From assembly GCA_003222395.1 (NCBI GenBank), contig QHWB01000067.1, positions 1 through 54,985 on the forward strand: a stretch of 54,985 nt of DNA. The letters are read 5' to 3'. How positions within the stretch are numbered: position 1 is the first letter of the stretch; the number at the start of each line of letters is the position of its first letter. This stretch comes from Acidobacteriota bacterium. Its GTDB lineage: Bacteria; Acidobacteriota; Vicinamibacteria; Vicinamibacterales; CAVVIG01. Below, in pieces: positions 1 to 54,985 of this stretch. The notes under the pieces were generated by a model. The model made no database searches and was not told the origin of the DNA. It saw nothing but the letters and a program-made list of their open reading frames with translations. The translations under genes were made by a program, and so were the position numbers.

Positions 1-429
1 CGATCGCGACGGCGCTTCGGCCACGGCGCGGCAGGCGGCATGCGCGAACTGATTCGACGATCCGACGATGAACGTGTCGAACGTGTAGCGGGGATTGAGC
101 CCTGCGGCCGCCGGAGCGTGCGGTACGCCTTCGGCGGCTTGTTCGAGCGCCGCCGCTTCCTCCGCGCTGAGCGCAATCGCCGCCGCGTCGGCGTTTGGAT
201 CGCTGACGAAGTGAAGCGCCAGATTCGGACGCAGCACTTCGGCCATCGCTTCGGCGATGACGCCCGAGTAGTGCTTCGTCAGCCAGTCCTGGAAGAGCGG
301 GTTCGGCACGCGGATGGTCACCGAATTGCGGTCTTCGGCGACGAACGCGGTCGGCCGGAACCACGTGTAGAACGCGTGCCGGCCGATCTTGGTCTCTATA
401 CGGGCGAGGAGTTGATCCCAGAGATTCAT
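1..429 (-). CDS. dnaA: Chromosomal replication initiator DnaA, N-terminal part (cut by window edge)
   Basis: Reading leftward from the ATG at 427-429 gives a protein starting [15 protein letters not shown], with domain I residues such as TWFRPT and [13 protein letters not shown] variable Ala-rich linker follows (about residues 85-110), then the start of the AAA+ domain ([20 protein letters not shown]). This is the usual DnaA order: oligomerisation domain, linker, ATPase. The ATPase core and the DNA-binding domain IV lie outside the window. DnaA binds 9-bp boxes and melts the origin, and three such boxes lie about 105-135 bp upstream of this start. The gene is divergent from rpmH, a classical origin arrangement. 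Confidence 0.95.
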
Positions 430-533
430 GCGACGCCGCGGAATTACACGGGAATTGGGCGAAAACAGACGAGAGCTGTCAGAGAATGCTGCATTTCGAA
501 GCGAAAGCACGCCAGAGAGGTGATTTCTTGCGA

Positions 534-565
534 TTTTCCACAGGTTTTTCCACAGGTGTGGAAAA
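534..565. other. Cluster of three DnaA boxes, candidate oriC
   Basis: TTTTCCACA occurs at 534-542 and 546-554, with an inverted copy TGTGGAAAA at 557-565. Each differs from the consensus TTATCCACA by one base. Two direct boxes spaced 12 bp apart and one facing box form a compact cluster in the 283-bp gap between divergent dnaA and rpmH. The site is either the replication origin itself, the autoregulatory site of dnaA, or both. No long AT-rich unwinding element is obvious, although the flanks (about 505-600) are more AT-rich than the neighbouring genes. Confidence 0.7.
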
Positions 566-651
566 CTTTGGGTATAGACCAAACGCCCATGGGGTTTACG
601 AGGCCGGAGCGGCCGGAAAAGGACGCCGACTGTAGCACAGTCCGGCTCGCA

Positions 652-681
652 TTGACACTCTTGGAAACCGTTCGTTACCAT
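652..681 (+). promoter_or_regulatory. Candidate sigma-70-type promoter of rpmH
   Basis: A perfect -35 hexamer TTGACA (652-657) is followed after 18 bp by TACCAT (676-681), a 4/6 match to the -10 consensus. It lies about 30 bp before the rpmH start and points into the rpmH-rnpA-yidD-yidC genes. A purine-rich GGAAAGGG at about 700-707 is a suitable ribosome binding site. Confidence 0.5.
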
Positions 682-712
682 TGAGGTTTCCGTTCGATCG
701 GAAAGGGATTTC

Positions 713-862
713 ATGAAGGGGAAAAGAACATTTCAGCCCAATACGCGGCACCGGAAGCGCACGCACGGTTTTTTGGTGCGGATGAGCACGAAAAATGGGC
801 GCCTCGTGCTGAAACGGCGCCGGGCCAAGGGGCGTAAGCGGCTCACGGTGAGCAGCGGGTAG
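713..862 (+). CDS. rpmH: 50S ribosomal protein L34
   Basis: This 49-residue basic protein starts [10 protein letters not shown], continues RKRTHGF and ends in the L34 signature [14 protein letters not shown]34 is a component of the large ribosomal subunit. Length and sequence match the family (44-50 residues), with two extra N-terminal residues and a short SG tail. The gene is divergent from dnaA and 116 bp upstream of rnpA, the conserved origin order. The start is the only ATG that gives the conserved N-terminus. Confidence 0.96.
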
Positions 863-978
863 TGCGCCGTCTTCGCCGAATCAGTACTGCCGCGGGATGG
901 CCACGAAACAGCTGGCACAGACCTAACCAGTAGGTCTCGGCATGTCGCTGACGGTCTGTCATTTCACGGCTGCAAGCG

Positions 979-1335
979 ATGAGATTTCGTCGAGAACAGC
1001 GCATCCGTCGCCGCGCCGAATATCAGCAGATATACGAGCGCGGCACCCGAATTCGAAGCCGCTTCAGTACCGTGTTCATCCTGCCCAACGACAAAGGCAT
1101 CACGCGGCTGGGCATCGCGGCGACACGCAAGCTGGGCGGCGCGGTGGTGAGGAACCGGGCAAAACGTCTGATTCGAGAGGTTTTCCGTCGGAACGCGATC
1201 GCGCGGGGCTTCGACGTCGTCATCATTCCCAGGCGCGAGTTGCTCGACGCCAGCCTGACCGTCCTTGAAGCCGATTACCGAGACATCCTCGAACGCCGCC
1301 TCCGCCGCGATCCTGGCGCTGATTCGAGGCTATAA
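979..1335 (+). CDS. rnpA: Ribonuclease P protein component
   Basis: The 118-residue basic protein has the RnpA signature region [28 protein letters not shown], cited here in parts: [20 protein letters not shown], then RLIREVFR. The RNR-type motif ([11 protein letters not shown]) contacts the RNase P RNA, and the holoenzyme removes 5' leaders from tRNA precursors. N-terminal [14 protein letters not shown] is typical. The gene follows rpmH, and its 3' end overlaps yidD by 71 bp, as is common for this pair. A small hairpin (7-bp stem, 919-937) lies in the gap before it. Confidence 0.95.
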
Positions 1336-1507
1336 AATCCTGCTTTCGCCATACTTTAGGGGCTCGTGCCGCTTCCTGCCGTCGTGTGCCGACTACGCTG
1401 CCGAAGCCGTTCAGCAGTACGGCGCACTGCGCGGCGGCTGGCTCGCGGCGCGGCGCCTCGCCAGATGTCACCCTCTCGGTCGCCACGGGTTCGACCCGGT
1501 CAAGTAG
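1265..1507 (+). CDS. yidD: Membrane protein insertion efficiency factor YidD
   Basis: The 80-residue product contains the YidD family core [20 protein letters not shown], then [12 protein letters not shown] and [12 protein letters not shown]. YidD is a small membrane-associated protein with conserved cysteines that assists YidC/Sec-dependent insertion. Translation is taken from a TTG inside rnpA because no ATG or GTG lies upstream of the conserved core in this frame, so the exact start is uncertain. The gene ends 8 bp before yidC. Confidence 0.9.
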
Positions 1508-1515
1508 TCAAGTAA

Positions 1516-3291
1516 ATGGAAAGACGAGTACTTCTCGCAATCTTTCTCTCGTTTCTGGTGCTGTACGTCTACCGGGCGCTCGTCGTGACGCCGGTGCCGA
1601 AGCCGGCCGCCGGCGCGCCGGCGGCGGCACCGATTGCCGCAGGCGGCCGCGGCACGCCGTCTCAGCCTGAAGCGGTGACGAATCCGCCGGCCGCGACCGC
1701 GGCGCCGTTGCCGATTGCCGCCGCAGCGCCGGCAATCGGCGAAGGTCGGGAGCGGGACATCCGCGTCGAGAATCGCGATGTCATCGCGGTCTTCACGACG
1801 CGCGGCGCGCGCCTGAAGAGTCTGCGCCTGAAGCATTATCTCGATCAGGCGAGGCAGCCGCAGGAGCTCGTCGAAAAAGAGATCGAATCGCTTCCGCTGC
1901 CCTTCACACTACAGACCGCGAACGAGCAGACGACGCGCGTGATCAACGGCGCGGTGTACGAAGTCAGCGGCGACCCGGCCGCCGGCGCTTCGGGTCCGGT
2001 TGATCTCCGCTTCCAGTATCGAGACGACGACGGTTTACGTTCGGTCAAGCAATTCCACCTCGATGCATCGGGATACATCATCACGTTCGGCGCCACCATC
2101 GCCGGCGGCAGCGGCGACGAGACGCCGACGATCCATTGGGGACCGGCGGTCGGCGACGCCGGCGAAGTGAGCCGCTATTCGCAAAAGGCGGAAGCGCTGC
2201 TCTTCGGCGCGGCGGACACGAAGCCGCAGCGGCTGCAGGCGAAGGACCTCTCCAAGCAGTCGGTCTTCGACGGCGATTTCAAGTTCGCCGGCGTCGACGA
2301 CAACTACTTCATGATCGTGGCGCTGTCGCCTGGTCCGTGCAAAGTCAGTTATCAGCCGGTCACCGTTCCGCCGCCCGCGAGCTCGAAGGATCCGGCGCGC
2401 GAGCTCGTCGCCTACTCCGTCCGGCCGCTTCAGGGCACGCAGAACGTGAAGTTCTTCGCCGGGCCGAAGGACTTCGACGTCCTCGTTTCCATCAATTCCG
2501 ACCTGACCCAGGCGATCAACTTCGGCATGTTCGCCGTCATCGTCGTGCCGCTGCTGCGATCGCTCAAATGGGTGCACGGCTATATCGGCAACTACGGATG
2601 GTCGATCGTCATCCTCACGATCATCATCAACGCGATCATGTTCCCGCTGCGGCACAAGAGCGCCGTGTCGATGCGCAAGATGCAAGAGATTCAGCCCGAG
2701 GTGAAGGCGATTCAGGATCGCTACTCGAAGCTGAAGGCGACCGATCCCGCGAAGCAGAAGATGAACCAGGAGCTGATGGCGCTGTATCGCGAGCGCGGCG
2801 TCAACCCCGCCGCCGGCTGCGTGCCGATGCTCCTCACGTTCCCCGTGCTCTTCGCGATGTGGGCGCTCCTGCAGACGTCGATCGAGCTGCGCGGCGCGCC
2901 GTGGTTCGGATGGATTCACGATCTCTCGTCGCACGATCCGTATTACGTGCTGCCGGTGCTGATGGGCGCGACGAGCTTCTGGCAGCAGAAGATGATGCCG
3001 GCCACCGGAGGCGACCCGGCGCAGCAGAAGATGATGATGTTCATGCCGCTGTTCATGATGTTCATCTTCCTGTGGCTGCCGGCCGGCGCGCTGATCTACT
3101 ACGTCGTCACCAACATCTGGACGATCGGGCAACAGTATCTGACGAATTACCTGATCGGACCGCCGAACGTCAGGACGATGCGGCCGGCCGCTGAGCGGCG
3201 TCTGAAGCGCGTCGGCGGCGGCAAGACGCAGGCAGCGGCGAACGATCGGATCGGCGGCGGCAAGACGGAAGCCACGGCGAACGAGCGGTAG
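1516..3291 (+). CDS. yidC: Membrane protein insertase YidC
   Basis: This 591-residue protein follows the Gram-negative YidC plan: an N-terminal membrane anchor (about residues 6-25), a Pro/Ala-rich linker, a large periplasmic domain (about 75-325) and a C-terminal insertase core with several membrane segments (from about 330). The core includes NYGWSIVILTIIINAIMFPL, the cytoplasmic hairpin KMQEIQPEVKAIQDRY and the ERGVNPAAGCVPMLLTFPVL segment. YidC inserts and folds inner-membrane proteins alone or with SecYEG. The last 26 residues are two near-identical 13-residue units (GGGKTQAAANDRI and GGGKTEATANER) encoded by a 39-bp tandem duplication. Confidence 0.97.
   Translation: MERRVLLAIFLSFLVLYVYRALVVTPVPKPAAGAPAAAPIAAGGRGTPSQPEAVTNPPAATAAPLPIAAAAPAIGEGRERDIRVENRDVIAVFTTRGARLKSLRLKHYLDQARQPQELVEKEIESLPLPFTLQTANEQTTRVINGAVYEVSGDPAAGASGPVDLRFQYRDDDGLRSVKQFHLDASGYIITFGATIAGGSGDETPTIHWGPAVGDAGEVSRYSQKAEALLFGAADTKPQRLQAKDLSKQSVFDGDFKFAGVDDNYFMIVALSPGPCKVSYQPVTVPPPASSKDPARELVAYSVRPLQGTQNVKFFAGPKDFDVLVSINSDLTQAINFGMFAVIVVPLLRSLKWVHGYIGNYGWSIVILTIIINAIMFPLRHKSAVSMRKMQEIQPEVKAIQDRYSKLKATDPAKQKMNQELMALYRERGVNPAAGCVPMLLTFPVLFAMWALLQTSIELRGAPWFGWIHDLSSHDPYYVLPVLMGATSFWQQKMMPATGGDPAQQKMMMFMPLFMMFIFLWLPAGALIYYVVTNIWTIGQQYLTNYLIGPPNVRTMRPAAERRLKRVGGGKTQAAANDRIGGGKTEATANER
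3212..3289 (+). repeat. 39-bp tandem duplication at the 3' end of yidC
   Basis: Two units, 3212-3250 and 3251-3289, each begin TCGGCGGCGGCAAGACG and differ at only a few positions. The duplication lies directly before the stop codon, so the protein tail is repeated. Two other genes in the window (atpF and the heptose adenylyltransferase gene) also have duplicated 3' ends. Confidence 0.85.
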
Positions 3292-3292
3292 C

Positions 3293-3748
3293 ATGACGAA
3301 CGAGATCACCCGTCCGATTACCGAGTTTCTCGAGCGCGTCATCACGGCGCTCGGCATCAACGCGTCGGTCTCCACGGAAGAGACGTCCGATGGTCCGCGG
3401 CTGAACGTCACCGGCGACGAGGCGGAGCTGCTGGTGCGGCATCGGGGCGAGCCGCTCAAGGCGCTGCAGCACGTCGTCGACATGTCCTTCGGCCGAACCC
3501 TGCCCGACGAGAAGCGGGTCTTCGTCGACGCGCTCGAGTACCGCAAAGGCAAGGACATCGAGCTGCGGCAGATGGCGAAGTTCCTCGCCGAAAAAGCGCG
3601 GCAGAGCGGACTCGATCAGCAGCTCGGCCCGCTGAATCCCTATGAGCGACGCATCGTTCACATGGCGGTCGCCGAAGTGCCGGGCGTCACGACTGAAAGC
3701 GTCGGCGACGCGTTCTCGAAGACCGTCCTGATCTCCTTACGCAAGTAG
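3293..3748 (+). CDS. Jag/KhpB-type RNA-binding protein (KH and R3H domains)
   Basis: The 151-residue protein has a KH-like domain (about residues 1-85, including the GDEAELLVRHRGEPLKALQH segment) and a C-terminal R3H domain with the R-x3-H motif in NPYERRIVHMAV and a typical VGDAFSKTVLISL ending. It lacks the N-terminal Jag_N domain of Firmicutes proteins. The family binds single-stranded RNA and acts in post-transcriptional control of envelope functions. It starts 1 bp after the yidC stop, the usual yidC-jag pairing. Confidence 0.9.
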   Translation: MTNEITRPITEFLERVITALGINASVSTEETSDGPRLNVTGDEAELLVRHRGEPLKALQHVVDMSFGRTLPDEKRVFVDALEYRKGKDIELRQMAKFLAEKARQSGLDQQLGPLNPYERRIVHMAVAEVPGVTTESVGDAFSKTVLISLRK

Positions 3749-3765
3749 GGGCTGGCGGCCCCCCA

Positions 3766-5073
3766 ATGTTTTCTACGAACGACACGATCGTGGCGATTGC
3801 GACGCCGCCGGGCCGTGGCGGCATCGGCGTCGTCCGTCTGAGCGGTCCTGATGCGCACGCGATCACGCTTCGACTCGTCACGCACAACGGTTCGCTCCGG
3901 CCACGTCGCGCTACGCTGACGCGCATCGCGTGTACGACTGACGCCGCCGCAGAGCCGATCGATCAGGTTGTCGTCACGTCGTTTCCCCGACCTCATTCCT
4001 ATACGGGCGACGATGTCGTCGAAGTGAGCGCGCATGGAAGCCCGGTGATCCTGCGCGCGATCGTCGAAGCGGCAATCGATCGGGGCGCGCGCCTTGCCGA
4101 GCCCGGTGAGTTCACGCTTCGCGCGTTCCTCAACGGCCGGATCGATTTGATGCAGGCCGAAGCCGTCGCCGATCTGATCGATGCGGTGACGCCGCTCCAG
4201 GCGCGCGCCGCCTTCGATCAGCTCGAGGGGACGCTGACGGCCGCGATCGCAGGCATCGACGCCGCGCTCTTCGACCTCGTCGCGCGGCTCGAGGCATCTG
4301 TCGATTTCCCGGACGAGGGATATCACTTCGTCGAGCCCGGAGCGCTCGGCCGGGCGATTGACGATCTGGCCGGACGAACGGCGGCGCTGCTCGCCGGCGC
4401 GCGGCGCGGGCAACTGATTCGCGACGGCCTGCAGATCGCGATCGTCGGTCGGCCGAACGTCGGCAAGTCGAGTCTGTTCAACGCGCTCGCCGGCGCGGCG
4501 CGCGCGATCGTGACCGACGTTCCGGGCACGACGCGCGATCTCGTCACAGAGGTCGTCGATCTCGACGGCCTGCGCGTCACGCTCGTCGACACGGCGGGGC
4601 TGCGCGAGACGAGCGAACGGGTCGAATCGGAAGGCGTCGAACGCGCGCGCCGGGCCGCTGCCGTCGCCGATCTCGTCCTCATCGTCGTCGACGAGGACGA
4701 AGCGGAGCTTGTCGGCACAAAGCACTTGGTCGTTCAGAACAAGGCGGATCTCGAACGGCCGTCGCGCGGCGTGCGGGTGTCGGCGGTGACCGGCGCGGGC
4801 CTCGACGATCTGCGCCGCGCGATCATCGCGGCGCTCGACGTCGAGCCGGTCCGCGATCGTCCCGCGTTGACCAACGTCCGCCACATCGCGCTCGTCGAGC
4901 GCGCGCACGTCTCGCTGACGCGCGCAGCCGGCGCGGCCCGCCGCTCGATGCCGGAGGAATTCGTCCTCGCCGATTTGCAGGATGCGCGGGCCGCGCTGGA
5001 AGAGATTTCAGGACGGCGCGCGTCGGAGGCGCTGCTCGAGCACATCTTCGCGCGCTTTTGTATCGGCAAGTGA
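3766..5073 (+). CDS. mnmE: tRNA uridine-5-carboxymethylaminomethyl(34) synthesis GTPase MnmE
   Basis: The 435-residue protein begins [20 protein letters not shown], the tetrahydrofolate-binding N-terminal domain. Helical domains and an inserted G domain follow, with P loop [11 protein letters not shown], the G2/G3 segment PGTTRD and DTAGLRE, and NKAD. It ends in the family C-x-G-K motif (CIGK), whose cysteine is required for activity. With MnmG it modifies the wobble uridine of certain tRNAs. Its stop overlaps the mnmG start in a GTGA arrangement. Confidence 0.97.
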
Positions 5074-6938
5074 AGCAGCATTTCGATGTGATCGTGATCG
5101 GCGCGGGACACGCGGGCTGCGAGGCGGCGCACGCGGCCGCGCGCCTCGGCGCGCACGTCGGCCTCTGCACGCTGTCGACCGACACCGTGGCTCACATGCC
5201 GTGCAATCCGGCGGTCGGCGGCACCGCGAAGGGTCACCTCGTGCGCGAGATCGACGCCATCGGCGGTCTGATGGGACGCGCGATCGACGCGACCGGGATT
5301 CAGTTCAAGCTGCTCAATCGAAGCCGCGGCCCCGCGGTCTGGTCGCCGCGCGCGCAGGCCGACAAGAAAATGTACGGCCGCTGGGTGAAGCACGCGCTCG
5401 ACGCGGAAGCCAACGTCGAGTGGCTCATCGGAAAGGCCGGCCGCATCCTCGTGTCGGGCGAACGCGTCGTCGGCCTTGCGCTCGAAGGCGCCGACGAGTA
5501 CGCATGCGAAGCGCTGGTGATGACGACCGGAACGTTCCTGAACGGTCTCATCCACATTGGCCCGGACCAGCACGCCGCGGGCCGTGCCGGAGAGCCGCCG
5601 TCGCGCGAGCTCGCCGAATCGCTGAAGTCGCTCGGCTTCGAGTGGGGCCGCCTGAAGACCGGAACGCCGCCGCGCCTCGATCGTGAGAGCATCGATTTCG
5701 ATCGCCACGCGGATGACGGGACGTTTGCGGTGGAGCGCGGCGACATGCCGCCGGTGCCCTTCTCGTTTCTGTCCGGCGCGATCGACCGCCCGCAGATCGA
5801 CTGCTACCTGGTTCACACCAACGATCGGGTTCGCGACCTCGTGCGCGCGAACATCGATCGCTCGCCGCTGTTCAACGGACAGATTCGCGGCATCGGGCCG
5901 CGATACTGTCCGTCGCTCGAAGACAAGATCGTCCGCTTTCCCGACAAGGAGCGGCATCAGATCTTCCTCGAGCCCGAGGGCGTCGACGCGCGGGAGATTT
6001 ACGTCAACGGCTTCTCCATGTCGCTGCCGCGCGACGTGCAGGCCGATCTCGTGCACGCGCTGCCGGGACTCGAGGATGCGGTGCTGCTGCGGCCGGGATA
6101 CGCCGTCGAATACGACTTCATTCAGCCGACGGAGCTCACGCGGCGTCTCGAGACGAAACGTGTCCGCGGACTGTTTCTCGCAGGGCAGATCAACGGCACC
6201 TCCGGATACGAGGAGGCAGCCGCGCAAGGACTCGTCGCCGGCATCAACGCCGCGCATCGCGCGCTCGGCCGCGAAGGATTCGAGCTTCACCGCGACGAGT
6301 CCTACATCGGGATTCTCGTCGACGACCTGATCACCAAGGGATGCCTCGAACCCTACCGGATGTTCACGTCGCGCGCCGAGCATCGCCTCCTTCTGCGCAT
6401 CGACAACGCGGATCTGCGGCTGACGCCTCGCGGTCGCGACGCAGGACTCGTCGACAACGAGCGATGGGATCGGTTTTGCCGGCGTCGCAGTCGGTTCGAT
6501 CGCAATTTGTGCGTGCTCGAAACGACGCCTCTGCGTGCTTCGTCCGGGGATCGCGTGCCTGCGGCGCAGCTGCTCCGCCAGCCGGAGATTCGGCTCGTCG
6601 ATTTGATCGCGCAGGGCGTCGTTCCGCACTTCGAATCCGAGCCATCGTCGGCGGCGATCGATATCGCGAGCGCGGAGACAACCATCAAATACGCCGGCTA
6701 TCTGCGTCGGCAGCAAGCCGAGATCGAACGATCGCGGAAGGACGAGCGACGCCGCATCCCACCCGCGTTTCCGTTCGAGCGTGTTCCGGGCCTCTCGCGC
6801 GAAGTCGTTCAGCGCCTGAATCAGGTGCGGCCGGATACGCTCGGGCAGGCGCTTCGTATTCCCGGCGTGACGCCCGCTGCAGTCGCCGTGCTCGCTTCTT
6901 ATGTGGGCCGGTTCACACCGCACCCCAATATGTTGTAG
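5070..6938 (+). CDS. mnmG: tRNA uridine-5-carboxymethylaminomethyl(34) synthesis enzyme MnmG
   Basis: The protein of about 622 residues starts with the FAD-binding motif [14 protein letters not shown] and carries the MnmG signatures [19 protein letters not shown] and [17 protein letters not shown]. MnmG is the FAD-dependent partner of MnmE in wobble-uridine modification. The GTG at 5070 overlaps the mnmE stop and puts the conserved region at the usual distance from the N-terminus. A TTG at 5058 would add four residues and cannot be excluded. It ends 9 bp before rsmG. Confidence 0.97.
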
Positions 6939-6947
6939 GCTCCCCGC

Positions 6948-7607
6948 GTGAGCTCGCGCGAGTTTCGCGACCGTTTGCTCCGGCGAGCGCGTCGCGCCGG
7001 CGTGGCCGTCGACAACGAGATGCTCTCGCCTCTTGAAGCGTATTTCCGGCTGCTTACGCGCTGGAATGAGAAGATCAATCTCACGGCGCTTCCTCTTCGA
7101 AATCCGAACGACGAAACCTTCGATCGGCTGCTGATCGAACCGCTCGCTGCCGCGCGTCTCGTCGGCGCAACTCCTTCCAGCTGGTTCGATCTCGGATCGG
7201 GCGGCGGTTCGCCGGCGGTGCCGATGAAGATTGCGCGCCCGACTCTGAATCTCACGATGGTCGAATCGAAGGCCAGAAAGGCGGCGTTCCTGCGCGAGGC
7301 CGTACGAACCCTAGCTTTGCCGAGCGCCACAGTCCAGAACGTTCGGTTTCAGGAACTTACAGAAAAGGCATCGCTTGCAGCCTCGGCGGATCTTGTTACC
7401 GTCCGGGCAGTGAAGATCGATGCCGCGCTCTTCCAGGTAGCGCGTCATCTCCTTCGCGATCGCGGAAGGTTCCTGCTGTTCGGGTTCAGGAACGGATCGG
7501 CAAGGGTCAACGGTTTCGGTCAGATGGAACTCAACCGCCTGATGGAATCGACGCAGGCGCATCTGGGAGTAATGGAGCGAGTGTTTCACGTGGAACAACG
7601 CCGTTGA
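6948..7607 (+). CDS. rsmG: 16S rRNA (guanine(527)-N(7))-methyltransferase RsmG
   Basis: The 219-residue protein has the RsmG features RWNEKINLTA near the N-terminus, the SAM-binding loop FDLGSGGGSPAVPM, VESKARKAAFLRE and a VTVRAVK segment. It methylates G527 of 16S rRNA. The start is a GTG 9 bp after mnmG. The last codons, which encode FHVEQRR, overlap a perfect parS sequence. The mnmEG-rsmG-parAB order is the standard origin block. Confidence 0.94.
   Translation: MSSREFRDRLLRRARRAGVAVDNEMLSPLEAYFRLLTRWNEKINLTALPLRNPNDETFDRLLIEPLAAARLVGATPSSWFDLGSGGGSPAVPMKIARPTLNLTMVESKARKAAFLREAVRTLALPSATVQNVRFQELTEKASLAASADLVTVRAVKIDAALFQVARHLLRDRGRFLLFGFRNGSARVNGFGQMELNRLMESTQAHLGVMERVFHVEQRR
7583..7598. 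promoter_or_regulatory. parS: parS centromere site inside the 3' end of rsmG
   Basis: TGTTTCACGTGGAACA matches the bacterial parS consensus TGTTNCACGTGAAACA on the complementary strand at every defined position. It is a 16-bp near-palindrome centred on CACGTG. ParB loads here and spreads, and ParA then segregates the origins. The site is about 100 bp upstream of parA and about 7 kb from the DnaA boxes. It lies within the coding sequence of the last residues of RsmG. Confidence 0.9.
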
Positions 7608-7699
7608 CGTCGGTACGAGCGCCCTCTATTCGCGCGGCGCGGCATTGGGTTCGATGAATCTCGGCCGTTGACGCGCAGATTTATGGTGATTGACCAACA

Positions 7700-8521
7700 A
7701 TGAGCCGCGTCATCGCTGTCGCCAACCAGAAGGGAGGCGTCGGCAAGACCACCACGACAATCAATCTCGCTGCGTCGCTCGCTGTGGCCGAGCAAAGCGT
7801 GCTCGTCGTCGACGTCGATCCGCAGGCAAATCTCACGAGCGGCCTTGGCCAGAAAGGCAGGAGCGGCGAGCCCGGGACGATCTACGAAGCCCTCACCTCG
7901 GATGCCGCGACGCTTGATGCGCACCCGTTCGTCATTCCGACCACCGTCGACCACCTGCAGCTCATTCCCTCGGATCGGAACCTGACCGGCGCCGAGATCG
8001 AGATGGTGTCTCTCGCGCAGCGCGAGGAGCGGCTCCGGATGCTCATCGCATCGGTGCGCGACGAGTACGATTGCGTGCTGATCGACTGCCCGCCCTCGCT
8101 CGGCCTTCTCACGCTGAACGCACTCGTCGCCGCCGACGCCGTGCTGATCCCGCTCCACTGCGAATACTTCGCGCTCGAGGGGCTCGCCGACCTGGTCGCC
8201 ACGATGCGCCGCGTGCGCGCGGCGCTCAACCCGTCGCTCGACATCGAGGGCGTGCTGCTGACCATGTTCGACGAGCGGACGAACCTCGGACGCCAGGTCG
8301 CCTCCGACGTCCGCGCGTTCTTCAAGGAAAAAGTCTTTGAAACCGTCATTCCCCGCAACGTCCGGCTCAGCGAAGCGCCAAGCCACGGCATGCCGGTGAT
8401 GCTCTACGACGTCAAGTCGCGCGGCGCCGAAGCGTACCAAGCGCTCGCGAAAGAAATGCTGGCTCAACACTTATGCACCCACAAAAACGCCCCGCCCTCG
8501 GCAAAGGCCTCAGCGCGCTGA
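7700..8521 (+). CDS. parA: Chromosome-partitioning ATPase ParA (Soj)
   Basis: The 273-residue protein has the deviant Walker A motif KGGVGKTTT at residues 10-18, Walker A' VLVVDVDPQANLTSGLG, Walker B VLIDCPPSLG and the NVRLSEAPSHG segment typical of Soj-type ParA. ParA dimers bind DNA non-specifically and pull ParB-parS complexes apart. The 3' end overlaps parB by 49 bp, indicating co-transcription. The last 15 or so residues are translated from the overlap and are not conserved in the family. Confidence 0.96.
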   Translation: MSRVIAVANQKGGVGKTTTTINLAASLAVAEQSVLVVDVDPQANLTSGLGQKGRSGEPGTIYEALTSDAATLDAHPFVIPTTVDHLQLIPSDRNLTGAEIEMVSLAQREERLRMLIASVRDEYDCVLIDCPPSLGLLTLNALVAADAVLIPLHCEYFALEGLADLVATMRRVRAALNPSLDIEGVLLTMFDERTNLGRQVASDVRAFFKEKVFETVIPRNVRLSEAPSHGMPVMLYDVKSRGAEAYQALAKEMLAQHLCTHKNAPPSAKASAR

Positions 8522-9339
8522 TCCCGGATCTTCCGGAGGCGCCGCGCTCATCGCCGTTCGAAGCCGACATCGACCGCATCGTCCCCAACGACCTCCAGCC
8601 TCGCGCCTCCGTCGACGATGCACGGCTGCAGGACCTCGCCGAATCGATCAAATCGAATGGCGTCATCCAGCCGATCGTCGTGCGAAGCGTCGGCGACCGC
8701 TTTCAGATCATCGCGGGCGAGCGACGCTGGCGTGCCGCCAAGCTCGCGGGCCTGCTGCGCGTGCCGATTGTCGTGCGCGACGTGCCCCCCGGTCAGGAGC
8801 GCGCGCTGCTCGAAATGGCGCTCATCGAGAACATCCAGCGCGAAGATTTGAATCCAATCGAAGAAGCGCTCGCCTATCGTCGTCTTGCCGACGAGTTCCG
8901 CCTCACGCAGGAGGTGATTGCGACCGCGGTGGGGAAGGACCGCGCGTCGGTCGCGAATTACGTCCGGCTGCTGAAGCTGCCCGACGAGGTGCGGAGCGAG
9001 GTGGCGTCGGGACGCCTGTCGATGGGTCACGCGCGCGCGCTGCTGTCGCTCGGCAACGAGGCCGATCAGCGCCGCACCGCGTGCGACATCATCGCGGGCA
9101 ATCTCTCGGTCCGCGAAACCGAATCGATCGTGAAGAAGATCGCCGACGGCGCCGCAGTGGCGCGCCAGGCGGCGCCGGCAAGACCGGTCGACGTCCACAC
9201 CCGCGCCGCGGAAGATCGTTTGAAACTTCTTCTCGGCACGCGCGTCCGAATCGTGAGGAAAGGCAAAGGCGGCCGCATCGAAATCGACTTCAATTCGGAA
9301 GATGAGTTAATCAGGATCTACGAACAACTGACCGAGTGA
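8473..9339 (+). CDS. parB: Chromosome-partitioning protein ParB (Spo0J)
   Basis: The 288-residue protein has the short N-terminal ParA-stimulating region (RPALGKGLSALIPD) and the CTP-binding domain with the arginine patch GERRWRAAK and ENIQREDLNPIEEA. The helix-turn-helix region (VGKDRASVANYVRLLKLPDE) and a C-terminal dimerisation domain (EDRLKLLLGTRVRI to the end) follow. It binds parS and acts as a CTP-dependent DNA clamp. The cognate parS lies in rsmG just upstream. Confidence 0.96.
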   Translation: MHPQKRPALGKGLSALIPDLPEAPRSSPFEADIDRIVPNDLQPRASVDDARLQDLAESIKSNGVIQPIVVRSVGDRFQIIAGERRWRAAKLAGLLRVPIVVRDVPPGQERALLEMALIENIQREDLNPIEEALAYRRLADEFRLTQEVIATAVGKDRASVANYVRLLKLPDEVRSEVASGRLSMGHARALLSLGNEADQRRTACDIIAGNLSVRETESIVKKIADGAAVARQAAPARPVDVHTRAAEDRLKLLLGTRVRIVRKGKGGRIEIDFNSEDELIRIYEQLTE

Positions 9340-9342
9340 GGC

Positions 9343-9498
9343 GAGCGGGGGTGGGGCCCCGCGAGCAGTGGAAAAGGCGAGCGGCGACAGGCGCGTGGCA
9401 GCCTTGAGCCCGAGCGAGCGCGAATGCGCGAGTGAGAGCGCCTGGAGTGGGGCCCAGGCGCAGTGAAAAATGTGGGGCCCCGCGCGCAAAGTAAGAAA
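9343..9498. repeat. GGGGCCCC-type repeat block between parB and selD
   Basis: This gap is filled by a low-complexity element built around GTGGGGCCCCGCG, seen near 9351-9363 and 9472-9484, with a related GTGGGGCCCAGGCG at 9458-9471. The first unit (9347-9368) is identical over 22 bp to a stretch inside atpG (14904-14925). The last unit and its tail (CAAAGTAAGAAAATGAC) recur almost unchanged before atpH (11937-11968). In both places the element ends at the start codon of the next gene. Confidence 0.75.
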
Positions 9499-10551
9499 AT
9501 GACGATGCACAAGCGTCTGACCCAGATGGTCGCCTGCGCCGGTTGAGCGAGCAAACTCGCCGCAGGCGAGCTCGCTCAGGTGCTGAGCGCCATCCCACCC
9601 ACGACCGACGACCGCGTCCTCGTCGACTTCAGGACCGCGGACGATGCGGGTGTGTTCGCGTGGGAGAGCGGACCGGCGCTCGTGCAGACCGTCGACTTCT
9701 TCACGCCGATCGTCGACGACCCGTACATCTACGGCGAGATCGCCGCGGCCAACGCCGTCAGCGACATCTACGCGATGGGCGGCCGGCCGCTGACCGCGCT
9801 CGCGATCGCCGCGTTCCCGAAAGAGGGCCTCGAGTCCGGGACCATCCGCGAAATCTTTCGCGGCGGATTCGACAAGCTGCGCGAAGCGGGCGTCGCGCTG
9901 CTTGGCGGCCACACCGTCCAGGATCAGGAAATCAAATTCGGGTACGCCGTCACCGGATCGATCGATCCCGCGCGGATTCTCACCAACGGCGGCGCGCGCC
10001 CCGGCGACGTTCTGTTCCTCACCAAGCCGCTCGGCACCGGCATCGTCGGAACGGCCATCAAATTCGATCGCGCGGCGCCTCCGCTCGCCGACGAAGCCGT
10101 GCGATCGATGCGCACGCTGAACCGCGCGGCGGCCGACGCGATTCACAAGCTGCCGGCGGACGCCGTGCACGCGTGCACCGATATCACCGGATTCGGGCTT
10201 GCCGGTCACGCGACGGAGATGGCGCGCGCGAGCGGCGCGACGCTCGTCGTCGACGCCGCCTGTGTGCCGCTCTTCACCGGCGTGCTCGACATCGCGAGCC
10301 GCAATCGATCCGGCGGCCTCGGAACGAACCAGGACCATTTCGCCGGCGCCGTTCGCGTCGAGCCGGGCGTCGCGGCGGAGTTCGAGTGGCTGCTGTACGA
10401 CCCGCAAACCTCAGGCGGACTGTTGATTGCGTCGGCGGCCGATGCCGCCGACGCAGTGGCAGCCGCGCTCGCGGAAGCCGGCGTGCCGCCGCGACGAATT
10501 GGCGTCGTCGAGTCTCCCGTTGCCGGCATTCACGTCATCGTGCGCCCCTGA
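9499..10551 (+). CDS. selD: Selenide, water dikinase SelD, a selenoprotein with in-frame UGA (Sec)
   Basis: From 9580 the frame is clearly SelD: FRTADDAGVFAW, VQTVDFFTPIVDDPYIYG, AAANAVSDIYAMGG, GGHTVQD, TDITGFGLAGHA and DPQTSGGLL. The family N-terminus with its catalytic residue is missing from that open frame. Upstream in the same frame, from ATG 9499, the sequence reads MTMHKRLTQMVACAG, then TGA (9544-9546), then ASKLAAGELAQVL. This aligns with E. coli SelD RLTQYSHGAGCGCK, so UGA falls exactly at catalytic Cys17 and is read as selenocysteine. The conserved Lys is kept, and the second Cys is Ser. Reading through gives 350 residues, the normal length. SelD makes selenophosphate from selenide and ATP for Sec-tRNA synthesis. 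Confidence 0.93.
9544..9578 (+). promoter_or_regulatory. Bacterial SECIS-like hairpin of selD
   Basis: The UGA itself opens a stem. TGAGCGAG (9544-9551) pairs perfectly with CTCGCTCA (9571-9578). After a 4-nt bulge (CAAA) an upper stem CTCGCC (9556-9561) pairs with GGCGAG (9565-9570), closing a 3-nt loop GCA that begins with G. Bacterial SECIS elements sit immediately 3' of the UGA with a G in a small apical loop about 11-15 nt away; here the distance is 15 nt. The structure would recruit SelB for selenocysteine insertion. Confidence 0.85.
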
Positions 10552-10581
10552 TGCGGGCCCTGCCAATCGAGACCGTCATGA

Positions 10582-10675
10582 CGTGCCATGAGAATCACGA
10601 AAACGCGAAAATCACGACACGAGCTCAGGCTTTCGTGCTTTTCGTGGTTTCGCATGCTTCGTGGCGAAATTGCCG
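10582..10675. repeat. CACGAAAA-type inverted repeat between selD and the ATP synthase genes
   Basis: The left arm holds CACGAAAACGCGAAAATCACG (partly shown as CACGAAAACGCG), and the right arm holds TTTCGTGCTTTTCGTGGTTT and TTCGTGG. The two arms are approximate reverse complements around a short centre (CACGAGCTCAGG), so the transcript could fold into a long imperfect hairpin. No coding sequence is seen in the 194-bp gap. The element may act as a transcription end for selD, but there is no T-tract. Confidence 0.6.
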
Positions 10676-10745
10676 ACTGAGTCCGCGAACGCGTTCCGCG
10701 CGTGCGCTTGTCCTGCTTTGTCGCGGAATGGTATAAACCTTTGAT

Positions 10746-11171
10746 TTGATACCCGACCTCTCCGTCTTCTGGATCATCGCTTTCGTCCTTACGCTTTCCG
10801 TCATCCTCGATCGGCTGCTGCTGCGGCCAATCACCCGTGTGATGCAGGAGCGTGAAGGCGCCATCCGCTCGGCGCGCGACCTCGCCGAATCGAGCCGCGA
10901 GAAAGCGCAGGCGGCGGCCGACGAGTTCGAAGCGAAGACACGCGCCGCTCGCGCGGACGTCTACCGGCAGATGGACGAGAAGCGCCGCTCCGCGCTGGAG
11001 CGGCGCGCCGAGCTGGTCGCAGCCACGCGCAGCGAGATCGAGAAGACGATGAAGGACGCGACCGCGCGCGTGCAGGCGCAGGCCTCCGTCGCGCGCGCGC
11101 AGATCGATCGCGATGCCGACAGCCTCGCCGCCACCATTGTCGAGCGCGTGCTCGGCCGGAAAGCTTCCTAA
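10746..11171 (+). CDS. F1Fo ATP synthase subunit b' (first b-type subunit)
   Basis: The 141-residue protein has one N-terminal membrane segment (FWIIAFVLTLSVILDRLLLRPI, about residues 8-28, cited in part) followed by a long charged coiled coil rich in Ala, Glu and Arg. This is the plan of b/b' stator stalk subunits linking Fo to F1. Translation begins at TTG 10746, with ATACCCGAC following. Two consecutive b-type genes (this one and the next) form a b/b' pair before the delta subunit gene, an order known from several phyla. It ends 15 bp before the next gene. Confidence 0.85.
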   Translation: MIPDLSVFWIIAFVLTLSVILDRLLLRPITRVMQEREGAIRSARDLAESSREKAQAAADEFEAKTRAARADVYRQMDEKRRSALERRAELVAATRSEIEKTMKDATARVQAQASVARAQIDRDADSLAATIVERVLGRKAS

Positions 11172-11186
11172 AAGGCGGCTTGTGAA

Positions 11187-11795
11187 ATGCGCCACAAGCT
11201 TCTCCATGCGCTCGCCGTCCTGCTGCTTGCGTCGTGGGCGATCGGCACGCCGGTCCGCGCGCTGGCGCAGGAGCCGCAGGCGGCGCATGAGACGCCCGGC
11301 GCCGGGGAGCATCAGGGACGCGGCGCCATCGACACCGTCGCGCGCCTGGTGAACTTCGCGATCCTCGCCGGCACGTTGTGGTACTTCCTGCGCTCGCCGA
11401 TCGCGAAGTACCTCGCCGATCGCGGCACCCAGATTCGCAGCGACCTGGTGAACGCCGCCGAGCTGAAGCAGACCGCGGCTGCAGCGATCGAAGAGATCGA
11501 TCGCAAGCTGAAGGCGCTGCCGGCGGAGCTCGAGGCGCTTCGCGCGCAGGGGGCGCAGGACATCGCGACCGAGGAAGCGCGCATCCGCGCCGCCGCGGCC
11601 GCCGAGCGCGAACGGCTGCTCGAGCAGGCGCGCCGCGAGATCGACCTGCAGGTGAAGGTGGCCGAGCGCGAGCTCGTGATGCACGCCGCCGACCTCGCCG
11701 TCGGCGTCGCATCGGAACGGATCAGGAAGAACATCACCGACGACGATCAGCGAAGGCTGCTCGATCGATACGTGCAGCAACTGAAAGCAGACTGA
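11187..11795 (+). CDS. atpF: F1Fo ATP synthase subunit b
   Basis: The 202-residue protein has an N-terminal signal-like segment (residues 1-27, ending RALAQ), then a membrane segment LVNFAILAGTLWYFLRSPIA (about 54-73) and a long coiled coil ending ITDDDQRRLLDRYV. This is a stator-stalk b subunit with an extra signal-like N-terminus, which is common in Acidobacteria-type b subunits. The last 25 codons and the downstream flank are tandemly duplicated with an 81-bp period. Only the first copy is in frame with the gene. Confidence 0.88.
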   Translation: MRHKLLHALAVLLLASWAIGTPVRALAQEPQAAHETPGAGEHQGRGAIDTVARLVNFAILAGTLWYFLRSPIAKYLADRGTQIRSDLVNAAELKQTAAAAIEEIDRKLKALPAELEALRAQGAQDIATEEARIRAAAAAERERLLEQARREIDLQVKVAERELVMHAADLAVGVASERIRKNITDDDQRRLLDRYVQQLKAD

Positions 11796-11907
11796 GCGAG
11801 CAACGTTGCCATTACCGCGGCGAGCCACGAAGCGAGGCTGCTCGATCGATACGTGCAGCGACCGAAAGCAGATTGAGCAAACAACGTTGCCATTACCGCG
11901 GCGAGCC
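11753..11907 (+). repeat. 81-bp-period tandem duplication of the atpF 3' end
   Basis: The stretch 11753-11826, which includes the last atpF codons and the stop, recurs at 11834-11907 with 6 differences in 74 bp. Both copies contain GCTGCTCGATCGATACGTGC, then GAAAGCAGA and CAACGTTGCCATTACCGCGG. The second copy is non-coding debris between atpF and atpH and ends beside a GGGGCCCC-type repeat. Confidence 0.85.
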
Positions 11908-11927
11908 GAGGGGCGAGCCGCGACAGG

Positions 11928-11962
11928 TGCGCGGGGGTGGGGCCCCGCGCACAAAATAAGAA
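11928..11962. repeat. GGGGCCCC-type repeat ending at the atpH start codon
   Basis: GGTGGGGCCCCGCGCACAAA (11936-11955) is followed by ATAAGAA and the atpH ATG. The same block precedes selD (GTGGGGCCCCGCGCGCAAAG, then TAAGAAAATGAC). The repeat therefore supplies the sequence immediately 5' of the start codon in both genes. It has no strong Shine-Dalgarno sequence. Confidence 0.7.
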
Positions 11963-12511
11963 ATGACTAACAAAACAGCCGCGACCAGATATGCACGCGC
12001 GCTCCTCGACGTCGGCGTCAAGGAGAAAGCGGACCTCGAACAGGTCGAGCAGGAGCTCGCGCAATTCGTCGACCTCTTCAAGCAGAATCCGCTGCTCGAG
12101 AAAGTGCTGCTCAATCCCGCCGTGCCGGTGCCGCGCAAGCGCGCGGCGGTGGCCGAGCTCGTGGCGCGCGCGAAGCCGGCGGGCATCGTCGGCAAGCTGC
12201 TGACGCTGCTGGCCGACCGCGATCGGCTGGTGCTGCTGCCGGATCTCGTCGCGTCGTATCGCGAGCGGCTGCTCGACTACCGCAAGATCGTGCGCGCCGA
12301 AGTGACGACCGCGGCGCCGCTCGGAGGCGATCGCGCGAAGGCGCTCGAGAGCAGCCTCGCGCGCGTCACGGGGCGAAGCGTCGTGCTCGACACGCGCGTC
12401 GACGCGTCGATTATCGGCGGCGTCGTCGCGCGCGTCGGCAGCACCGTCTACGACGGCAGCGTCACGCGTCAGCTGGAAAAGATCAAGGAACGACTGGTGG
12501 AAGGCGTCTGA
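11963..12511 (+). CDS. atpH: F1Fo ATP synthase subunit delta
   Basis: The 182-residue protein begins MTNKTAATRYARALLDVGVK, the typical delta/OSCP start. It has a helical N-terminal domain and the C-terminal region VDASIIGGVVARVGSTVYDG, then SVTRQLEKIKERL, which contacts the b stalk. Length is normal for the family (about 175-185). It connects the peripheral stalk to the top of the alpha3beta3 ring. The gene lies between atpF and atpA, separated from atpA by an inverted heptamer-repeat block. Confidence 0.95.
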   Translation: MTNKTAATRYARALLDVGVKEKADLEQVEQELAQFVDLFKQNPLLEKVLLNPAVPVPRKRAAVAELVARAKPAGIVGKLLTLLADRDRLVLLPDLVASYRERLLDYRKIVRAEVTTAAPLGGDRAKALESSLARVTGRSVVLDTRVDASIIGGVVARVGSTVYDGSVTRQLEKIKERLVEGV

Positions 12512-12617
12512 GTCGGGATTTGGGATTCGGGATTCGGGATTCGCCGACATTCGTCTGACTGGATTCGCTTCGAACGAATTACGCCAAATCCCGAATCCCA
12601 AATCCCGAATCCCGACT
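12511..12617. repeat. Inverted GGGATTC heptamer block between atpH and atpA
   Basis: The left arm (12511-12544) has repeated GGGATTC/GGGATTT units and the right arm (12584-12617) repeated GAATCCC/AAATCCC units. The outermost bases AGTCGGGATT and AATCCCGACT are perfect inverses. A 39-bp non-repetitive core lies between the arms. The RNA or DNA strand could fold into a stem of about 30 bp. The block begins at the atpH stop and ends 13 bp before atpA. The heptamer recurs in four further blocks, all of them inside coding sequence. Confidence 0.85.
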
Positions 12618-12630
12618 GGATCGAATAAGC

Positions 12631-14157
12631 ATGGACATCAAGGCTGAAGAAATTTCCAAGATCATCCGCGAGCAGATTGGCAGCTTCGCCGTCGACGTCG
12701 ATGTCGCCGAAGTCGGCAGCATCATCTCCATCGGCGACGGCATCGCGCGCGTGCACGGGGTCGAGAACGCGATGGCGGGCGAGATGCTCGAGTTCCCGCA
12801 CGGCGTGTTCGGCATCGCGCTGAACCTCGAGGAGGAGAGCGTCGGCGCGGTGCTCCTCGGCGAGTTCACCGAGATCAAGGAAGGCGATCCGGTGAAGCGC
12901 ACGGGCCGCATCATCTCGGTGCCGGTCGGCGAAGAGATGCTCGGCCGCGTCGTCAACGCGCTGGGACAGCCGGTCGACGGCAAGGGACCGATCGTCTCCA
13001 AGCAGTTCGCGCCGATCGAGCGTCTGGCGCCCGGCGTCGTCGATCGCCAGCCGGTGAAGGAGCCGCTGCAGACCGGCCTGAAAGCCATCGACGCCATGGT
13101 GCCGATCGGGCGCGGTCAGCGCGAGCTGATCATCGGCGACCGACAGACCGGCAAGACCGCCGTCGCGATCGACGCGATCCTCAACCAGAAGGACAGCGGC
13201 GTCGTCTGCATCTACAGCGCGATCGGGCAGAAGCAGTCGACGATCGCGCAGGTCGTGAAGACGCTCGAGGACAACGACGCGATGCGCTACTCGATCGTCG
13301 TCGCCGCCGCGGCGGCCGACCCGGCGCCGCTGCTCTACATCAGCCCGTACTCGGCGTGCGTGATGGGCGAGTACTTCCGCGACAGCAACCGCCACGCGCT
13401 GTGCGTCTACGACGACCTCTCCAAGCACGCGCAGGCGTATCGCGAGATCTCGCTGCTGCTGCGGCGGCCGCCGGGGCGCGAGGCGTACCCGGGCGACGTC
13501 TTCTATCTCCACTCGCGTCTGCTCGAGCGCGCGGCGAAACTGAACAACGACCACGGCGGCGGCTCCTTGACGGCGCTGCCGATCATCGAGACGCAGGCGG
13601 GCGACCTCTCCGCGTACATTCCGACCAACGTCATCTCGATTACCGACGGCCAGATCTTCCTCGAGTCGGACCTGTTCAATCAGGGCGTCCGGCCGGCCAT
13701 CAACGTCGGCAACTCGGTGTCGCGCGTCGGCGGGTCGGCGCAGATCAAGGCGATGCGCCAGGTGGCCGGCACGCTGCGGCTCGACCTCGCGCAGTACCGC
13801 GAGCTGGCGGCGTTCGCGCAGTTCGGCAGCGATCTCGACAAGGCGACGCAGGCGCAGCTCAATCGCGGGGCGCGACTCGTCGAGATCCTCAAGCAGCCGC
13901 AGTACGAGCCGGTGCCGGTCGAGCGCCAGGTCGCCATCATCTTTGCCGGTACGAACGGCTATCTGGACAACATCGCGGTATCCGAACTGCGCACGTTCGA
14001 GACGGAGCTGTACAAGTTCATCGAAACGCGCCATCCGCAGCTGTTCCCGGCCGTCGCGGAGAAGAAGCAGCTCGACGATCAGCTGAAGGGTGCGCTGGAT
14101 GCCGCGGTGAAAGAATTCGCGGGCGATTTCGCTACGCGAAGAGCCGCTGCGGCCTAG
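12631..14157 (+). CDS. atpA: F1Fo ATP synthase subunit alpha
   Basis: The 508-residue protein starts [16 protein letters not shown] and carries the P loop GDRQTGKT (about residue 170), the [10 protein letters not shown] segment and the alpha-subunit signature [17 protein letters not shown]. It forms the non-catalytic nucleotide sites of the F1 hexamer. Length is as expected. It follows the heptamer block after atpH and is 71 bp upstream of atpG. Confidence 0.97.
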
Positions 14158-14228
14158 GCAAGAACGGTGCTAAAAGCAGGCAGGCGTTTGATGAGCGCCG
14201 AGCGGCCGAAGGCCGCGAGGTATGACTG

Positions 14229-15239
14229 ATGCCATCACTGATTGACCTCCGGCGCCGCATCCGCGCGGTGAAGAACACGCAGCAGATCACCAAGGCGATG
14301 AAGATGGTCGCCGCGTCGAAGCTGCGCCGCGCGCAGGAGCGCATCGTGAACGCGCGCCCCTACGCGGTGCAGATGCAGCGCGTGCTGAGCAGCGTCGCCA
14401 CGCGCGTCGACCCGTCGATCCATCCGCTGCTCATCGTGCGCGAGCGCGGCCCCGAATCGAAGACGCTCGTCGTCGTGGTGACCGCCGACAAGGGACTCTG
14501 CGGCAGCTTCAACACGAACGTGATCAAGGCGGCCGGCGCCTTCATCGCCCAGACGACCGAGCAGTGCCGGCTGGGACTCGTCGGCCGCAAGGGGCGCGAT
14601 TTCTTCGGCCGCCGCGGCTTCGCCGTCATGTTCGAGCAGATCGGCATCTTCCAGAAGCTGCGGTATCAGGACGCGCAGACGATCGCGCAGCTCGCGATCG
14701 ATGCCTTCACGTCGGGCGACGCCGACCGCGTGATGCTGACCTACAACGAGTTCAAATCGGTCATGTCTCAGCGCGTCGTCGTCGATCAGCTGCTGCCGAT
14801 CGCGCGCGCGGAGATCGATGACACATCTATGACGGCGACGGCAGCGGAGCGGGGCGAGCGCCTGCGGCCGGCGCCGAGCGAGCAATCGCGAGGCGCCGCG
14901 AGTGGGGGTGGGGCCCCGCGAGCAGGAGATGAAGCGGCCCCCGCGGAGCGAGACCGGGGGGCAGGGGCCCCCGGAGTAAACAATGTCGACTATCTGTACG
15001 AGCCGTCGGCGCAGGAGATTTTCAATCAGCTCCTGCCGCGCTACATCGAGGTCCAGATCTACCGCGCGCTGCTCGAATCGAACGCCGCGTTCTTCGCCGC
15101 GCAGATGACGGCGATGGACACCGCGACGAAGAATTCGGCGGAGATGATCGCGGACCTGACGCTCTACATGAACAAAGTGCGGCAGGCCGCAATCACGCGC
15201 GAGATCATCGAGGTGGTGTCGGGCGCCGAGGCGCTTTAG
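14229..15239 (+). CDS. atpG: F1Fo ATP synthase subunit gamma with a repeat-derived insertion
   Basis: The N-terminus (MPSLIDLRRRIRAVKNTQQI, TKAMKMVAASKLRRAQ) and C-terminus (DYLYEPSAQEIFNQLLPRYI, then MTAMDTATKNSAEMI) are classical gamma subunit helices that form the rotor shaft. Length is 336 residues against about 285-300 in most species. The excess is a block of about 50 residues (about 200-250) rich in Gly, Ala, Arg and Glu just before DYLYEP, a position that is variable in the family. It is encoded by GGGGCCCC-type repeat DNA like that before selD. The frame stays open, so the gene appears functional. Confidence 0.95.
   Translation: MPSLIDLRRRIRAVKNTQQITKAMKMVAASKLRRAQERIVNARPYAVQMQRVLSSVATRVDPSIHPLLIVRERGPESKTLVVVVTADKGLCGSFNTNVIKAAGAFIAQTTEQCRLGLVGRKGRDFFGRRGFAVMFEQIGIFQKLRYQDAQTIAQLAIDAFTSGDADRVMLTYNEFKSVMSQRVVVDQLLPIARAEIDDTSMTATAAERGERLRPAPSEQSRGAASGGGAPRAGDEAAPAERDRGAGAPGVNNVDYLYEPSAQEIFNQLLPRYIEVQIYRALLESNAAFFAAQMTAMDTATKNSAEMIADLTLYMNKVRQAAITREIIEVVSGAEAL
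14826..14978 (+). repeat. GGGGCCCC-type repeat inserted in frame in atpG
   Basis: Inside the coding sequence, GTGGGGCCCCGCGAGCAG sits at about 14908-14925. It is part of a 22-bp identity with the block at 9347-9368. The region continues with GCGGCCCCCGCGG and GGGGGGCAGGGGCCCCCGG and ends near TAAACAATG in another frame, echoing the TAAGAAATG tail of the copies before selD and atpH. It encodes the extra residues of the gamma subunit. Confidence 0.75.
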
Positions 15240-16739
<1,500 letters not shown>

Positions 16740-16787
16740 TTATTTCAAGCATCATGTTGATTAACTCAAGCAGCAGGTGACTGACGC

Positions 16788-17210
16788 GTGCCGATTCCCC
16801 CGAATATCCACCTGCAGATCGTGTCGGCCGACCGATCGCTCGTCAGCGAGCAGGTCGACGAGGTGCAGATCCCGGGCGCCGACGGGTACCTCGGCGTCCT
16901 GCCGGGACATACGCCGCTGCTGACGACGCTGCAGGTCGGGCAGTTGTGGTACCGGCAGGGACCGGAGAAGCACTACCTGTCGATCGCGTTCGGGTTCGCG
17001 GAGATTCAACCCGATCGCGTGACGATCCTCGCGCAGATCGCCGAGAAGGCCGACGAGATCGACATCGCGCGCGCGGAGCTGGCGAAGAAGCGCGCCGAAG
17101 AGCGGATGACCCGGCCGACGGTCGACATGGACTTCGAGCGCGCGCGCATCGCGCTGCTGAAGGCGCTCGCCCGGCTGCAGGTCGCGAGTCGCGCTAGAAT
17201 CCGCTCGTAG
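16788..17210 (+). CDS. atpC: F1Fo ATP synthase subunit epsilon
   Basis: The 140-residue protein has the epsilon N-terminal beta-sandwich (LQIVSADRSLVSEQVDEVQI, then PGADGYLGVLPGHTPLLTTL) and a C-terminal helical part with the A-E-x-A-rich pattern (IDIARAELAKKRAEERM). It is the central-stalk regulator of ATP synthase. The start is a GTG. It closes the operon b'-b-delta-alpha-gamma-beta-epsilon. Genes for a, c and AtpI are not in the window. Confidence 0.93.
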   Translation: MPIPPNIHLQIVSADRSLVSEQVDEVQIPGADGYLGVLPGHTPLLTTLQVGQLWYRQGPEKHYLSIAFGFAEIQPDRVTILAQIAEKADEIDIARAELAKKRAEERMTRPTVDMDFERARIALLKALARLQVASRARIRS

Positions 17211-17237
17211 GCGGACCGCCCACGGTCCGCCCGCATC

Positions 17238-18032
17238 TTGCGATCGAATCTCGAGAACCTGATTCGCTACCGGGGGCTGATCGCGAGCCTCGTCGCGCGC
17301 GAGCTGAAGGCGCGCTACCGCGGCTCGGTCCTCGGCTTCGCCTGGTCGCTCATCAACCCGCTGCTGCTGCTGATCATCTACTCGTTCGTCTTCACGACGA
17401 TCATGCCGAACGAGACCGAAGGGGTGAAGCCGTATGCCGTGTTCATGTTCTGCGGCATCCTGCCGTGGAACTGGTTCGCGACGTCGCTCTCCGACGCCGC
17501 CGGGTCGCTCATCGCCGGCGGCAACCTCATAAAGAAGGTGCTGTTCCCGGCCGAAGTGCTGCCGCTCGTGAGCGTGCTGGCCAACATGGTCCACTTCTTC
17601 CTGGCCCTGCCGATCCTGATCGCGTTCCTGCTCGTCTCGGGACGCTATCCCGATCCGCTGGATCTCGTCTGGTTTCCGATCGCGGTTCTCGTGCAGCTGG
17701 TTTTCTCGTCGGCGCTCGCGCTCATGCTCGCCGCTCTGACCGTGCACTTCCGCGACATTCGCGACATCCTGGCGAACGTGCTGATGCTGTGGTTCTTCTC
17801 GACGCCGATCATCTATCCCTGGTTCCAGGCCAACGTGCAGCGGTTCAGATGGCTGTTCAACCTGAACCCGTTCACGCACCTCGCCGTGTCGTATCAGGAG
17901 ATCCTGTTCTTCAACGGACCGCTGGGCCACTGGAAGTGGCTCCTCGCGCTCGGCGCCTTTTCGATCGTGCTGTTCCTCGCGTGCTACTGGCTCTTCGATC
18001 GGCTGCGTGACTCGTTCGCCGAGGTTGTCTGA
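17238..18032 (+). CDS. ABC-2 type polysaccharide exporter, permease subunit (Wzm/TagG-like)
   Basis: The 264-residue membrane protein has about six hydrophobic segments and the family N-terminus LIASLVARELKARYRGSVLGFAWSLINPL, cited as ARELKARYRGSVLGFAWSL. It also has FRDIRDILANVLMLWFFSTP and PFTHLAVSYQ near the end. Such permeases pair with a Wzt/TagH ATPase to export undecaprenyl-linked polysaccharide. The partner ATPase is the next gene, after a repeat block. Translation begins at TTG 17238, shortly after atpC. Confidence 0.9.
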   Translation: MRSNLENLIRYRGLIASLVARELKARYRGSVLGFAWSLINPLLLLIIYSFVFTTIMPNETEGVKPYAVFMFCGILPWNWFATSLSDAAGSLIAGGNLIKKVLFPAEVLPLVSVLANMVHFFLALPILIAFLLVSGRYPDPLDLVWFPIAVLVQLVFSSALALMLAALTVHFRDIRDILANVLMLWFFSTPIIYPWFQANVQRFRWLFNLNPFTHLAVSYQEILFFNGPLGHWKWLLALGAFSIVLFLACYWLFDRLRDSFAEVV

Positions 18033-18210
18033 TGAGGACACAGAGTTACTTGACGACACAGAGGAAATTAGCCACAGAGACACGGATGTACAGAGACGCC
18101 GATCGGCGTTTACCTTCTGCGTGCTCTGCGCTCCATCGTCTCTGGGTCTCTGTGTCTCTGTGGTTGATCGTCTCTGTGTTCTCCGTACACTCCGTGTCGT
18201 ACGTGTCGTA
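18033..18210. repeat. CACAGAG/CTCTGTG inverted repeat between exporter genes
   Basis: The left half holds several CACAGAG units (for example GCCACAGAGACACGG) and the right half the inverse (GTCTCTGTGTCTCTGTGG, GTCTCTGTGTTC). The block fills the 184 bp between the permease and ATPase genes and could form a long imperfect hairpin. It contains open reading frames in several frames that are not gene-like, including an artificial N-terminal extension of the ATPase gene. Confidence 0.75.
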
Positions 18211-18216
18211 CTCCCG

Positions 18217-19542
18217 ATGACCCCGGCGATCGAGCTGACGAACGTCACGAAGATCTACCGCCGCTACACCGGCCGTCAGTTCTCGACGCTCAAGAGCGCG
18301 CTGCTGCAGCGCAGCCTCATGCGCGACCTGCAGCCGAGCGAGACGTTTCCGGCGCTCACCGACGTCTCGTTCACCGTGCCGAAGGGGTCGACCTACGGCG
18401 TCATCGGCAGGAACGGATCGGGCAAGAGCACGGCGCTGAAGCTCGTCGCCGGCATCACGAAGCCGACCGGCGGCGTCGTGCGCGTCGACGGCCGCATCTC
18501 GGCGCTCATCGAGCTCGGCGCCGGCTTTCATCCGGAAATCTCCGGCCGCGAGAACGTGTTCATCAACGGCATCATGCTCGGCCTCACCAAACGGCAGATT
18601 CAGGAGCGGTTCGACGAGATCGTCGAGTTCGCCGAGCTGCGCGAGTTCATCGACGCGCCCGTGAAGACCTATTCGTCGGGCATGTACATGCGCCTCGGGT
18701 TTGCGGTCGCGATCCATGTCGACCCCGACGTGCTGCTCGTCGACGAAGTGCTTGCCGTCGGCGACGAGGGCTTCACGCACAAGTGCCTCGACAAGTTCTC
18801 GGAATTCCGCCGGCGCGGCAAAACCATCCTGCTCGTCACCCATTCGCTGAACCTCGTCGAACGGTTCTGCGACGAGGCGCTGTGGCTCGACGCCGGGCGC
18901 GCGCAAACCCACGGCGACCCCAAACGCGTCGTCGGCGCCTATCTGACCGCCGTCGAGCAGGGCGAAGAGCAGTTGATGGTGGAGACCACCGCCAGGGCCG
19001 TGGAGTCGGCGGCGCCGCCGGGGGCCGACGTGCCGCAACCGCAAGATCTGACGACGAACATGTTCCAGGCTACCGAAGGGCGTTGGGGATCGCGCGAGAT
19101 CGAGATCACCGACGTCGTGCTTCGCGATGCAGCCGGTCAGCCGTCGCATGTGTTTCACAGCGGCGAGCCGTTGTCGATCGTGTTGAGACTACGCGCGAAG
19201 CAGCCGACCGACGATGTCGTGTTCGGCATCGGGGTGTTCAACGCCGAAGGGGTCTGCTGCTACGGCACGAACACGTTCATCGAGGAGATGAATCCCGCGG
19301 CGCTGAACGGCGACGCGGAGGCGACGTTCGCGATCGACGCGCTCGATCTCGTCGAAGGCACCTACAAGCTGGATGCTGCCGTGCACAAACGCGACGGGTA
19401 TCCGTACGACTACCACCGTCTGCTGTACACGTTCCGCGTGAAGTCGCGGACGCACGACGTCGGCATCTACCGGCCACGGCACAAGTGGACGTTTTCGAGC
19501 AACGTACAATTCCTGCAGCGTGACGATCGATCAGGCAGTTGA
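18217..19542 (+). CDS. ABC-2 type polysaccharide exporter, ATPase subunit (Wzt/TagH-like)
   Basis: From ATG 18217 the 441-residue protein starts [20 protein letters not shown]. It has Walker [13 protein letters not shown], signature [14 protein letters not shown], Walker [13 protein letters not shown] and the H-loop VTHS. After about residue 260 a linker leads to a Wzt C-terminal beta-sandwich domain (about 300-435), which in O-antigen exporters binds the glycan end. A longer open frame from 18007 runs through repeat DNA and is not used. The 3' end overlaps the next gene by 23 bp. Confidence 0.92.
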
Positions 19543-19981
19543 ATTCGTGGAGCGCCTGCGCGCCGACGGCAAAACGATCGTCTTCACCAACGGCGTCTTC
19601 GATCTCCTTCATCCCGGCCACGTGCGGTACCTGCAACGGGCGCGCGCGCTCGGCGACGCGCTCGTCGTCGGAATCAATTCCGATCGATCGGCGCGGGCGA
19701 ACAAGGGAACCGGGCGCCCGATCACCCCCGACTCCGAGCGTGCCGAGCTCATCGGCGCCCTCAAATGCGTCGACGCCGTCATCGTCTTCGACGAGGACAC
19801 GCCCCACGCGCTCATCGCGGCGGTGCAGCCCGATGTTCTCGTCAAGGGCGCCGACTGGGCGGAAGATGCGATCGTCGGCCGAGACGTCGTCGAGGCGCGC
19901 GGCGGGAAAGTGGTCCGCTTCGCCGTCGAGCCCGGCTACTCCACGAGCGCCATCATCGAACGCGTCAAACGCAGTCTGTAG
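19520..19981 (+). CDS. D-glycero-beta-D-manno-heptose 1-phosphate adenylyltransferase (HldE C-terminal type)
   Basis: The 153-residue protein has the nucleotidyltransferase motif [17 protein letters not shown] (HxGH as HPGH), VGINSD, and [20 protein letters not shown], all typical of the RfaE domain II/HldE C-terminal family. It activates heptose-1-phosphate to ADP-heptose for lipopolysaccharide core synthesis. It stands alone without the kinase domain. The start is a GTG inside the end of the ATPase gene. Its last codons (encoding VKRSL and stop) are duplicated downstream. Confidence 0.9.
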
Positions 19982-20130
19982 CGCGAGCCTTTCAGGCGAG
20001 CGTCAAGCGCACGCTGTAGCGCGAGCCTTTCAGGCGAGCGTCAAGCGCACGCTGTAGCGCGAGCCTTTCAGGCGAGCGTCCCTCGCTCGGCGCCATCGCC
20101 ACGCTCGGCTAAAGCCTTCGCGCTACACTG
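19962..20130 (+). repeat. 38-bp tandem repeat duplicating the adenylyltransferase 3' end, plus inverted unit
   Basis: Three units with a 38-bp period (starting near 19962, 20000 and 20038) combine GCGTCAAGCGCACGCTGTAG with GCGCGAGCCTTTCAGGCGA. The first unit overlaps the end of the gene and later ones repeat it as VKRTL-stop. An inverted partner (GCTCGGCTAAAGCCTTCGCGC) lies at about 20103-20123. The second half of the unit is the GTAGCGCGAGGCTTTCAGCCGAG repeat family found again at 25.7 and 28.0 kb. Confidence 0.85.
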
Positions 20131-20137
20131 GAGGTTC

Positions 20138-23100
20138 GTGGCCACGTCGACGTCCCTCAACCTTCGCGCCGTTCTGAAGACCGCCGTCGTGCGCAGCGGA
20201 ATGGATATCCCTGCGCGCATCGTGTCGGGTCTCACCCAGTCCGCGAACGCGCTGTTCGTGGCCGCGGCGGCGCAGGCGCGGCCGCATGGGGTGGTGCTCT
20301 ACGTCGTGCCGAGCGACGGCGACCTCGAGCAGTCGGTCGCCGACGTCGCGTTCTTTCTCGCCGCGCTCGAAGGGCTGCCGGCGATGGCGGCCGAGCGGGC
20401 GGTGCTGGCGTTTCCGTCGCACGAGGTCGATCCGTATCGCGGCCTCGCGCCGCACGTCGGCGTCACCTCCGCGCGGGCCCGCGCGCTGCACGGCATCGGC
20501 CGCGGCACCGCGAGAGTAGTCGTCGCGTCGGCCGCCGGCCTGCTGCCGCGCGTGACCGCGCCAGAGCGACTCCTCGCCGCCTCGCTCGAGCTGAAACCCG
20601 GTCAGGATATCTCGCCGACCGATCTGGCGGAACTGCTCGTCGACGCCGGCTTCAGCCGCGAAGATCCCGCCGATCAGCACGGCGAGTTCGCGTCCCGCGG
20701 CGGCATCGTCGACATCTTCCCGGTGGCGGAAACGCATCCGGTCCGGCTCGAATTCATCGGCGACACGATCGAGACGATCCGCACCTACGATCCGTCGACC
20801 CAGCGATCGATCGCGCCGATCGATCGGATTGCCATCGTGCCGCTGCGCGACGTGCTCTCCGACGATCGTTCCGCCACGCTGTTCGACTATCTCTCGCGCG
20901 CGAAAACCGCGCACACGATCGTGTCGGAGCGCGACGAAGTCGAGGTCTCGGCGGCGAAGCTGCTCGAACAGGTGCGGCGCAGCTACGAGACGCTCGTGTC
21001 GAACGGGACGGGTCCCGCGCCCGCAGAACCGGTGATCAGCGAGGAACAGTGGGCAGAGCTGAGTGCGGAAGACGACGCGGACATGCTCGTCGAGCGGGCG
21101 GAATTGAAATCGCGTCGAGGCCGCAGGGCGGGGGCCGAGCTTGCCCGGTCCGCAGGGCCCGGCCCAACCATCGATGTGGCGCGCGCCTTTCAGGCCCGCG
21201 ATCGCGGCACCCCGAGCTCGTCGAGGGATGAAGGCGCCGCGCCACCGGTCGCGTCGCCCGATCAACTCTTTGTCGATTGGTCTGACATCGAAGCGCGCTT
21301 CGCCCACGCGACGATGCTCGCGCACCTCGGCCTCGACGACGACGCGCGTGAATTTCAAATCCCGAATCCCGAATCCCAAATCCCGAGCCCCGAGTCGCGA
21401 ATCCCGAATCCCGAATCCCAAATCCCGAGACGAGAGCTTCCGTCGCACCGCATCCGATGCCAGCCCGCCATCGAGATGCGCGGACGGATTCCCGAATGGG
21501 TGGCTGAGATCAAACGTCTCCGCGACGCCGGCGATACGACGCTGCTCGTCGCCGCGACTGCCGGCCGCGCGGAGCGGACCATCGAGCTGCTGAAGGAGTA
21601 CGAAGTCTTTGCGATACCGGTTGAACGCGCGGAAGACGCGCGCTACGCCGCCGTGCTCGTCGCCGTGGGCGGCCTCTCGCGCGGATTCCGTTTGCCGGAC
21701 GCGGCGCTGCAGATCTACGCCGAGGCGGACGTCTTCGAGGAAGAACGCCGCACGCCGGAGCGCCGCCGATCGGCGACGAAAGCGTTCCTCTCCGATCTCC
21801 GCGACCTCAAGGTCGGTGACTACGTCGTCCACGTCGACCACGGGATCGGCGTGTTCGTCGGCCTCAGGCAGATCGGCGTCGGCCCTTCGACGAGCTCAGG
21901 GCAGGGCGACGGCCAGGAGTTCCTCGAGCTGCGCTACGCGGGCGACGACAAGCTGTTCGTCCCGGTCGAGCGCCTCGACCTGGTGCAGAAGTACACCGGC
22001 GCGACGAAGCCGCCGGTCGACAGGCTGGGCGGCACGTCGTGGGAGCGCGCGAAGACCCGAGTCAAGAAAGCGATGCGCGACATGGCGGAGGAGCTGCTCA
22101 AGCTCTACGCCGCGCGCCGCGCCGTGCCGGGCCACGCCTTCGCCGGCGACTCGCACTGGCAGCAGGAGTTCGAGGACGCGTTCGAGTACGAGCTGACCCC
22201 GGATCAGAAGACCGCCACCAGCGACATCAAGCGCGACATGGAGTCGTCTACGCCCATGGACCGTCTCCTGTGCGGCGACGTCGGCTACGGAAAAACCGAG
22301 GTCGCGATGCGCGCCGCCTTCAAGGCAGTCATGGACGGCAAGCAGGTCGCCTTCCTCGCGCCGACGACCGTGCTGGCGTTCCAGCATCAGAAGACGCTGC
22401 GCGAGCGGTTCGCCGGGTTTCCGGTGCGGATCGACATGGTCAGCCGCTTCCGCACAAAGCAGGAGCAGAAAGAGACGATCGGCGACCTCGCGGCCGGCAA
22501 GGTCGACGTGATCGTCGGCACGCACCGGCTGCTGTCGAAGGACGTCGAGTTCAGAGACCTCGGTCTGCTCGTCGTGGACGAAGAGCAGCGGTTCGGCGTC
22601 GCGCACAAGGAGAAGATCAAGCAGCTGAAAAAGAAAGTCGACGTGCTCACGATGAGCGCGACGCCCATCCCGCGCACGCTGAACATGTCGCTCATCGGCA
22701 TCCGCGACATGTCGATCATCGAGACGCCGCCGAAGGATCGCCTCTCGATTCAGACCAATGTCGTCAAGTTCGATCAGGAAGTCATCCGGCGCGCCGTTCT
22801 CAACGAGCTCGCGCGCGGCGGACAGGTGTATTTCGTCCACAACCGCGTCGAATCGATCTTCTCGATCGGCAACCTGCTGCAGCGCCTGGTGCCCGAGGCG
22901 AGAGTCGTCGTCGGTCACGGACAGATGGACGAGCGTGCGCTCGAGCGCGCGATGCTCGAGTTCGTCGCGAAGAAACACGACGTGCTGCTGGCGACGACCA
23001 TCGTCGAGAACGGCCTCGACATCCCGAACGCGAACACCATCGTCATCAATCGAGCCGACAAGTACGGGTTGTCGCAGCTCTATCAGCTTCGCGGGCGGGT

Positions 23101-24031
23101 GGGACGCTCGGATCGTCCGGCGTACGCGTACCTTTTGATTCCGCCGGAAGACAATCTCTCGCCGATTGCGAAGAAGCGGCTCGCGGCCATCAAGGAGTTC
23201 AGCGATCTCGGCAGCGGATTCCGCGTGGCGGCGCTCGACCTCGAGATTCGCGGCGCCGGCAACCTGCTGGGCGGCGAGCAGAGCGGCCACATCGACACAG
23301 TCGGCTTCGAGATGTACATGAAGCTGCTGGAGCAGACCGTCCGCGAGCTCAAAGGCGAGGAGATCGAAGACGACGTCCGCGCCACCGTGAACCTGCGCGT
23401 CGATCTCCGCATCGACGAGTCGTACGTGCCGGATATGAACCAGCGGCTGATGCTCTACAGAAAGGTCGCCGCCGCCCGGCGGGACGATGAGATCGATCGG
23501 GTTCTCGACGAAGCGGCCGACAGGTACGGTCCGCTGCCGTCCTCGCTGCTCAACCTCGCCGACTACGGGCGCATCCGCGTGATGGCCGATCGGCTCGGCG
23601 TCGACACGATCGACCGCGAAGGGCGCATCGTCGTCTTAAAGTTCAGACCGCAGGCGAGGGTCGATCCGGCGAGGCTCGTATCGCTGGTGCGGCAGCGATC
23701 GGACCTCACGCTCGTCCCGCCTGCGGCTCTGCGCCTGACGCTGGCCGGGATTCGGGATTCGGGATTCGGGATTCGGAGGGATTCGGGGTCGGGGATTCGC
23801 AGCGATTCGGCGCGCCCGACGAATCCCAAATCCCCAATCCCGAATCCCGCTCGGCGCGGACGCGAAGCGACCGCGCCGAGCTGGTGGACCGCGCGGGCAC
23901 GCGAAGCCGAAGTCAAACCGGGCTTCACCAAGGAAGAGATCCTGCGGCCGGCCAAGGAAGATCCGCGCGCGCCCGGCGGTGTGTTCGAGCGCGTCGGCGG
24001 CCTCCTGAGCGATCTGATCGACATGGGATAA
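20138..24031 (+). CDS. mfd: Transcription-repair coupling factor Mfd with several repeat insertions
   Basis: The 1297-residue protein has the full Mfd plan. There is a UvrB-like N-terminal module (about 1-320, with [20 protein letters not shown]) and the RNA polymerase-interacting CarD-like domain ([18 protein letters not shown], about 560). The RecG-like translocase has [18 protein letters not shown] and DEEQRFG, then [28 protein letters not shown] and [12 protein letters not shown]-terminal domain follows. Mfd removes stalled RNA polymerase and recruits UvrA. Extra sequence from dispersed repeats is present near residues 345-365, 405-431, 581-590 and 1203-1238, all in frame. The start is a GTG after a repeat block. 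Confidence 0.97.
21177..21430. repeat. Stacked repeat insertions inside mfd (first cluster)
   Basis: Three families occur in 250 bp of coding sequence. A partial GCGCGCGCCTTTCAGGCCCG unit lies at about 21181-21200. A CCCCGAGCTCGTCGAGGG unit lies at about 21210-21227. GAATCCC heptamers occur at 21354-21430 and encode an IPNPES-type repeat. They fall between the UvrB-like and CarD-like domains, where Mfd homologues vary in length. Confidence 0.8.
21882..21908. repeat. CTTCGACGAGCTCAGGGC unit inside mfd
   Basis: CCCTTCGACGAGCTCAGGGC (21884-21903) encodes GPSTSSGQG within the CarD-like domain, between strands GLRQIGV and [11 protein letters not shown]. Related units occur at 21210-21227 and, inverted and imperfect, near 53505-53550 in the minus-strand low-complexity gene. 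It adds about nine residues to a conserved domain. Confidence 0.7.
23746..23850. repeat. Inverted GGGATTC heptamer block inside mfd (second cluster)
   Basis: GGGATTC units (23747-23795) are followed by GAATCCC units (about 23820-23849), the same two-armed design as the block at 12511-12617, but here within the mfd C-terminal domain. It encodes [14 protein letters not shown] and further Arg/Ser/Pro-rich residues (about 1203-1238). The flanking conserved protein (LRLTLAG before, GFTKEEIL after) stays in one frame. Confidence 0.85.
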
Positions 24032-24053
24032 AATATTTGGTTTCAAAGGACTT

Positions 24054-25130
24054 ATGAAAACCAAGACAGCTCTGCTGGCCGCGTTTCTGCTCACCGCCTG
24101 CGCCATCGGCCGCGCTGAAGTCTTCGAGCAGATTCTCGTCAAGGTGAACGGCGAGATCTTCACGAAAAGCGATCTCGAGCAGCGTCAGATCGGCGTCCTG
24201 CGTCAGAAAGGGCAGCAGATCGACCTGAAGAGCGCGACCGGGGACGCACAGCTTCGCAAGGCGCTCGACGAGATCACGCCGCAGCTGATGGTCGACGTGG
24301 TCGACGAGATGCTGCTGCTGCAGCGCGGCAAGGAGCTCGGCTATCGCATCGGCGACGATCAGTTCAAGAGCATCGTCGACAACATCAAGAAGGAAAACAA
24401 GATCGAGACCGAAGAGCAGTTCCAGGCCGCGTTGAAGTCCGAGAACATGACGCTGGCCGATCTGCGCCGAAATCTCGAGAAGACGGTCATCATCCAGCGC
24501 GTGCAGCAGAACGAGGTGATGGGGAAGATCGGTGTCACCGAGGACGAAGCGCGCAGCTACTACGACGCGCATCTGAGCGAGTTCACCTCCGCGCCGTCGG
24601 TCACGCTCCGCGAGATCCTCGTCAGCGTTCCCACGGATCCCAAGGGGGTCAACGCCGCAGCGGACGAAGCGGCGCAGGCGAAAGCCGCGGAGCTCCGCAA
24701 GCGCGTCACCACCGGCGGCGACAGCTTCGAGAAGCTCGCGTCGGAGGTTTCCGAGTCGCCGTCGAAGGCGAACTCCGGCTTGATCGGACCGCTCAACCTC
24801 GGCGACATCTCGCCGGATCTGCGCAAGATCGTCGACGCCATGAAGCCGGGCGACGTCACCGACGTCATCAGGACGAATCGCGGTTATCAGATCCTCAAGC
24901 TCGAAACCAAGACGCAGGCCGAGACGATGCCGTTCGAGCAGGCGCACGAGCAGATTGGCGAGCGCGTGTTCACCGACAAGCGGAAGGTCGAGTACCAGAA
25001 GTATCTCGACAAGCTGCGGGCGCAGGCCATCATCGAGTGGAAGAACGAGGACATCAAGCGGGCGTTCCTCGAGGGGCTGAAGCAGCACGGCGCTGGTGTC
25101 AGCGGCGACGGATCAGGCGTGAAGAACTAG
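24054..25130 (+). CDS. SurA-like periplasmic peptidyl-prolyl isomerase/chaperone
   Basis: The 358-residue protein has an N-terminal export signal (MKTKTALLAAFLLTACAIGR). LTAC fits a lipobox, so it may be a lipoprotein, although a plain signal peptide is possible. A SurA_N-like helical region (VNGEIFTKSDLEQRQ, VVDEMLLLQRGKELG) is followed by a parvulin domain (about 180-285, SVTLREILVS to RTNRGYQILKLE) and a C-terminal helix. SurA-type proteins escort outer-membrane proteins through the periplasm. It follows mfd by 22 bp and precedes the NusG-like gene by 2 bp. Confidence 0.85.
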   Translation: MKTKTALLAAFLLTACAIGRAEVFEQILVKVNGEIFTKSDLEQRQIGVLRQKGQQIDLKSATGDAQLRKALDEITPQLMVDVVDEMLLLQRGKELGYRIGDDQFKSIVDNIKKENKIETEEQFQAALKSENMTLADLRRNLEKTVIIQRVQQNEVMGKIGVTEDEARSYYDAHLSEFTSAPSVTLREILVSVPTDPKGVNAAADEAAQAKAAELRKRVTTGGDSFEKLASEVSESPSKANSGLIGPLNLGDISPDLRKIVDAMKPGDVTDVIRTNRGYQILKLETKTQAETMPFEQAHEQIGERVFTDKRKVEYQKYLDKLRAQAIIEWKNEDIKRAFLEGLKQHGAGVSGDGSGVKN

Positions 25131-25132
25131 AC

Positions 25133-25675
25133 GTGCAAACCGAACCCCGAATCCCGAATCCCGAATCCCGAATCCCGAGTTCAGAATCCCAATGGTTCGC
25201 CATCTGGACCCGCTCGCGCCACGAGCAGGTCGTTCGCGAGCAGCTCGAACGGAAGCACTTCGAAGCATTCCTGCCGACGATCACGAAATGGAGCCGGTGG
25301 AAGGATCGGAAGAAGAAGATCGACTGGCCGCTGTTTCCCGGCTACTGCTTCGCGCGGTTCGACCCGGGCGACTCGCTGCCGATTCTCAAGTGCGCCGGCG
25401 TCGTCAACATCGTGTCGTTCGAGGGGAAGCCGGCGGCGATTCCTGAGTACGAGCTCGAAAGCATCCGGGTGCTCGTCGGCAGCGAGCTGCAGTACGACCC
25501 GTGCCCGTTGATCCGCGAAGGGATGATGGTGGAGGTGGCCCACGGCCCGTTGCGCGGCGTCATCGGACGCCTGATGCGCAAGGACGCCCACCGCGCGCGC
25601 CTGGTGCTGTCGGTCGATCTGATCGGCCAGGCCGTGAGCGTGGAAGTCGACGCCGCGGACGTGAAACCGTACTGA
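25133..25675 (+). CDS. NusG/RfaH-like (UpxY-type) transcription antiterminator
   Basis: The 180-residue protein has the NGN fold motifs WFAIWTRSRHEQVVREQLER, PLFPGYCFARFD and VSFEGKPAAIPEYELESIR, then a KOW domain (about 120-180). The family binds RNA polymerase and promotes elongation through long polysaccharide operons. In homologues WFA is close to the start, whereas here it follows about 19 residues (from MQTEP) encoded by GAATCCC heptamers. GTG 25133 is the only plausible start near the preceding stop. The exopolysaccharide locus begins 5 kb downstream and may be its target, which is inference. Confidence 0.85.
   Translation: MQTEPRIPNPESRIPSSESQWFAIWTRSRHEQVVREQLERKHFEAFLPTITKWSRWKDRKKKIDWPLFPGYCFARFDPGDSLPILKCAGVVNIVSFEGKPAAIPEYELESIRVLVGSELQYDPCPLIREGMMVEVAHGPLRGVIGRLMRKDAHRARLVLSVDLIGQAVSVEVDAADVKPY
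25141..25191. repeat. GAATCCC heptamer block forming the 5' end of the NusG-like gene
   Basis: Five to six units of CCCGAAT lie between the GTG start (25133) and the first conserved codon (TGG of WFAIW). They encode [10 protein letters not shown]-type sequence. They are the same heptamer as in mfd, the regulator gene and the atpH-atpA gap. Confidence 0.85.
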
Positions 25676-25679
25676 TTGA

Positions 25680-25892
25680 GCTGTAGCGCGAGGCTGCAGT
25701 GTAGCGCGAGGCTTTCAGCCGAGTTCGGCTCGCCTGAAAGGCTCGCCCTACCGAGTCGCGCGAGGCTGCCGTGTAGCGCGAGGCTGCCGTGTAGCGCGAG
25801 GCTTTCAGCCGAGCGTGCGGCTCGCCTGAAAGGCTCGCCCTACCGAGTCGCGCGAGGCCGCCGTGTAGCGCGAGGCTTTCAGCCGAGCGTGC
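25680..25892. repeat. Array of GTAGCGCGAGGCTTTCAGCCGAG repeats
   Basis: The 452-bp gap before dusB starts with many copies of TGTAGCGCGAGGCT (for example at about 25682, 25700, 25772, 25790 and 25863), alternating with inverted CTCGCCTGAAAGGCTCGCCC (about 25736 and 25826). Two near-identical units of about 90-110 bp are present. The sequence can fold into several hairpins. No gene is seen in it. The rest of the gap (25893-26127) holds a gene remnant and otherwise nothing recognisable. Confidence 0.85.
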
Positions 25893-25985
25893 AGAAACAA
25901 TTTCGATCACGAGATCGGGTGCGCCCATCACGTGCATATCCGTGATGACGGCGCGGCGCTCGCGCGATACGCCGGGTTGCGCGCG
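25889..25985 (-). pseudogene. Remnant of a Uma2-family (DUF820) nuclease-like gene
   Basis: On the minus strand, GVSRERRAVITD followed by GAPDLVIEIVS matches the conserved core of Uma2 proteins, which are related to restriction endonucleases. The frame then runs directly into the repeat array where the conserved serine/proline-rich continuation should be. Upstream no credible N-terminal half is found. Only about 30 residues are recognisable, so this is a fragment cut by, or used as a landing site for, the repeats. The family assignment rests on pattern recognition only. Confidence 0.4.
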
Positions 25986-26127
25986 AGCCGTGCGCGTCCA
26001 CTGCACAGAACATCGTGTGCAATTCGTCGCTACGCTCTACGCTGGAGGCGTGCAAGCGCCATGTAGACGATCGGCGGTGCCCATAGCAGTACACGTCGCA
26101 TCTCCTGTTAGGATACGTAACTGCCGT

Positions 26128-27129
26128 ATGCAGATTGGCTCGGTCAAACTCCCGTCCCCTTTCGCGATAGCCCCGATGGCGGGCATGACCGACTCGGCGT
26201 TCCGACGCCTCGTCAAGCGCCACGGCGGCTGCGGCCTCGTCGTCACCGAGATGGTCAGCTCGGAGGGACTCGTGCGCGGCATCGACCGGACGCTCGAGTA
26301 CGCCGAGTACACGGAAGAAGAACGGCCGATCTCGATTCAGATCTTCGGCGGCGATCCCGACAAGATGGCGGCAGCCGCGCAGATCGTCGAGGGCATGGGC
26401 GCCGACATCGTCGACGTCAACATGGGCTGTCCGGTGCCGAAGATCGCGAAGCACAACGCCGGCTGCAGCCTGATGCGCGAGCCGGAGCAGGCGGCGAGCG
26501 TCATCAACGCGATGACCAGGGCCGTGAAGATTCCGGTGACGGTGAAGATGCGCGCAGGATGGAACGACGCCGAACGCAACGCCCCGCGGCTCGCGAAGAT
26601 GGTCGAGGATGCGGGCGCCGCCGCCATCGCGGTCCACGGCCGTACGGCGGCGCAGAGCTACAGCGGCAGCGCGGACTGGGAGCTCGTCGCGCGGATCGCC
26701 GACGATGTTCGCATCCCTGTGTTCGGCAGCGGCGACTGTGTGGAGCCGGAGCAGATCGTCGACAAGCTGCGATCGGGCGTCGACGGCGTGCTCGTCGGAC
26801 GCGGCGTCCTGCGCAATCCGTGGATTCTCGCGCAGGCCGAAGAGCTCGCCGCCGGCCGGCCCGCTCGCGACGTGACGCTCGACGATCGCGGACGCTTCCT
26901 CCTCGACTACATCGACATGCTGAAGCACGAGCGCGTCGACGAGACGCGCGCGACGAGCCATGACAAATGGATCGTCAACAAGCTGCGCGCGCTCGCGTCG
27001 TGGTACACCAAAGGCCTCGACAACGGATCGCATCTGCGGACCGCGATCAATTCCGCCGGGTCGCTCGACCAGCTGCGCGAAATCATCCTGAATTTTTTCT
27101 CCCCCGCGCGTTTCGTCCTACACGTCTGA
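26128..27129 (+). CDS. dusB: tRNA dihydrouridine synthase (DusB-like)
   Basis: From ATG 26128 the 333-residue protein starts MQIGSVKLPSPFAIAPMAGM, the FMN-binding barrel of Dus enzymes. It has the signature VDVNMGCPVPKIAKHNAGC with the catalytic Cys, the VTVKMRAGW segment, VHGRTAAQSYSG and GVLVGRGVLRNPW. It reduces specific uridines in the tRNA D loop using FMN. An open frame extends upstream to 25942 but is unconserved. A weak terminator-like hairpin follows. Confidence 0.93.
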   Translation: MQIGSVKLPSPFAIAPMAGMTDSAFRRLVKRHGGCGLVVTEMVSSEGLVRGIDRTLEYAEYTEEERPISIQIFGGDPDKMAAAAQIVEGMGADIVDVNMGCPVPKIAKHNAGCSLMREPEQAASVINAMTRAVKIPVTVKMRAGWNDAERNAPRLAKMVEDAGAAAIAVHGRTAAQSYSGSADWELVARIADDVRIPVFGSGDCVEPEQIVDKLRSGVDGVLVGRGVLRNPWILAQAEELAAGRPARDVTLDDRGRFLLDYIDMLKHERVDETRATSHDKWIVNKLRALASWYTKGLDNGSHLRTAINSAGSLDQLREIILNFFSPARFVLHV

Positions 27130-27133
27130 TCGC

Positions 27134-27160
27134 GAGACTGCACGTATTTGTCTCCTTTTT
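27134..27160 (+). terminator. Weak candidate intrinsic terminator after dusB
   Basis: GAGAC (27134-27138) pairs with GTCTC (27150-27154) and is followed by CTTTTT (27155-27160), 5 bp after the dusB stop. The stem is only 5 bp with an 11-nt loop, so efficiency is doubtful. Confidence 0.3.
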
Positions 27161-27183
27161 GATGCCACACCGTCGTAAATCCG

Positions 27184-27211
27184 TTGACACACACCTCAGC
27201 AGCGTTAGAAT
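27184..27211 (+). promoter_or_regulatory. Strong sigma-70-type promoter for the lipoprotein gene
   Basis: TTGACA (27184-27189), a 16-bp spacer and TAGAAT (27206-27211) make a near-consensus promoter. Transcription would start near 27218, leaving a leader of about 140 nt before ATG 27357. That leader contains short hairpins (CCCC-AGAGAC-GGGG, and GACT-GTA-AGTC), but no riboswitch class could be assigned. Confidence 0.6.
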
Positions 27212-27356
27212 TTCGTCGGCTCAACAAACATAGAGTCCTACTCGACGGCCCGCGGATCGATTCCCCCTCGCTCAGGCGTCCTCGAGTTTCCCCAGAGACG
27301 GGGCGCCGGGATTCCTCTCGCCAAAAATCCTGGACTGTAAGTCACGGGGCGAAGCT

Positions 27357-28004
27357 ATGCGCAAATCCACAGTTCTCTTCACGGTACTGCCGGCGATTTC
27401 GCTCCTCGCCGCGGCGCTTTCGGCATGCGGCCGCGATCGCGCGGAGGCGAAAGCGCGCATCACGCCCGAATACGACAAGACGACCGGCCGTCTGCAGCTG
27501 CTGAAATACGATTCGGACGGCGACGGCAAGCCCGACACGTTCAGCTACATGGACGGCGCGCGCGTCGTACGTATCGAAATTGATAAAAACGAGGATGGAA
27601 AGATCGAGCGGTGGGAGCATTACGACGCGGACCAGAAGCTGGAGAAAGTCGGCTTCTCGCGCGCCAGCGACGGAACGGAGGACGCGTGGTCGTACCTCGG
27701 CCCCGACGGCCTCGTGTCGCGCATCGAAATCTCCACACAGCGCAACGGCAAGGTGTCGCGCGTCGAGCATTACCAGCAGGGACGGCTCGCGTCGGCCGAA
27801 GAGGACACGGACGGGGACGGCAGGATCGACAAATGGGAAACGTATGACGGCGATCGGCTCGCGTCGGTGGCGTTCGACACCACCCACCGCGGCGGTCCGG
27901 ATCGCAGGTTGATCTACGGCGCCGACGGCGCCGCCCGCCTCGAAGTGGACGAGAAAGGCGACGGCCACTTCGCCGCCGCGGCGACAGGAAACACCCGAAG
28001 GTAG
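27357..28004 (+). CDS. Putative lipoprotein with Asp-rich, calcium-binding-like repeats
   Basis: The 215-residue protein has a lipoprotein signal (MRKSTVLFTVLPAISLLAAA, then LSAC at the lipobox). The mature part has repeating strands and D-x-D-x-D-G-type loops: DSDGDGKPDTFSY, DKNEDGKIERWEHY and DTDGDGRIDKWETYDGD. These loops resemble EF-hand or thrombospondin type-3 calcium sites and occur roughly every 25-50 residues with a W-E-x-Y pattern. No enzyme family is recognised. It is probably a cell-surface or periplasmic structural lipoprotein. It is transcribed from its own promoter and followed by repeats. Confidence 0.75.
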   Translation: MRKSTVLFTVLPAISLLAAALSACGRDRAEAKARITPEYDKTTGRLQLLKYDSDGDGKPDTFSYMDGARVVRIEIDKNEDGKIERWEHYDADQKLEKVGFSRASDGTEDAWSYLGPDGLVSRIEISTQRNGKVSRVEHYQQGRLASAEEDTDGDGRIDKWETYDGDRLASVAFDTTHRGGPDRRLIYGADGAARLEVDEKGDGHFAAAATGNTRR

Positions 28005-28085
28005 CGCGAGCCTTTCAGGCGAGCCGAGGTAGCGCGAGCCTTTTAGGCGAGCGGTGGGCGCTCGGCTGAAAGCCTCGCGCTACGG
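28000..28085. repeat. GTAGCGCGAGCCTTTCAGGCGAG repeats with inverted partner
   Basis: Two direct units (GGTAGCGCGAGCCTTTCAGG at about 28001 and GGTAGCGCGAGCCTTTTAGG at about 28029) are followed by the inverse GCTCGGCTGAAAGCCTCGCG (about 28061-28080). The array starts at the lipoprotein stop codon. The gap up to 28135 also has a CCAGCAA-type microrepeat (about 28118-28136) that abuts the next gene's GTG. Confidence 0.8.
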
Positions 28086-28135
28086 TCTTGTGAAAACCGC
28101 GCCAGGCCGACCGTCACTCCAGCAACCAGCAACCA

Positions 28136-29587
28136 GTGAAATCAGTTCTCTATTTGGGCTGCCCCGCTTCCGAGCGGGCCGACACCGAGAAGCTGCTCGC
28201 CGCAGCGAACGTGGCCGTCGTGTGGGCCGACAACGTCGCATTCGCCCTGGCCACGCTGCAGCGCCGCGACATGCCCGTGCTCCTCGATCTGTCGCGCGGC
28301 GCCGCCGTGCTGCAGATCGCGCGCGACATTCGCTCCCAGCGCGCCGACACGCTGATGTTCGCCGTCGTCGACACGCGCCGTCCCGATCTGACGACCGAGG
28401 CCGTGCTCGCCGGGATGGCCGACGTGTTTGCGCGGCCGCTTGGTGGACGCCGTGTGGCCAACGCGATCGATCGCGAGCTGAAGTACGAGGCGCATTACAA
28501 CGGGAACGGCAATGGCAACGGCAATGGCACCCCGACTCCCTGCGAATCCCGAATCCCGAATCCCGAATCCCGTCCAGGGAACGGCAACTGCGACAGCGGC
28601 ATGGCCAGTCCGGTCGATCTGTACAGCCATTCGCCGGCGATGCGGGAAGTGATGACGCTCGTCGCGCGCGCGGCGGCGATGCGCGCCGGCGTCATGATCC
28701 TCGGCGAAGAGGGGACGGGCCGGCAACTGGCCGCGCGCGCCATTCATGCCCAGCAGATCGGCGAAGCGGCGCAATTCGTCGCCGTCGACTGCGCGGCGCA
28801 CGACGGCGACGAGCTCGACGCCGAGCTGTTCGGCGCGCCCGCTGCCGCGTCGGACGAAGCGGCGGCGCGTGGCCTCGAGCGCGTCAGCCGGAACAGCCGC
28901 CTCCACGACGCGCTCGGCGGCACGCTGTATCTGCAGAACGTGACCGAGGCGCCGGCGCGTGTGCAGACCAGGCTCGCGCGCGTCCTGCGCGACCGCGAGG
29001 CGATGCTCGCGGAGACCGGCGAAGCGGTCGGCTTCGACATACGGCCGATCGCCGGCGTCGATTCACAATTCGACGCGGCGCTGCAGGACGGACGCGTCCG
29101 CGACGAGCTGTTCAAGCGCCTCTCCGTGATCCGCATCGACATGCCGCCGCTGCGGAGCCGGCGCGAGGACATCCCGGCGCTCGCCAACTATTTCGTCCGC
29201 GAAATCTGCGCAAATCTGCGCGTGCCGCCGAAGATGCTGGCGCGACCGGCGCTGTCGCTCATCTCGGCGCTGCCGTGGCGCGGCAACGCCGGCGAGCTGA
29301 AGACGATGCTCGAAGGGGTCATCCACGGATCGAAGGACGCCCCCGGCATCGGGCTCGAGGAGGTGCTCGCGTTCGTGCGCCTCGACGGCGGGTCGGTCGT
29401 CTTCTCCAACGGCGGAACGCTCAAGCAGGCGCGCGTCCGCTTCGAGCGCGAGTACATCGCCTCGGTCCTGGAGCAGCATCACGGCCGGATGTCGGAAGCC
29501 GCCCGCGCTCTGGGCATCCAGCGAACCAACCTGTATCGGAAGATGCGCTCGCTGCGCGTGACGCGCGATCGCAAGAGCAAACGCTAA
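28136..29587 (+). CDS. Degenerate sigma-54-type response regulator (receiver, AAA+, Fis-type HTH)
   Basis: The 483-residue protein has a receiver-like N-terminus (about 1-118) and a repeat-coded linker (NGNGNGNG, then IPNPES; about 120-150). An AAA+ domain (about 155-385) and a C-terminal Fis-type helix-turn-helix (MSEAARALGIQRTNLYRKM) follow. The layout is NtrC-like. Key residues are altered. Walker A reads GEEGTGRQLAARAI (Arg for Lys). The GAFTGA loop that contacts sigma-54 is absent (ELFGAPAAASDEAA). The Walker B region reads TLYLQNV rather than TLFLDEI. The final receiver Lys is Arg (FARPLG). It may bind DNA without remodelling polymerase. It lies just upstream of a candidate sigma-54 promoter. 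Confidence 0.82.
   Translation: MKSVLYLGCPASERADTEKLLAAANVAVVWADNVAFALATLQRRDMPVLLDLSRGAAVLQIARDIRSQRADTLMFAVVDTRRPDLTTEAVLAGMADVFARPLGGRRVANAIDRELKYEAHYNGNGNGNGNGTPTPCESRIPNPESRPGNGNCDSGMASPVDLYSHSPAMREVMTLVARAAAMRAGVMILGEEGTGRQLAARAIHAQQIGEAAQFVAVDCAAHDGDELDAELFGAPAAASDEAAARGLERVSRNSRLHDALGGTLYLQNVTEAPARVQTRLARVLRDREAMLAETGEAVGFDIRPIAGVDSQFDAALQDGRVRDELFKRLSVIRIDMPPLRSRREDIPALANYFVREICANLRVPPKMLARPALSLISALPWRGNAGELKTMLEGVIHGSKDAPGIGLEEVLAFVRLDGGSVVFSNGGTLKQARVRFEREYIASVLEQHHGRMSEAARALGIQRTNLYRKMRSLRVTRDRKSKR
28499..28573. repeat. GGCAATGGCAAC microsatellite plus GAATCCC heptamers inside the regulator gene
   Basis: AACGGCAATGGCAACGGCAA (from about 28505) encodes NGNGNGNG, and CGAATCCCGAATCCCGAATC (28543-28562), continued to 28573, encodes the IPNPES-type repeat. 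Together they form the interdomain linker between the receiver-like and AAA+ domains. Confidence 0.85.
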
Positions 29588-29634
29588 TTCAGCTATCAGC
29601 TGTCAGCTTTCAGCTATCAGCTAGACAGCTGAAG
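29588..29634. repeat. TCAGCTATCAGCT-type inverted repeat after the regulator gene
   Basis: CAGCTATCAGCTGTCAGCTT is followed by TCAGCTATCAGCTAGACAGC (29591-29630), a run of seven-base AGCTATC/AGCTGTC/AGCTTTC units. It is partly self-complementary because AGCT is palindromic. It lies directly after the stop codon and may reduce read-through. It has no T-tract. Confidence 0.6.
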
Positions 29635-29721
29635 TGGCAGTTTTGATACGGAAATTCCGTGCACTTCCTAATACGGTCTTGATCCTGTCGTTCGGACCTC
29701 CGATAGTAGTTAGTGCTGAAC

Positions 29722-29737
29722 TGGCAATTGAACCGCA
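29722..29737 (+). promoter_or_regulatory. Candidate sigma-54 (RpoN) promoter
   Basis: TGGCAATTGAACCGCA has the defining GG and GC dinucleotides exactly 10 bp apart and matches TGGCA at -24 and GC-A at -12. It lies 35 bp before the ATG of the small secreted protein and 135 bp after the NtrC-like gene. The central TTGC is CCGC, so the match is good but not perfect. Confidence 0.5.
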
Positions 29738-29771
29738 TATAGCGCAGGCCGTCACAAGGAGACCGAAAAAG

Positions 29772-30284
29772 ATGCTTCGTATCGTCGCTCTCGCACTTGC
29801 TTCGTCGCTCGCGCTGTCGTCCGCGCCGCTGTTCGCCGCGCAGGCCACGGCGTCGCTGGCCGGAACGGCGACGAGCTCCTCGGGTCAGTCCGTTGCGAAC
29901 GCAACGGTTCATCTGCGCAATCTCGCGAACGGTCAGATCGCCGGCACGACGACGAGCTCGACGACCGGATCGTTCTCGTTCGCAGGGCTTCAGGCGGGTA
30001 ATTACGCGGTCGAAGTCGTCAACGCGGCGGGCCAGATCATCGGTACGAGCGCGTCGATCGGCGTCTCGGCGGGCGCGACGGTGACCGGCATCGCGGTCAG
30101 CACGTCGGCGGTTCTTGCCGGCGCGGCGGCGGGCGGCGCGGCAGCGGGCGCGGCGGCAGCCGGCGCCGGCGCGGCCACGGCGGGCATCAGCACGGCGGTG
30201 ATCGTCACGACGGCGGCTGCGGCGGCCGGCGTTGCGGGCGCCGTCGCGGTGGCGAAGAAGGGCGACGCCAGCCCGTCACGCTAA
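29772..30284 (+). CDS. Small secreted protein with carboxypeptidase-regulatory-like domain and Ala-rich C-terminus
   Basis: From ATG 29772 the 170-residue protein has a signal peptide (about residues 1-24, ending LFAAQA). A beta-sandwich of the CarboxypepD-regulatory/CNA-B type follows (SLAGTATSSSGQSVANATVH to GLQAGNYAVEVVNAAGQIIG). The last 65 residues are almost entirely Ala, Gly, Thr and Val, forming two hydrophobic stretches separated by a short break, and end KKGDASPSR. That hydrophobic segment plus basic tail resembles a membrane anchor or sorting signal. No function is known. A purine-rich AAGGAGACC lies 10 bp before the start. Confidence 0.75.
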   Translation: MLRIVALALASSLALSSAPLFAAQATASLAGTATSSSGQSVANATVHLRNLANGQIAGTTTSSTTGSFSFAGLQAGNYAVEVVNAAGQIIGTSASIGVSAGATVTGIAVSTSAVLAGAAAGGAAAGAAAAGAGAATAGISTAVIVTTAAAAAGVAGAVAVAKKGDASPSR

Positions 30285-30290
30285 AGATCC

Positions 30291-30441
30291 GGGGGGCTTC
30301 GCCCCCGCGGACCCCCCACGCGTCGCTCGCGGGGGCCCGTTGCCCCGCTCCGCTCCGGCGGGCGCGCCTGTGACGCGCCTTGTTAAGACTCCACTTCAGG
30401 TTCTTCGTGTAAGCGCGCCCGGATCGCCACGATCCGGGCGC
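30291..30441 (+). other. Non-coding spacer with GC-rich hairpins before the exopolysaccharide locus
   Basis: GGGGGC-TTC-GCCCCC (30292-30306) lies 7 bp after the stop of the secreted protein gene. A perfect 12-bp stem GCGCCCGGATCG (30415-30426)/CGATCCGGGCGC (30430-30441) with a CCA loop lies about 60 bp before the barrel gene. Neither is followed by a T-tract. They may attenuate or stabilise transcripts, and the second is in the right place for a leader structure acted on by the NusG-like protein, which is speculation. Confidence 0.5.
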
Positions 30442-30499
30442 GGACTCCTCCCCGGACAAGCCCAGTCATCGCGGATCCGATATCTCTGAAGGTGCTTCG

Positions 30500-31726
30500 G
30501 TGAGAAATAAATTCGTGTGCGCCGCCGTTTTCTCGGCTGCGGCGGCCCTCTCTGCGCCTGCGTCGGCCCAGTCGATCCCGGACGAAGCGGAGGCGCCGCC
30601 GACGTATCGGGTGCGCATCGGGCCGATCGCGATGAATCCGCGCATCCAGCTCGCGAACCTCGGCGTCGACGACAACGTGTTCAACGAGCCGACGGATCAG
30701 AATCCGAAGAAGGACTTCACGCTCACCATCACGCCGTCGACCGACATGTGGATGCGCATGGGGCCGTCGCGGCTGCTGCTCAACGTCAAGGAAGACCTCG
30801 TCTGGTTTCGGAAGTACGACAGCGAGCGATCGGCCAACAGCAGCTACAACCTCGACTGGCTGCTGCCGCTCAACCGGCTGCGGGTGGACCTGAGCCCGAA
30901 GTTCCTCACCACGCGCGATCGGCCCGGCTACGAGATCGACGCGCGGTCGCAGCGCAGGCAGTACGGCGGCGTGGGGACGATCGAGCTCCGCGCGTTTCCG
31001 CGCACGTTCATCGGCGTCACCGGCTCGACCGAGCGCGTCGACTTCGACAGCGTCGCCGTCTTCGACGGCGTGAACCTGCGCGAGGCGTTGAATCGCACCG
31101 TTCAGGCCGGCGGCGTCGCGGTCCGCCATCAGCTGACGCCGCTGACGACGATCGGCGTTTCGGCGACCCGAGAGCAGTCGCGGTTCGAGTTCTCGCCGCT
31201 CCGCGACTCCGACTCGACGTCGATCTTCGCCAGCGTGACGTTCGATCCGTTCGCGCTCATCAAGGGCAGCGCCAAAGTCGGCTACCGGAATTTTCACCCG
31301 CTCTCGCCGGGCCTTCCCGATTTCACCGGGCTGACGGCGAGCGGCGACCTCTCGTACACGCTCCTCGGCGCCACGCGCTTCGGCGTCAATTTCACGCGCG
31401 ACGTGCAGTACTCGTACGAAATCAACCAGCCCTACTATCTGCAGACCGGCGCGGGCGGCTCGATCACGCAGCAGATCTTCGGTCCGTTCGACGTGATGGC
31501 GCGCGGAGGCGCGCAGCGCCTCGCCTATCGCGATCGGGCGGGAGTCTTCGTCGCGACAGAAAACCGCACGGACCACGTCACCACGTTCGGCGGCGGCGTC
31601 GGGTACCACTTCGGCCGCGATGTACGGTGGGGCCTGAACGTCGATCAATACCATCGCACGTCCGATCTGACGGCAAGGCAGTACGACGCGCTCCGGTATG
31701 GAACTTCGGTGACCTATGGATTCTGA
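30500..31726 (+). CDS. Outer-membrane beta-barrel protein of the exopolysaccharide locus
   Basis: The 408-residue protein has a signal peptide (MRNKFVCAAVFSAAAALSAP, then ASAQ). The mature part is made of alternating amphipathic strands and ends with an aromatic residue (GTSVTYGF), the outer-membrane assembly signal. It resembles putative beta-barrel porin 2/EpsL-type proteins coded beside Wza in exopolysaccharide loci, which may provide an exit channel or scaffold. The start is a GTG with a GAAGG-type binding site. It is the first gene of the locus and nearly touches wza. Confidence 0.78.
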   Translation: MRNKFVCAAVFSAAAALSAPASAQSIPDEAEAPPTYRVRIGPIAMNPRIQLANLGVDDNVFNEPTDQNPKKDFTLTITPSTDMWMRMGPSRLLLNVKEDLVWFRKYDSERSANSSYNLDWLLPLNRLRVDLSPKFLTTRDRPGYEIDARSQRRQYGGVGTIELRAFPRTFIGVTGSTERVDFDSVAVFDGVNLREALNRTVQAGGVAVRHQLTPLTTIGVSATREQSRFEFSPLRDSDSTSIFASVTFDPFALIKGSAKVGYRNFHPLSPGLPDFTGLTASGDLSYTLLGATRFGVNFTRDVQYSYEINQPYYLQTGAGGSITQQIFGPFDVMARGGAQRLAYRDRAGVFVATENRTDHVTTFGGGVGYHFGRDVRWGLNVDQYHRTSDLTARQYDALRYGTSVTYGF

Positions 31727-31730
31727 GCTG

Positions 31731-32606
31731 ATGACATCTCGCACACGCAGCCTTCTCGCGGCGTCGTTCGTCGCGGCGCTGTTCTCCGTGGCCGCCGCGG
31801 CACAGGGCGGCGCTCAGACGCGTCCCTCCGGTCCGGCCGCCGACTACATCGTCGGCGCCCAGGATGTGCTGACGATTACCTGCTACGACCAGGCCGATCT
31901 GTCCGGCAAGTTCACCGTCGAGACCGACGGGACGTTCTCGTATCCGCTGATCGGCCGGGTGAAAGTTGGCGGCCTGACGCTGCGTCAGGTCGAGAGCGAA
32001 GTGAAGACGCGCCTGGTCGGCGACGGGTACTTCAGGAAGCCGCAGATCACCGTGTCGGTCGACACCTACAAGAGCCAGAAGGTGTTCGTCGTCGGCGAAG
32101 TGCGGACGCCGGGCACCTACGCGTTGTCGGGCGACATGAACCTCGTCGAGGCGCTCGCGCGCGCCGGGTCGACGCTGCCGACCGCGAGCGGCGAGGCGAT
32201 CGTCGTGCACCCGGAGGCGGGGCAGACGCCGTCGGGGCCGACGCTTCCGACCGCTGTGATCAATGACAGCGAAGACAACGTTGTCCGCGTCGATCTGCGC
32301 GACCTCCAGAACGGCGCCTTCTCGCAGAACGCGATGCTGCGCGACGGCGACACCATTTTCGTTCCGCGCGCGGAGAGCGTGTACGTGTTCGGCCACGTGA
32401 AGAACCCCGGCGCCTACGCGATGCAGCAGAGGAACACGACCGTGCTGCAGGCGCTGTCGCTCGCCGGCGGCGTGACCGATCGCGGCACGACGAGCCGCAT
32501 CAAGATCGTCCGCATCGTCAACGGTGAAAAGCGGGAAGTCAAAGTGAAACTGACCGACCTCGTGCTGTCAGGCGATACGGTCATGGTGGCGGAGAGATTC
32601 TTCTGA
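31731..32606 (+). CDS. Polysaccharide export protein (Wza-like, SLBB domains)
   Basis: The 291-residue protein has an export signal (TRSLLAASFVAALFSVAAAA), the Poly_export domain (DYIVGAQDVLTITCYDQADL, GKFTVETDGTFSYPLIGRVK) and two SLBB-type beta-grasp domains (VFVVGEVRTPGTYALSG and VYVFGHVKNPGAYAMQ). It forms the periplasmic/outer-membrane export channel for polysaccharide. ATG 31731 gives the best signal peptide. ATG 31716, overlapping the previous gene, would add five residues. Unlike E. coli Wza no lipobox is seen. Its stop overlaps the kinase start. Confidence 0.92.
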   Translation: MTSRTRSLLAASFVAALFSVAAAAQGGAQTRPSGPAADYIVGAQDVLTITCYDQADLSGKFTVETDGTFSYPLIGRVKVGGLTLRQVESEVKTRLVGDGYFRKPQITVSVDTYKSQKVFVVGEVRTPGTYALSGDMNLVEALARAGSTLPTASGEAIVVHPEAGQTPSGPTLPTAVINDSEDNVVRVDLRDLQNGAFSQNAMLRDGDTIFVPRAESVYVFGHVKNPGAYAMQQRNTTVLQALSLAGGVTDRGTTSRIKIVRIVNGEKREVKVKLTDLVLSGDTVMVAERFF

Positions 32607-34927
32607 TGTCTGAACAGTTTTCGTCCAATCCCGGCCCGGCCGCTGCCGGCCGCCTCGAGATGGCGCCAGGCCTCGACAGCATCGACGCCGGCGCGGCGCC
32701 GCCGATATCGGCCGCCGCGCCGAACGGCCGCGGCCCGGCGTACGGCTACGGCAGCAACGTGATCGGCGACGGCGAGGTGCACCTGCTCGATTACGTGAAG
32801 GTGCTCTACAAGCGGCGCTGGACGGCGATCACCGCCTTCCTCGTCGTGTTCCTCAGCGTGACGATCTACACCTTCACGGCGACGCCGATCTACGAAGCGA
32901 AGGTGCAGATCCTGATCGAGAAGGAGAACACGAACGTCGTCACGTTCAAGGAAGCGTTCGAGCAGAACCAGATCGCGGACGACTATTACCAGACGCAGTA
33001 CAAGATTCTCCAGAGCCGCGCGCTCGCGCGGCGGACGATTGACGGGCTCAAGCTGTGGGAGCACCCGCTCCTGAAGCCCAACGACGATAACCTGACCGTG
33101 GGGAAGATCGCCGCCGCGCCGGCCGCCTTCGTCTCGTCGTGGTTCAGGACGGCGGCGCCGGTGGGGATGCCGGGAAGCGACGAGTCGAAGCAGCAGTCGC
33201 GCGTCATCGACCGGTTCCTCAAGGACCTCACGGTCTCGCCAATCCGGAACAGCCGGCTCGTCGACGTGAAGTTCGAGTCGCCGAGCGCGGCGCTGTCGGC
33301 GCAGGTGGCGAACGGGCTCGCGAAGGCGTACATCGAGCAGAACCTCGAGTTCAAGTTCATGTCGTCGAAGGAAGCGTCGGACTGGCTAGGCGAGCGGCTG
33401 AGCGAACAGCGCAAACAAGTTGAAGCGAGCGAGCAGGCCTTGCAGCGCTACCGCGAGCAGACCGACTCCGTCTCGCTCGAAGACAAGCAGAACATCGTCG
33501 TGCAGAAGCTGGCGGATTTGAACGCGGCGGTGACGCGGGCGAAGACCGAACGCATCCAGAAGGAGGCGGCGCACAACCAGCTTCGCGGGCTGCAGCACGA
33601 TCGCAACGCGCTCGACACCTTCCCGGCCATCCTCTCGAACACGTTCATCCAGCAGCAGAAGGGGGAGATCGCCGAGCTGCAGCGGCAGCAGGCGCAGCTC
33701 TCCGAGAAGCTGGGGCCGCGCCACCCGGACATGCTGAAGGTCTCGAACGCGATCCAGCTCGCGGAGAGCAAGCTGCAGGGGGAGATCGCGAAAGTCGTCC
33801 AGTCGGTCAAGAACGAATATCAGGCGGCGCTCATCCAGGAGCAGACGCTGACCGGCGCGCTCGATCAGCAGAAGCGCGACGCGCTGGCGCTGAGCCGCAA
33901 GGGGATCGACTACGGGGCGCTGCAGCGCGACAACGCGACCAACCGGCAGGTCTTCGAGAGCCTGCTGCAGCGCGCGAAGGAAACGGGCGTCAGCACCGAG
34001 CTGAAGACCAGCAACATCCGCGTCGTGGATGCCGCCGAGGTCCCGCGCAGGCCGGCGAGTCCCAACGTGCCGACGAATCTGCTGCTGGCGTTCTTCGGCG
34101 GCGGGACGCTCGCGCTCGGGCTCGCCTTCTTCTTCGAGTACCTCGACAACCGGATCAAGACGCCGGACGAAGTGAAGGCGCACCTCGGGCTGCCGTTCCT
34201 CGGCATGGTGCCGGCGCTCTTCGGCGACGACGTGAAGGATCCGCTGATGAACAACGGCGTGCCTGCGAACTTTGCGGAAGCGTTCCGCGCCATTCGCACG
34301 AACGTCCTGTTCTCTTCGGCGGAAGAGGGCTCGAAAACCATCGTGATCACGAGCACCGCGCCGGGCGAAGGCAAGACGACCGTCGCGTCGAACATCGGCA
34401 TCGCGCTCGCGCAGGCCAGCCAGCGCGTGCTCATCGTCGACGCCGACATGCGCAAGCCGCGCGTGCACAGCGTGTTCGGCCAGACGCAGGAGCCCGGTCT
34501 GTCAAACGTGCTCGTCGGCAACGCCAAAGCCAGCGAAGCCATCCGCGGTACTGCCGTGTCCGGTCTGTGGACGATGACCGCCGGCATGCTGCCGCCGAAC
34601 CCGTCCGAGCTGCTCGGGTCGAAGCGGTTCAAGGACTTCATCAGCACGCTCGGGCAGCACTTCGACTGGGTGATCATCGACACGCCGCCGGTGATGGCGG
34701 TGACCGACTCTTGCATCGCCGCGCACCGCACGCACGGGACGATCTTCGTCGTCGGGGCGGAGATGACGAGTCGTTTCGCCACCAGGCGCGCCGTCGAACA
34801 ATTGCGGCAGGCAAAATGTGATGTCATTGGCGCGATTCTGAATCGCGTTGACCTGAAGCATCACGGCTACTACTACTCGCAGTACTACCGCAAGCAGTAC
34901 GGCGAGTACTATAGCCGCACCGCGTAA
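32606..34927 (+). CDS. Wzc-type bacterial tyrosine kinase/chain-length determinant
   Basis: The 773-residue protein has a cytoplasmic N-terminus, a Wzz domain with the first membrane segment (ITAFLVVFLSVTIYTF, about 75-90) and a long periplasmic coiled coil (about 270-440). A second membrane segment follows (LLLAFFGGGTLALGLAFFF, about 490-510). The cytoplasmic BY-kinase domain has Walker A TAPGEGKTT (about 580), Walker A' VLIVDADMRKPR and Walker B WVIIDTPPV. The last 22 residues hold eight tyrosines, the autophosphorylation cluster. It controls polymerisation and export with Wza. Kinase and co-polymerase are fused in one chain, as in Proteobacteria. Confidence 0.95.
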   Translation: MSEQFSSNPGPAAAGRLEMAPGLDSIDAGAAPPISAAAPNGRGPAYGYGSNVIGDGEVHLLDYVKVLYKRRWTAITAFLVVFLSVTIYTFTATPIYEAKVQILIEKENTNVVTFKEAFEQNQIADDYYQTQYKILQSRALARRTIDGLKLWEHPLLKPNDDNLTVGKIAAAPAAFVSSWFRTAAPVGMPGSDESKQQSRVIDRFLKDLTVSPIRNSRLVDVKFESPSAALSAQVANGLAKAYIEQNLEFKFMSSKEASDWLGERLSEQRKQVEASEQALQRYREQTDSVSLEDKQNIVVQKLADLNAAVTRAKTERIQKEAAHNQLRGLQHDRNALDTFPAILSNTFIQQQKGEIAELQRQQAQLSEKLGPRHPDMLKVSNAIQLAESKLQGEIAKVVQSVKNEYQAALIQEQTLTGALDQQKRDALALSRKGIDYGALQRDNATNRQVFESLLQRAKETGVSTELKTSNIRVVDAAEVPRRPASPNVPTNLLLAFFGGGTLALGLAFFFEYLDNRIKTPDEVKAHLGLPFLGMVPALFGDDVKDPLMNNGVPANFAEAFRAIRTNVLFSSAEEGSKTIVITSTAPGEGKTTVASNIGIALAQASQRVLIVDADMRKPRVHSVFGQTQEPGLSNVLVGNAKASEAIRGTAVSGLWTMTAGMLPPNPSELLGSKRFKDFISTLGQHFDWVIIDTPPVMAVTDSCIAAHRTHGTIFVVGAEMTSRFATRRAVEQLRQAKCDVIGAILNRVDLKHHGYYYSQYYRKQYGEYYSRTA

Positions 34928-34963
34928 CTCTTCATCCCACAGTTACAACCAAGGCGTTTGCAG

Positions 34964-35854
34964 ATGGCCGACATCAGCTCCTTCGCTCCCCGGCGCGGCA
35001 TGGCCCGTAGCGTAGGTTCGTTTCTCATACGCGCGGCAGCACAAACGCTCGGCCGCAATCGCGTCGTGCGCGCTGCACGGTTCTTCGCAAACGAAGCGCG
35101 GCTCGACTGTCCGAACTTCGCATCACTGAACGGCGAACTCGCGTTGCAGGAAGACTTTCTACAGACGTGGACGGGCGACTCGCCGGTTGTCGCGTTCGAC
35201 GTCGGCGCGAATCTGGGCACGTGGACGACTGCGTTCGCGCAGCAGGCGCGCAGCCGCAACTTGCCGGTCCTCATTCATGCCTTCGAGCCCGCGCCCGACA
35301 CGTTCGCGGCATTGAGTCAAAACCTCGCAGCCGCGCAACTCGATCGTGAGGTCATTGCGAATCGTCTCGCGCTTTCCAACGCGCCCGGTCAGTCAATGCT
35401 GCATTCTCCGGGCTCTCTCGCAGGCCGCGCGAGCCTGTACGAACTGCGACGAGAAGACTCGGAACGACAGATACACGTTCCAGTCGAAAAGGAGACCGTC
35501 AATTGGTACTGCGAACGTGCAAGGGTTCAACGCGTCGATTTCCTGAAGATCGATGCCGAAGGGCACGACTGCTTCGTCATCGCCGGCGCGATCGAGAAAT
35601 GCCGTCGTCACGAGATTGCGTTGATCCAGTTCGAGTATAACCACCGCTGGATCGAGGCACGGCAGTACCTCCGCGACGCGTTCGATCTATTGTTGCCGCT
35701 CGGATACGTCCTCGCGAAGATAACGCCGCTCGGTCTTGAGGTGTACGGACGCTGGCATCACGAGCTCGAATCGTTCCGCGAGGCAAACTTTGTCGCGGTG
35801 CTGCCCGACGTATTGCCGCGCCTTCGAACAATTCCGAATTGGCTCGACGCGTAA
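34964..35854 (+). CDS. FkbM family SAM-dependent methyltransferase
   Basis: The 296-residue protein has the FkbM motifs VVAFDVGANLGTWTTAFAQQ (SAM-binding loop), HAFEPAPDTFAALSQNL and VDFLKIDAEGHDCFVIAGA. Members O-methylate sugars or other hydroxyls in polysaccharide and natural-product pathways, and the substrate here is unknown. ATG 34964 is preferred over TTG 34958. It is the first of two FkbM genes in the locus and ends 1 bp before the next gene. Confidence 0.88.
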   Translation: MADISSFAPRRGMARSVGSFLIRAAAQTLGRNRVVRAARFFANEARLDCPNFASLNGELALQEDFLQTWTGDSPVVAFDVGANLGTWTTAFAQQARSRNLPVLIHAFEPAPDTFAALSQNLAAAQLDREVIANRLALSNAPGQSMLHSPGSLAGRASLYELRREDSERQIHVPVEKETVNWYCERARVQRVDFLKIDAEGHDCFVIAGAIEKCRRHEIALIQFEYNHRWIEARQYLRDAFDLLLPLGYVLAKITPLGLEVYGRWHHELESFREANFVAVLPDVLPRLRTIPNWLDA

Positions 35855-35855
35855 T

Positions 35856-38800
35856 ATGTGCGGAATTGCTGGCGTCCTGTCGGTTGAGCGTCCCGTCACA
35901 GCGGACATGGTCGCCGCCGTGCTGCGAATGCTCGACACACAGGTGCATCGGGGCCCGAACGACTGGGGGATTCTCATTCCCGAGGAGGCACGGAACGATT
36001 TGGCCATTCGTGCCCTTCTCGAGCCGCGCGGGTGGGAGCACGTGCGCCTTTATCCGGGCCCATCCGCGGCGCCTGCAGCCGTTTTGGGATCGCGGCGTCT
36101 ATCGATTCTCGATCTTTCCGCCGCTGGTCGAATGCCGATGATGAGCCACGACGGTCGCGTCGCCGTAACCTATAACGGAGAGATTTATAACTTCAAGGAA
36201 CTGCGCGTCGACCTGTTGCGCCTCGGCCACACGTTTCATTCGAATAGCGATACGGAAGTCCTCCTCCACGGCTACCAGCAGTGGGGCGAAGGTCTGCCGA
36301 CACATCTGCGCGGAATGTTTGCATTCGCAGTGCTCGACGCGCGCCGTGATCATGATCCGAAGCTGTTCCTTGCGAAAGATCGCTTCGGGATCAAGCCGCT
36401 CTACTGGGCTCGACACGACTGCACCTTCCAGTTCGCTTCCGAGGTCCGCGCGCTAATATCGGGTCGACTGATACCGAATGAACCGGAACCGCGCGGCCTG
36501 CACGGCTTCCTGATGTCCGGATCGGTGCCAACGCCTTGGACGACAGTGCGTGGCGTGCTGTCGTTGTCGGCAGCGGAATTCCTCAACGTCGATCAGCGCA
36601 GCTATTCGTTTCCGAAACCGTCGCGTTATTGGGCGCCGCCCCCGGTCGAATCGGTTCGCGAAGTGGCGGATGCGCCGGAGCGCACGAGGCAACTGCTGGC
36701 GTCCGCAGTGAAGGAGCAGTTGGTCAGCGACGTTCCCACCGGCGTCTTTTTATCTGGCGGGATGGATTCGTCGGCAATCGTTGCGCTGGCCGCGCAGGAA
36801 CTGGATCGGCCGCTGACCACATTGTGCGTCACGTTCGACGAGACGGAGTTCAGTGAGAGAGCATACGCGAAAATTGTCGCCGATCGATTCCGCACGAACC
36901 ATGTCGAAGTCCGGGTTCGTAGGCAGGACTTCATAGAGGAGTTGCCCCGGTTTTTCGACTCGCTGGACCAGCCGACGGCCGACGGCGTGAACAGCTACTT
37001 TGTGGCGAAAGCCGCTCGTGCCGCTGGATTAACAGTTGTGCTGTCCGGTCTTGGCGGCGACGAATTGTTCTGGGGCTACCCGGGGTTCCGTTCGTACGGC
37101 CGACTTCGCTCCGCCGCGCGTATGCCGCTGGTGCGTCCTGCGATTGGATTTGTGGGCGCTGTCCTTCAGAACTTCGGACTCAAGAGGTTGGAGAAGCTTG
37201 AGTTTCTGGCAGAGCATCCATTGCTCGGTCCGTACTTGACGATTCGGGGGTTCTTCCCGCCGCGACGTGCCGCGTCGTTACTGGACAGCGGGCAATTGCC
37301 AATCTGGCAGCCGGATTTGCTGCCCGGGGGATCGGACGGCATGCAGTACGGTCGGCTCGAGCTCGACTGTTACATGCAGAATCAGCTGCTGCGCGACACT
37401 GACGTGTTCGCGATGCGCCACAGTGTTGAAGTGCGCGTGCCGTTCTTGGATCATCGACTGGCCGAATTTCTTCTTCGACTGCCCGCATCGACGCTTCGCG
37501 ATGGCACCGGCACAAAGCCGCTTCTCGCGAAAGCGCTTCGATCGGACTATCCAACGGAAATTCTGAACAGACAGAAGATGGGGTTCACGTTTCCGTTTGG
37601 TAAATGGATCCGTGATGCGTGGTCGGAGATCTACTCAGACGGATGTCCCGCAGCGTCGGTAGTTTCGAACGCTGCTTTCGATCAAGTGACCTCTGACTAT
37701 CGTCGCGAACGGCTCCACTGGTCACGCGCGTGGGCACTGTTGGTGCTGCGGGCGGCCGAGAGTCGCGGCCTGGTGCCTGTACTCCCAAATGTGCCTGCTC
37801 TGAGACGGATACTGTTCGTGCTTCCACAAGTTTACGGATCGATCGGCGGCATTCCCGCCTACAACCAGGGTTTGCTCCGCGCCGTATCCGAAGCGCTGCC
37901 GCGCACGGAATTGCACGTGGTGAGTCTAAATGATGGTCCGATTGAGGCATCGGCCGCGCTCAGAGGTCGCGTCCACTTCACCGGCGTTGGTCCGCGCTCG
38001 AAGCGCGTCTACAGGCCGCGCATGCTCGTCAGCGCGCTTCGCGCCGGGTTGCGCGCACGCCCAGATTTGATCGTCACAGGTCACATCAACATTGTTCCGT
38101 TCACCGAGCTGCTTGCGGTCATTACCGGCACGCCAAACATGATGGTCGCGCACGGGATTGAGGCATGGGCGCCGCCCCGTCGCCTGCAGCGCGTTGCCCA
38201 AGGTGTTACGAAGGTACTCGCGGTGAGTCGGTATACGGCCGACCGCCTGAAAGCGTGGGGCATCGCGGACGATCGAATCACTGTGCTTCCAAACATGGTT
38301 GACGGCGAGGTGTTTCGGCCGATTCGTCACGATCGCACATCGAGCGATGTGACCGTCCTCACTGTTGCTCGTTTGGATGCGACCGAACGTTACAAGGGCG
38401 TCGAACAAGTGATGAATGCACTCCACAACGTGGCACCCGAAAAGTCGATTAGATATGTTGTCGCCGGCACCGGCGACGACCTGCCTCGACTGCGGGAAGT
38501 GGCGATGACCAGCGGCCTCGGAAACCGCGTCGAGTTTCGCGGATTCGTACCCGCCATCGATTTGCCGTCGCTCTACAGCGGCGCGGATGTATTCGTGATG
38601 CCCTCCAAGAAAGAAGGATTCGGCATCGTTTTCCTCGAGGCGCTGGCATGTGGAACACCGGTGGTCGGTGGCGATCAGGACGGTTCCATTGACGCGTTGA
38701 TGAACGGGAAATGGGGCCGTCTGGTTGATCCGGATAGCACAGACGACATTCTCGCGGCGATTCTTGATAACGCGCTGCCACGCCCCGACCGCAAAGCATT

Positions 38801-38867
38801 GCTCGACGCGTACGGACCACAGCGCTTTCGATCGAAAGTGCACGAGGTTCTGACGTCCGCGATTTAG
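35856..38867 (+). CDS. Fusion of glutamine-dependent asparagine synthetase-like enzyme and GT4 glycosyltransferase
   Basis: From ATG 35856 the 1003-residue protein begins MCGIAGVLS, with the nucleophilic Cys2 of class II glutamine amidotransferases. HRGPND and YNGEIYNF follow, then the synthetase domain (ATP pyrophosphatase loop FLSGGMDSSA, about 305; LSGLGGDELFWGYPG, about 395). Near residue 648 a second enzyme begins (RILFVLPQVYGSIGGIPAYN). It is a GT-B glycosyltransferase with VARLDATERYKG and the E-x7-E motif KEGFGIVFLEALACGTPVV. One frame runs through with no internal stop, and no internal start with a binding site is obvious. Lone AsnB-like enzymes amidate sugar acids in capsules, so the fusion could couple amidation and glycosyl transfer. 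That coupling is inference. Confidence 0.9.
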   Translation: MCGIAGVLSVERPVTADMVAAVLRMLDTQVHRGPNDWGILIPEEARNDLAIRALLEPRGWEHVRLYPGPSAAPAAVLGSRRLSILDLSAAGRMPMMSHDGRVAVTYNGEIYNFKELRVDLLRLGHTFHSNSDTEVLLHGYQQWGEGLPTHLRGMFAFAVLDARRDHDPKLFLAKDRFGIKPLYWARHDCTFQFASEVRALISGRLIPNEPEPRGLHGFLMSGSVPTPWTTVRGVLSLSAAEFLNVDQRSYSFPKPSRYWAPPPVESVREVADAPERTRQLLASAVKEQLVSDVPTGVFLSGGMDSSAIVALAAQELDRPLTTLCVTFDETEFSERAYAKIVADRFRTNHVEVRVRRQDFIEELPRFFDSLDQPTADGVNSYFVAKAARAAGLTVVLSGLGGDELFWGYPGFRSYGRLRSAARMPLVRPAIGFVGAVLQNFGLKRLEKLEFLAEHPLLGPYLTIRGFFPPRRAASLLDSGQLPIWQPDLLPGGSDGMQYGRLELDCYMQNQLLRDTDVFAMRHSVEVRVPFLDHRLAEFLLRLPASTLRDGTGTKPLLAKALRSDYPTEILNRQKMGFTFPFGKWIRDAWSEIYSDGCPAASVVSNAAFDQVTSDYRRERLHWSRAWALLVLRAAESRGLVPVLPNVPALRRILFVLPQVYGSIGGIPAYNQGLLRAVSEALPRTELHVVSLNDGPIEASAALRGRVHFTGVGPRSKRVYRPRMLVSALRAGLRARPDLIVTGHINIVPFTELLAVITGTPNMMVAHGIEAWAPPRRLQRVAQGVTKVLAVSRYTADRLKAWGIADDRITVLPNMVDGEVFRPIRHDRTSSDVTVLTVARLDATERYKGVEQVMNALHNVAPEKSIRYVVAGTGDDLPRLREVAMTSGLGNRVEFRGFVPAIDLPSLYSGADVFVMPSKKEGFGIVFLEALACGTPVVGGDQDGSIDALMNGKWGRLVDPDSTDDILAAILDNALPRPDRKALLDAYGPQRFRSKVHEVLTSAI

Positions 38868-38875
38868 ATCGACAG

Positions 38876-40162
38876 ATGCAGTCTCGGTCTGTTGCACACG
38901 CTCTTAGCTGGTCCGCGTTCGCGCAAATCGGCGGCGCGGTCGCGCTCATCGTCGGCACACGGCTACTCACGACGTTCGTGTCGCCGGCAGTATTCGGCGT
39001 TGTGGCACTCACAACCGGCGCGTCCACGCTGATGTCGTCGACGTTCTGTTTACCGATCCTTCACGTCGCGGGCCGCTTGTATCCGGAGCGAGAACTCGCC
39101 GGCCGCGGATGTGTCATTCGTCGCGCAACTACCCAACTTATCCTCGCGGCGAGCGTTTTTCCGGCATTCATCGTTCTCGTCCTCGGTAGTGCGTACGCTG
39201 CGCAGGGGCGCACCTCGCTGATGACGGTTATAGCCGTCGCGTTCCTAGTCATCGTCGAAATGCAGCGTGCCACCGCGCAGACGATGCTCGCTGCCGCTAG
39301 ACTCCAGCGGGAGCAGGCGCTCTGGGCATTCGTGGAGCAGGTACTCAGGCCGTTGCTCGCTGTGGCCGTCGTGCTGTTGTTCGGTGACCAAAGCTGGCTT
39401 GTGGTTGCAGCATTCGCGCTGGCCACGGCCGTTGCGTTTGTCGGTTCACGGTTCGCACACGCCGACACCGCGGAAACTTCGTCGGCGGAGCTGGCGGCCG
39501 AGCGCCGACGGCTCGTGCGTTATGCGGCGCCGTTGCTGCCGCAGGCGCTGTCAGCATGGGTTACCGGCACAGGCGATCGTTACCTACTGGCCTGGTGGCA
39601 TGGCACCGAGGCCGCCGGAATGTACGCAGCTGTGTACGGGGTCGTGAGCCGTCCGTTTATCATGCTCGGCACGATCGGCATCAACGCGTTTCGTCCAGCG
39701 TACTTTCAGCAGGTCAGCGCAAACGATAGCCATGCGGCGCGGCGAACGCTGGCGATGTGGATTGGCACACAGCTCGCCATATCGACGCTTGGATTACTGC
39801 TACTCATCACCTTTCAGAACCAGTTGCTGCCGCTGGCGCTGGCCCCACATTACGCGCCGGGTTTCTCGTTGACGCCGTGGATCGCGAGCGGATATGTGCT
39901 GCTGACCCTCGGTCAAGTGTTTCAAATCGTTTCGCTTGCGACGTACCGCACCTGGGGTGTTACGGCAGCGGAGAGCGTTGGTGCCGCTGCCAGTCTCGTC
40001 GTCGGTATTCCATTGATCATGGCGGCGGGCATTCGCGGCGCCGCATGGGCTGTGCCCGCGTATTTCGGAGCACAACTGATTTGCTCGGTCGTCATTGCGT
40101 CGAGAACACCGAAGACGCAGAGCACCGTCGAGTTCGACGCCCTGCCTGTCCTTACGACGTGA
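38876..40162 (+). CDS. Wzx-like oligosaccharide flippase
   Basis: The 428-residue polytopic protein has about 12 hydrophobic segments, an N-terminal HALSWSAFAQIGGAVALIVG segment and the polysaccharide synthase pattern GDRYLLAWWHGTEAAGMYAA. It belongs to the MOP/Wzx superfamily, which flips lipid-linked repeat units to the periplasm for Wzy. It begins 9 bp after the fusion gene. Together with the polymerase downstream it shows that assembly is Wzx/Wzy-type. Confidence 0.88.
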   Translation: MQSRSVAHALSWSAFAQIGGAVALIVGTRLLTTFVSPAVFGVVALTTGASTLMSSTFCLPILHVAGRLYPERELAGRGCVIRRATTQLILAASVFPAFIVLVLGSAYAAQGRTSLMTVIAVAFLVIVEMQRATAQTMLAAARLQREQALWAFVEQVLRPLLAVAVVLLFGDQSWLVVAAFALATAVAFVGSRFAHADTAETSSAELAAERRRLVRYAAPLLPQALSAWVTGTGDRYLLAWWHGTEAAGMYAAVYGVVSRPFIMLGTIGINAFRPAYFQQVSANDSHAARRTLAMWIGTQLAISTLGLLLLITFQNQLLPLALAPHYAPGFSLTPWIASGYVLLTLGQVFQIVSLATYRTWGVTAAESVGAAASLVVGIPLIMAAGIRGAAWAVPAYFGAQLICSVVIASRTPKTQSTVEFDALPVLTT

Positions 40163-40175
40163 TCGAGGAGCTTCA

Positions 40176-41021
40176 ATGAGTACCGCAATCCTCGAAAGGC
40201 TCGCAACGATCACGCGGCGGACGGGGCCACGGGGCATTCATCGCGTCCTTCGATGGATCTGTTCGCCCAAGCGCGCTGACGGGCACTTTACGGGTACGAC
40301 TGCCTACCGCGATGGCCTGCGCATGTGCGTTGACACTCGCGATCACATCGAGTGGCATCTGTTCTTCTACGGAGAATACGAAGGCGATGTCGGTCGCGTC
40401 CTGAAGATGATCACATCGAGTCAGCAGGTAGTGATTGATGTTGGTGCGAACGTCGGCGTCTACACATTGCCGTTGTCTCGTCACGCAGCCCAAGTATTGG
40501 CGGTTGAGCCGAACCCGCGCGTCGCAGAGAGGCTGGATCGGAATCTTCGGCTGAATAACATCGATAACGTGACGGTTGTCAGGTGCGCTCTCTCGAACGA
40601 TGTCGGTGAGTCCAAATTGTTCGTCCCCTGTGAGGCCGTGCACAACTGCGGCATGTCGAGCTTGCACGGTCACTCGCAGCATGGCGGCTCGATTCGAGTC
40701 GATCGCCGCCGGCTCGACGACGTGGTCCGGGCAGAATGCCTGCGGCGAGTTGACTTCATCAAGATTGACACTGAGGGTCATGAGTTCGGAGTTCTGCTCG
40801 GCGCCGAGGGGACGCTGAGAATGCATCTTCCCACACTTCTCTTCGAGTTCGATCCGGATCTGTGGACGAACGGACGTTTTGAATACGACGAATGCGCGCG
40901 ATGGCTCACGTCGATCGGATATGTGATGCCACCGAAACCCGACCGCGCGACGAATGTCCTTGCCGTGCCTTCCACCGATCAACGACGGCACCAATCGTCG
41001 CTAACTGAGACCGCTGAGTGA
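40176..41021 (+). CDS. FkbM family SAM-dependent methyltransferase (second copy)
   Basis: From ATG 40176, preceded by GAGGAG, the 281-residue protein has VVIDVGANVGVYTLPLSRHA, VLAVEPNPRVAERLDRNLRL and VDFIKIDTEGHEFGVLLGAE. It is distinct from the first FkbM gene and not a recent duplicate. It probably methylates another hydroxyl of the repeat unit. Its stop overlaps the next gene's GTG as GTGA. Confidence 0.88.
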   Translation: MSTAILERLATITRRTGPRGIHRVLRWICSPKRADGHFTGTTAYRDGLRMCVDTRDHIEWHLFFYGEYEGDVGRVLKMITSSQQVVIDVGANVGVYTLPLSRHAAQVLAVEPNPRVAERLDRNLRLNNIDNVTVVRCALSNDVGESKLFVPCEAVHNCGMSSLHGHSQHGGSIRVDRRRLDDVVRAECLRRVDFIKIDTEGHEFGVLLGAEGTLRMHLPTLLFEFDPDLWTNGRFEYDECARWLTSIGYVMPPKPDRATNVLAVPSTDQRRHQSSLTETAE

Positions 41022-41997
41022 AAACGATTCTGTACATCGGCCAGTTGTGGAGAGGCGGCACCTGTCTTGATCGGCTGAAATCGTTGGAACGGATCGGGTT
41101 CAATGTGTTGCCTTTCGACGTGACTCCGTACCGTCCCCGTGGAAACCGAATCGCGGCGAGCATCCAGTGGCGGCTGGCACGTGGTCGATGGGTTCACGAC
41201 CTCAATCGCGACATCATCGCGTTCAGCAAGCAATGCACAGGTCCGATTCAGTTCACGTGGATCGACAAAGGCCGCACGATTCAGCCGCAGACAGTAGCGG
41301 ACATCGGGCGGATAACAGGCCGCCCTGTGATTCACTTCACCGCCGATCCGGCGTTTTCGGTGCACGCGTCGGCGGCGTTCACCGCGAGCGTGGCGATGTA
41401 TCACGCGCTCATCACGACCAAAGCGTTCGAGTTGCCGGCGTACAAGTCGCACAAGGCGGCAGCCATCATCCTCACGCGACAGAGTTACGCCGCGGAGCGC
41501 TTTTCGCCGGACCCAGGCGCCGCACACAATGCCGTGGTCTTTATCGGACATTACGAGCCGCATTACCGGCGCATGGTCGACGCCGTACCGCTTTCATATC
41601 GCGACGTCTCCGTATGGGGTCCGGGGTGGTCTGGGCGGCTAAGGCGGCCGCGACCGTACGTGCGCGGCGGAGGACTGTGGGGACTCGACTATGTGCATGC
41701 ACTGCGATCGGGACATATCGCGCTTGGACTCGTGTCGAAATGGATTCCCGAGCAGTCGACCACGCGCACCTTCGAGATTCCCGCGTGCGGCATGCTCATG
41801 ATTGCAGAACGCACGAACGCGAAGCCGTCTTCTTTGACTCTCCCGCAGAGCTGCGCGAAAAAACCGCGTACTACACGGCTAACGACGCTGCGCGCGCGCG
41901 CATCGCCGCCGGAGGCCGCGAGCGGTGCCTCCGAAGCGGCTACGACTCTGATTCGACGATGCGAAAGGTCGTCAGGGCCGTAGAAGCGACGTTGTGA
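41018..41997 (+). pseudogene. Glycosyltransferase (CgeB-like/PF13524 type), frameshifted near its C-terminus
   Basis: The first frame (from GTG 41018) is good through WDYVHALRSG-type motifs (here LDYVHALRSGHIALGLVSKW) and FEIPACGMLMIAERTN, then turns to nonsense and stops at 41983. The matching C-terminal segment (REAVFFDSPAELREKTAYYT, AAGGRERCLRSGY) is in the next frame, from about 41813 to the stop at 41997. Homologues usually have about 8-10 extra residues at the junction, so a small deletion that broke the frame is likely. Missing the C-terminus could inactivate the enzyme. Sequencing error or programmed shifting are alternatives. Confidence 0.75.
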
Positions 41998-42019
41998 AGC
42001 CGCCTCAGGATCGACGCTG

Positions 42020-43471
42020 GTGAATACGGTGCAGACGCCACGTGGCGCCCGTCCCGCTCTGCTGTTGTGTGGGGCGATGAGCGGACTGGCGGTGCTGTCG
42101 TTTTTGACGGCACCGTTGCCTGCCGAGCGCATGGACGTGTGGTCGGCGATCGTGGCAGCGTCCATCGCTGTGTGTTGCGGTGCGTATGCGGTCTTCGTCG
42201 TTCGGCAGAACCGACTGGCAGCTTGGTCTCCACTCTTTTGGTTCATCAGTGCCTATGCTTTGTACTTCGGGATCGGACCGCTGCTGCGAACCTTTGGCAA
42301 CGGGGCGTCCGTCGACTACATCGACAGGACATTTCTCTTGCACTCCGACGGTTGGCGCCGCGCCAACCTGCTCAACTGTGTGGCACTGGCGATTACGTGC
42401 CTGATCTATCAATTCGTGACCGGAATGCCTTCGACCGCTTCACGCGTAACCGGCACATCAAAAACGCGCGTGCTGACCTTCCTCGTGCTGGTCGGAGTGC
42501 CGATCAAATACTGTCTCGTTGCGCCCGCGACGCTGGGCTTAGTGACGACAATCGTTCCCGGTGTGTGGCGGACGCTCGCGATGCTCGTTCCTGGTGCCGT
42601 TGCGCTCGGGTGGCAGATCATCGCGGAAGGCAATCGACGGCTTGTCTTTCCGATAGTGCTTCTTACAGGCGCGGAGCTGTGGCTTGGGTGGACGAGTCTA
42701 GCGAAGGTGGAACTGCTTATAACCATCATTGCAATCAGCCTCGGTCTCTATACAGGACGGCGGTCCCTCAGGCCGCTTGTGTTCATGGCGGCGGCAACCG
42801 GCCTCATCGTCTTCGTCCTCACTGACGCGGTCCTCATCACGCGCGACCAACAGAGCAAGACGGACTTGTCGCTGAATCAGCGCGCCGCGGCCTTCGCCGA
42901 CAACCTCCGTACCAGCATGAGTCAGCAGGATAACAGCGGGCAGCCGCAGATGTGGTGGATTCGTCTCAGCTACGTGGGCGCGCAGGCGTTTGCGATGCAG
43001 CAGTACGACATGGGCCGTCCTGGCGATACGTTCGGCTTGGCGTTGTACGCGTTCGTCCCCCGGTTTATCTGGCCGGAGAAGCCAACCGTGACCGTCGGCG
43101 ATTTGTTCAACGAGCTGCTGACCGGCATGTCGACCAGCAGGAGTACGCCCGGAGCATTTGCCGAAGCGTACTGGAATGGCGGCTGGTTCCTTGTAATCGG
43201 TGCGGCAATGTATTTGGGTCTGCTTCTGGCATTGCTGGAGCGCTGGAACATGACCAGTGTAGCGACCGGGGATGCGACATGGATTCCAAGCGCATTGATA
43301 GTGATTATCGCAGGCGCGAGTCCTGATAACTGGTTCGTGGCGACATTCGTTGGAACGATCCCGCTGATCTTCCTTCCTTGGATCGTGATGAAGTGCCTCG
43401 AGCATGTGTCGCGCATCGTGTCGACTGCACTGGGAAAACCGCAGGGCGGGAGTTGGGCGACACATGTCTGA
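42020..43471 (+). CDS. Wzy-like oligosaccharide repeat-unit polymerase
   Basis: The 483-residue protein has ten or more hydrophobic segments. Examples are SGLAVLSFLTAPLP, LFWFISAYALYFGIGPLL and LVFMAAATGLIVFVLTDAVL. A large hydrophilic loop around residues 275-370 contains YAFVPRFIWPEKPTV. This resembles O-antigen polymerases of the oligosaccharide repeat-unit polymerase type. Wzy proteins link flipped repeat units in the periplasm. Assignment is by topology and context, because the sequences are poorly conserved. The start is a GTG, and the 3' end overlaps the next gene by 8 bp. Confidence 0.72.
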   Translation: MNTVQTPRGARPALLLCGAMSGLAVLSFLTAPLPAERMDVWSAIVAASIAVCCGAYAVFVVRQNRLAAWSPLFWFISAYALYFGIGPLLRTFGNGASVDYIDRTFLLHSDGWRRANLLNCVALAITCLIYQFVTGMPSTASRVTGTSKTRVLTFLVLVGVPIKYCLVAPATLGLVTTIVPGVWRTLAMLVPGAVALGWQIIAEGNRRLVFPIVLLTGAELWLGWTSLAKVELLITIIAISLGLYTGRRSLRPLVFMAAATGLIVFVLTDAVLITRDQQSKTDLSLNQRAAAFADNLRTSMSQQDNSGQPQMWWIRLSYVGAQAFAMQQYDMGRPGDTFGLALYAFVPRFIWPEKPTVTVGDLFNELLTGMSTSRSTPGAFAEAYWNGGWFLVIGAAMYLGLLLALLERWNMTSVATGDATWIPSALIVIIAGASPDNWFVATFVGTIPLIFLPWIVMKCLEHVSRIVSTALGKPQGGSWATHV

Positions 43472-44618
43472 GCCTCGACATGCCGTACTCACGGTGGCGT
43501 GCACTGGTTCCAATCTCGGTGGTCCATCGCGAACGGTTCCGAAGCTCGCCGAGGAGTTGGCAAAGATGGGCACGGCCGTAACGTTGGTCACTCTCGACCT
43601 TGGCAAACGCGTAGGCCACCCGATCGCGCCCGGCCCACCTGTAACGACCGTGTTTGCTTCAGGGCTGTATTGGCCGCGCGCGCGCGTAGTCTGGTCGCCC
43701 GGATTCGCGAGAACACTGCGCGACGTTTGCAACGTATCGAAACCTCATGTCCTCCATGACAACGGCCTCTGGATGCAGTCGAATCGGGATGCGGCGAGTG
43801 TGGCGCGTGAGCTTGCGATTCCGCTAGTGCTCAGTCCGCGAGGGATGCTCAGTGCGTGGGCGCTCAAGTACAAGTCGGTGAAGAAACGCTTGGCATGGGT
43901 TCTGTATCAGCGGCGGTGCCTGTCGATCGTATCGGCGTTCCACGCGACATCGGCCGCAGAAGCGGCAGACATACGAGCATGTGGCCTCGAGCAGCCGATC
44001 GCTGTGATTCCAAACGCCGTGGCGCTACCGCCCCTTTGGACCGGACAGCGGACGAAAACGATTCTGTTCATGTCACGTCTCAACCCAAACAAAGGGGCAT
44101 TGGAACTCGTTGATGCGTGGGCACGCGCGCGCGTCGTCGGCTGGAAGCTCCTCGTCGTCGGCCCCGATGAAAACGGATACGCAAATCGACTGCGTGAGTC
44201 CGTGATCAAACAAGGGCTGTCGAACGACGTGGTCATTCGAGACGCCGTCGGCGACATCGAGAAATGGGACTTGTACGGCGCTGCGTCAGTATTCATATTG
44301 CCGAGTCATTCTGAGAACTTTGGCGTTGTAATCGCCGAAGCGCTTGCCAGCGGAACGCCGGTGATCACGACCGATGCCACTCCGTGGAGAGCCGTCGAAT
44401 CCGAAGGCTGCGGCTGGTGTGTTGCGCCAACGGTAAGCGCGCTCGCGCTAGCAATGGAAAGTGCGATGACGACGGATCCGGTGACGTTAGCCGCGATGGG
44501 CACGCTTGGTAGAAAGCTCATCGAGAGGGAATTCGTCTGGGAACGCGTGGGCCAGCAGATGTCGGAACTTTATGCATGGCTAACTAAGGGGGGCCGCCCG
44601 CCGGCATTCGTATGCTGA
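43464..44618 (+). CDS. GT4 family glycosyltransferase
   Basis: From ATG 43464 the 384-residue protein has the GT-B pattern GGPSRTVPKLAEELAKMG (acceptor domain), HDNGLWMQSN, SPRGMLSAWALKYK, FMSRLNPNKGALELVDAW and the C-terminal SENFGVVIAEALASGTPVIT (E-x7-E). The SPRGML motif is common in glycosyltransferases of capsule loci. It adds a sugar to the lipid-linked repeat unit; donor unknown. It overlaps both neighbours by a few bases. Confidence 0.9.
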   Translation: MSEPRHAVLTVACTGSNLGGPSRTVPKLAEELAKMGTAVTLVTLDLGKRVGHPIAPGPPVTTVFASGLYWPRARVVWSPGFARTLRDVCNVSKPHVLHDNGLWMQSNRDAASVARELAIPLVLSPRGMLSAWALKYKSVKKRLAWVLYQRRCLSIVSAFHATSAAEAADIRACGLEQPIAVIPNAVALPPLWTGQRTKTILFMSRLNPNKGALELVDAWARARVVGWKLLVVGPDENGYANRLRESVIKQGLSNDVVIRDAVGDIEKWDLYGAASVFILPSHSENFGVVIAEALASGTPVITTDATPWRAVESEGCGWCVAPTVSALALAMESAMTTDPVTLAAMGTLGRKLIEREFVWERVGQQMSELYAWLTKGGRPPAFVC

Positions 44619-45526
44619 CGATCGAAACAGACAAACGTGAATGTCCGATTTGCGGCGGCAATGCTGTCCGTGCAACGGAGCATTATCCGGCGGCCTATTG
44701 GCGTTGCGAGGCTTGCGGAACATCACACTTGTTTCCACAACCAAGCGGCGCGGAGCTCGACGACTTCTACGAACAGTACCACGCGGGCACGTCCGAAAAT
44801 GTGGGGTTCGCACGGTTCGAGGCGCGCACAGCGCAGGACTTTCCGACGAAGGCCAGTCTCGTGCAGCAGATGCTCGCTGGGTCACGGGCGCCGCATAACT
44901 GCAATTGGCGCGTTCTCGACGTTGGCTGTGGCAAAGGCGTGTTCGTCCGCGAGCTCCAACGCCTTGGCATCGACGCGGAAGGCATCGACGTCTCTACGGA
45001 GGCGATTCAAGCGGGCGCTGCGGCCGGAGTGACCAGTTTACGAAGCGGTCACGTTGAGACGCAGTCGGAATGGCACGGCCGCTTTGACGCGGTGACGATG
45101 TTTGCCACCATCGAGCACTCGCCGGATCCACTGGCGCTTGTCCGCGCGGCTCACTATGTGTTGAAGCCAGGCGGTCTCTTGTTTCTGGATACCGGCGTGT
45201 GCGACGACTTCGCTGCACGCTGGGTACCGGGCCTCATTCAGTGGTATCACCCGCCGGAGCACCTGTTCGTCTTCAGCACGCACGGTCTTCGACATTTGAT
45301 GACGCGCGCTGGGTTCGCTGTCGCTGCGCTCGATCCAAACTTCGAGCGGAATCCGTGGCGAGCCGCGGCAAAGCGGCTGCGCAACGGAGTCGCCGCCCTT
45401 GCCGGCTACGCGGCGATCACGACGCTTTTCGGCAGCGACGTATACGAGCGCATGCGGCGTGAAACCAAGCTGCCGCTGGGCGCGCTGGCATTCGTCATCG
45501 CTCGATCCGGTGGCGATCTCGCGTGA
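44612..45526 (+). CDS. Zinc-ribbon class I SAM-dependent methyltransferase
   Basis: The 304-residue protein starts with a Cys4 zinc ribbon (CPICGG and CEACGT, residues 11-36), followed by a Rossmann methyltransferase with VLDVGCGKGVFVRELQ, GIDVSTEAI, EHSPDPLALVRAAHYVLKPG and a helical end. Proteins of this layout act on sugars or lipid-linked glycans in polysaccharide loci. The substrate is not predictable here. It overlaps the previous gene by 7 bp and the next by 4 bp. Confidence 0.85.
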   Translation: MLTIETDKRECPICGGNAVRATEHYPAAYWRCEACGTSHLFPQPSGAELDDFYEQYHAGTSENVGFARFEARTAQDFPTKASLVQQMLAGSRAPHNCNWRVLDVGCGKGVFVRELQRLGIDAEGIDVSTEAIQAGAAAGVTSLRSGHVETQSEWHGRFDAVTMFATIEHSPDPLALVRAAHYVLKPGGLLFLDTGVCDDFAARWVPGLIQWYHPPEHLFVFSTHGLRHLMTRAGFAVAALDPNFERNPWRAAAKRLRNGVAALAGYAAITTLFGSDVYERMRRETKLPLGALAFVIARSGGDLA

Positions 45527-46380
45527 GTGTTTCGGCGCTAATCCTGACGCTCAACGAAGAGGTTAACATCGCGCGGTGCCTCGAATCGCTTCGCTGGTGC
45601 GACGACGTGGTGGTGCTCGATTCGGGTAGTAGCGATCGGACAGTGACGATTGCTGAGGCGTTTGGCGCGCGCGTCGTTCACCGGCCTTTCGACGACTGGT
45701 CGACACATCAGAACTGGGCCGGCCGCAACATTCCGTTCAAACACCGGTGGGTGTACTACTCGGACGCCGACGAGATCGTTCCAGAGGATCTTGCCAGCGA
45801 GCTGATCGGCGCGGCGGCCGACGTGAAGTCGCCAAACGTCGCGTACCGGCTTCGATATAAGAACATTTTTCAGGGTCGCTGGATCGCGCACTGTGGCATC
45901 TACCCGGTCTGGGTGTTGCGGTTCTTTAGGCCCGAACGTGTCAGATGGGAGCGGTCCGTGAACCCGATTGCCGTCGTCGACGGCTCTGAGGGGCGCCTAA
46001 AGTCTCATTTCGAACACCACAGCTTCAGCAAGGGCCTCGAAGCTTGGATCGACAAGCACAATCGCTACTCGTCGCTCGAAGCGCGGGAAGCAGTGGCCGC
46101 GCGCATAGAGGGATGGCCTTCGCTGGCTCGCCTATTCAGTGCGAATCCAACAGTGCGTCGGCAGATACTCAAACACGTTGGTTTCCTGCTGCCATTCAGG
46201 CCGACGCTGCGGTTCGCGTACATGTACCTACTGCGCCGCGGCTTCATGGACGGCGCTCCCGGGTTCACGTATTGCCGCCTTCTTCGCATGTACGAAGCGA
46301 TGATCGACTTCAAGATTCGTGAGTTCGCGTCTGACACTACCAGTAGCACTACACCAGTGGTACATCCGCAGTCGCTGTAA
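45523..46380 (+). CDS. GT2 family glycosyltransferase (WaaE/KdtX-like)
   Basis: The 285-residue protein starts SVSALILTLNEEVNIARCLE, the GT-A nucleotide-binding strand. It has VVVLDSGSSDRTV, the metal-binding acidic motif YYSDADEIVP and the downstream RWERSVNP and HHSFSKGLEAWIDKHNRYS segments found in WaaE-type transferases. It probably adds a hexose to the repeat unit or core. The start is a GTG in a GTGA overlap, and it ends at the base before the next start. Confidence 0.88.
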   Translation: MSVSALILTLNEEVNIARCLESLRWCDDVVVLDSGSSDRTVTIAEAFGARVVHRPFDDWSTHQNWAGRNIPFKHRWVYYSDADEIVPEDLASELIGAAADVKSPNVAYRLRYKNIFQGRWIAHCGIYPVWVLRFFRPERVRWERSVNPIAVVDGSEGRLKSHFEHHSFSKGLEAWIDKHNRYSSLEAREAVAARIEGWPSLARLFSANPTVRRQILKHVGFLLPFRPTLRFAYMYLLRRGFMDGAPGFTYCRLLRMYEAMIDFKIREFASDTTSSTTPVVHPQSL

Positions 46381-47601
46381 ATGCGCGTACTTCTTCTCAA
46401 TCAGACGTTTTACCCGGACACTGTCGCGACGGCACAGTACCTAACCGATGCAGCGGAAGCGCTATACGCCGAAGGACATCAGGTCACCGTGCTCACATCG
46501 GCGCGCGCCTACGATGATCCGGAACGCATCTTTCCATCGCGAGAGACCTGGCGTGGCATCGAGATCGTCCGTATCACACCGCTGGCATTCGGAAAGACGA
46601 GCCGCTGGCGTCGCGCGGTCGACTTCGGCAGCTACATTGTGCGATGCGCTGCCGAGCTGGCACTTCTGGGCCGTTATGACGTCGTCGTTGCTTTGACGTC
46701 GCCGCCGCTTATCTCCGTACTCGGAGCGATATTCGCCGCTGCACGCAACGCGCGGTTCGTGTTCTGGGTCATGGACCTGAATCCCGACGAAGCGATCGCA
46801 GCCGGCTGGCTAAAGCCGCACAGCATGGTTGCACGAGCCCTCGAGCGGCTGCTGCGCTTCAGCCTCGCGAAGGCCGACGTCGTCGTCGCGCTGGATCGAT
46901 TCATGGCCGACATCCTGGTCTCGAAGGGCATATCGTCCGATCGGATTGCAGTGGTGCCGCCTTGGTCGCATGCCTCGGTGCGGTTCGACGCGCCAGGCCG
47001 CGACGCGTTTCGTCGCGACCATGGCTGGACCGATCGCTTCGTCGTAATGTATGCGGGCAATCACAGTCCGTGCAATCCGCTGCACACAGTCGTTGAGGCT
47101 GCCGAGAGACTTCGCGCCGACCCGAGCGTCGTCTTTTGCTTCTTGGGCGGCGGGTCTGCGTTTCGCGAGCTGCAGAACGAAGTGCGATTGCCCAACGTAG
47201 CGTGTCTCCCGTACGTGACACGCGAGGAACTCGGCGCCGCGCTCTCGGCCGCCGACCTTCACGTGGTCACCCTCGGGGATCCGTTCCGTGGCTTGATTCA
47301 TCCGTGCAAGGTCTACAACGTGCTGAAGGTGGGCGCCCCGGTTCTGTACGTCGGTCCCGAACCGAGTCACGTGACCGACATCGCCAGCGCCACGGGTATG
47401 ACCACGTGGCGCGTCGCTCACGGCGACATTGCTGCGACTGTCGCGGCGATTGAGGCAGCGAAATCGCGCAACCCCGAACAACGCGCCGCGAACGAACCGA
47501 TTGCGTGCGAAGCGTTTGGCGCGGACCGCCTGGTGCCTGCCTTCGTCGATCTCGTCATCGGCCATACCGTCGCCGCCATTCCCACGCTCGAACAAGCGTG
47601 A
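46381..47601 (+). CDS. GT4 family glycosyltransferase (WcaI/WbuB-like)
   Basis: The 406-residue protein begins MRVLLLNQTFYPDTVATAQY, typical of WcaI/WbuB glycosyltransferases, with TSPPLISVLGAIFA, WVMDLNPDEAIAAGW, VVPPWSH and MYAGNHSPCNPLHTVVEAAE. Members transfer fucose, N-acetylfucosamine or other hexoses, which fits the GDP-fucose synthase gene at 50.8 kb, although the donor is inferred. Its stop overlaps the next gene's GTG. Confidence 0.88.
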   Translation: MRVLLLNQTFYPDTVATAQYLTDAAEALYAEGHQVTVLTSARAYDDPERIFPSRETWRGIEIVRITPLAFGKTSRWRRAVDFGSYIVRCAAELALLGRYDVVVALTSPPLISVLGAIFAAARNARFVFWVMDLNPDEAIAAGWLKPHSMVARALERLLRFSLAKADVVVALDRFMADILVSKGISSDRIAVVPPWSHASVRFDAPGRDAFRRDHGWTDRFVVMYAGNHSPCNPLHTVVEAAERLRADPSVVFCFLGGGSAFRELQNEVRLPNVACLPYVTREELGAALSAADLHVVTLGDPFRGLIHPCKVYNVLKVGAPVLYVGPEPSHVTDIASATGMTTWRVAHGDIAATVAAIEAAKSRNPEQRAANEPIACEAFGADRLVPAFVDLVIGHTVAAIPTLEQA

Positions 47602-49466
47602 TTCCGATTCTCTACTTTCTCTTCCCGGCTGCGATCGCCGCGGTCTCGAGCTGGACGCTTACTCCGTTGACGGCACTGATTGCCACGCGCCTCGGCGCGA
47701 TCGATCAACCGGGCGGCAGGAAGCTACACACGAGACCGATCCCTCGCATTGGCGGCGTCGCCGTCGTCGCGGCTGCGGTGATGTCGGGGACCATCCTGCT
47801 CGTCGTTCCAGGATTCGAGGAAACGTTCCCGCCGAATCTCGCATTCGCAATGCTGGTCGGCGCGTTCCCGATCTTCACCGTGTCCCTATTCGACGATGTG
47901 AGCCCAGTGCGGGCGATCACGCGGCTCGGCGTCCAGATCATTAGCGCAATCATCGTTGTCGTGTTCGGCGTTCACGTCTATCCCGACATCCATTTGTTCG
48001 GCACAACGTTCCACATCGGAATCCTCTCCATTCCGATCACCGTTCTGTGGATCGTCGGGGTGACCAACGCGTTCAATCTTGCCGACGGCCTCGACGGTCT
48101 CTCGGCCGGCCTCGCGCTCATCTCCGCGATCAGCTTCTCGGCGCTCGGCATGATGACTGGCGGCCCTAAGCTCGCCGCGCTGCCGCTCGTGCTGGTCGGC
48201 GCCCTCGTCGGGTTCCTGCCGTTCAACCTCTATCCCGCGCGTGTGTTCTTGGGAGACTGCGGTGCGACGGCAATAGGTTTCTGGTTGGCCTGTCTCGGCC
48301 TTCGCAGCGGGTCGGCGTTGTCGTCAGGCGTGGCGATCCTCGTGCCGGTCCTGGTGCTCGGTGTGCCGATTGCCGACACACTGGTCGCGGTTGCGCGGCG
48401 GACCGTCCGGAGCTTCAGCGCCGGAGGCCACGGCCTGTTCATCGCTGACCGCGATCACATCCATCACCGCTTGCTGAGCCGCGGACTGCATCATCCGCGA
48501 GCGGTACTGTTCCTCTACTCCGTCGCCTCGGTCGGCGCCGCCGTCGCGGTCGCCTCGACGTTCGTCACATCGCGCAACGCTGCGCTCCTCCTCGTGACGT
48601 TGATTGCCGCGGCATTCATCGGCGTCAGCCGCCTGAAATACGACGAGTTTGCGGTGCTGCGCGGCGGCGCGCTGCTGCGCGTGTATGACGTACCGGTGCT
48701 GCGCCTGAGCATCTTCCCGGTGTTCTTCGACCTGGCGCTCGTCGCACTCGCGCTCTACGGCGCGATCGGGCTCAAGTTCGACGACTGGCGCGTGCAGAGC
48801 AGCCGCATGCTCGCGCTGCAGCTGTTGGCGATTGGCCCCGCGACGGCGTTGAGCGCCTTCAGTCTGTGCGGGCTCTATCGAGGAAGCTGGAAGCACGCCA
48901 GCGTCGAAGACCTGTTCCGGTCGAGCGTCGCGGTTGCGATCGCGACGGCGCTCGGCTTCCTCGGTTCGGCGCTGCTCCTCGGCGACGCGGCGCCTGTGAG
49001 CCTGTTCGTCATCTACGGCATGCTGCTGCAGGTGTTCGTGAACGGCACGCGTTCTTCGCTGCGGCTGCTGCTGTACTTCAAGCATCGCGAGGCGGCCGAT
49101 GGTGATGCGGTGTTGATTTACGGCGCCGGCGCCGCGGGCGCGCTCGCGCTGCGCGAGTTCCTGACGAACCGCGACCACTCGATGAAGCCGGTCGGCTTCA
49201 TCGACGACGATCCGCGCAAGCGCGGCCGGTTCCTGAACGGGTACCCGATTCTTGGCGCCGTCGACGTGCTGGAGCAGGCGGTTCTCGAGCAGCAGCTGAA
49301 GGGTGTCGTCCTCGCGTCGAGCAAGATCGATCCGCAATCGATCTCCGTGGTGCGATCGATCTGTTCGCAGCACGACATCCGGCTGATGAAGTTCTCGGTC
49401 GAGCTCTCGTCGGTCGATTCGCGCGCCGCCCTCATGCCGCAGGCGCTCGCCGGGATGAAGGCGTGA
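47598..49466 (+). CDS. WecA/MraY-like phosphoglycosyltransferase fused to a FlaA1-type N-terminal region
   Basis: From GTG 47598 the 622-residue protein starts with a WecA-type membrane enzyme (about 1-350). It has the aspartate pair in LFDDVSPVRAITR, NAFNLADGLDGLSAGLALIS and the catalytic HHRLL in DRDHIHHRLLSRGL. A second part (about 365-622) has four hydrophobic segments and a Rossmann domain, DAVLIYGAGAAGALALREFL, then GFIDDDPRKRG. This matches the N-terminal membrane-plus-CoA-binding-like region of FlaA1/CapD sugar dehydratases without the catalytic domain. The first part should load the first sugar phosphate on undecaprenyl phosphate. The role of the second part is unclear. Confidence 0.88.
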   Translation: MIPILYFLFPAAIAAVSSWTLTPLTALIATRLGAIDQPGGRKLHTRPIPRIGGVAVVAAAVMSGTILLVVPGFEETFPPNLAFAMLVGAFPIFTVSLFDDVSPVRAITRLGVQIISAIIVVVFGVHVYPDIHLFGTTFHIGILSIPITVLWIVGVTNAFNLADGLDGLSAGLALISAISFSALGMMTGGPKLAALPLVLVGALVGFLPFNLYPARVFLGDCGATAIGFWLACLGLRSGSALSSGVAILVPVLVLGVPIADTLVAVARRTVRSFSAGGHGLFIADRDHIHHRLLSRGLHHPRAVLFLYSVASVGAAVAVASTFVTSRNAALLLVTLIAAAFIGVSRLKYDEFAVLRGGALLRVYDVPVLRLSIFPVFFDLALVALALYGAIGLKFDDWRVQSSRMLALQLLAIGPATALSAFSLCGLYRGSWKHASVEDLFRSSVAVAIATALGFLGSALLLGDAAPVSLFVIYGMLLQVFVNGTRSSLRLLLYFKHREAADGDAVLIYGAGAAGALALREFLTNRDHSMKPVGFIDDDPRKRGRFLNGYPILGAVDVLEQAVLEQQLKGVVLASSKIDPQSISVVRSICSQHDIRLMKFSVELSSVDSRAALMPQALAGMKA

Positions 49467-50830
49467 GACGCATCCTTAACGCGCTGCCGCTTCTGGTCGT
49501 GGCGTGGGGTCTGCTTGCGTTTGGCGCGGTCTACTCATGGGCGTTCACCCCGCTTGCAATCGTTGCCGCCATCAGCGGGGCTTATGAGCTGTGGGTCGGA
49601 CGACGACTGCTGGACCGGACGCCGGTACCGGCGCTTGCCGTCGCGTTGTTCCTGCTGATCGCGGCGGTGGGCGTGCAATTGATTCCGCTTCCGTGTTCAA
49701 TGGTGGCGCGGATCAGCCCTGGCGTTGCAACACTTCTAACGAGCTACGTCGTCGGATTCACGACCGGCTCGCTGCACTCGTTGTCGATCGCCCCCCGCGC
49801 GACGCTGATTGCGCTCGCTCTATTGCTCGCGTTCGGCACGTTTCTTCTCGGACTCGTCGTCCGCGTTTCGCGGCGCGGCGCAACCGACCTGGCGGGTGGG
49901 ATCGCCGTGCTCGGCGCGGCGGCGTCGATGGTCGCCATCGTTCAGCGATCCGCAGATACACAGCTCGTCTATGGTTTCTGGCGGCCGACCTTTTCAACGA
50001 CGCCGTACGGCCCATTCATTAATCGCAATCACTTCGCGGGCTGGATGTTGATGGCGCTGCCGCTCACGCTGGCGTACGCGTGGTCGCGCGGCGCGCGCGC
50101 GTCGCAGGAAAGCAGATGGCGCCGGCGACTGGCGTGGTTGAGCTCGAAGGACGCGAACCAGGCCGTGCTCAGCGCGTTCGTTTCCGTGGTCATGGCGATG
50201 TCGCTGATGTTCAGCGCTTCGCGATCCGGTGCGATTGCCCTCGTCATCACGCTGGTGATCCTCGGTGCGGTCGCCTGGCGGACGTCCGATACGCGCGCCC
50301 GCAAGCCGCTGATCGTTTATGGGTTCGTATTGGTCGTGTTCGTGTTCGGCTGGAGCACGACGCGCGAGCTGAACGCGCGGTTCGTCACCGCTCATCACGA
50401 CTTCGCCGGACGCATGGAAATCTGGTCCGACACGATGCGCGTCGTCGCCGATGCGCCGCTGACCGGCACTGGCCTGAATACATACGGAGCATCGATGCTG
50501 TTCTACCAACGCACCGATCCCGACGTTCATTTCGTCGAGGCGCACAATGACTATCTGCAGCTCGCCGCCGAAGGCGGCATCCTCATCTGCGTTCCCGCCG
50601 CGGTATTCATTGGTGTCGTGATCACGGCGGCCGTGGCACAAACGAATCGATACGGTTTGACGCCGACGCGCGCCGGCGCGCTCGCCGGCCTGATGGCGAT
50701 CGCACTGCAGGAAGTCGGTGATTTCAGTCTGCAGATGCCCGGAAACGTCGTGCTGTTCTGTGTCCTGCTCGCGGCAGCTGTGGCGCCGAGGCCTACGCCG
50801 CAGCACGTGCGCAAGCTGGAAGCCGTTTAA
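49463..50830 (+). CDS. O-antigen ligase/polymerase family protein (WaaL-like)
   Basis: The 455-residue membrane protein has about 12 hydrophobic segments and the Wzy_C family region. It has NRNHFAGWMLMALPLTLAYA, SASRSGAIALVITLV, GRMEIWSDTMRVVADAPLTG and the periplasmic-loop segment VEAHNDYLQLAAEGGI with its conserved His. Such proteins join polymerised glycan to lipid A core, another lipid or protein. A second Wzy-like gene upstream makes ligase the better guess here. It starts with GTG in a GTGA overlap. Confidence 0.85.
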   Translation: MRRILNALPLLVVAWGLLAFGAVYSWAFTPLAIVAAISGAYELWVGRRLLDRTPVPALAVALFLLIAAVGVQLIPLPCSMVARISPGVATLLTSYVVGFTTGSLHSLSIAPRATLIALALLLAFGTFLLGLVVRVSRRGATDLAGGIAVLGAAASMVAIVQRSADTQLVYGFWRPTFSTTPYGPFINRNHFAGWMLMALPLTLAYAWSRGARASQESRWRRRLAWLSSKDANQAVLSAFVSVVMAMSLMFSASRSGAIALVITLVILGAVAWRTSDTRARKPLIVYGFVLVVFVFGWSTTRELNARFVTAHHDFAGRMEIWSDTMRVVADAPLTGTGLNTYGASMLFYQRTDPDVHFVEAHNDYLQLAAEGGILICVPAAVFIGVVITAAVAQTNRYGLTPTRAGALAGLMAIALQEVGDFSLQMPGNVVLFCVLLAAAVAPRPTPQHVRKLEAV

Positions 50831-50846
50831 GAGAGATCAAACGAAT

Positions 50847-51797
50847 ATGGAACGAAACGATCGTATCTTCGTTGCGGGCCACCGAGGCCTTGTTGGATCG
50901 GCCATCGTGCGGCGCCTGCAGGCCGAACGGTTCGACAACATCCTCACGGCCACACGCGAGCAGCTCGATCTCCGCGATCAAGCCGCCGTCAACTACTGGT
51001 TCCGCGCGAATCGTCCCGAATACGTGTTTCTCGTCGCCGGAACGGTCGGCGGCATTCTTGCGAACTCGACGCGGCCGGCCGAATTCATCTACGACAACAT
51101 GCTGATTCATGCGACCGTCGTCCATGCGGCGCATTTCTTCAAGACGAAGAAGCTGCTGTATCTCGGCAGCTCGTGTATCTACCCGCGCGAGTGCGCGCAG
51201 CCGATCAAGGAACAGTACCTGCTGACGGGTCCGCTCGAGCCGACCAACGAAGCCTACGCGCTCGCGAAAATCGCCGGCATCAAACTCTGTCAGTCGTATC
51301 GAACGCAATACGGCTGCAATTTCATCTCGGCGATGCCGACGAACCTGTACGGTTCGAACGACAACTTCGACCTCACGAGCTCGCACGTTCTACCGGCGTT
51401 GATCCGGAAGTTCCACGAAGCCAAGGTCGAAGGCAGCCGCGACGTGACGGTGTGGGGAAGCGGGACGCCGCGGCGCGAGTTCCTGCACGTCGATGATCTC
51501 GCTGACGCGTGCCTGTTCCTCATGCGGTCGTACGAAGACGCGCAGCATATCAACGTCGGTACAGGCGAGGACTTGACGATTCGCGAGCTGGCGGAAATGG
51601 TGCGCGACGTCGTATATCCTGCCGCGGCAATTCGATTCGATCGGTCGAAGCCCGATGGAATGCCGAGAAAGCTTCTCGACGTCGGGCGCCTGCACGAACT
51701 TGGGTGGCGTCACCGAATCGATCTCCGGGACGGCCTTGCGCAGACATATGATTGGTTCATGCAGCAGGTCGCGTGCGGCGAAGCGATGAGAGCCTGA
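50847..51797 (+). CDS. fcl: GDP-L-fucose synthase
   Basis: From ATG 50847 the 316-residue SDR-family protein has the NADP-binding GHRGLVGSAIVRRL, the VAGTVGGILANSTRPAEFIY segment, catalytic SSCIYP and Y-x3-K (NEAYALAKIAG), and GSGTPRREFLHVDDLADACL. All are typical of GDP-4-keto-6-deoxymannose 3,5-epimerase-4-reductase. It makes GDP-L-fucose. The partner dehydratase gmd is not in the window. An AAGAGAGATC stretch serves as binding site. Confidence 0.94.
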   Translation: MERNDRIFVAGHRGLVGSAIVRRLQAERFDNILTATREQLDLRDQAAVNYWFRANRPEYVFLVAGTVGGILANSTRPAEFIYDNMLIHATVVHAAHFFKTKKLLYLGSSCIYPRECAQPIKEQYLLTGPLEPTNEAYALAKIAGIKLCQSYRTQYGCNFISAMPTNLYGSNDNFDLTSSHVLPALIRKFHEAKVEGSRDVTVWGSGTPRREFLHVDDLADACLFLMRSYEDAQHINVGTGEDLTIRELAEMVRDVVYPAAAIRFDRSKPDGMPRKLLDVGRLHELGWRHRIDLRDGLAQTYDWFMQQVACGEAMRA

Positions 51798-51800
51798 CCG

Positions 51801-52574
51801 GTGCCGCTTCGCATCGCCTTCGATCTCGACGGCGTGCTCGCCGACATGGAATCGGAACTGGTCCGCCAGGCCGAACTCCTGTTCGGCGAGTCGATGACGC
51901 GCAGGCTGGAGCAGCGTCCGGACGCCGATCCGGCGGCGAAGGCCGACGCGCCGGAACCGCCGACCGATGCCGGCGACAGCGCTCAGGCCGCGGCAGAACC
52001 GTCAGCCGATCCCGTGCCGCCGCTGATCAAGTTGAACATGACGTCGCGCCAGCAGCGGAAGCTGTGGCGGCACGTCGAATCGATCGAGAACTTCTGGGGC
52101 ACGCTCGCCGAGCTCGAGCCGGGCGTGATTCGGCGGCTCGCCTCGATCGCCGCCGAGCGCCGCTGGGAGATCATCTTCCTCACCAAACGGCCGCAGTCGG
52201 CCGGCGAGACCGCCCAGATCCAGACGCAGCGCTGGCTCGAATCGAAAGGCTTTCCGCTGCCGAGCGTCTTCGTCGTCCAGGGATCGCGCGGCCGCATCGC
52301 CGCCGCGCTCGGGCTCGATATCGTCGTCGACGATCGTCCGGAGAACTGTCTCGACGTCGTCGTCGACTCGAAGGCGCGCGCCATCCTGGTGTGGCGCGAA
52401 GATCCGGGGCAGCTGCCCGCCGCCGCGCGCCGCATCGGCATCGGCGTCGTCGCGTCGGTCGACGAATGCCTCGACATCCTCACGCAGTTCGATTCACCCG
52501 AAGCGCGCGAGCAGCCGACGGTGATGGCGCGCGTGATGCGCCTCCTCGGCCTCAAAGAGCCCGCGAACGTGTAA
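51801..52574 (+). CDS. HAD-superfamily phosphatase-like protein
   Basis: The 257-residue protein has HAD motif I DLDGVLADME at the N-terminus, a low-complexity Pro/Ala/Glu insertion (about 38-75), motif II-like FLTKRPQS and motif IV DDRPENCLDVV. The layout resembles 5'(3')-deoxyribonucleotidase/NT5C-type HADs with a cap inserted after motif I. The substrate is unknown. It starts 3 bp after fcl, so it may be co-transcribed with the polysaccharide genes. The 48-bp gap after it holds a CCAGCAA-type microrepeat. Confidence 0.82.
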   Translation: MPLRIAFDLDGVLADMESELVRQAELLFGESMTRRLEQRPDADPAAKADAPEPPTDAGDSAQAAAEPSADPVPPLIKLNMTSRQQRKLWRHVESIENFWGTLAELEPGVIRRLASIAAERRWEIIFLTKRPQSAGETAQIQTQRWLESKGFPLPSVFVVQGSRGRIAAALGLDIVVDDRPENCLDVVVDSKARAILVWREDPGQLPAAARRIGIGVVASVDECLDILTQFDSPEAREQPTVMARVMRLLGLKEPANV

Positions 52575-52622
52575 GCCAGCCGTCCTACCTTCCAGCAACC
52601 AGCCCCAGCCCCCAGCAATCAG

Positions 52623-53396
52623 TCATTTCGCCCATCCGCGCAGCCGGTAGTACGGCATGCCGGCGAGCTCGTGGACTACCTCCGCGCTCAGCGCCAGCCC
52701 GTAGTCGGTCGGATACCAGCGCCGCACCGCAGGAAGCGCGAGCCGCGGGTCGGGGGCGATGGCGGGAATCGCATTCCATCCCTGCGCGCGGAACGCGGCG
52801 ATCGATCGCCGCATGTGGACGTCGGAGGTGACGAGCACGACGTGCTCGATGCGCAGCTCGCGCAGCATCGGCGCAATCAGGACCGATTCGTCGTGTGTGT
52901 TGCGCGACCGCGATTCGAGCTCGATGATCTCCGCCGGAACGCCGAGCGCGACCAACGCATCACGCATCATCAGCGACGTTGCGCCCCGTTCGCGAAACGG
53001 ATCGAGGCCTCCTCCGGAGATGATCAGGCACGCAGGATTGATTGTCCGGTACACCCGCGCCGCCTCCGCGACGCGCGCGGCGCCGACGGCGTCGAGAATC
53101 GCCCACGGTTTCGCATTCCATCTGAAAACGCGCTCGGCGCCGCTGCCGAGCAGCACGATCGCCGTCACGCCGCCCGGCGCGTCACCGGGTTGAAACGGAT
53201 GGTAGCCGCGCGAGAGGAGCGAGCCGATGGCCGCGGGAACCGCATAAGTGGCGGCGACGGTGTAGAACAGCGCCACGGCAATCAGGAATCGCCGCGCCGC
53301 CCGCGAGGCGGGACGCCGCCACACCGCGACCGCCGCAACGACAAGTCCGACGACGACGCCGCTCGTGGAGAAAATGAAAGTGAGAAGTCGGCTCAT
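52623..53396 (-). CDS. YdcF/ElyC-like membrane protein (DUF218)
   Basis: Starting at ATG 53394-53396, the 257-residue protein has two N-terminal membrane segments (FIFSTSGVVVGLVVAAVAVW and RFLIAVALFYTVAATYAVPA). A periplasmic/cytosolic DUF218 domain follows, with VLLGSGAERVFRW, LIISGGGLDPFRERG, ESRSRNTHDES and VVLVTSDVHMRRS. ElyC and SanA relatives affect envelope integrity and undecaprenyl-carrier use. It converges with the plus-strand polysaccharide genes. A longer frame upstream reads through the repeats of the next gene and is not used. Confidence 0.88.
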   Translation of the reverse strand: MSRLLTFIFSTSGVVVGLVVAAVAVWRRPASRAARRFLIAVALFYTVAATYAVPAAIGSLLSRGYHPFQPGDAPGGVTAIVLLGSGAERVFRWNAKPWAILDAVGAARVAEAARVYRTINPACLIISGGGLDPFRERGATSLMMRDALVALGVPAEIIELESRSRNTHDESVLIAPMLRELRIEHVVLVTSDVHMRRSIAAFRAQGWNAIPAIAPDPRLALPAVRRWYPTDYGLALSAEVVHELAGMPYYRLRGWAK

Positions 53397-53433
53397 CCGC
53401 CAGCGCTGCTCCGCAGCTACGGCGCGACAAGAG

Positions 53434-54195
53434 TTACCGATCGGGCTCGTCGTCCCGGCGCTTGCGGTGGCGGTCGCCGTTCGGACGGTTCTTCCAAGGC
53501 TTGCCCTGAGCGGAGCCGGCGGGCTTGCCCTGAGCGGAGCCGGAGGGTCGGCGGTCGCCGCCGGGAGGCTTGGCGCTCCACGGCCGCGCGCCAGATCCAC
53601 CCGACCCACTGGATCTACTCGACCCACCAGACCTACTCGACCCACCCCACCCACTAGACCTACCTGACCCACCCGACGGCTTGCTTCCCCATTGCTTCTC
53701 GCCGCGCGGAGGAGCGCCGGGTTTGTCGCGCCACGGCCGCGACTGGTCTCCTGAGGCCTTTGGCCGCCACGGACGCTGACCCTGAGGCCTTCCAGCCGGT
53801 TTACCGTGCCACGGTTTCCGTTCGGCGCCGGCTGGCCGGGCAGCCCTGAAGGGCTGCGCTCCGGGAGGCGGCTGCGCTCCGCGAGGTGGCTGTGGTCCGC
53901 GAGGCTTGTCGCGCCTCGGCTTACCTTTGAAGCGGTCGCGCGGATCCTGGTGCGCGCCGCCGGGCCGCCAGTCCGCTGACCGCTTCTCTCGCGGCGGCGC
54001 CGGCCGCCGTCTCGCATCGCGCGCGGCCTCGGGCGAGTCCCACAGCGTGCCGCCCGAAAACCACTTCATCACGATGTTCGGGTTCGTTCGCTTCAGCTGG
54101 TTCAGCGTCGGCAGCAGTTCCTGCGGGTCGCGCGCGCGGAACGCGGTGGGAGCGTTGTCGATGAGGATCGTCCAGTAGGCGAAGCGCGGAGGCAC
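53434..54195 (-). CDS. Basic low-complexity protein with a conserved-looking N-terminal domain
   Basis: The 253-residue protein begins (GTG, 54193-54195) with an ordered segment of about 65 residues (PRFAYWTILIDNAPTAFRAR, then LPTLNQLKRTNPNIVMKWFS). About 185 disordered residues rich in Pro, Gly, Arg, Lys and Ser follow, including RGPQPPRGAQPPPGAQPFRA, SGGSGRSSG runs and duplicated GSAQGKP. The tail is partly encoded by GACCCACC-type and CCTGAGCGG-type repeats. The basic tail suggests nucleic-acid binding, but no family is recognised. Confidence 0.65.
   Translation of the reverse strand: MPPRFAYWTILIDNAPTAFRARDPQELLPTLNQLKRTNPNIVMKWFSGGTLWDSPEAARDARRRPAPPREKRSADWRPGGAHQDPRDRFKGKPRRDKPRGPQPPRGAQPPPGAQPFRAARPAGAERKPWHGKPAGRPQGQRPWRPKASGDQSRPWRDKPGAPPRGEKQWGSKPSGGSGRSSGWGGSSRSGGSSRSSGSGGSGARPWSAKPPGGDRRPSGSAQGKPAGSAQGKPWKNRPNGDRHRKRRDDEPDR
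53500..53682. repeat. Tandem GACCCACC-type and CTTGCCCTGAGCGGAGCCGG repeats in the basic protein gene
   Basis: Between about 53598 and 53682 the plus strand has a run of GACCCACC, GACCTACT and GATCTACT units, roughly every 9 bases, encoding Gly/Ser-rich sequence on the minus strand. At about 53503-53546 GCTTGCCCTGAGCGGAGCCG occurs twice in tandem and encodes the duplicated GSAQGKP. The latter resembles the CTTCGACGAGCTCAGGGC units in mfd. Confidence 0.75.
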
Positions 54196-54246
54196 GTCTA
54201 CGGATTATCGGTGATCTTCGTTCGTGCGTTTGCCAATAGTGCCGTG

Positions 54247-54699
54247 CTACCGCCGCGCGGACGCGTAGTTGTGTGCGACGATGGCGGCCATGCCGGAGTT
54301 GCCGGCGATCATCAGGACGAGCGCGGCCTTCGGATGATCGCGGCGCAGGCGCTCCGCGGCGAAGATCAATCCGGCTGCAGTACCGGCCTTGAGCACGGCG
54401 AGCGCCACCGGCGATCCCCACACGCTCGCGACGATCGGGTTCGATTCGCGCCCGCCGCTTTCCAGCACGCGCGCCGTTGACGCGACGTCGAACGCTTCGA
54501 GCGTCGCGAACGAGACATACAACGGAACGAGCGGCTGCGGCCGCGGCGTCTCGGTGGAGGCAGGTGTCGGCTGCGTGGCGCTCGACGGTTTGTCGTCGCC
54601 GAGCTTCGGCGCGCCGGCCATCGCGATGATGACGACGCACGCTGCGGCAGAGAGGGACGCGCGAGCAGCGGGACAAAATCGAGTCGCCAATGCCGACAC
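54247..54699 (-). CDS. Small membrane protein of unknown function
   Basis: The 150-residue protein has a signal-like hydrophobic N-terminus (ASLSAAACVVIIAMAG), a Pro/Thr-rich linker (about 32-55) and a conserved-looking C-terminal part with three hydrophobic stretches (VPLYVSFATLEAFDVAST, VALAVLKAGTAAGLIFAAE, AALVLMIAGNSGMAAIVAH). The last part resembles small DUF5658-like membrane proteins, which is a weak guess. A 10-bp hairpin covers the GTG start. Confidence 0.65.
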   Translation of the reverse strand: MSALATRFCPAARASLSAAACVVIIAMAGAPKLGDDKPSSATQPTPASTETPRPQPLVPLYVSFATLEAFDVASTARVLESGGRESNPIVASVWGSPVALAVLKAGTAAGLIFAAERLRRDHPKAALVLMIAGNSGMAAIVAHNYASARR

Positions 54700-54710
54700 C
54701 CGGCATTGGC
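54686..54710 (-). promoter_or_regulatory. Perfect 10-bp hairpin over the start of the small membrane protein gene
   Basis: GCCAATGCCG (54686-54695) and CGGCATTGGC (54701-54710) are perfect inverses around a 5-nt loop ACACC. On the minus strand the loop contains the GTG start codon (54697-54699). It could block ribosome access, be an operator, or show that the real start lies further in. Confidence 0.4.
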
Positions 54711-54835
54711 AATATCAACCGGCATGCCGCGCGAAGGACGCGAAATTCCACGAGATCGGTCGGCATGACGGAAACGGATTTCCGCTTTACGCCGGAGGCA
54801 TGGAGTTAAGAGATACCCTCCTGTAAACTGACCGT

Positions 54836-54985
54836 ATGCTGCCGCGCGACAAGGAGCCGGACCTGCCGCCGGATCCGGTGATCGAAGCGTACAAGAAAGA
54901 CATCGACCGGACGCTCCTCAGAGAGACGCTGAAGCGGACGGTCGAACAACGGCTGCGCGCCTTGCTTCGTATGCACGAGGCCTTT
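54836..54985 (+). CDS. Start of an unidentified gene (cut by window edge)
   Basis: From ATG 54836, 50 codons run to the window end. The sequence starts MLPRDKEPDLPPDPVIEAYK and continues as charged helix rich in Leu, Arg and Lys (LLRETLKRTVEQRLRALLRM). No known family is recognised from this portion. It is divergent from the small membrane protein gene, and the 136-bp gap between them holds the hairpin and no clear promoter. Confidence 0.5.
   Translation, partial: MLPRDKEPDLPPDPVIEAYKKDIDRTLLRETLKRTVEQRLRALLRMHEAF

Follow-up and report, generated by a model that had tools for sequence, protein, structure and literature searches.

An asparagine synthetase-like amidotransferase fused in frame to a GT4 glycosyltransferase in an acidobacterial polysaccharide locus

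The window analysed here, a stretch of 54,985 nucleotides from an Acidobacteriota genome, carries a locus that combines glycosyltransferase genes with genes for polymer export, a setting expected of WbpS-type amidotransferases. Within it lies a single gene that joins an AsnB-like amidotransferase to a GT4 glycosyltransferase. A search for RNA elements between 28000 and 54985 gave none at the gathering threshold. The genes of the locus are as follows:

30500..31726 (+): EpsL-like outer-membrane protein, matched only weakly (33.5 bits, where the cut-off is 275)
31716..32606 (+): Wza/EpsE-like polysaccharide export protein, below the equivalog cut-off
32606..34927 (+): Wzc-like chain-length protein with a tyrosine autokinase domain
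34958..35854 (+): FkbM-family methyltransferase, with a single base between its stop codon and the fusion ATG
35856..38867 (+): AsnB-like amidotransferase/GT4 glycosyltransferase fusion gene, one frame of 1003 amino acids with its stop codon inside the given end
38876..40162 (+): Wzx-like flippase, weak matches only
40095..41021 (+): FkbM-family methyltransferase; the true start is probably downstream
43404..44618 (+): separate GT4 glycosyltransferase, nearest model HpsP, below cut-off
45523..46380 (+): GT2 glycosyltransferase
46381..47601 (+): GT4-type glycosyltransferase, nearest model WcaI, below cut-off
47505..49466 (+): WecA-type initiating phosphotransferase with an attached CoA_binding_3 domain
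49463..50830 (+): Wzy/O-antigen-ligase-like polymerase
50718..51797 (+): GDP-L-fucose-synthase-like sugar-nucleotide enzyme (497.6 bits, just short of the cut-off of 500); the true start is probably downstream

The fusion gene translates without internal stop into a protein that begins with MCGIAG and consists of an AsnB-like half (residues 1 to about 632) and, C-terminal to it, a GT4 half, with the motifs of both enzymes present. The original prediction of one 1003-residue frame holding an AsnB-type enzyme and a GT-B transferase is borne out by the translation, the Pfam domains and the motifs, which are distributed along the gene as follows:

35856..35861 (+): start methionine and Cys2, within MCGIAG of the translation
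35988..36080 (+): extra stretch in the glutaminase domain, about residues 45-75, seen in alignments and also present in the AsnB half of both L162 and L163 (see below)
36093..36458 (+): GATase_7 glutamine amidotransferase domain, residues 80-201 (Pfam)
36684..37742 (+): Asn_synthase domain, residues 277-629 (Pfam)
36753..36773 (+): PPi loop SGGMDSS, residues 300-306, from the translation and a motif scan
37044..37070 (+): SGLGGDELF, residues 397-405, with Leu399 inside, from alignments to solved relatives
37743..37793 (+): linker between the enzymes, about residues 630-646, from alignments
37794..38864 (+): GT4 glycosyltransferase half, about residues 647-1003, from Pfam and motifs

Cys2 is taken here to become the N-terminal nucleophile once the methionine is removed, as its role in this amidotransferase family. 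Further motifs of the AsnB half are NGEIYN at residue 107 and SDTEV at 131, and those of the GT half are GGIPAY at 664, HGIEAW at 766 and the E-x7-E motif EGFGIVFLE at 920-928. The GT half contains the domains Glyco_transf_4 (677-816) and Glyco_trans_1_4 (833-970). All four Pfam domains of the fusion exceed their curated cut-offs, PF13439 scoring 49.7 bits (cut-off 28.5) and PF13692 104.6 bits (cut-off 27) in the GT half. In a sequence search of the PDB, the matches to the GT half begin at residue 775 or later, and none covers it in full.

A frameshift or assembly artefact as the origin of the join was considered and ruled out. The GC content at the three codon positions shows no shift near 37800, the suspected weak point, and so gives no sign of a frameshift there. 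A search of other genomes for the same domain order returned in-frame fusions in 10 of them, which makes an assembly error very unlikely; the join is not a sequencing accident. The AsnB and GT motifs are present in all 11 fusions. An internal start that would give two separate proteins has no clear signal in its favour: among the candidate start codons in the linker, the best Shine-Dalgarno pairing belongs to GTG 37791 (-5.1 kcal/mol), which does not stand out from 182 arbitrary internal start codons (median -2.5, best -10.1 kcal/mol); the test is weak, since the ATG of the fusion itself scores only -1.5 kcal/mol.

The two enzymes are usually encoded by separate genes, as had been supposed. 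A GT match was obtained in 60 of 61 loci of the GT4 subfamily. Of these 60, 6 carry a fusion and 34 an AsnB gene of its own no more than 2.5 kb away, on either side of the GT gene; the remaining 20 show no AsnB over that distance in the DNA covered. The fused state is the minority in this subfamily, and unfused neighbours are commoner. In a comparison with other GT4 enzymes from the taxonomic order to which the window belongs, an AsnB match within 1.2 kb was found in 38 of 58 scorable subfamily loci (3 of 61 being unscorable) and in 0 of 26 scorable other loci (2 of 28 unscorable). A Fisher test was applied to this comparison, although many of the loci are cyanobacterial and they are not independent, so that its value overstates the association. 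Pairs are seen in several phyla and with either gene first, and the AsnB-GT4 pairing is well supported. Plasmids of Bradyrhizobium, Isosphaeraceae and two haloarchaea likewise have neighbouring genes annotated as AsnB and as a glycosyltransferase, seen in the plasmid regions for the first two and from the annotation under the match for the haloarchaea. As such plasmid records illustrate, AsnB-like genes that lie in polysaccharide loci often go under the name of asparagine synthase. Since the relatives mostly keep two neighbouring genes, the join marks the two enzymes as partners in the making of a surface sugar chain.

The AsnB half passes the model of glutamine-hydrolysing asparagine synthases, TIGR01536 (399.1 against a cut-off of 267.1), and falls far below that of the WbpS type, TIGR03108 (386.5 against 816.9). 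However, in the four displayed alignments, to 7YLZ, 1CT9, 8SUE and 6GQ3 (the last presumably human asparagine synthetase), Leu399 stands opposite the glutamate of SGEG or SGEA, and the glutamate of the SGEGSDE stretch is one that we take to be important in asparagine synthetases. Of 40 partner AsnB proteins, 39 can be read at this position, and each of them has L, V or I there; nearly all of the partners carry SG[L/V/I]G..DE. The replacement speaks against aspartate as the substrate. The genome of the window encodes 11 clear AsnB-like genes (15 matches, of which two are pieces of one gene and three are short and weak), and another of them retains the glutamate (TGEGSDE), so that, judging by the motif, it appears a better candidate for asparagine supply than the fusion. 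Similar AsnB proteins with SG[T/A/L]GGDE exist in relatives without such a glycosyltransferase in the flank examined.

The reading preferred here, tentatively and somewhat short of probable, is that of a two-enzyme exopolysaccharide protein that would amidate a uronic acid of the repeat unit and transfer either that sugar or the next one. The setting would be the cytoplasmic part of an exopolysaccharide pathway. After methionine removal, Cys2 would hydrolyse glutamine, and the ammonia would move to the second active site of the AsnB half, where ATP would activate a carboxylate. The latter would most likely be C6 of a uronic acid that is bound to a nucleotide or forms part of the growing lipid-linked glycan, and would be converted to a uronamide. 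The GT4 half could then transfer the amidated residue or add the next sugar onto it, with the join holding the two steps at equal dosage and close together. Counting against this reading are the low TIGR03108 score, the 20 subfamily loci in which no AsnB was seen within 2.5 kb, and the similar AsnB proteins of relatives that have no such glycosyltransferase in the flank examined. Because the fusion reveals which glycosyltransferase an AsnB-like enzyme partners, the substrate of the AsnB half can be tested with one cloned gene.

A uronic acid as the substrate is plausible, but the evidence for it is indirect and points both ways. The competing explanation, somewhat unlikely but to be taken seriously, is that the carboxylate amidated by the AsnB half is not that of a uronic acid but, for instance, that of an acidic sugar substituent or of a nonulosonic acid, or that the amine joined to it is something other than ammonia, and that the glycosyltransferase uses the product. 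In its favour, the top-scoring solved structure, 7YLZ, is named a hydroxyamidotransferase, and relatives of the fold therefore use other nitrogen donors or acceptors. The presence of a uronic-acid-forming dehydrogenase nearby, another trait of WbpS contexts, is not seen either: there is no NDP-sugar dehydrogenase on the contigs of the window, L162 or L163, nor, in 12 cyanobacterial genomes with the pair, any on the contig of the GT less than 100 kb from it. Conversely, three loci of the GT4 subfamily that have no AsnB show a dehydrogenase 7-10 kb away, and the dehydrogenase thus does not follow the AsnB. Against this explanation, a dehydrogenase adjoins 2 of the 11 fusions, as the next gene after L096 and as the gene before L085, where it is broken into pieces; both pass TIGR03026, and among specific models the UDP-ManNAc dehydrogenases fit best, below cut-off. 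One further fusion has a dehydrogenase 19 kb away, and the idea of such a gene beside every fusion does not hold. Five dehydrogenases over cut-off elsewhere in the genome of the window could supply the substrate, although the finding of one somewhere in all 11 fusion genomes says little, since 13 of 14 control genomes have one too. The non-uronic explanation is also opposed by the glycan-locus homologues studied experimentally, WbpS, WbqG and PGN_1234, which are tied to uronamides in the available portions of PMC7468200 and PMC6025236. As described there, WbpS homologues are needed for a uronamide in P. gingivalis, and loss of the homologue in H. pullorum alters the glycan, which in the mutant stops at a disaccharide.

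The other fusions show how the two halves have been combined. The AsnB halves closest to that of the window (46-47% identity) belong to L162 and L163, fusions from two species of one genus of the same phylum, which share the glutaminase insert and the full-length AsnB C-terminus. They differ in a longer linker, an AGTGADE motif and, for L162, an ABC-transporter locus, and their GT halves belong to another GT4 subgroup, with only 28-31% identity to that of the window (ranks 57-58 of 61). Close AsnB halves with dissimilar GT halves suggest that the GT half was exchanged, or that one AsnB type was fused twice; from these comparisons, the AsnB half may be the constant part of this small group and the GT4 half the exchanged one. 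The other eight fusions (L084, L085, L088, L089, L094, L096, L164 and L165) have the same domain order and motifs as the window fusion, but all eight differ from it in a PPi loop that reads S[A/S]GxDS, and they belong to a separate group of the AsnB tree with unfused pairs interspersed. In six of them the similarity to the AsnB half of the window stops near residue 585-589, as opposed to about 632. Within the open-access literature searched, the text consulted on an Antarctic cyanobacterium, giant viruses and cyanobacterial natural products describes no fusion of this kind, and an open-access search on a hormogonium-polysaccharide lead yielded nothing.

The trees are quick searches without bootstrap, in which the label "fused" was fixed beforehand and the set of window, L162 and L163 was chosen after their AsnB relation had been seen. 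The first GT tree held 59 of 61 rows (two below 300 amino acids excluded) and the first AsnB tree 39 of 41 (two below 450 excluded); the window formed a long branch in them, and its joining with L070 in the GT tree was flagged as unsafe. The later trees and identity ranking, with 37 AsnB and 62 GT rows, excluded 27 locus identifiers (near-copies from cyanobacteria and Paenibacillus, two long branches, and weaker GT loci of the phylum search) as well as L140 and partial AsnB pieces from that search. A single clade of all seven fusions then known was rejected (AsnB p 6e-57, GT p 1.65e-4), as was an AsnB clade of the six without the window (p 0.0079), among which unfused pairs lie. A position of the window GT half next to the 18-row GT group holding the other six was not rejected (p 0.458). 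The fused state is scattered over both trees. Because gains and losses cannot be told apart from the numbers of changes, fusion may have happened repeatedly, or older fusions may have been split repeatedly.

This scatter, together with the strong link to one GT4 subfamily, is not expected from gene dosage alone, and argues against a second competing explanation: that the halves are independent enzymes for different steps of one pathway, kept at equal dosage with no hand-over of a shared intermediate. Such an arrangement is improbable, even though unfused neighbours in both gene orders outnumber the fusions and related AsnB halves carry unrelated GT halves, swaps that a finely fitted channel would hinder. 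The converse proposal, rather unlikely as well, is a modular one in which the AsnB half would hand the amidated sugar or lipid-linked acceptor straight to the attached GT4 half. If true, exchange of the GT would alter which linkage is made or which sugar comes next but leave the amide in place, and a hand-over from amidation of the carboxyl group to glycosyl transfer inside a single chain would possibly have evolved more than once. The window fusion, together with L162 and L163, shows partner exchange, an experiment of nature that bears on which of the halves determines the sugar linkage. Finally, an ordinary asparagine synthetase joined to a glycosyltransferase by chance and without chemical significance is very improbable, since despite the TIGR01536 score it is disfavoured by Leu399, by the recurrence of AsnB beside one GT4 subfamily and in polysaccharide loci, and by the TGEGSDE-bearing AsnB of the same genome.

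Among known systems, asparagine synthetase B (E. coli 1CT9; 6GQ3) shares with the fusion the glutaminase and synthetase domains and the PPi loop, whereas the fusion has leucine for the glutamate of SGEGSDE and an added GT4 domain. If assays agree, SG[L/V/I]GGDE, usually accompanied by DQP[S/T]xDGxN, would be a handle to separate such enzymes from asparagine synthetases. The unfused asnB and GT4 neighbours of cyanobacteria, Verrucomicrobiota, Acidobacteriota and the Bradyrhizobium plasmid comprise the same two enzyme types side by side, but as two genes in either order, with frames that overlap by four bases in Bradyrhizobium. The psc1 locus of Rubrivivax may be a further separate pair, a likeness drawn from gene descriptions and not from sequence subclass: in the available portion of PMC3684757, RGS1_10406-10408 read GT, wbpS, GT, and an insertion in 10407 in the embRS mutant alters growth and colony form. 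WbpS, WbqG and PGN_1234, described in the available part of PMC7468200 as uronamide-forming amidotransferases of the TIGR03108 family, resemble the fusion in their AsnB architecture, in glycan loci with glycosyltransferases, and in an expected chemistry from carboxylate to amide. These enzymes, compared here through the TIGR03108 score and descriptions rather than by direct alignment, are reported as separate genes, whereas the fusion carries its GT4 glycosyltransferase within the same protein.

The gene at 35856-38867 of the forward strand translates into 1003 residues without a stop, and Pfam places the following domains in it, all over the cut-off:

residues 80-201, + strand, glutaminase domain
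residues 277-629, + strand, Asn_synthase domain
residues 677-816 and 833-970, + strand, GT4 glycosyltransferase

The AsnB half holds the starting Met-Cys, NGEIYN, SDTEV and the PPi loop SGGMDSS, and the GT4 half holds E-x7-E as EGFGIVFLE. Translation, Pfam and motifs thus bear out the original prediction of a single AsnB plus GT-B frame with both motif sets, that is, two motif-complete enzymes in one protein. The frame starts one base past the stop of the preceding FkbM methyltransferase gene. Codon-position GC runs evenly across the join and gives no hint of a frameshift, and in-frame fusions with the same domain order occur in 10 other genomes.

Searching named genomes with the GT half turned up 61 loci; on a re-search, the GT match was recovered in 60, and an AsnB was sought within 2.5 kb. 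The two are fused in frame in six of these 60 loci, a separate AsnB lies upstream in nine and downstream in 25, and none was found within 2.5 kb in the DNA examined of the other 20. The two enzymes are therefore usually separate genes, as had been claimed (34/60 versus 6/60). Within the phylum of the window, 31 of 396 genomes have a GT match at 1e-60. The 30 loci examined comprise five fusions (window included), five with AsnB then GT, four with GT then AsnB (one resting on a partial AsnB match 1.3 kb away), and 16 whose flanks, at most about 1.7 kb long, showed no AsnB. In full translation, the four fusions new from this search are unbroken frames of 973-1066 residues, bringing the total to 11 in 11 genomes, window counted. 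All 11 retain the motif sets of the two enzymes, with internal variation, so selection seems to be acting on both halves.

Among loci that could be scored, 38 of 58 from this GT4 subfamily have an AsnB match within 1.2 kb, versus 0 of 26 control loci (other GT4 genes, window's order); because the controls cover a smaller set of taxa and the loci do not count as independent, only the direction of this association is used, not a probability. On plasmids, AsnB and a glycosyltransferase are annotated as two genes in Bradyrhizobium and Isosphaeraceae, where the regions were inspected, and in Halorussus and Natrononativus, by the annotation under the match. The Bradyrhizobium frames share a four-base overlap, with a UDP-glucuronic acid decarboxylase gene ahead of them. 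Pairing and fusion are thus recurrent, and the window fusion is real, recurrent and probably meaningful. The open-access literature, as far as it was seen, yielded no description of an AsnB-GT4 fusion.

In the AsnB tree, the six fusions from the named genomes fall in one strongly supported group, intermixed with unfused pairs; this group does not include the window. Topology tests rejected all seven of these first-known fusions as one AsnB clade and, less strongly, the six as a clade without unfused pairs. The seven were also rejected as one GT-half clade; a constraint making the window GT half the neighbour of the 18-row GT group holding the six stands unrejected. With the new fusions added, the window AsnB half groups with its counterparts in L162 and L163, fusions from two species of one genus (support 98); all three have an insert at about residues 45-75 and a C-terminus of full length. 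The GT halves of these three were rejected as one group (AU p 0.0059). Correspondingly, L162 and L163 come first and second of 36 in BLAST from the window AsnB half; from its GT half they are 57th and 58th of 61. Two histories would account for this, replacement of the GT half within an existing fusion or two separate fusions of one AsnB type; in the other fusion group, repeated splitting of older fusions is possible. All eight fusions of that group (L084, L085, L088, L089, L094, L096, L164 and L165) have S[A/S]GxDS in the PPi loop instead of SGGxDS.

Where 7YLZ, 1CT9, 8SUE and 6GQ3 have the Glu of the SGEG/SGEA stretch in four displayed alignments, the window AsnB has Leu. Of 40 partner AsnBs, the 39 that can be read here carry Leu, Val or Ile (the L085 fusion among the 39), and L162 and L163 carry Thr. 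The window's genome encodes 10 other clear AsnBs, whose six readable motifs have Asp (five) or Glu (one). Three AsnB-like genes of this genome lie on one strand within 9 kb (L118, 5309-13847 on G000 C98), two with SGDGGDE and one with TGEGSDE. The window fusion passes the cut-off of the asparagine synthase model TIGR01536 and fails that of TIGR03108, the WbpS type. Elsewhere in the family there are AsnBs with SG[T/A/L]GGDE that have no such GT in the flanks examined, which shows that the subclass is not limited to GT partners. Asparagine synthesis by the window AsnB half seems unlikely, and the acceptor is probably a carboxylate other than that used in asparagine synthesis. Cys2 would hydrolyse glutamine, a uronic acid would be amidated in an ATP-dependent step, and the GT4 half would transfer the amidated sugar or the next one. 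The original prediction suggested channelling; the joining of related AsnB halves to unrelated GT halves argues against a finely fitted channel, and favours closeness or equal dosage instead.

Uronic acids are products of NDP-sugar dehydrogenases. Such a gene is next 3' of the L096 fusion, precedes the L085 fusion in pieces, and follows the unfused pair L098 by about 2 kb. Those adjoining L096 and L085 pass TIGR03026; among specific models they score best, below the cut-off, with UDP-N-acetylmannosamine dehydrogenases, a hint that the uronic acid is N-acetylated. In the L088 genome the gene lies about 19 kb from the fusion, and none was found on the contigs, some of them short, of the other eight fusions. 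At least one is present in 11/11 fusion genomes versus 13/14 control genomes. In 12 cyanobacterial genomes with the pair, the contig of the GT carries no dehydrogenase within 100 kb of it, and three AsnB-free loci of this GT4, two from Paenibacillus and one from Geobacteraceae, have one at a distance of 7-10 kb; therefore, the dehydrogenase does not track AsnB in the set examined.

The window (G000:C26:1-54985, from a genome of 7.7 Mb in 118 contigs) houses the fusion in an exopolysaccharide locus, several genes of which score under the curated cut-offs of their naming models:

ahead of the fusion, in order: EpsL-like, Wza/EpsE-like, Wzc-like, FkbM methyltransferase
after the fusion, in order: Wzx-like, FkbM, glycosyltransferases, WecA-type initiating enzyme, Wzy, GDP-fucose-synthase-like enzyme

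Within 30500-50830, the three export genes (EpsL-, Wza- and Wzc-like) have a third-position GC of about 0.9, against 0.65-0.82 from the methyltransferase through the polymerase genes (34958 onward); the drop would be consistent with import of the sugar-assembly block, whose origin would then differ from that of the export genes. A second unusual fusion (47505-49466) is a WecA-type initiating phosphotransferase with a CoA_binding_3 region at its C-terminal end; this region matches EPS glycosylphosphotransferase models in their N-terminal part. A 483-residue frame of the locus (42020-43471) matches no Pfam or NCBIfam model at the thresholds applied. At 18007-19542, about 11 kb ahead of the first Wzx/Wzy-like locus gene, lies an ABC transporter ATPase with a Wzt C-terminal domain, and an ATP synthase alpha/beta family gene with a V/A-type C-terminal domain is at 15252-16739. 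A same-family genome also has a fusion (G018:C76), matching in place and score that of G181:C76 (L089).

Whereas the window fusion lies in a Wzx/Wzy-like locus, that of L162 adjoins ABC-transporter genes, with Wzc- and Wzy-like genes also there; the step common to both would be assembly on the cytoplasmic side. Among published systems, in the parts of the sources seen, the uronamide of P. gingivalis requires WbpS homologues (PMC7468200). In the H. pullorum wbpS mutant a disaccharide replaces the pentasaccharide; the Discussion writes this disaccharide as HexNAc-HexNAcA, but the Results have it end in HexNAcAN (PMC6025236). A Rubrivivax gelatinosus polysaccharide locus has the order GT-wbpS-GT, and insertions give phenotypes (PMC3684757); in a tabulated Sphingomonas cluster, a sugar dehydrogenase is found together with an exosortase-associated amidotransferase and GT4 genes (PMC11340318). 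The window gene is of an already known kind, the AsnB-like amidotransferase and GT4 of polysaccharide loci, and the fusion is a variant of it.
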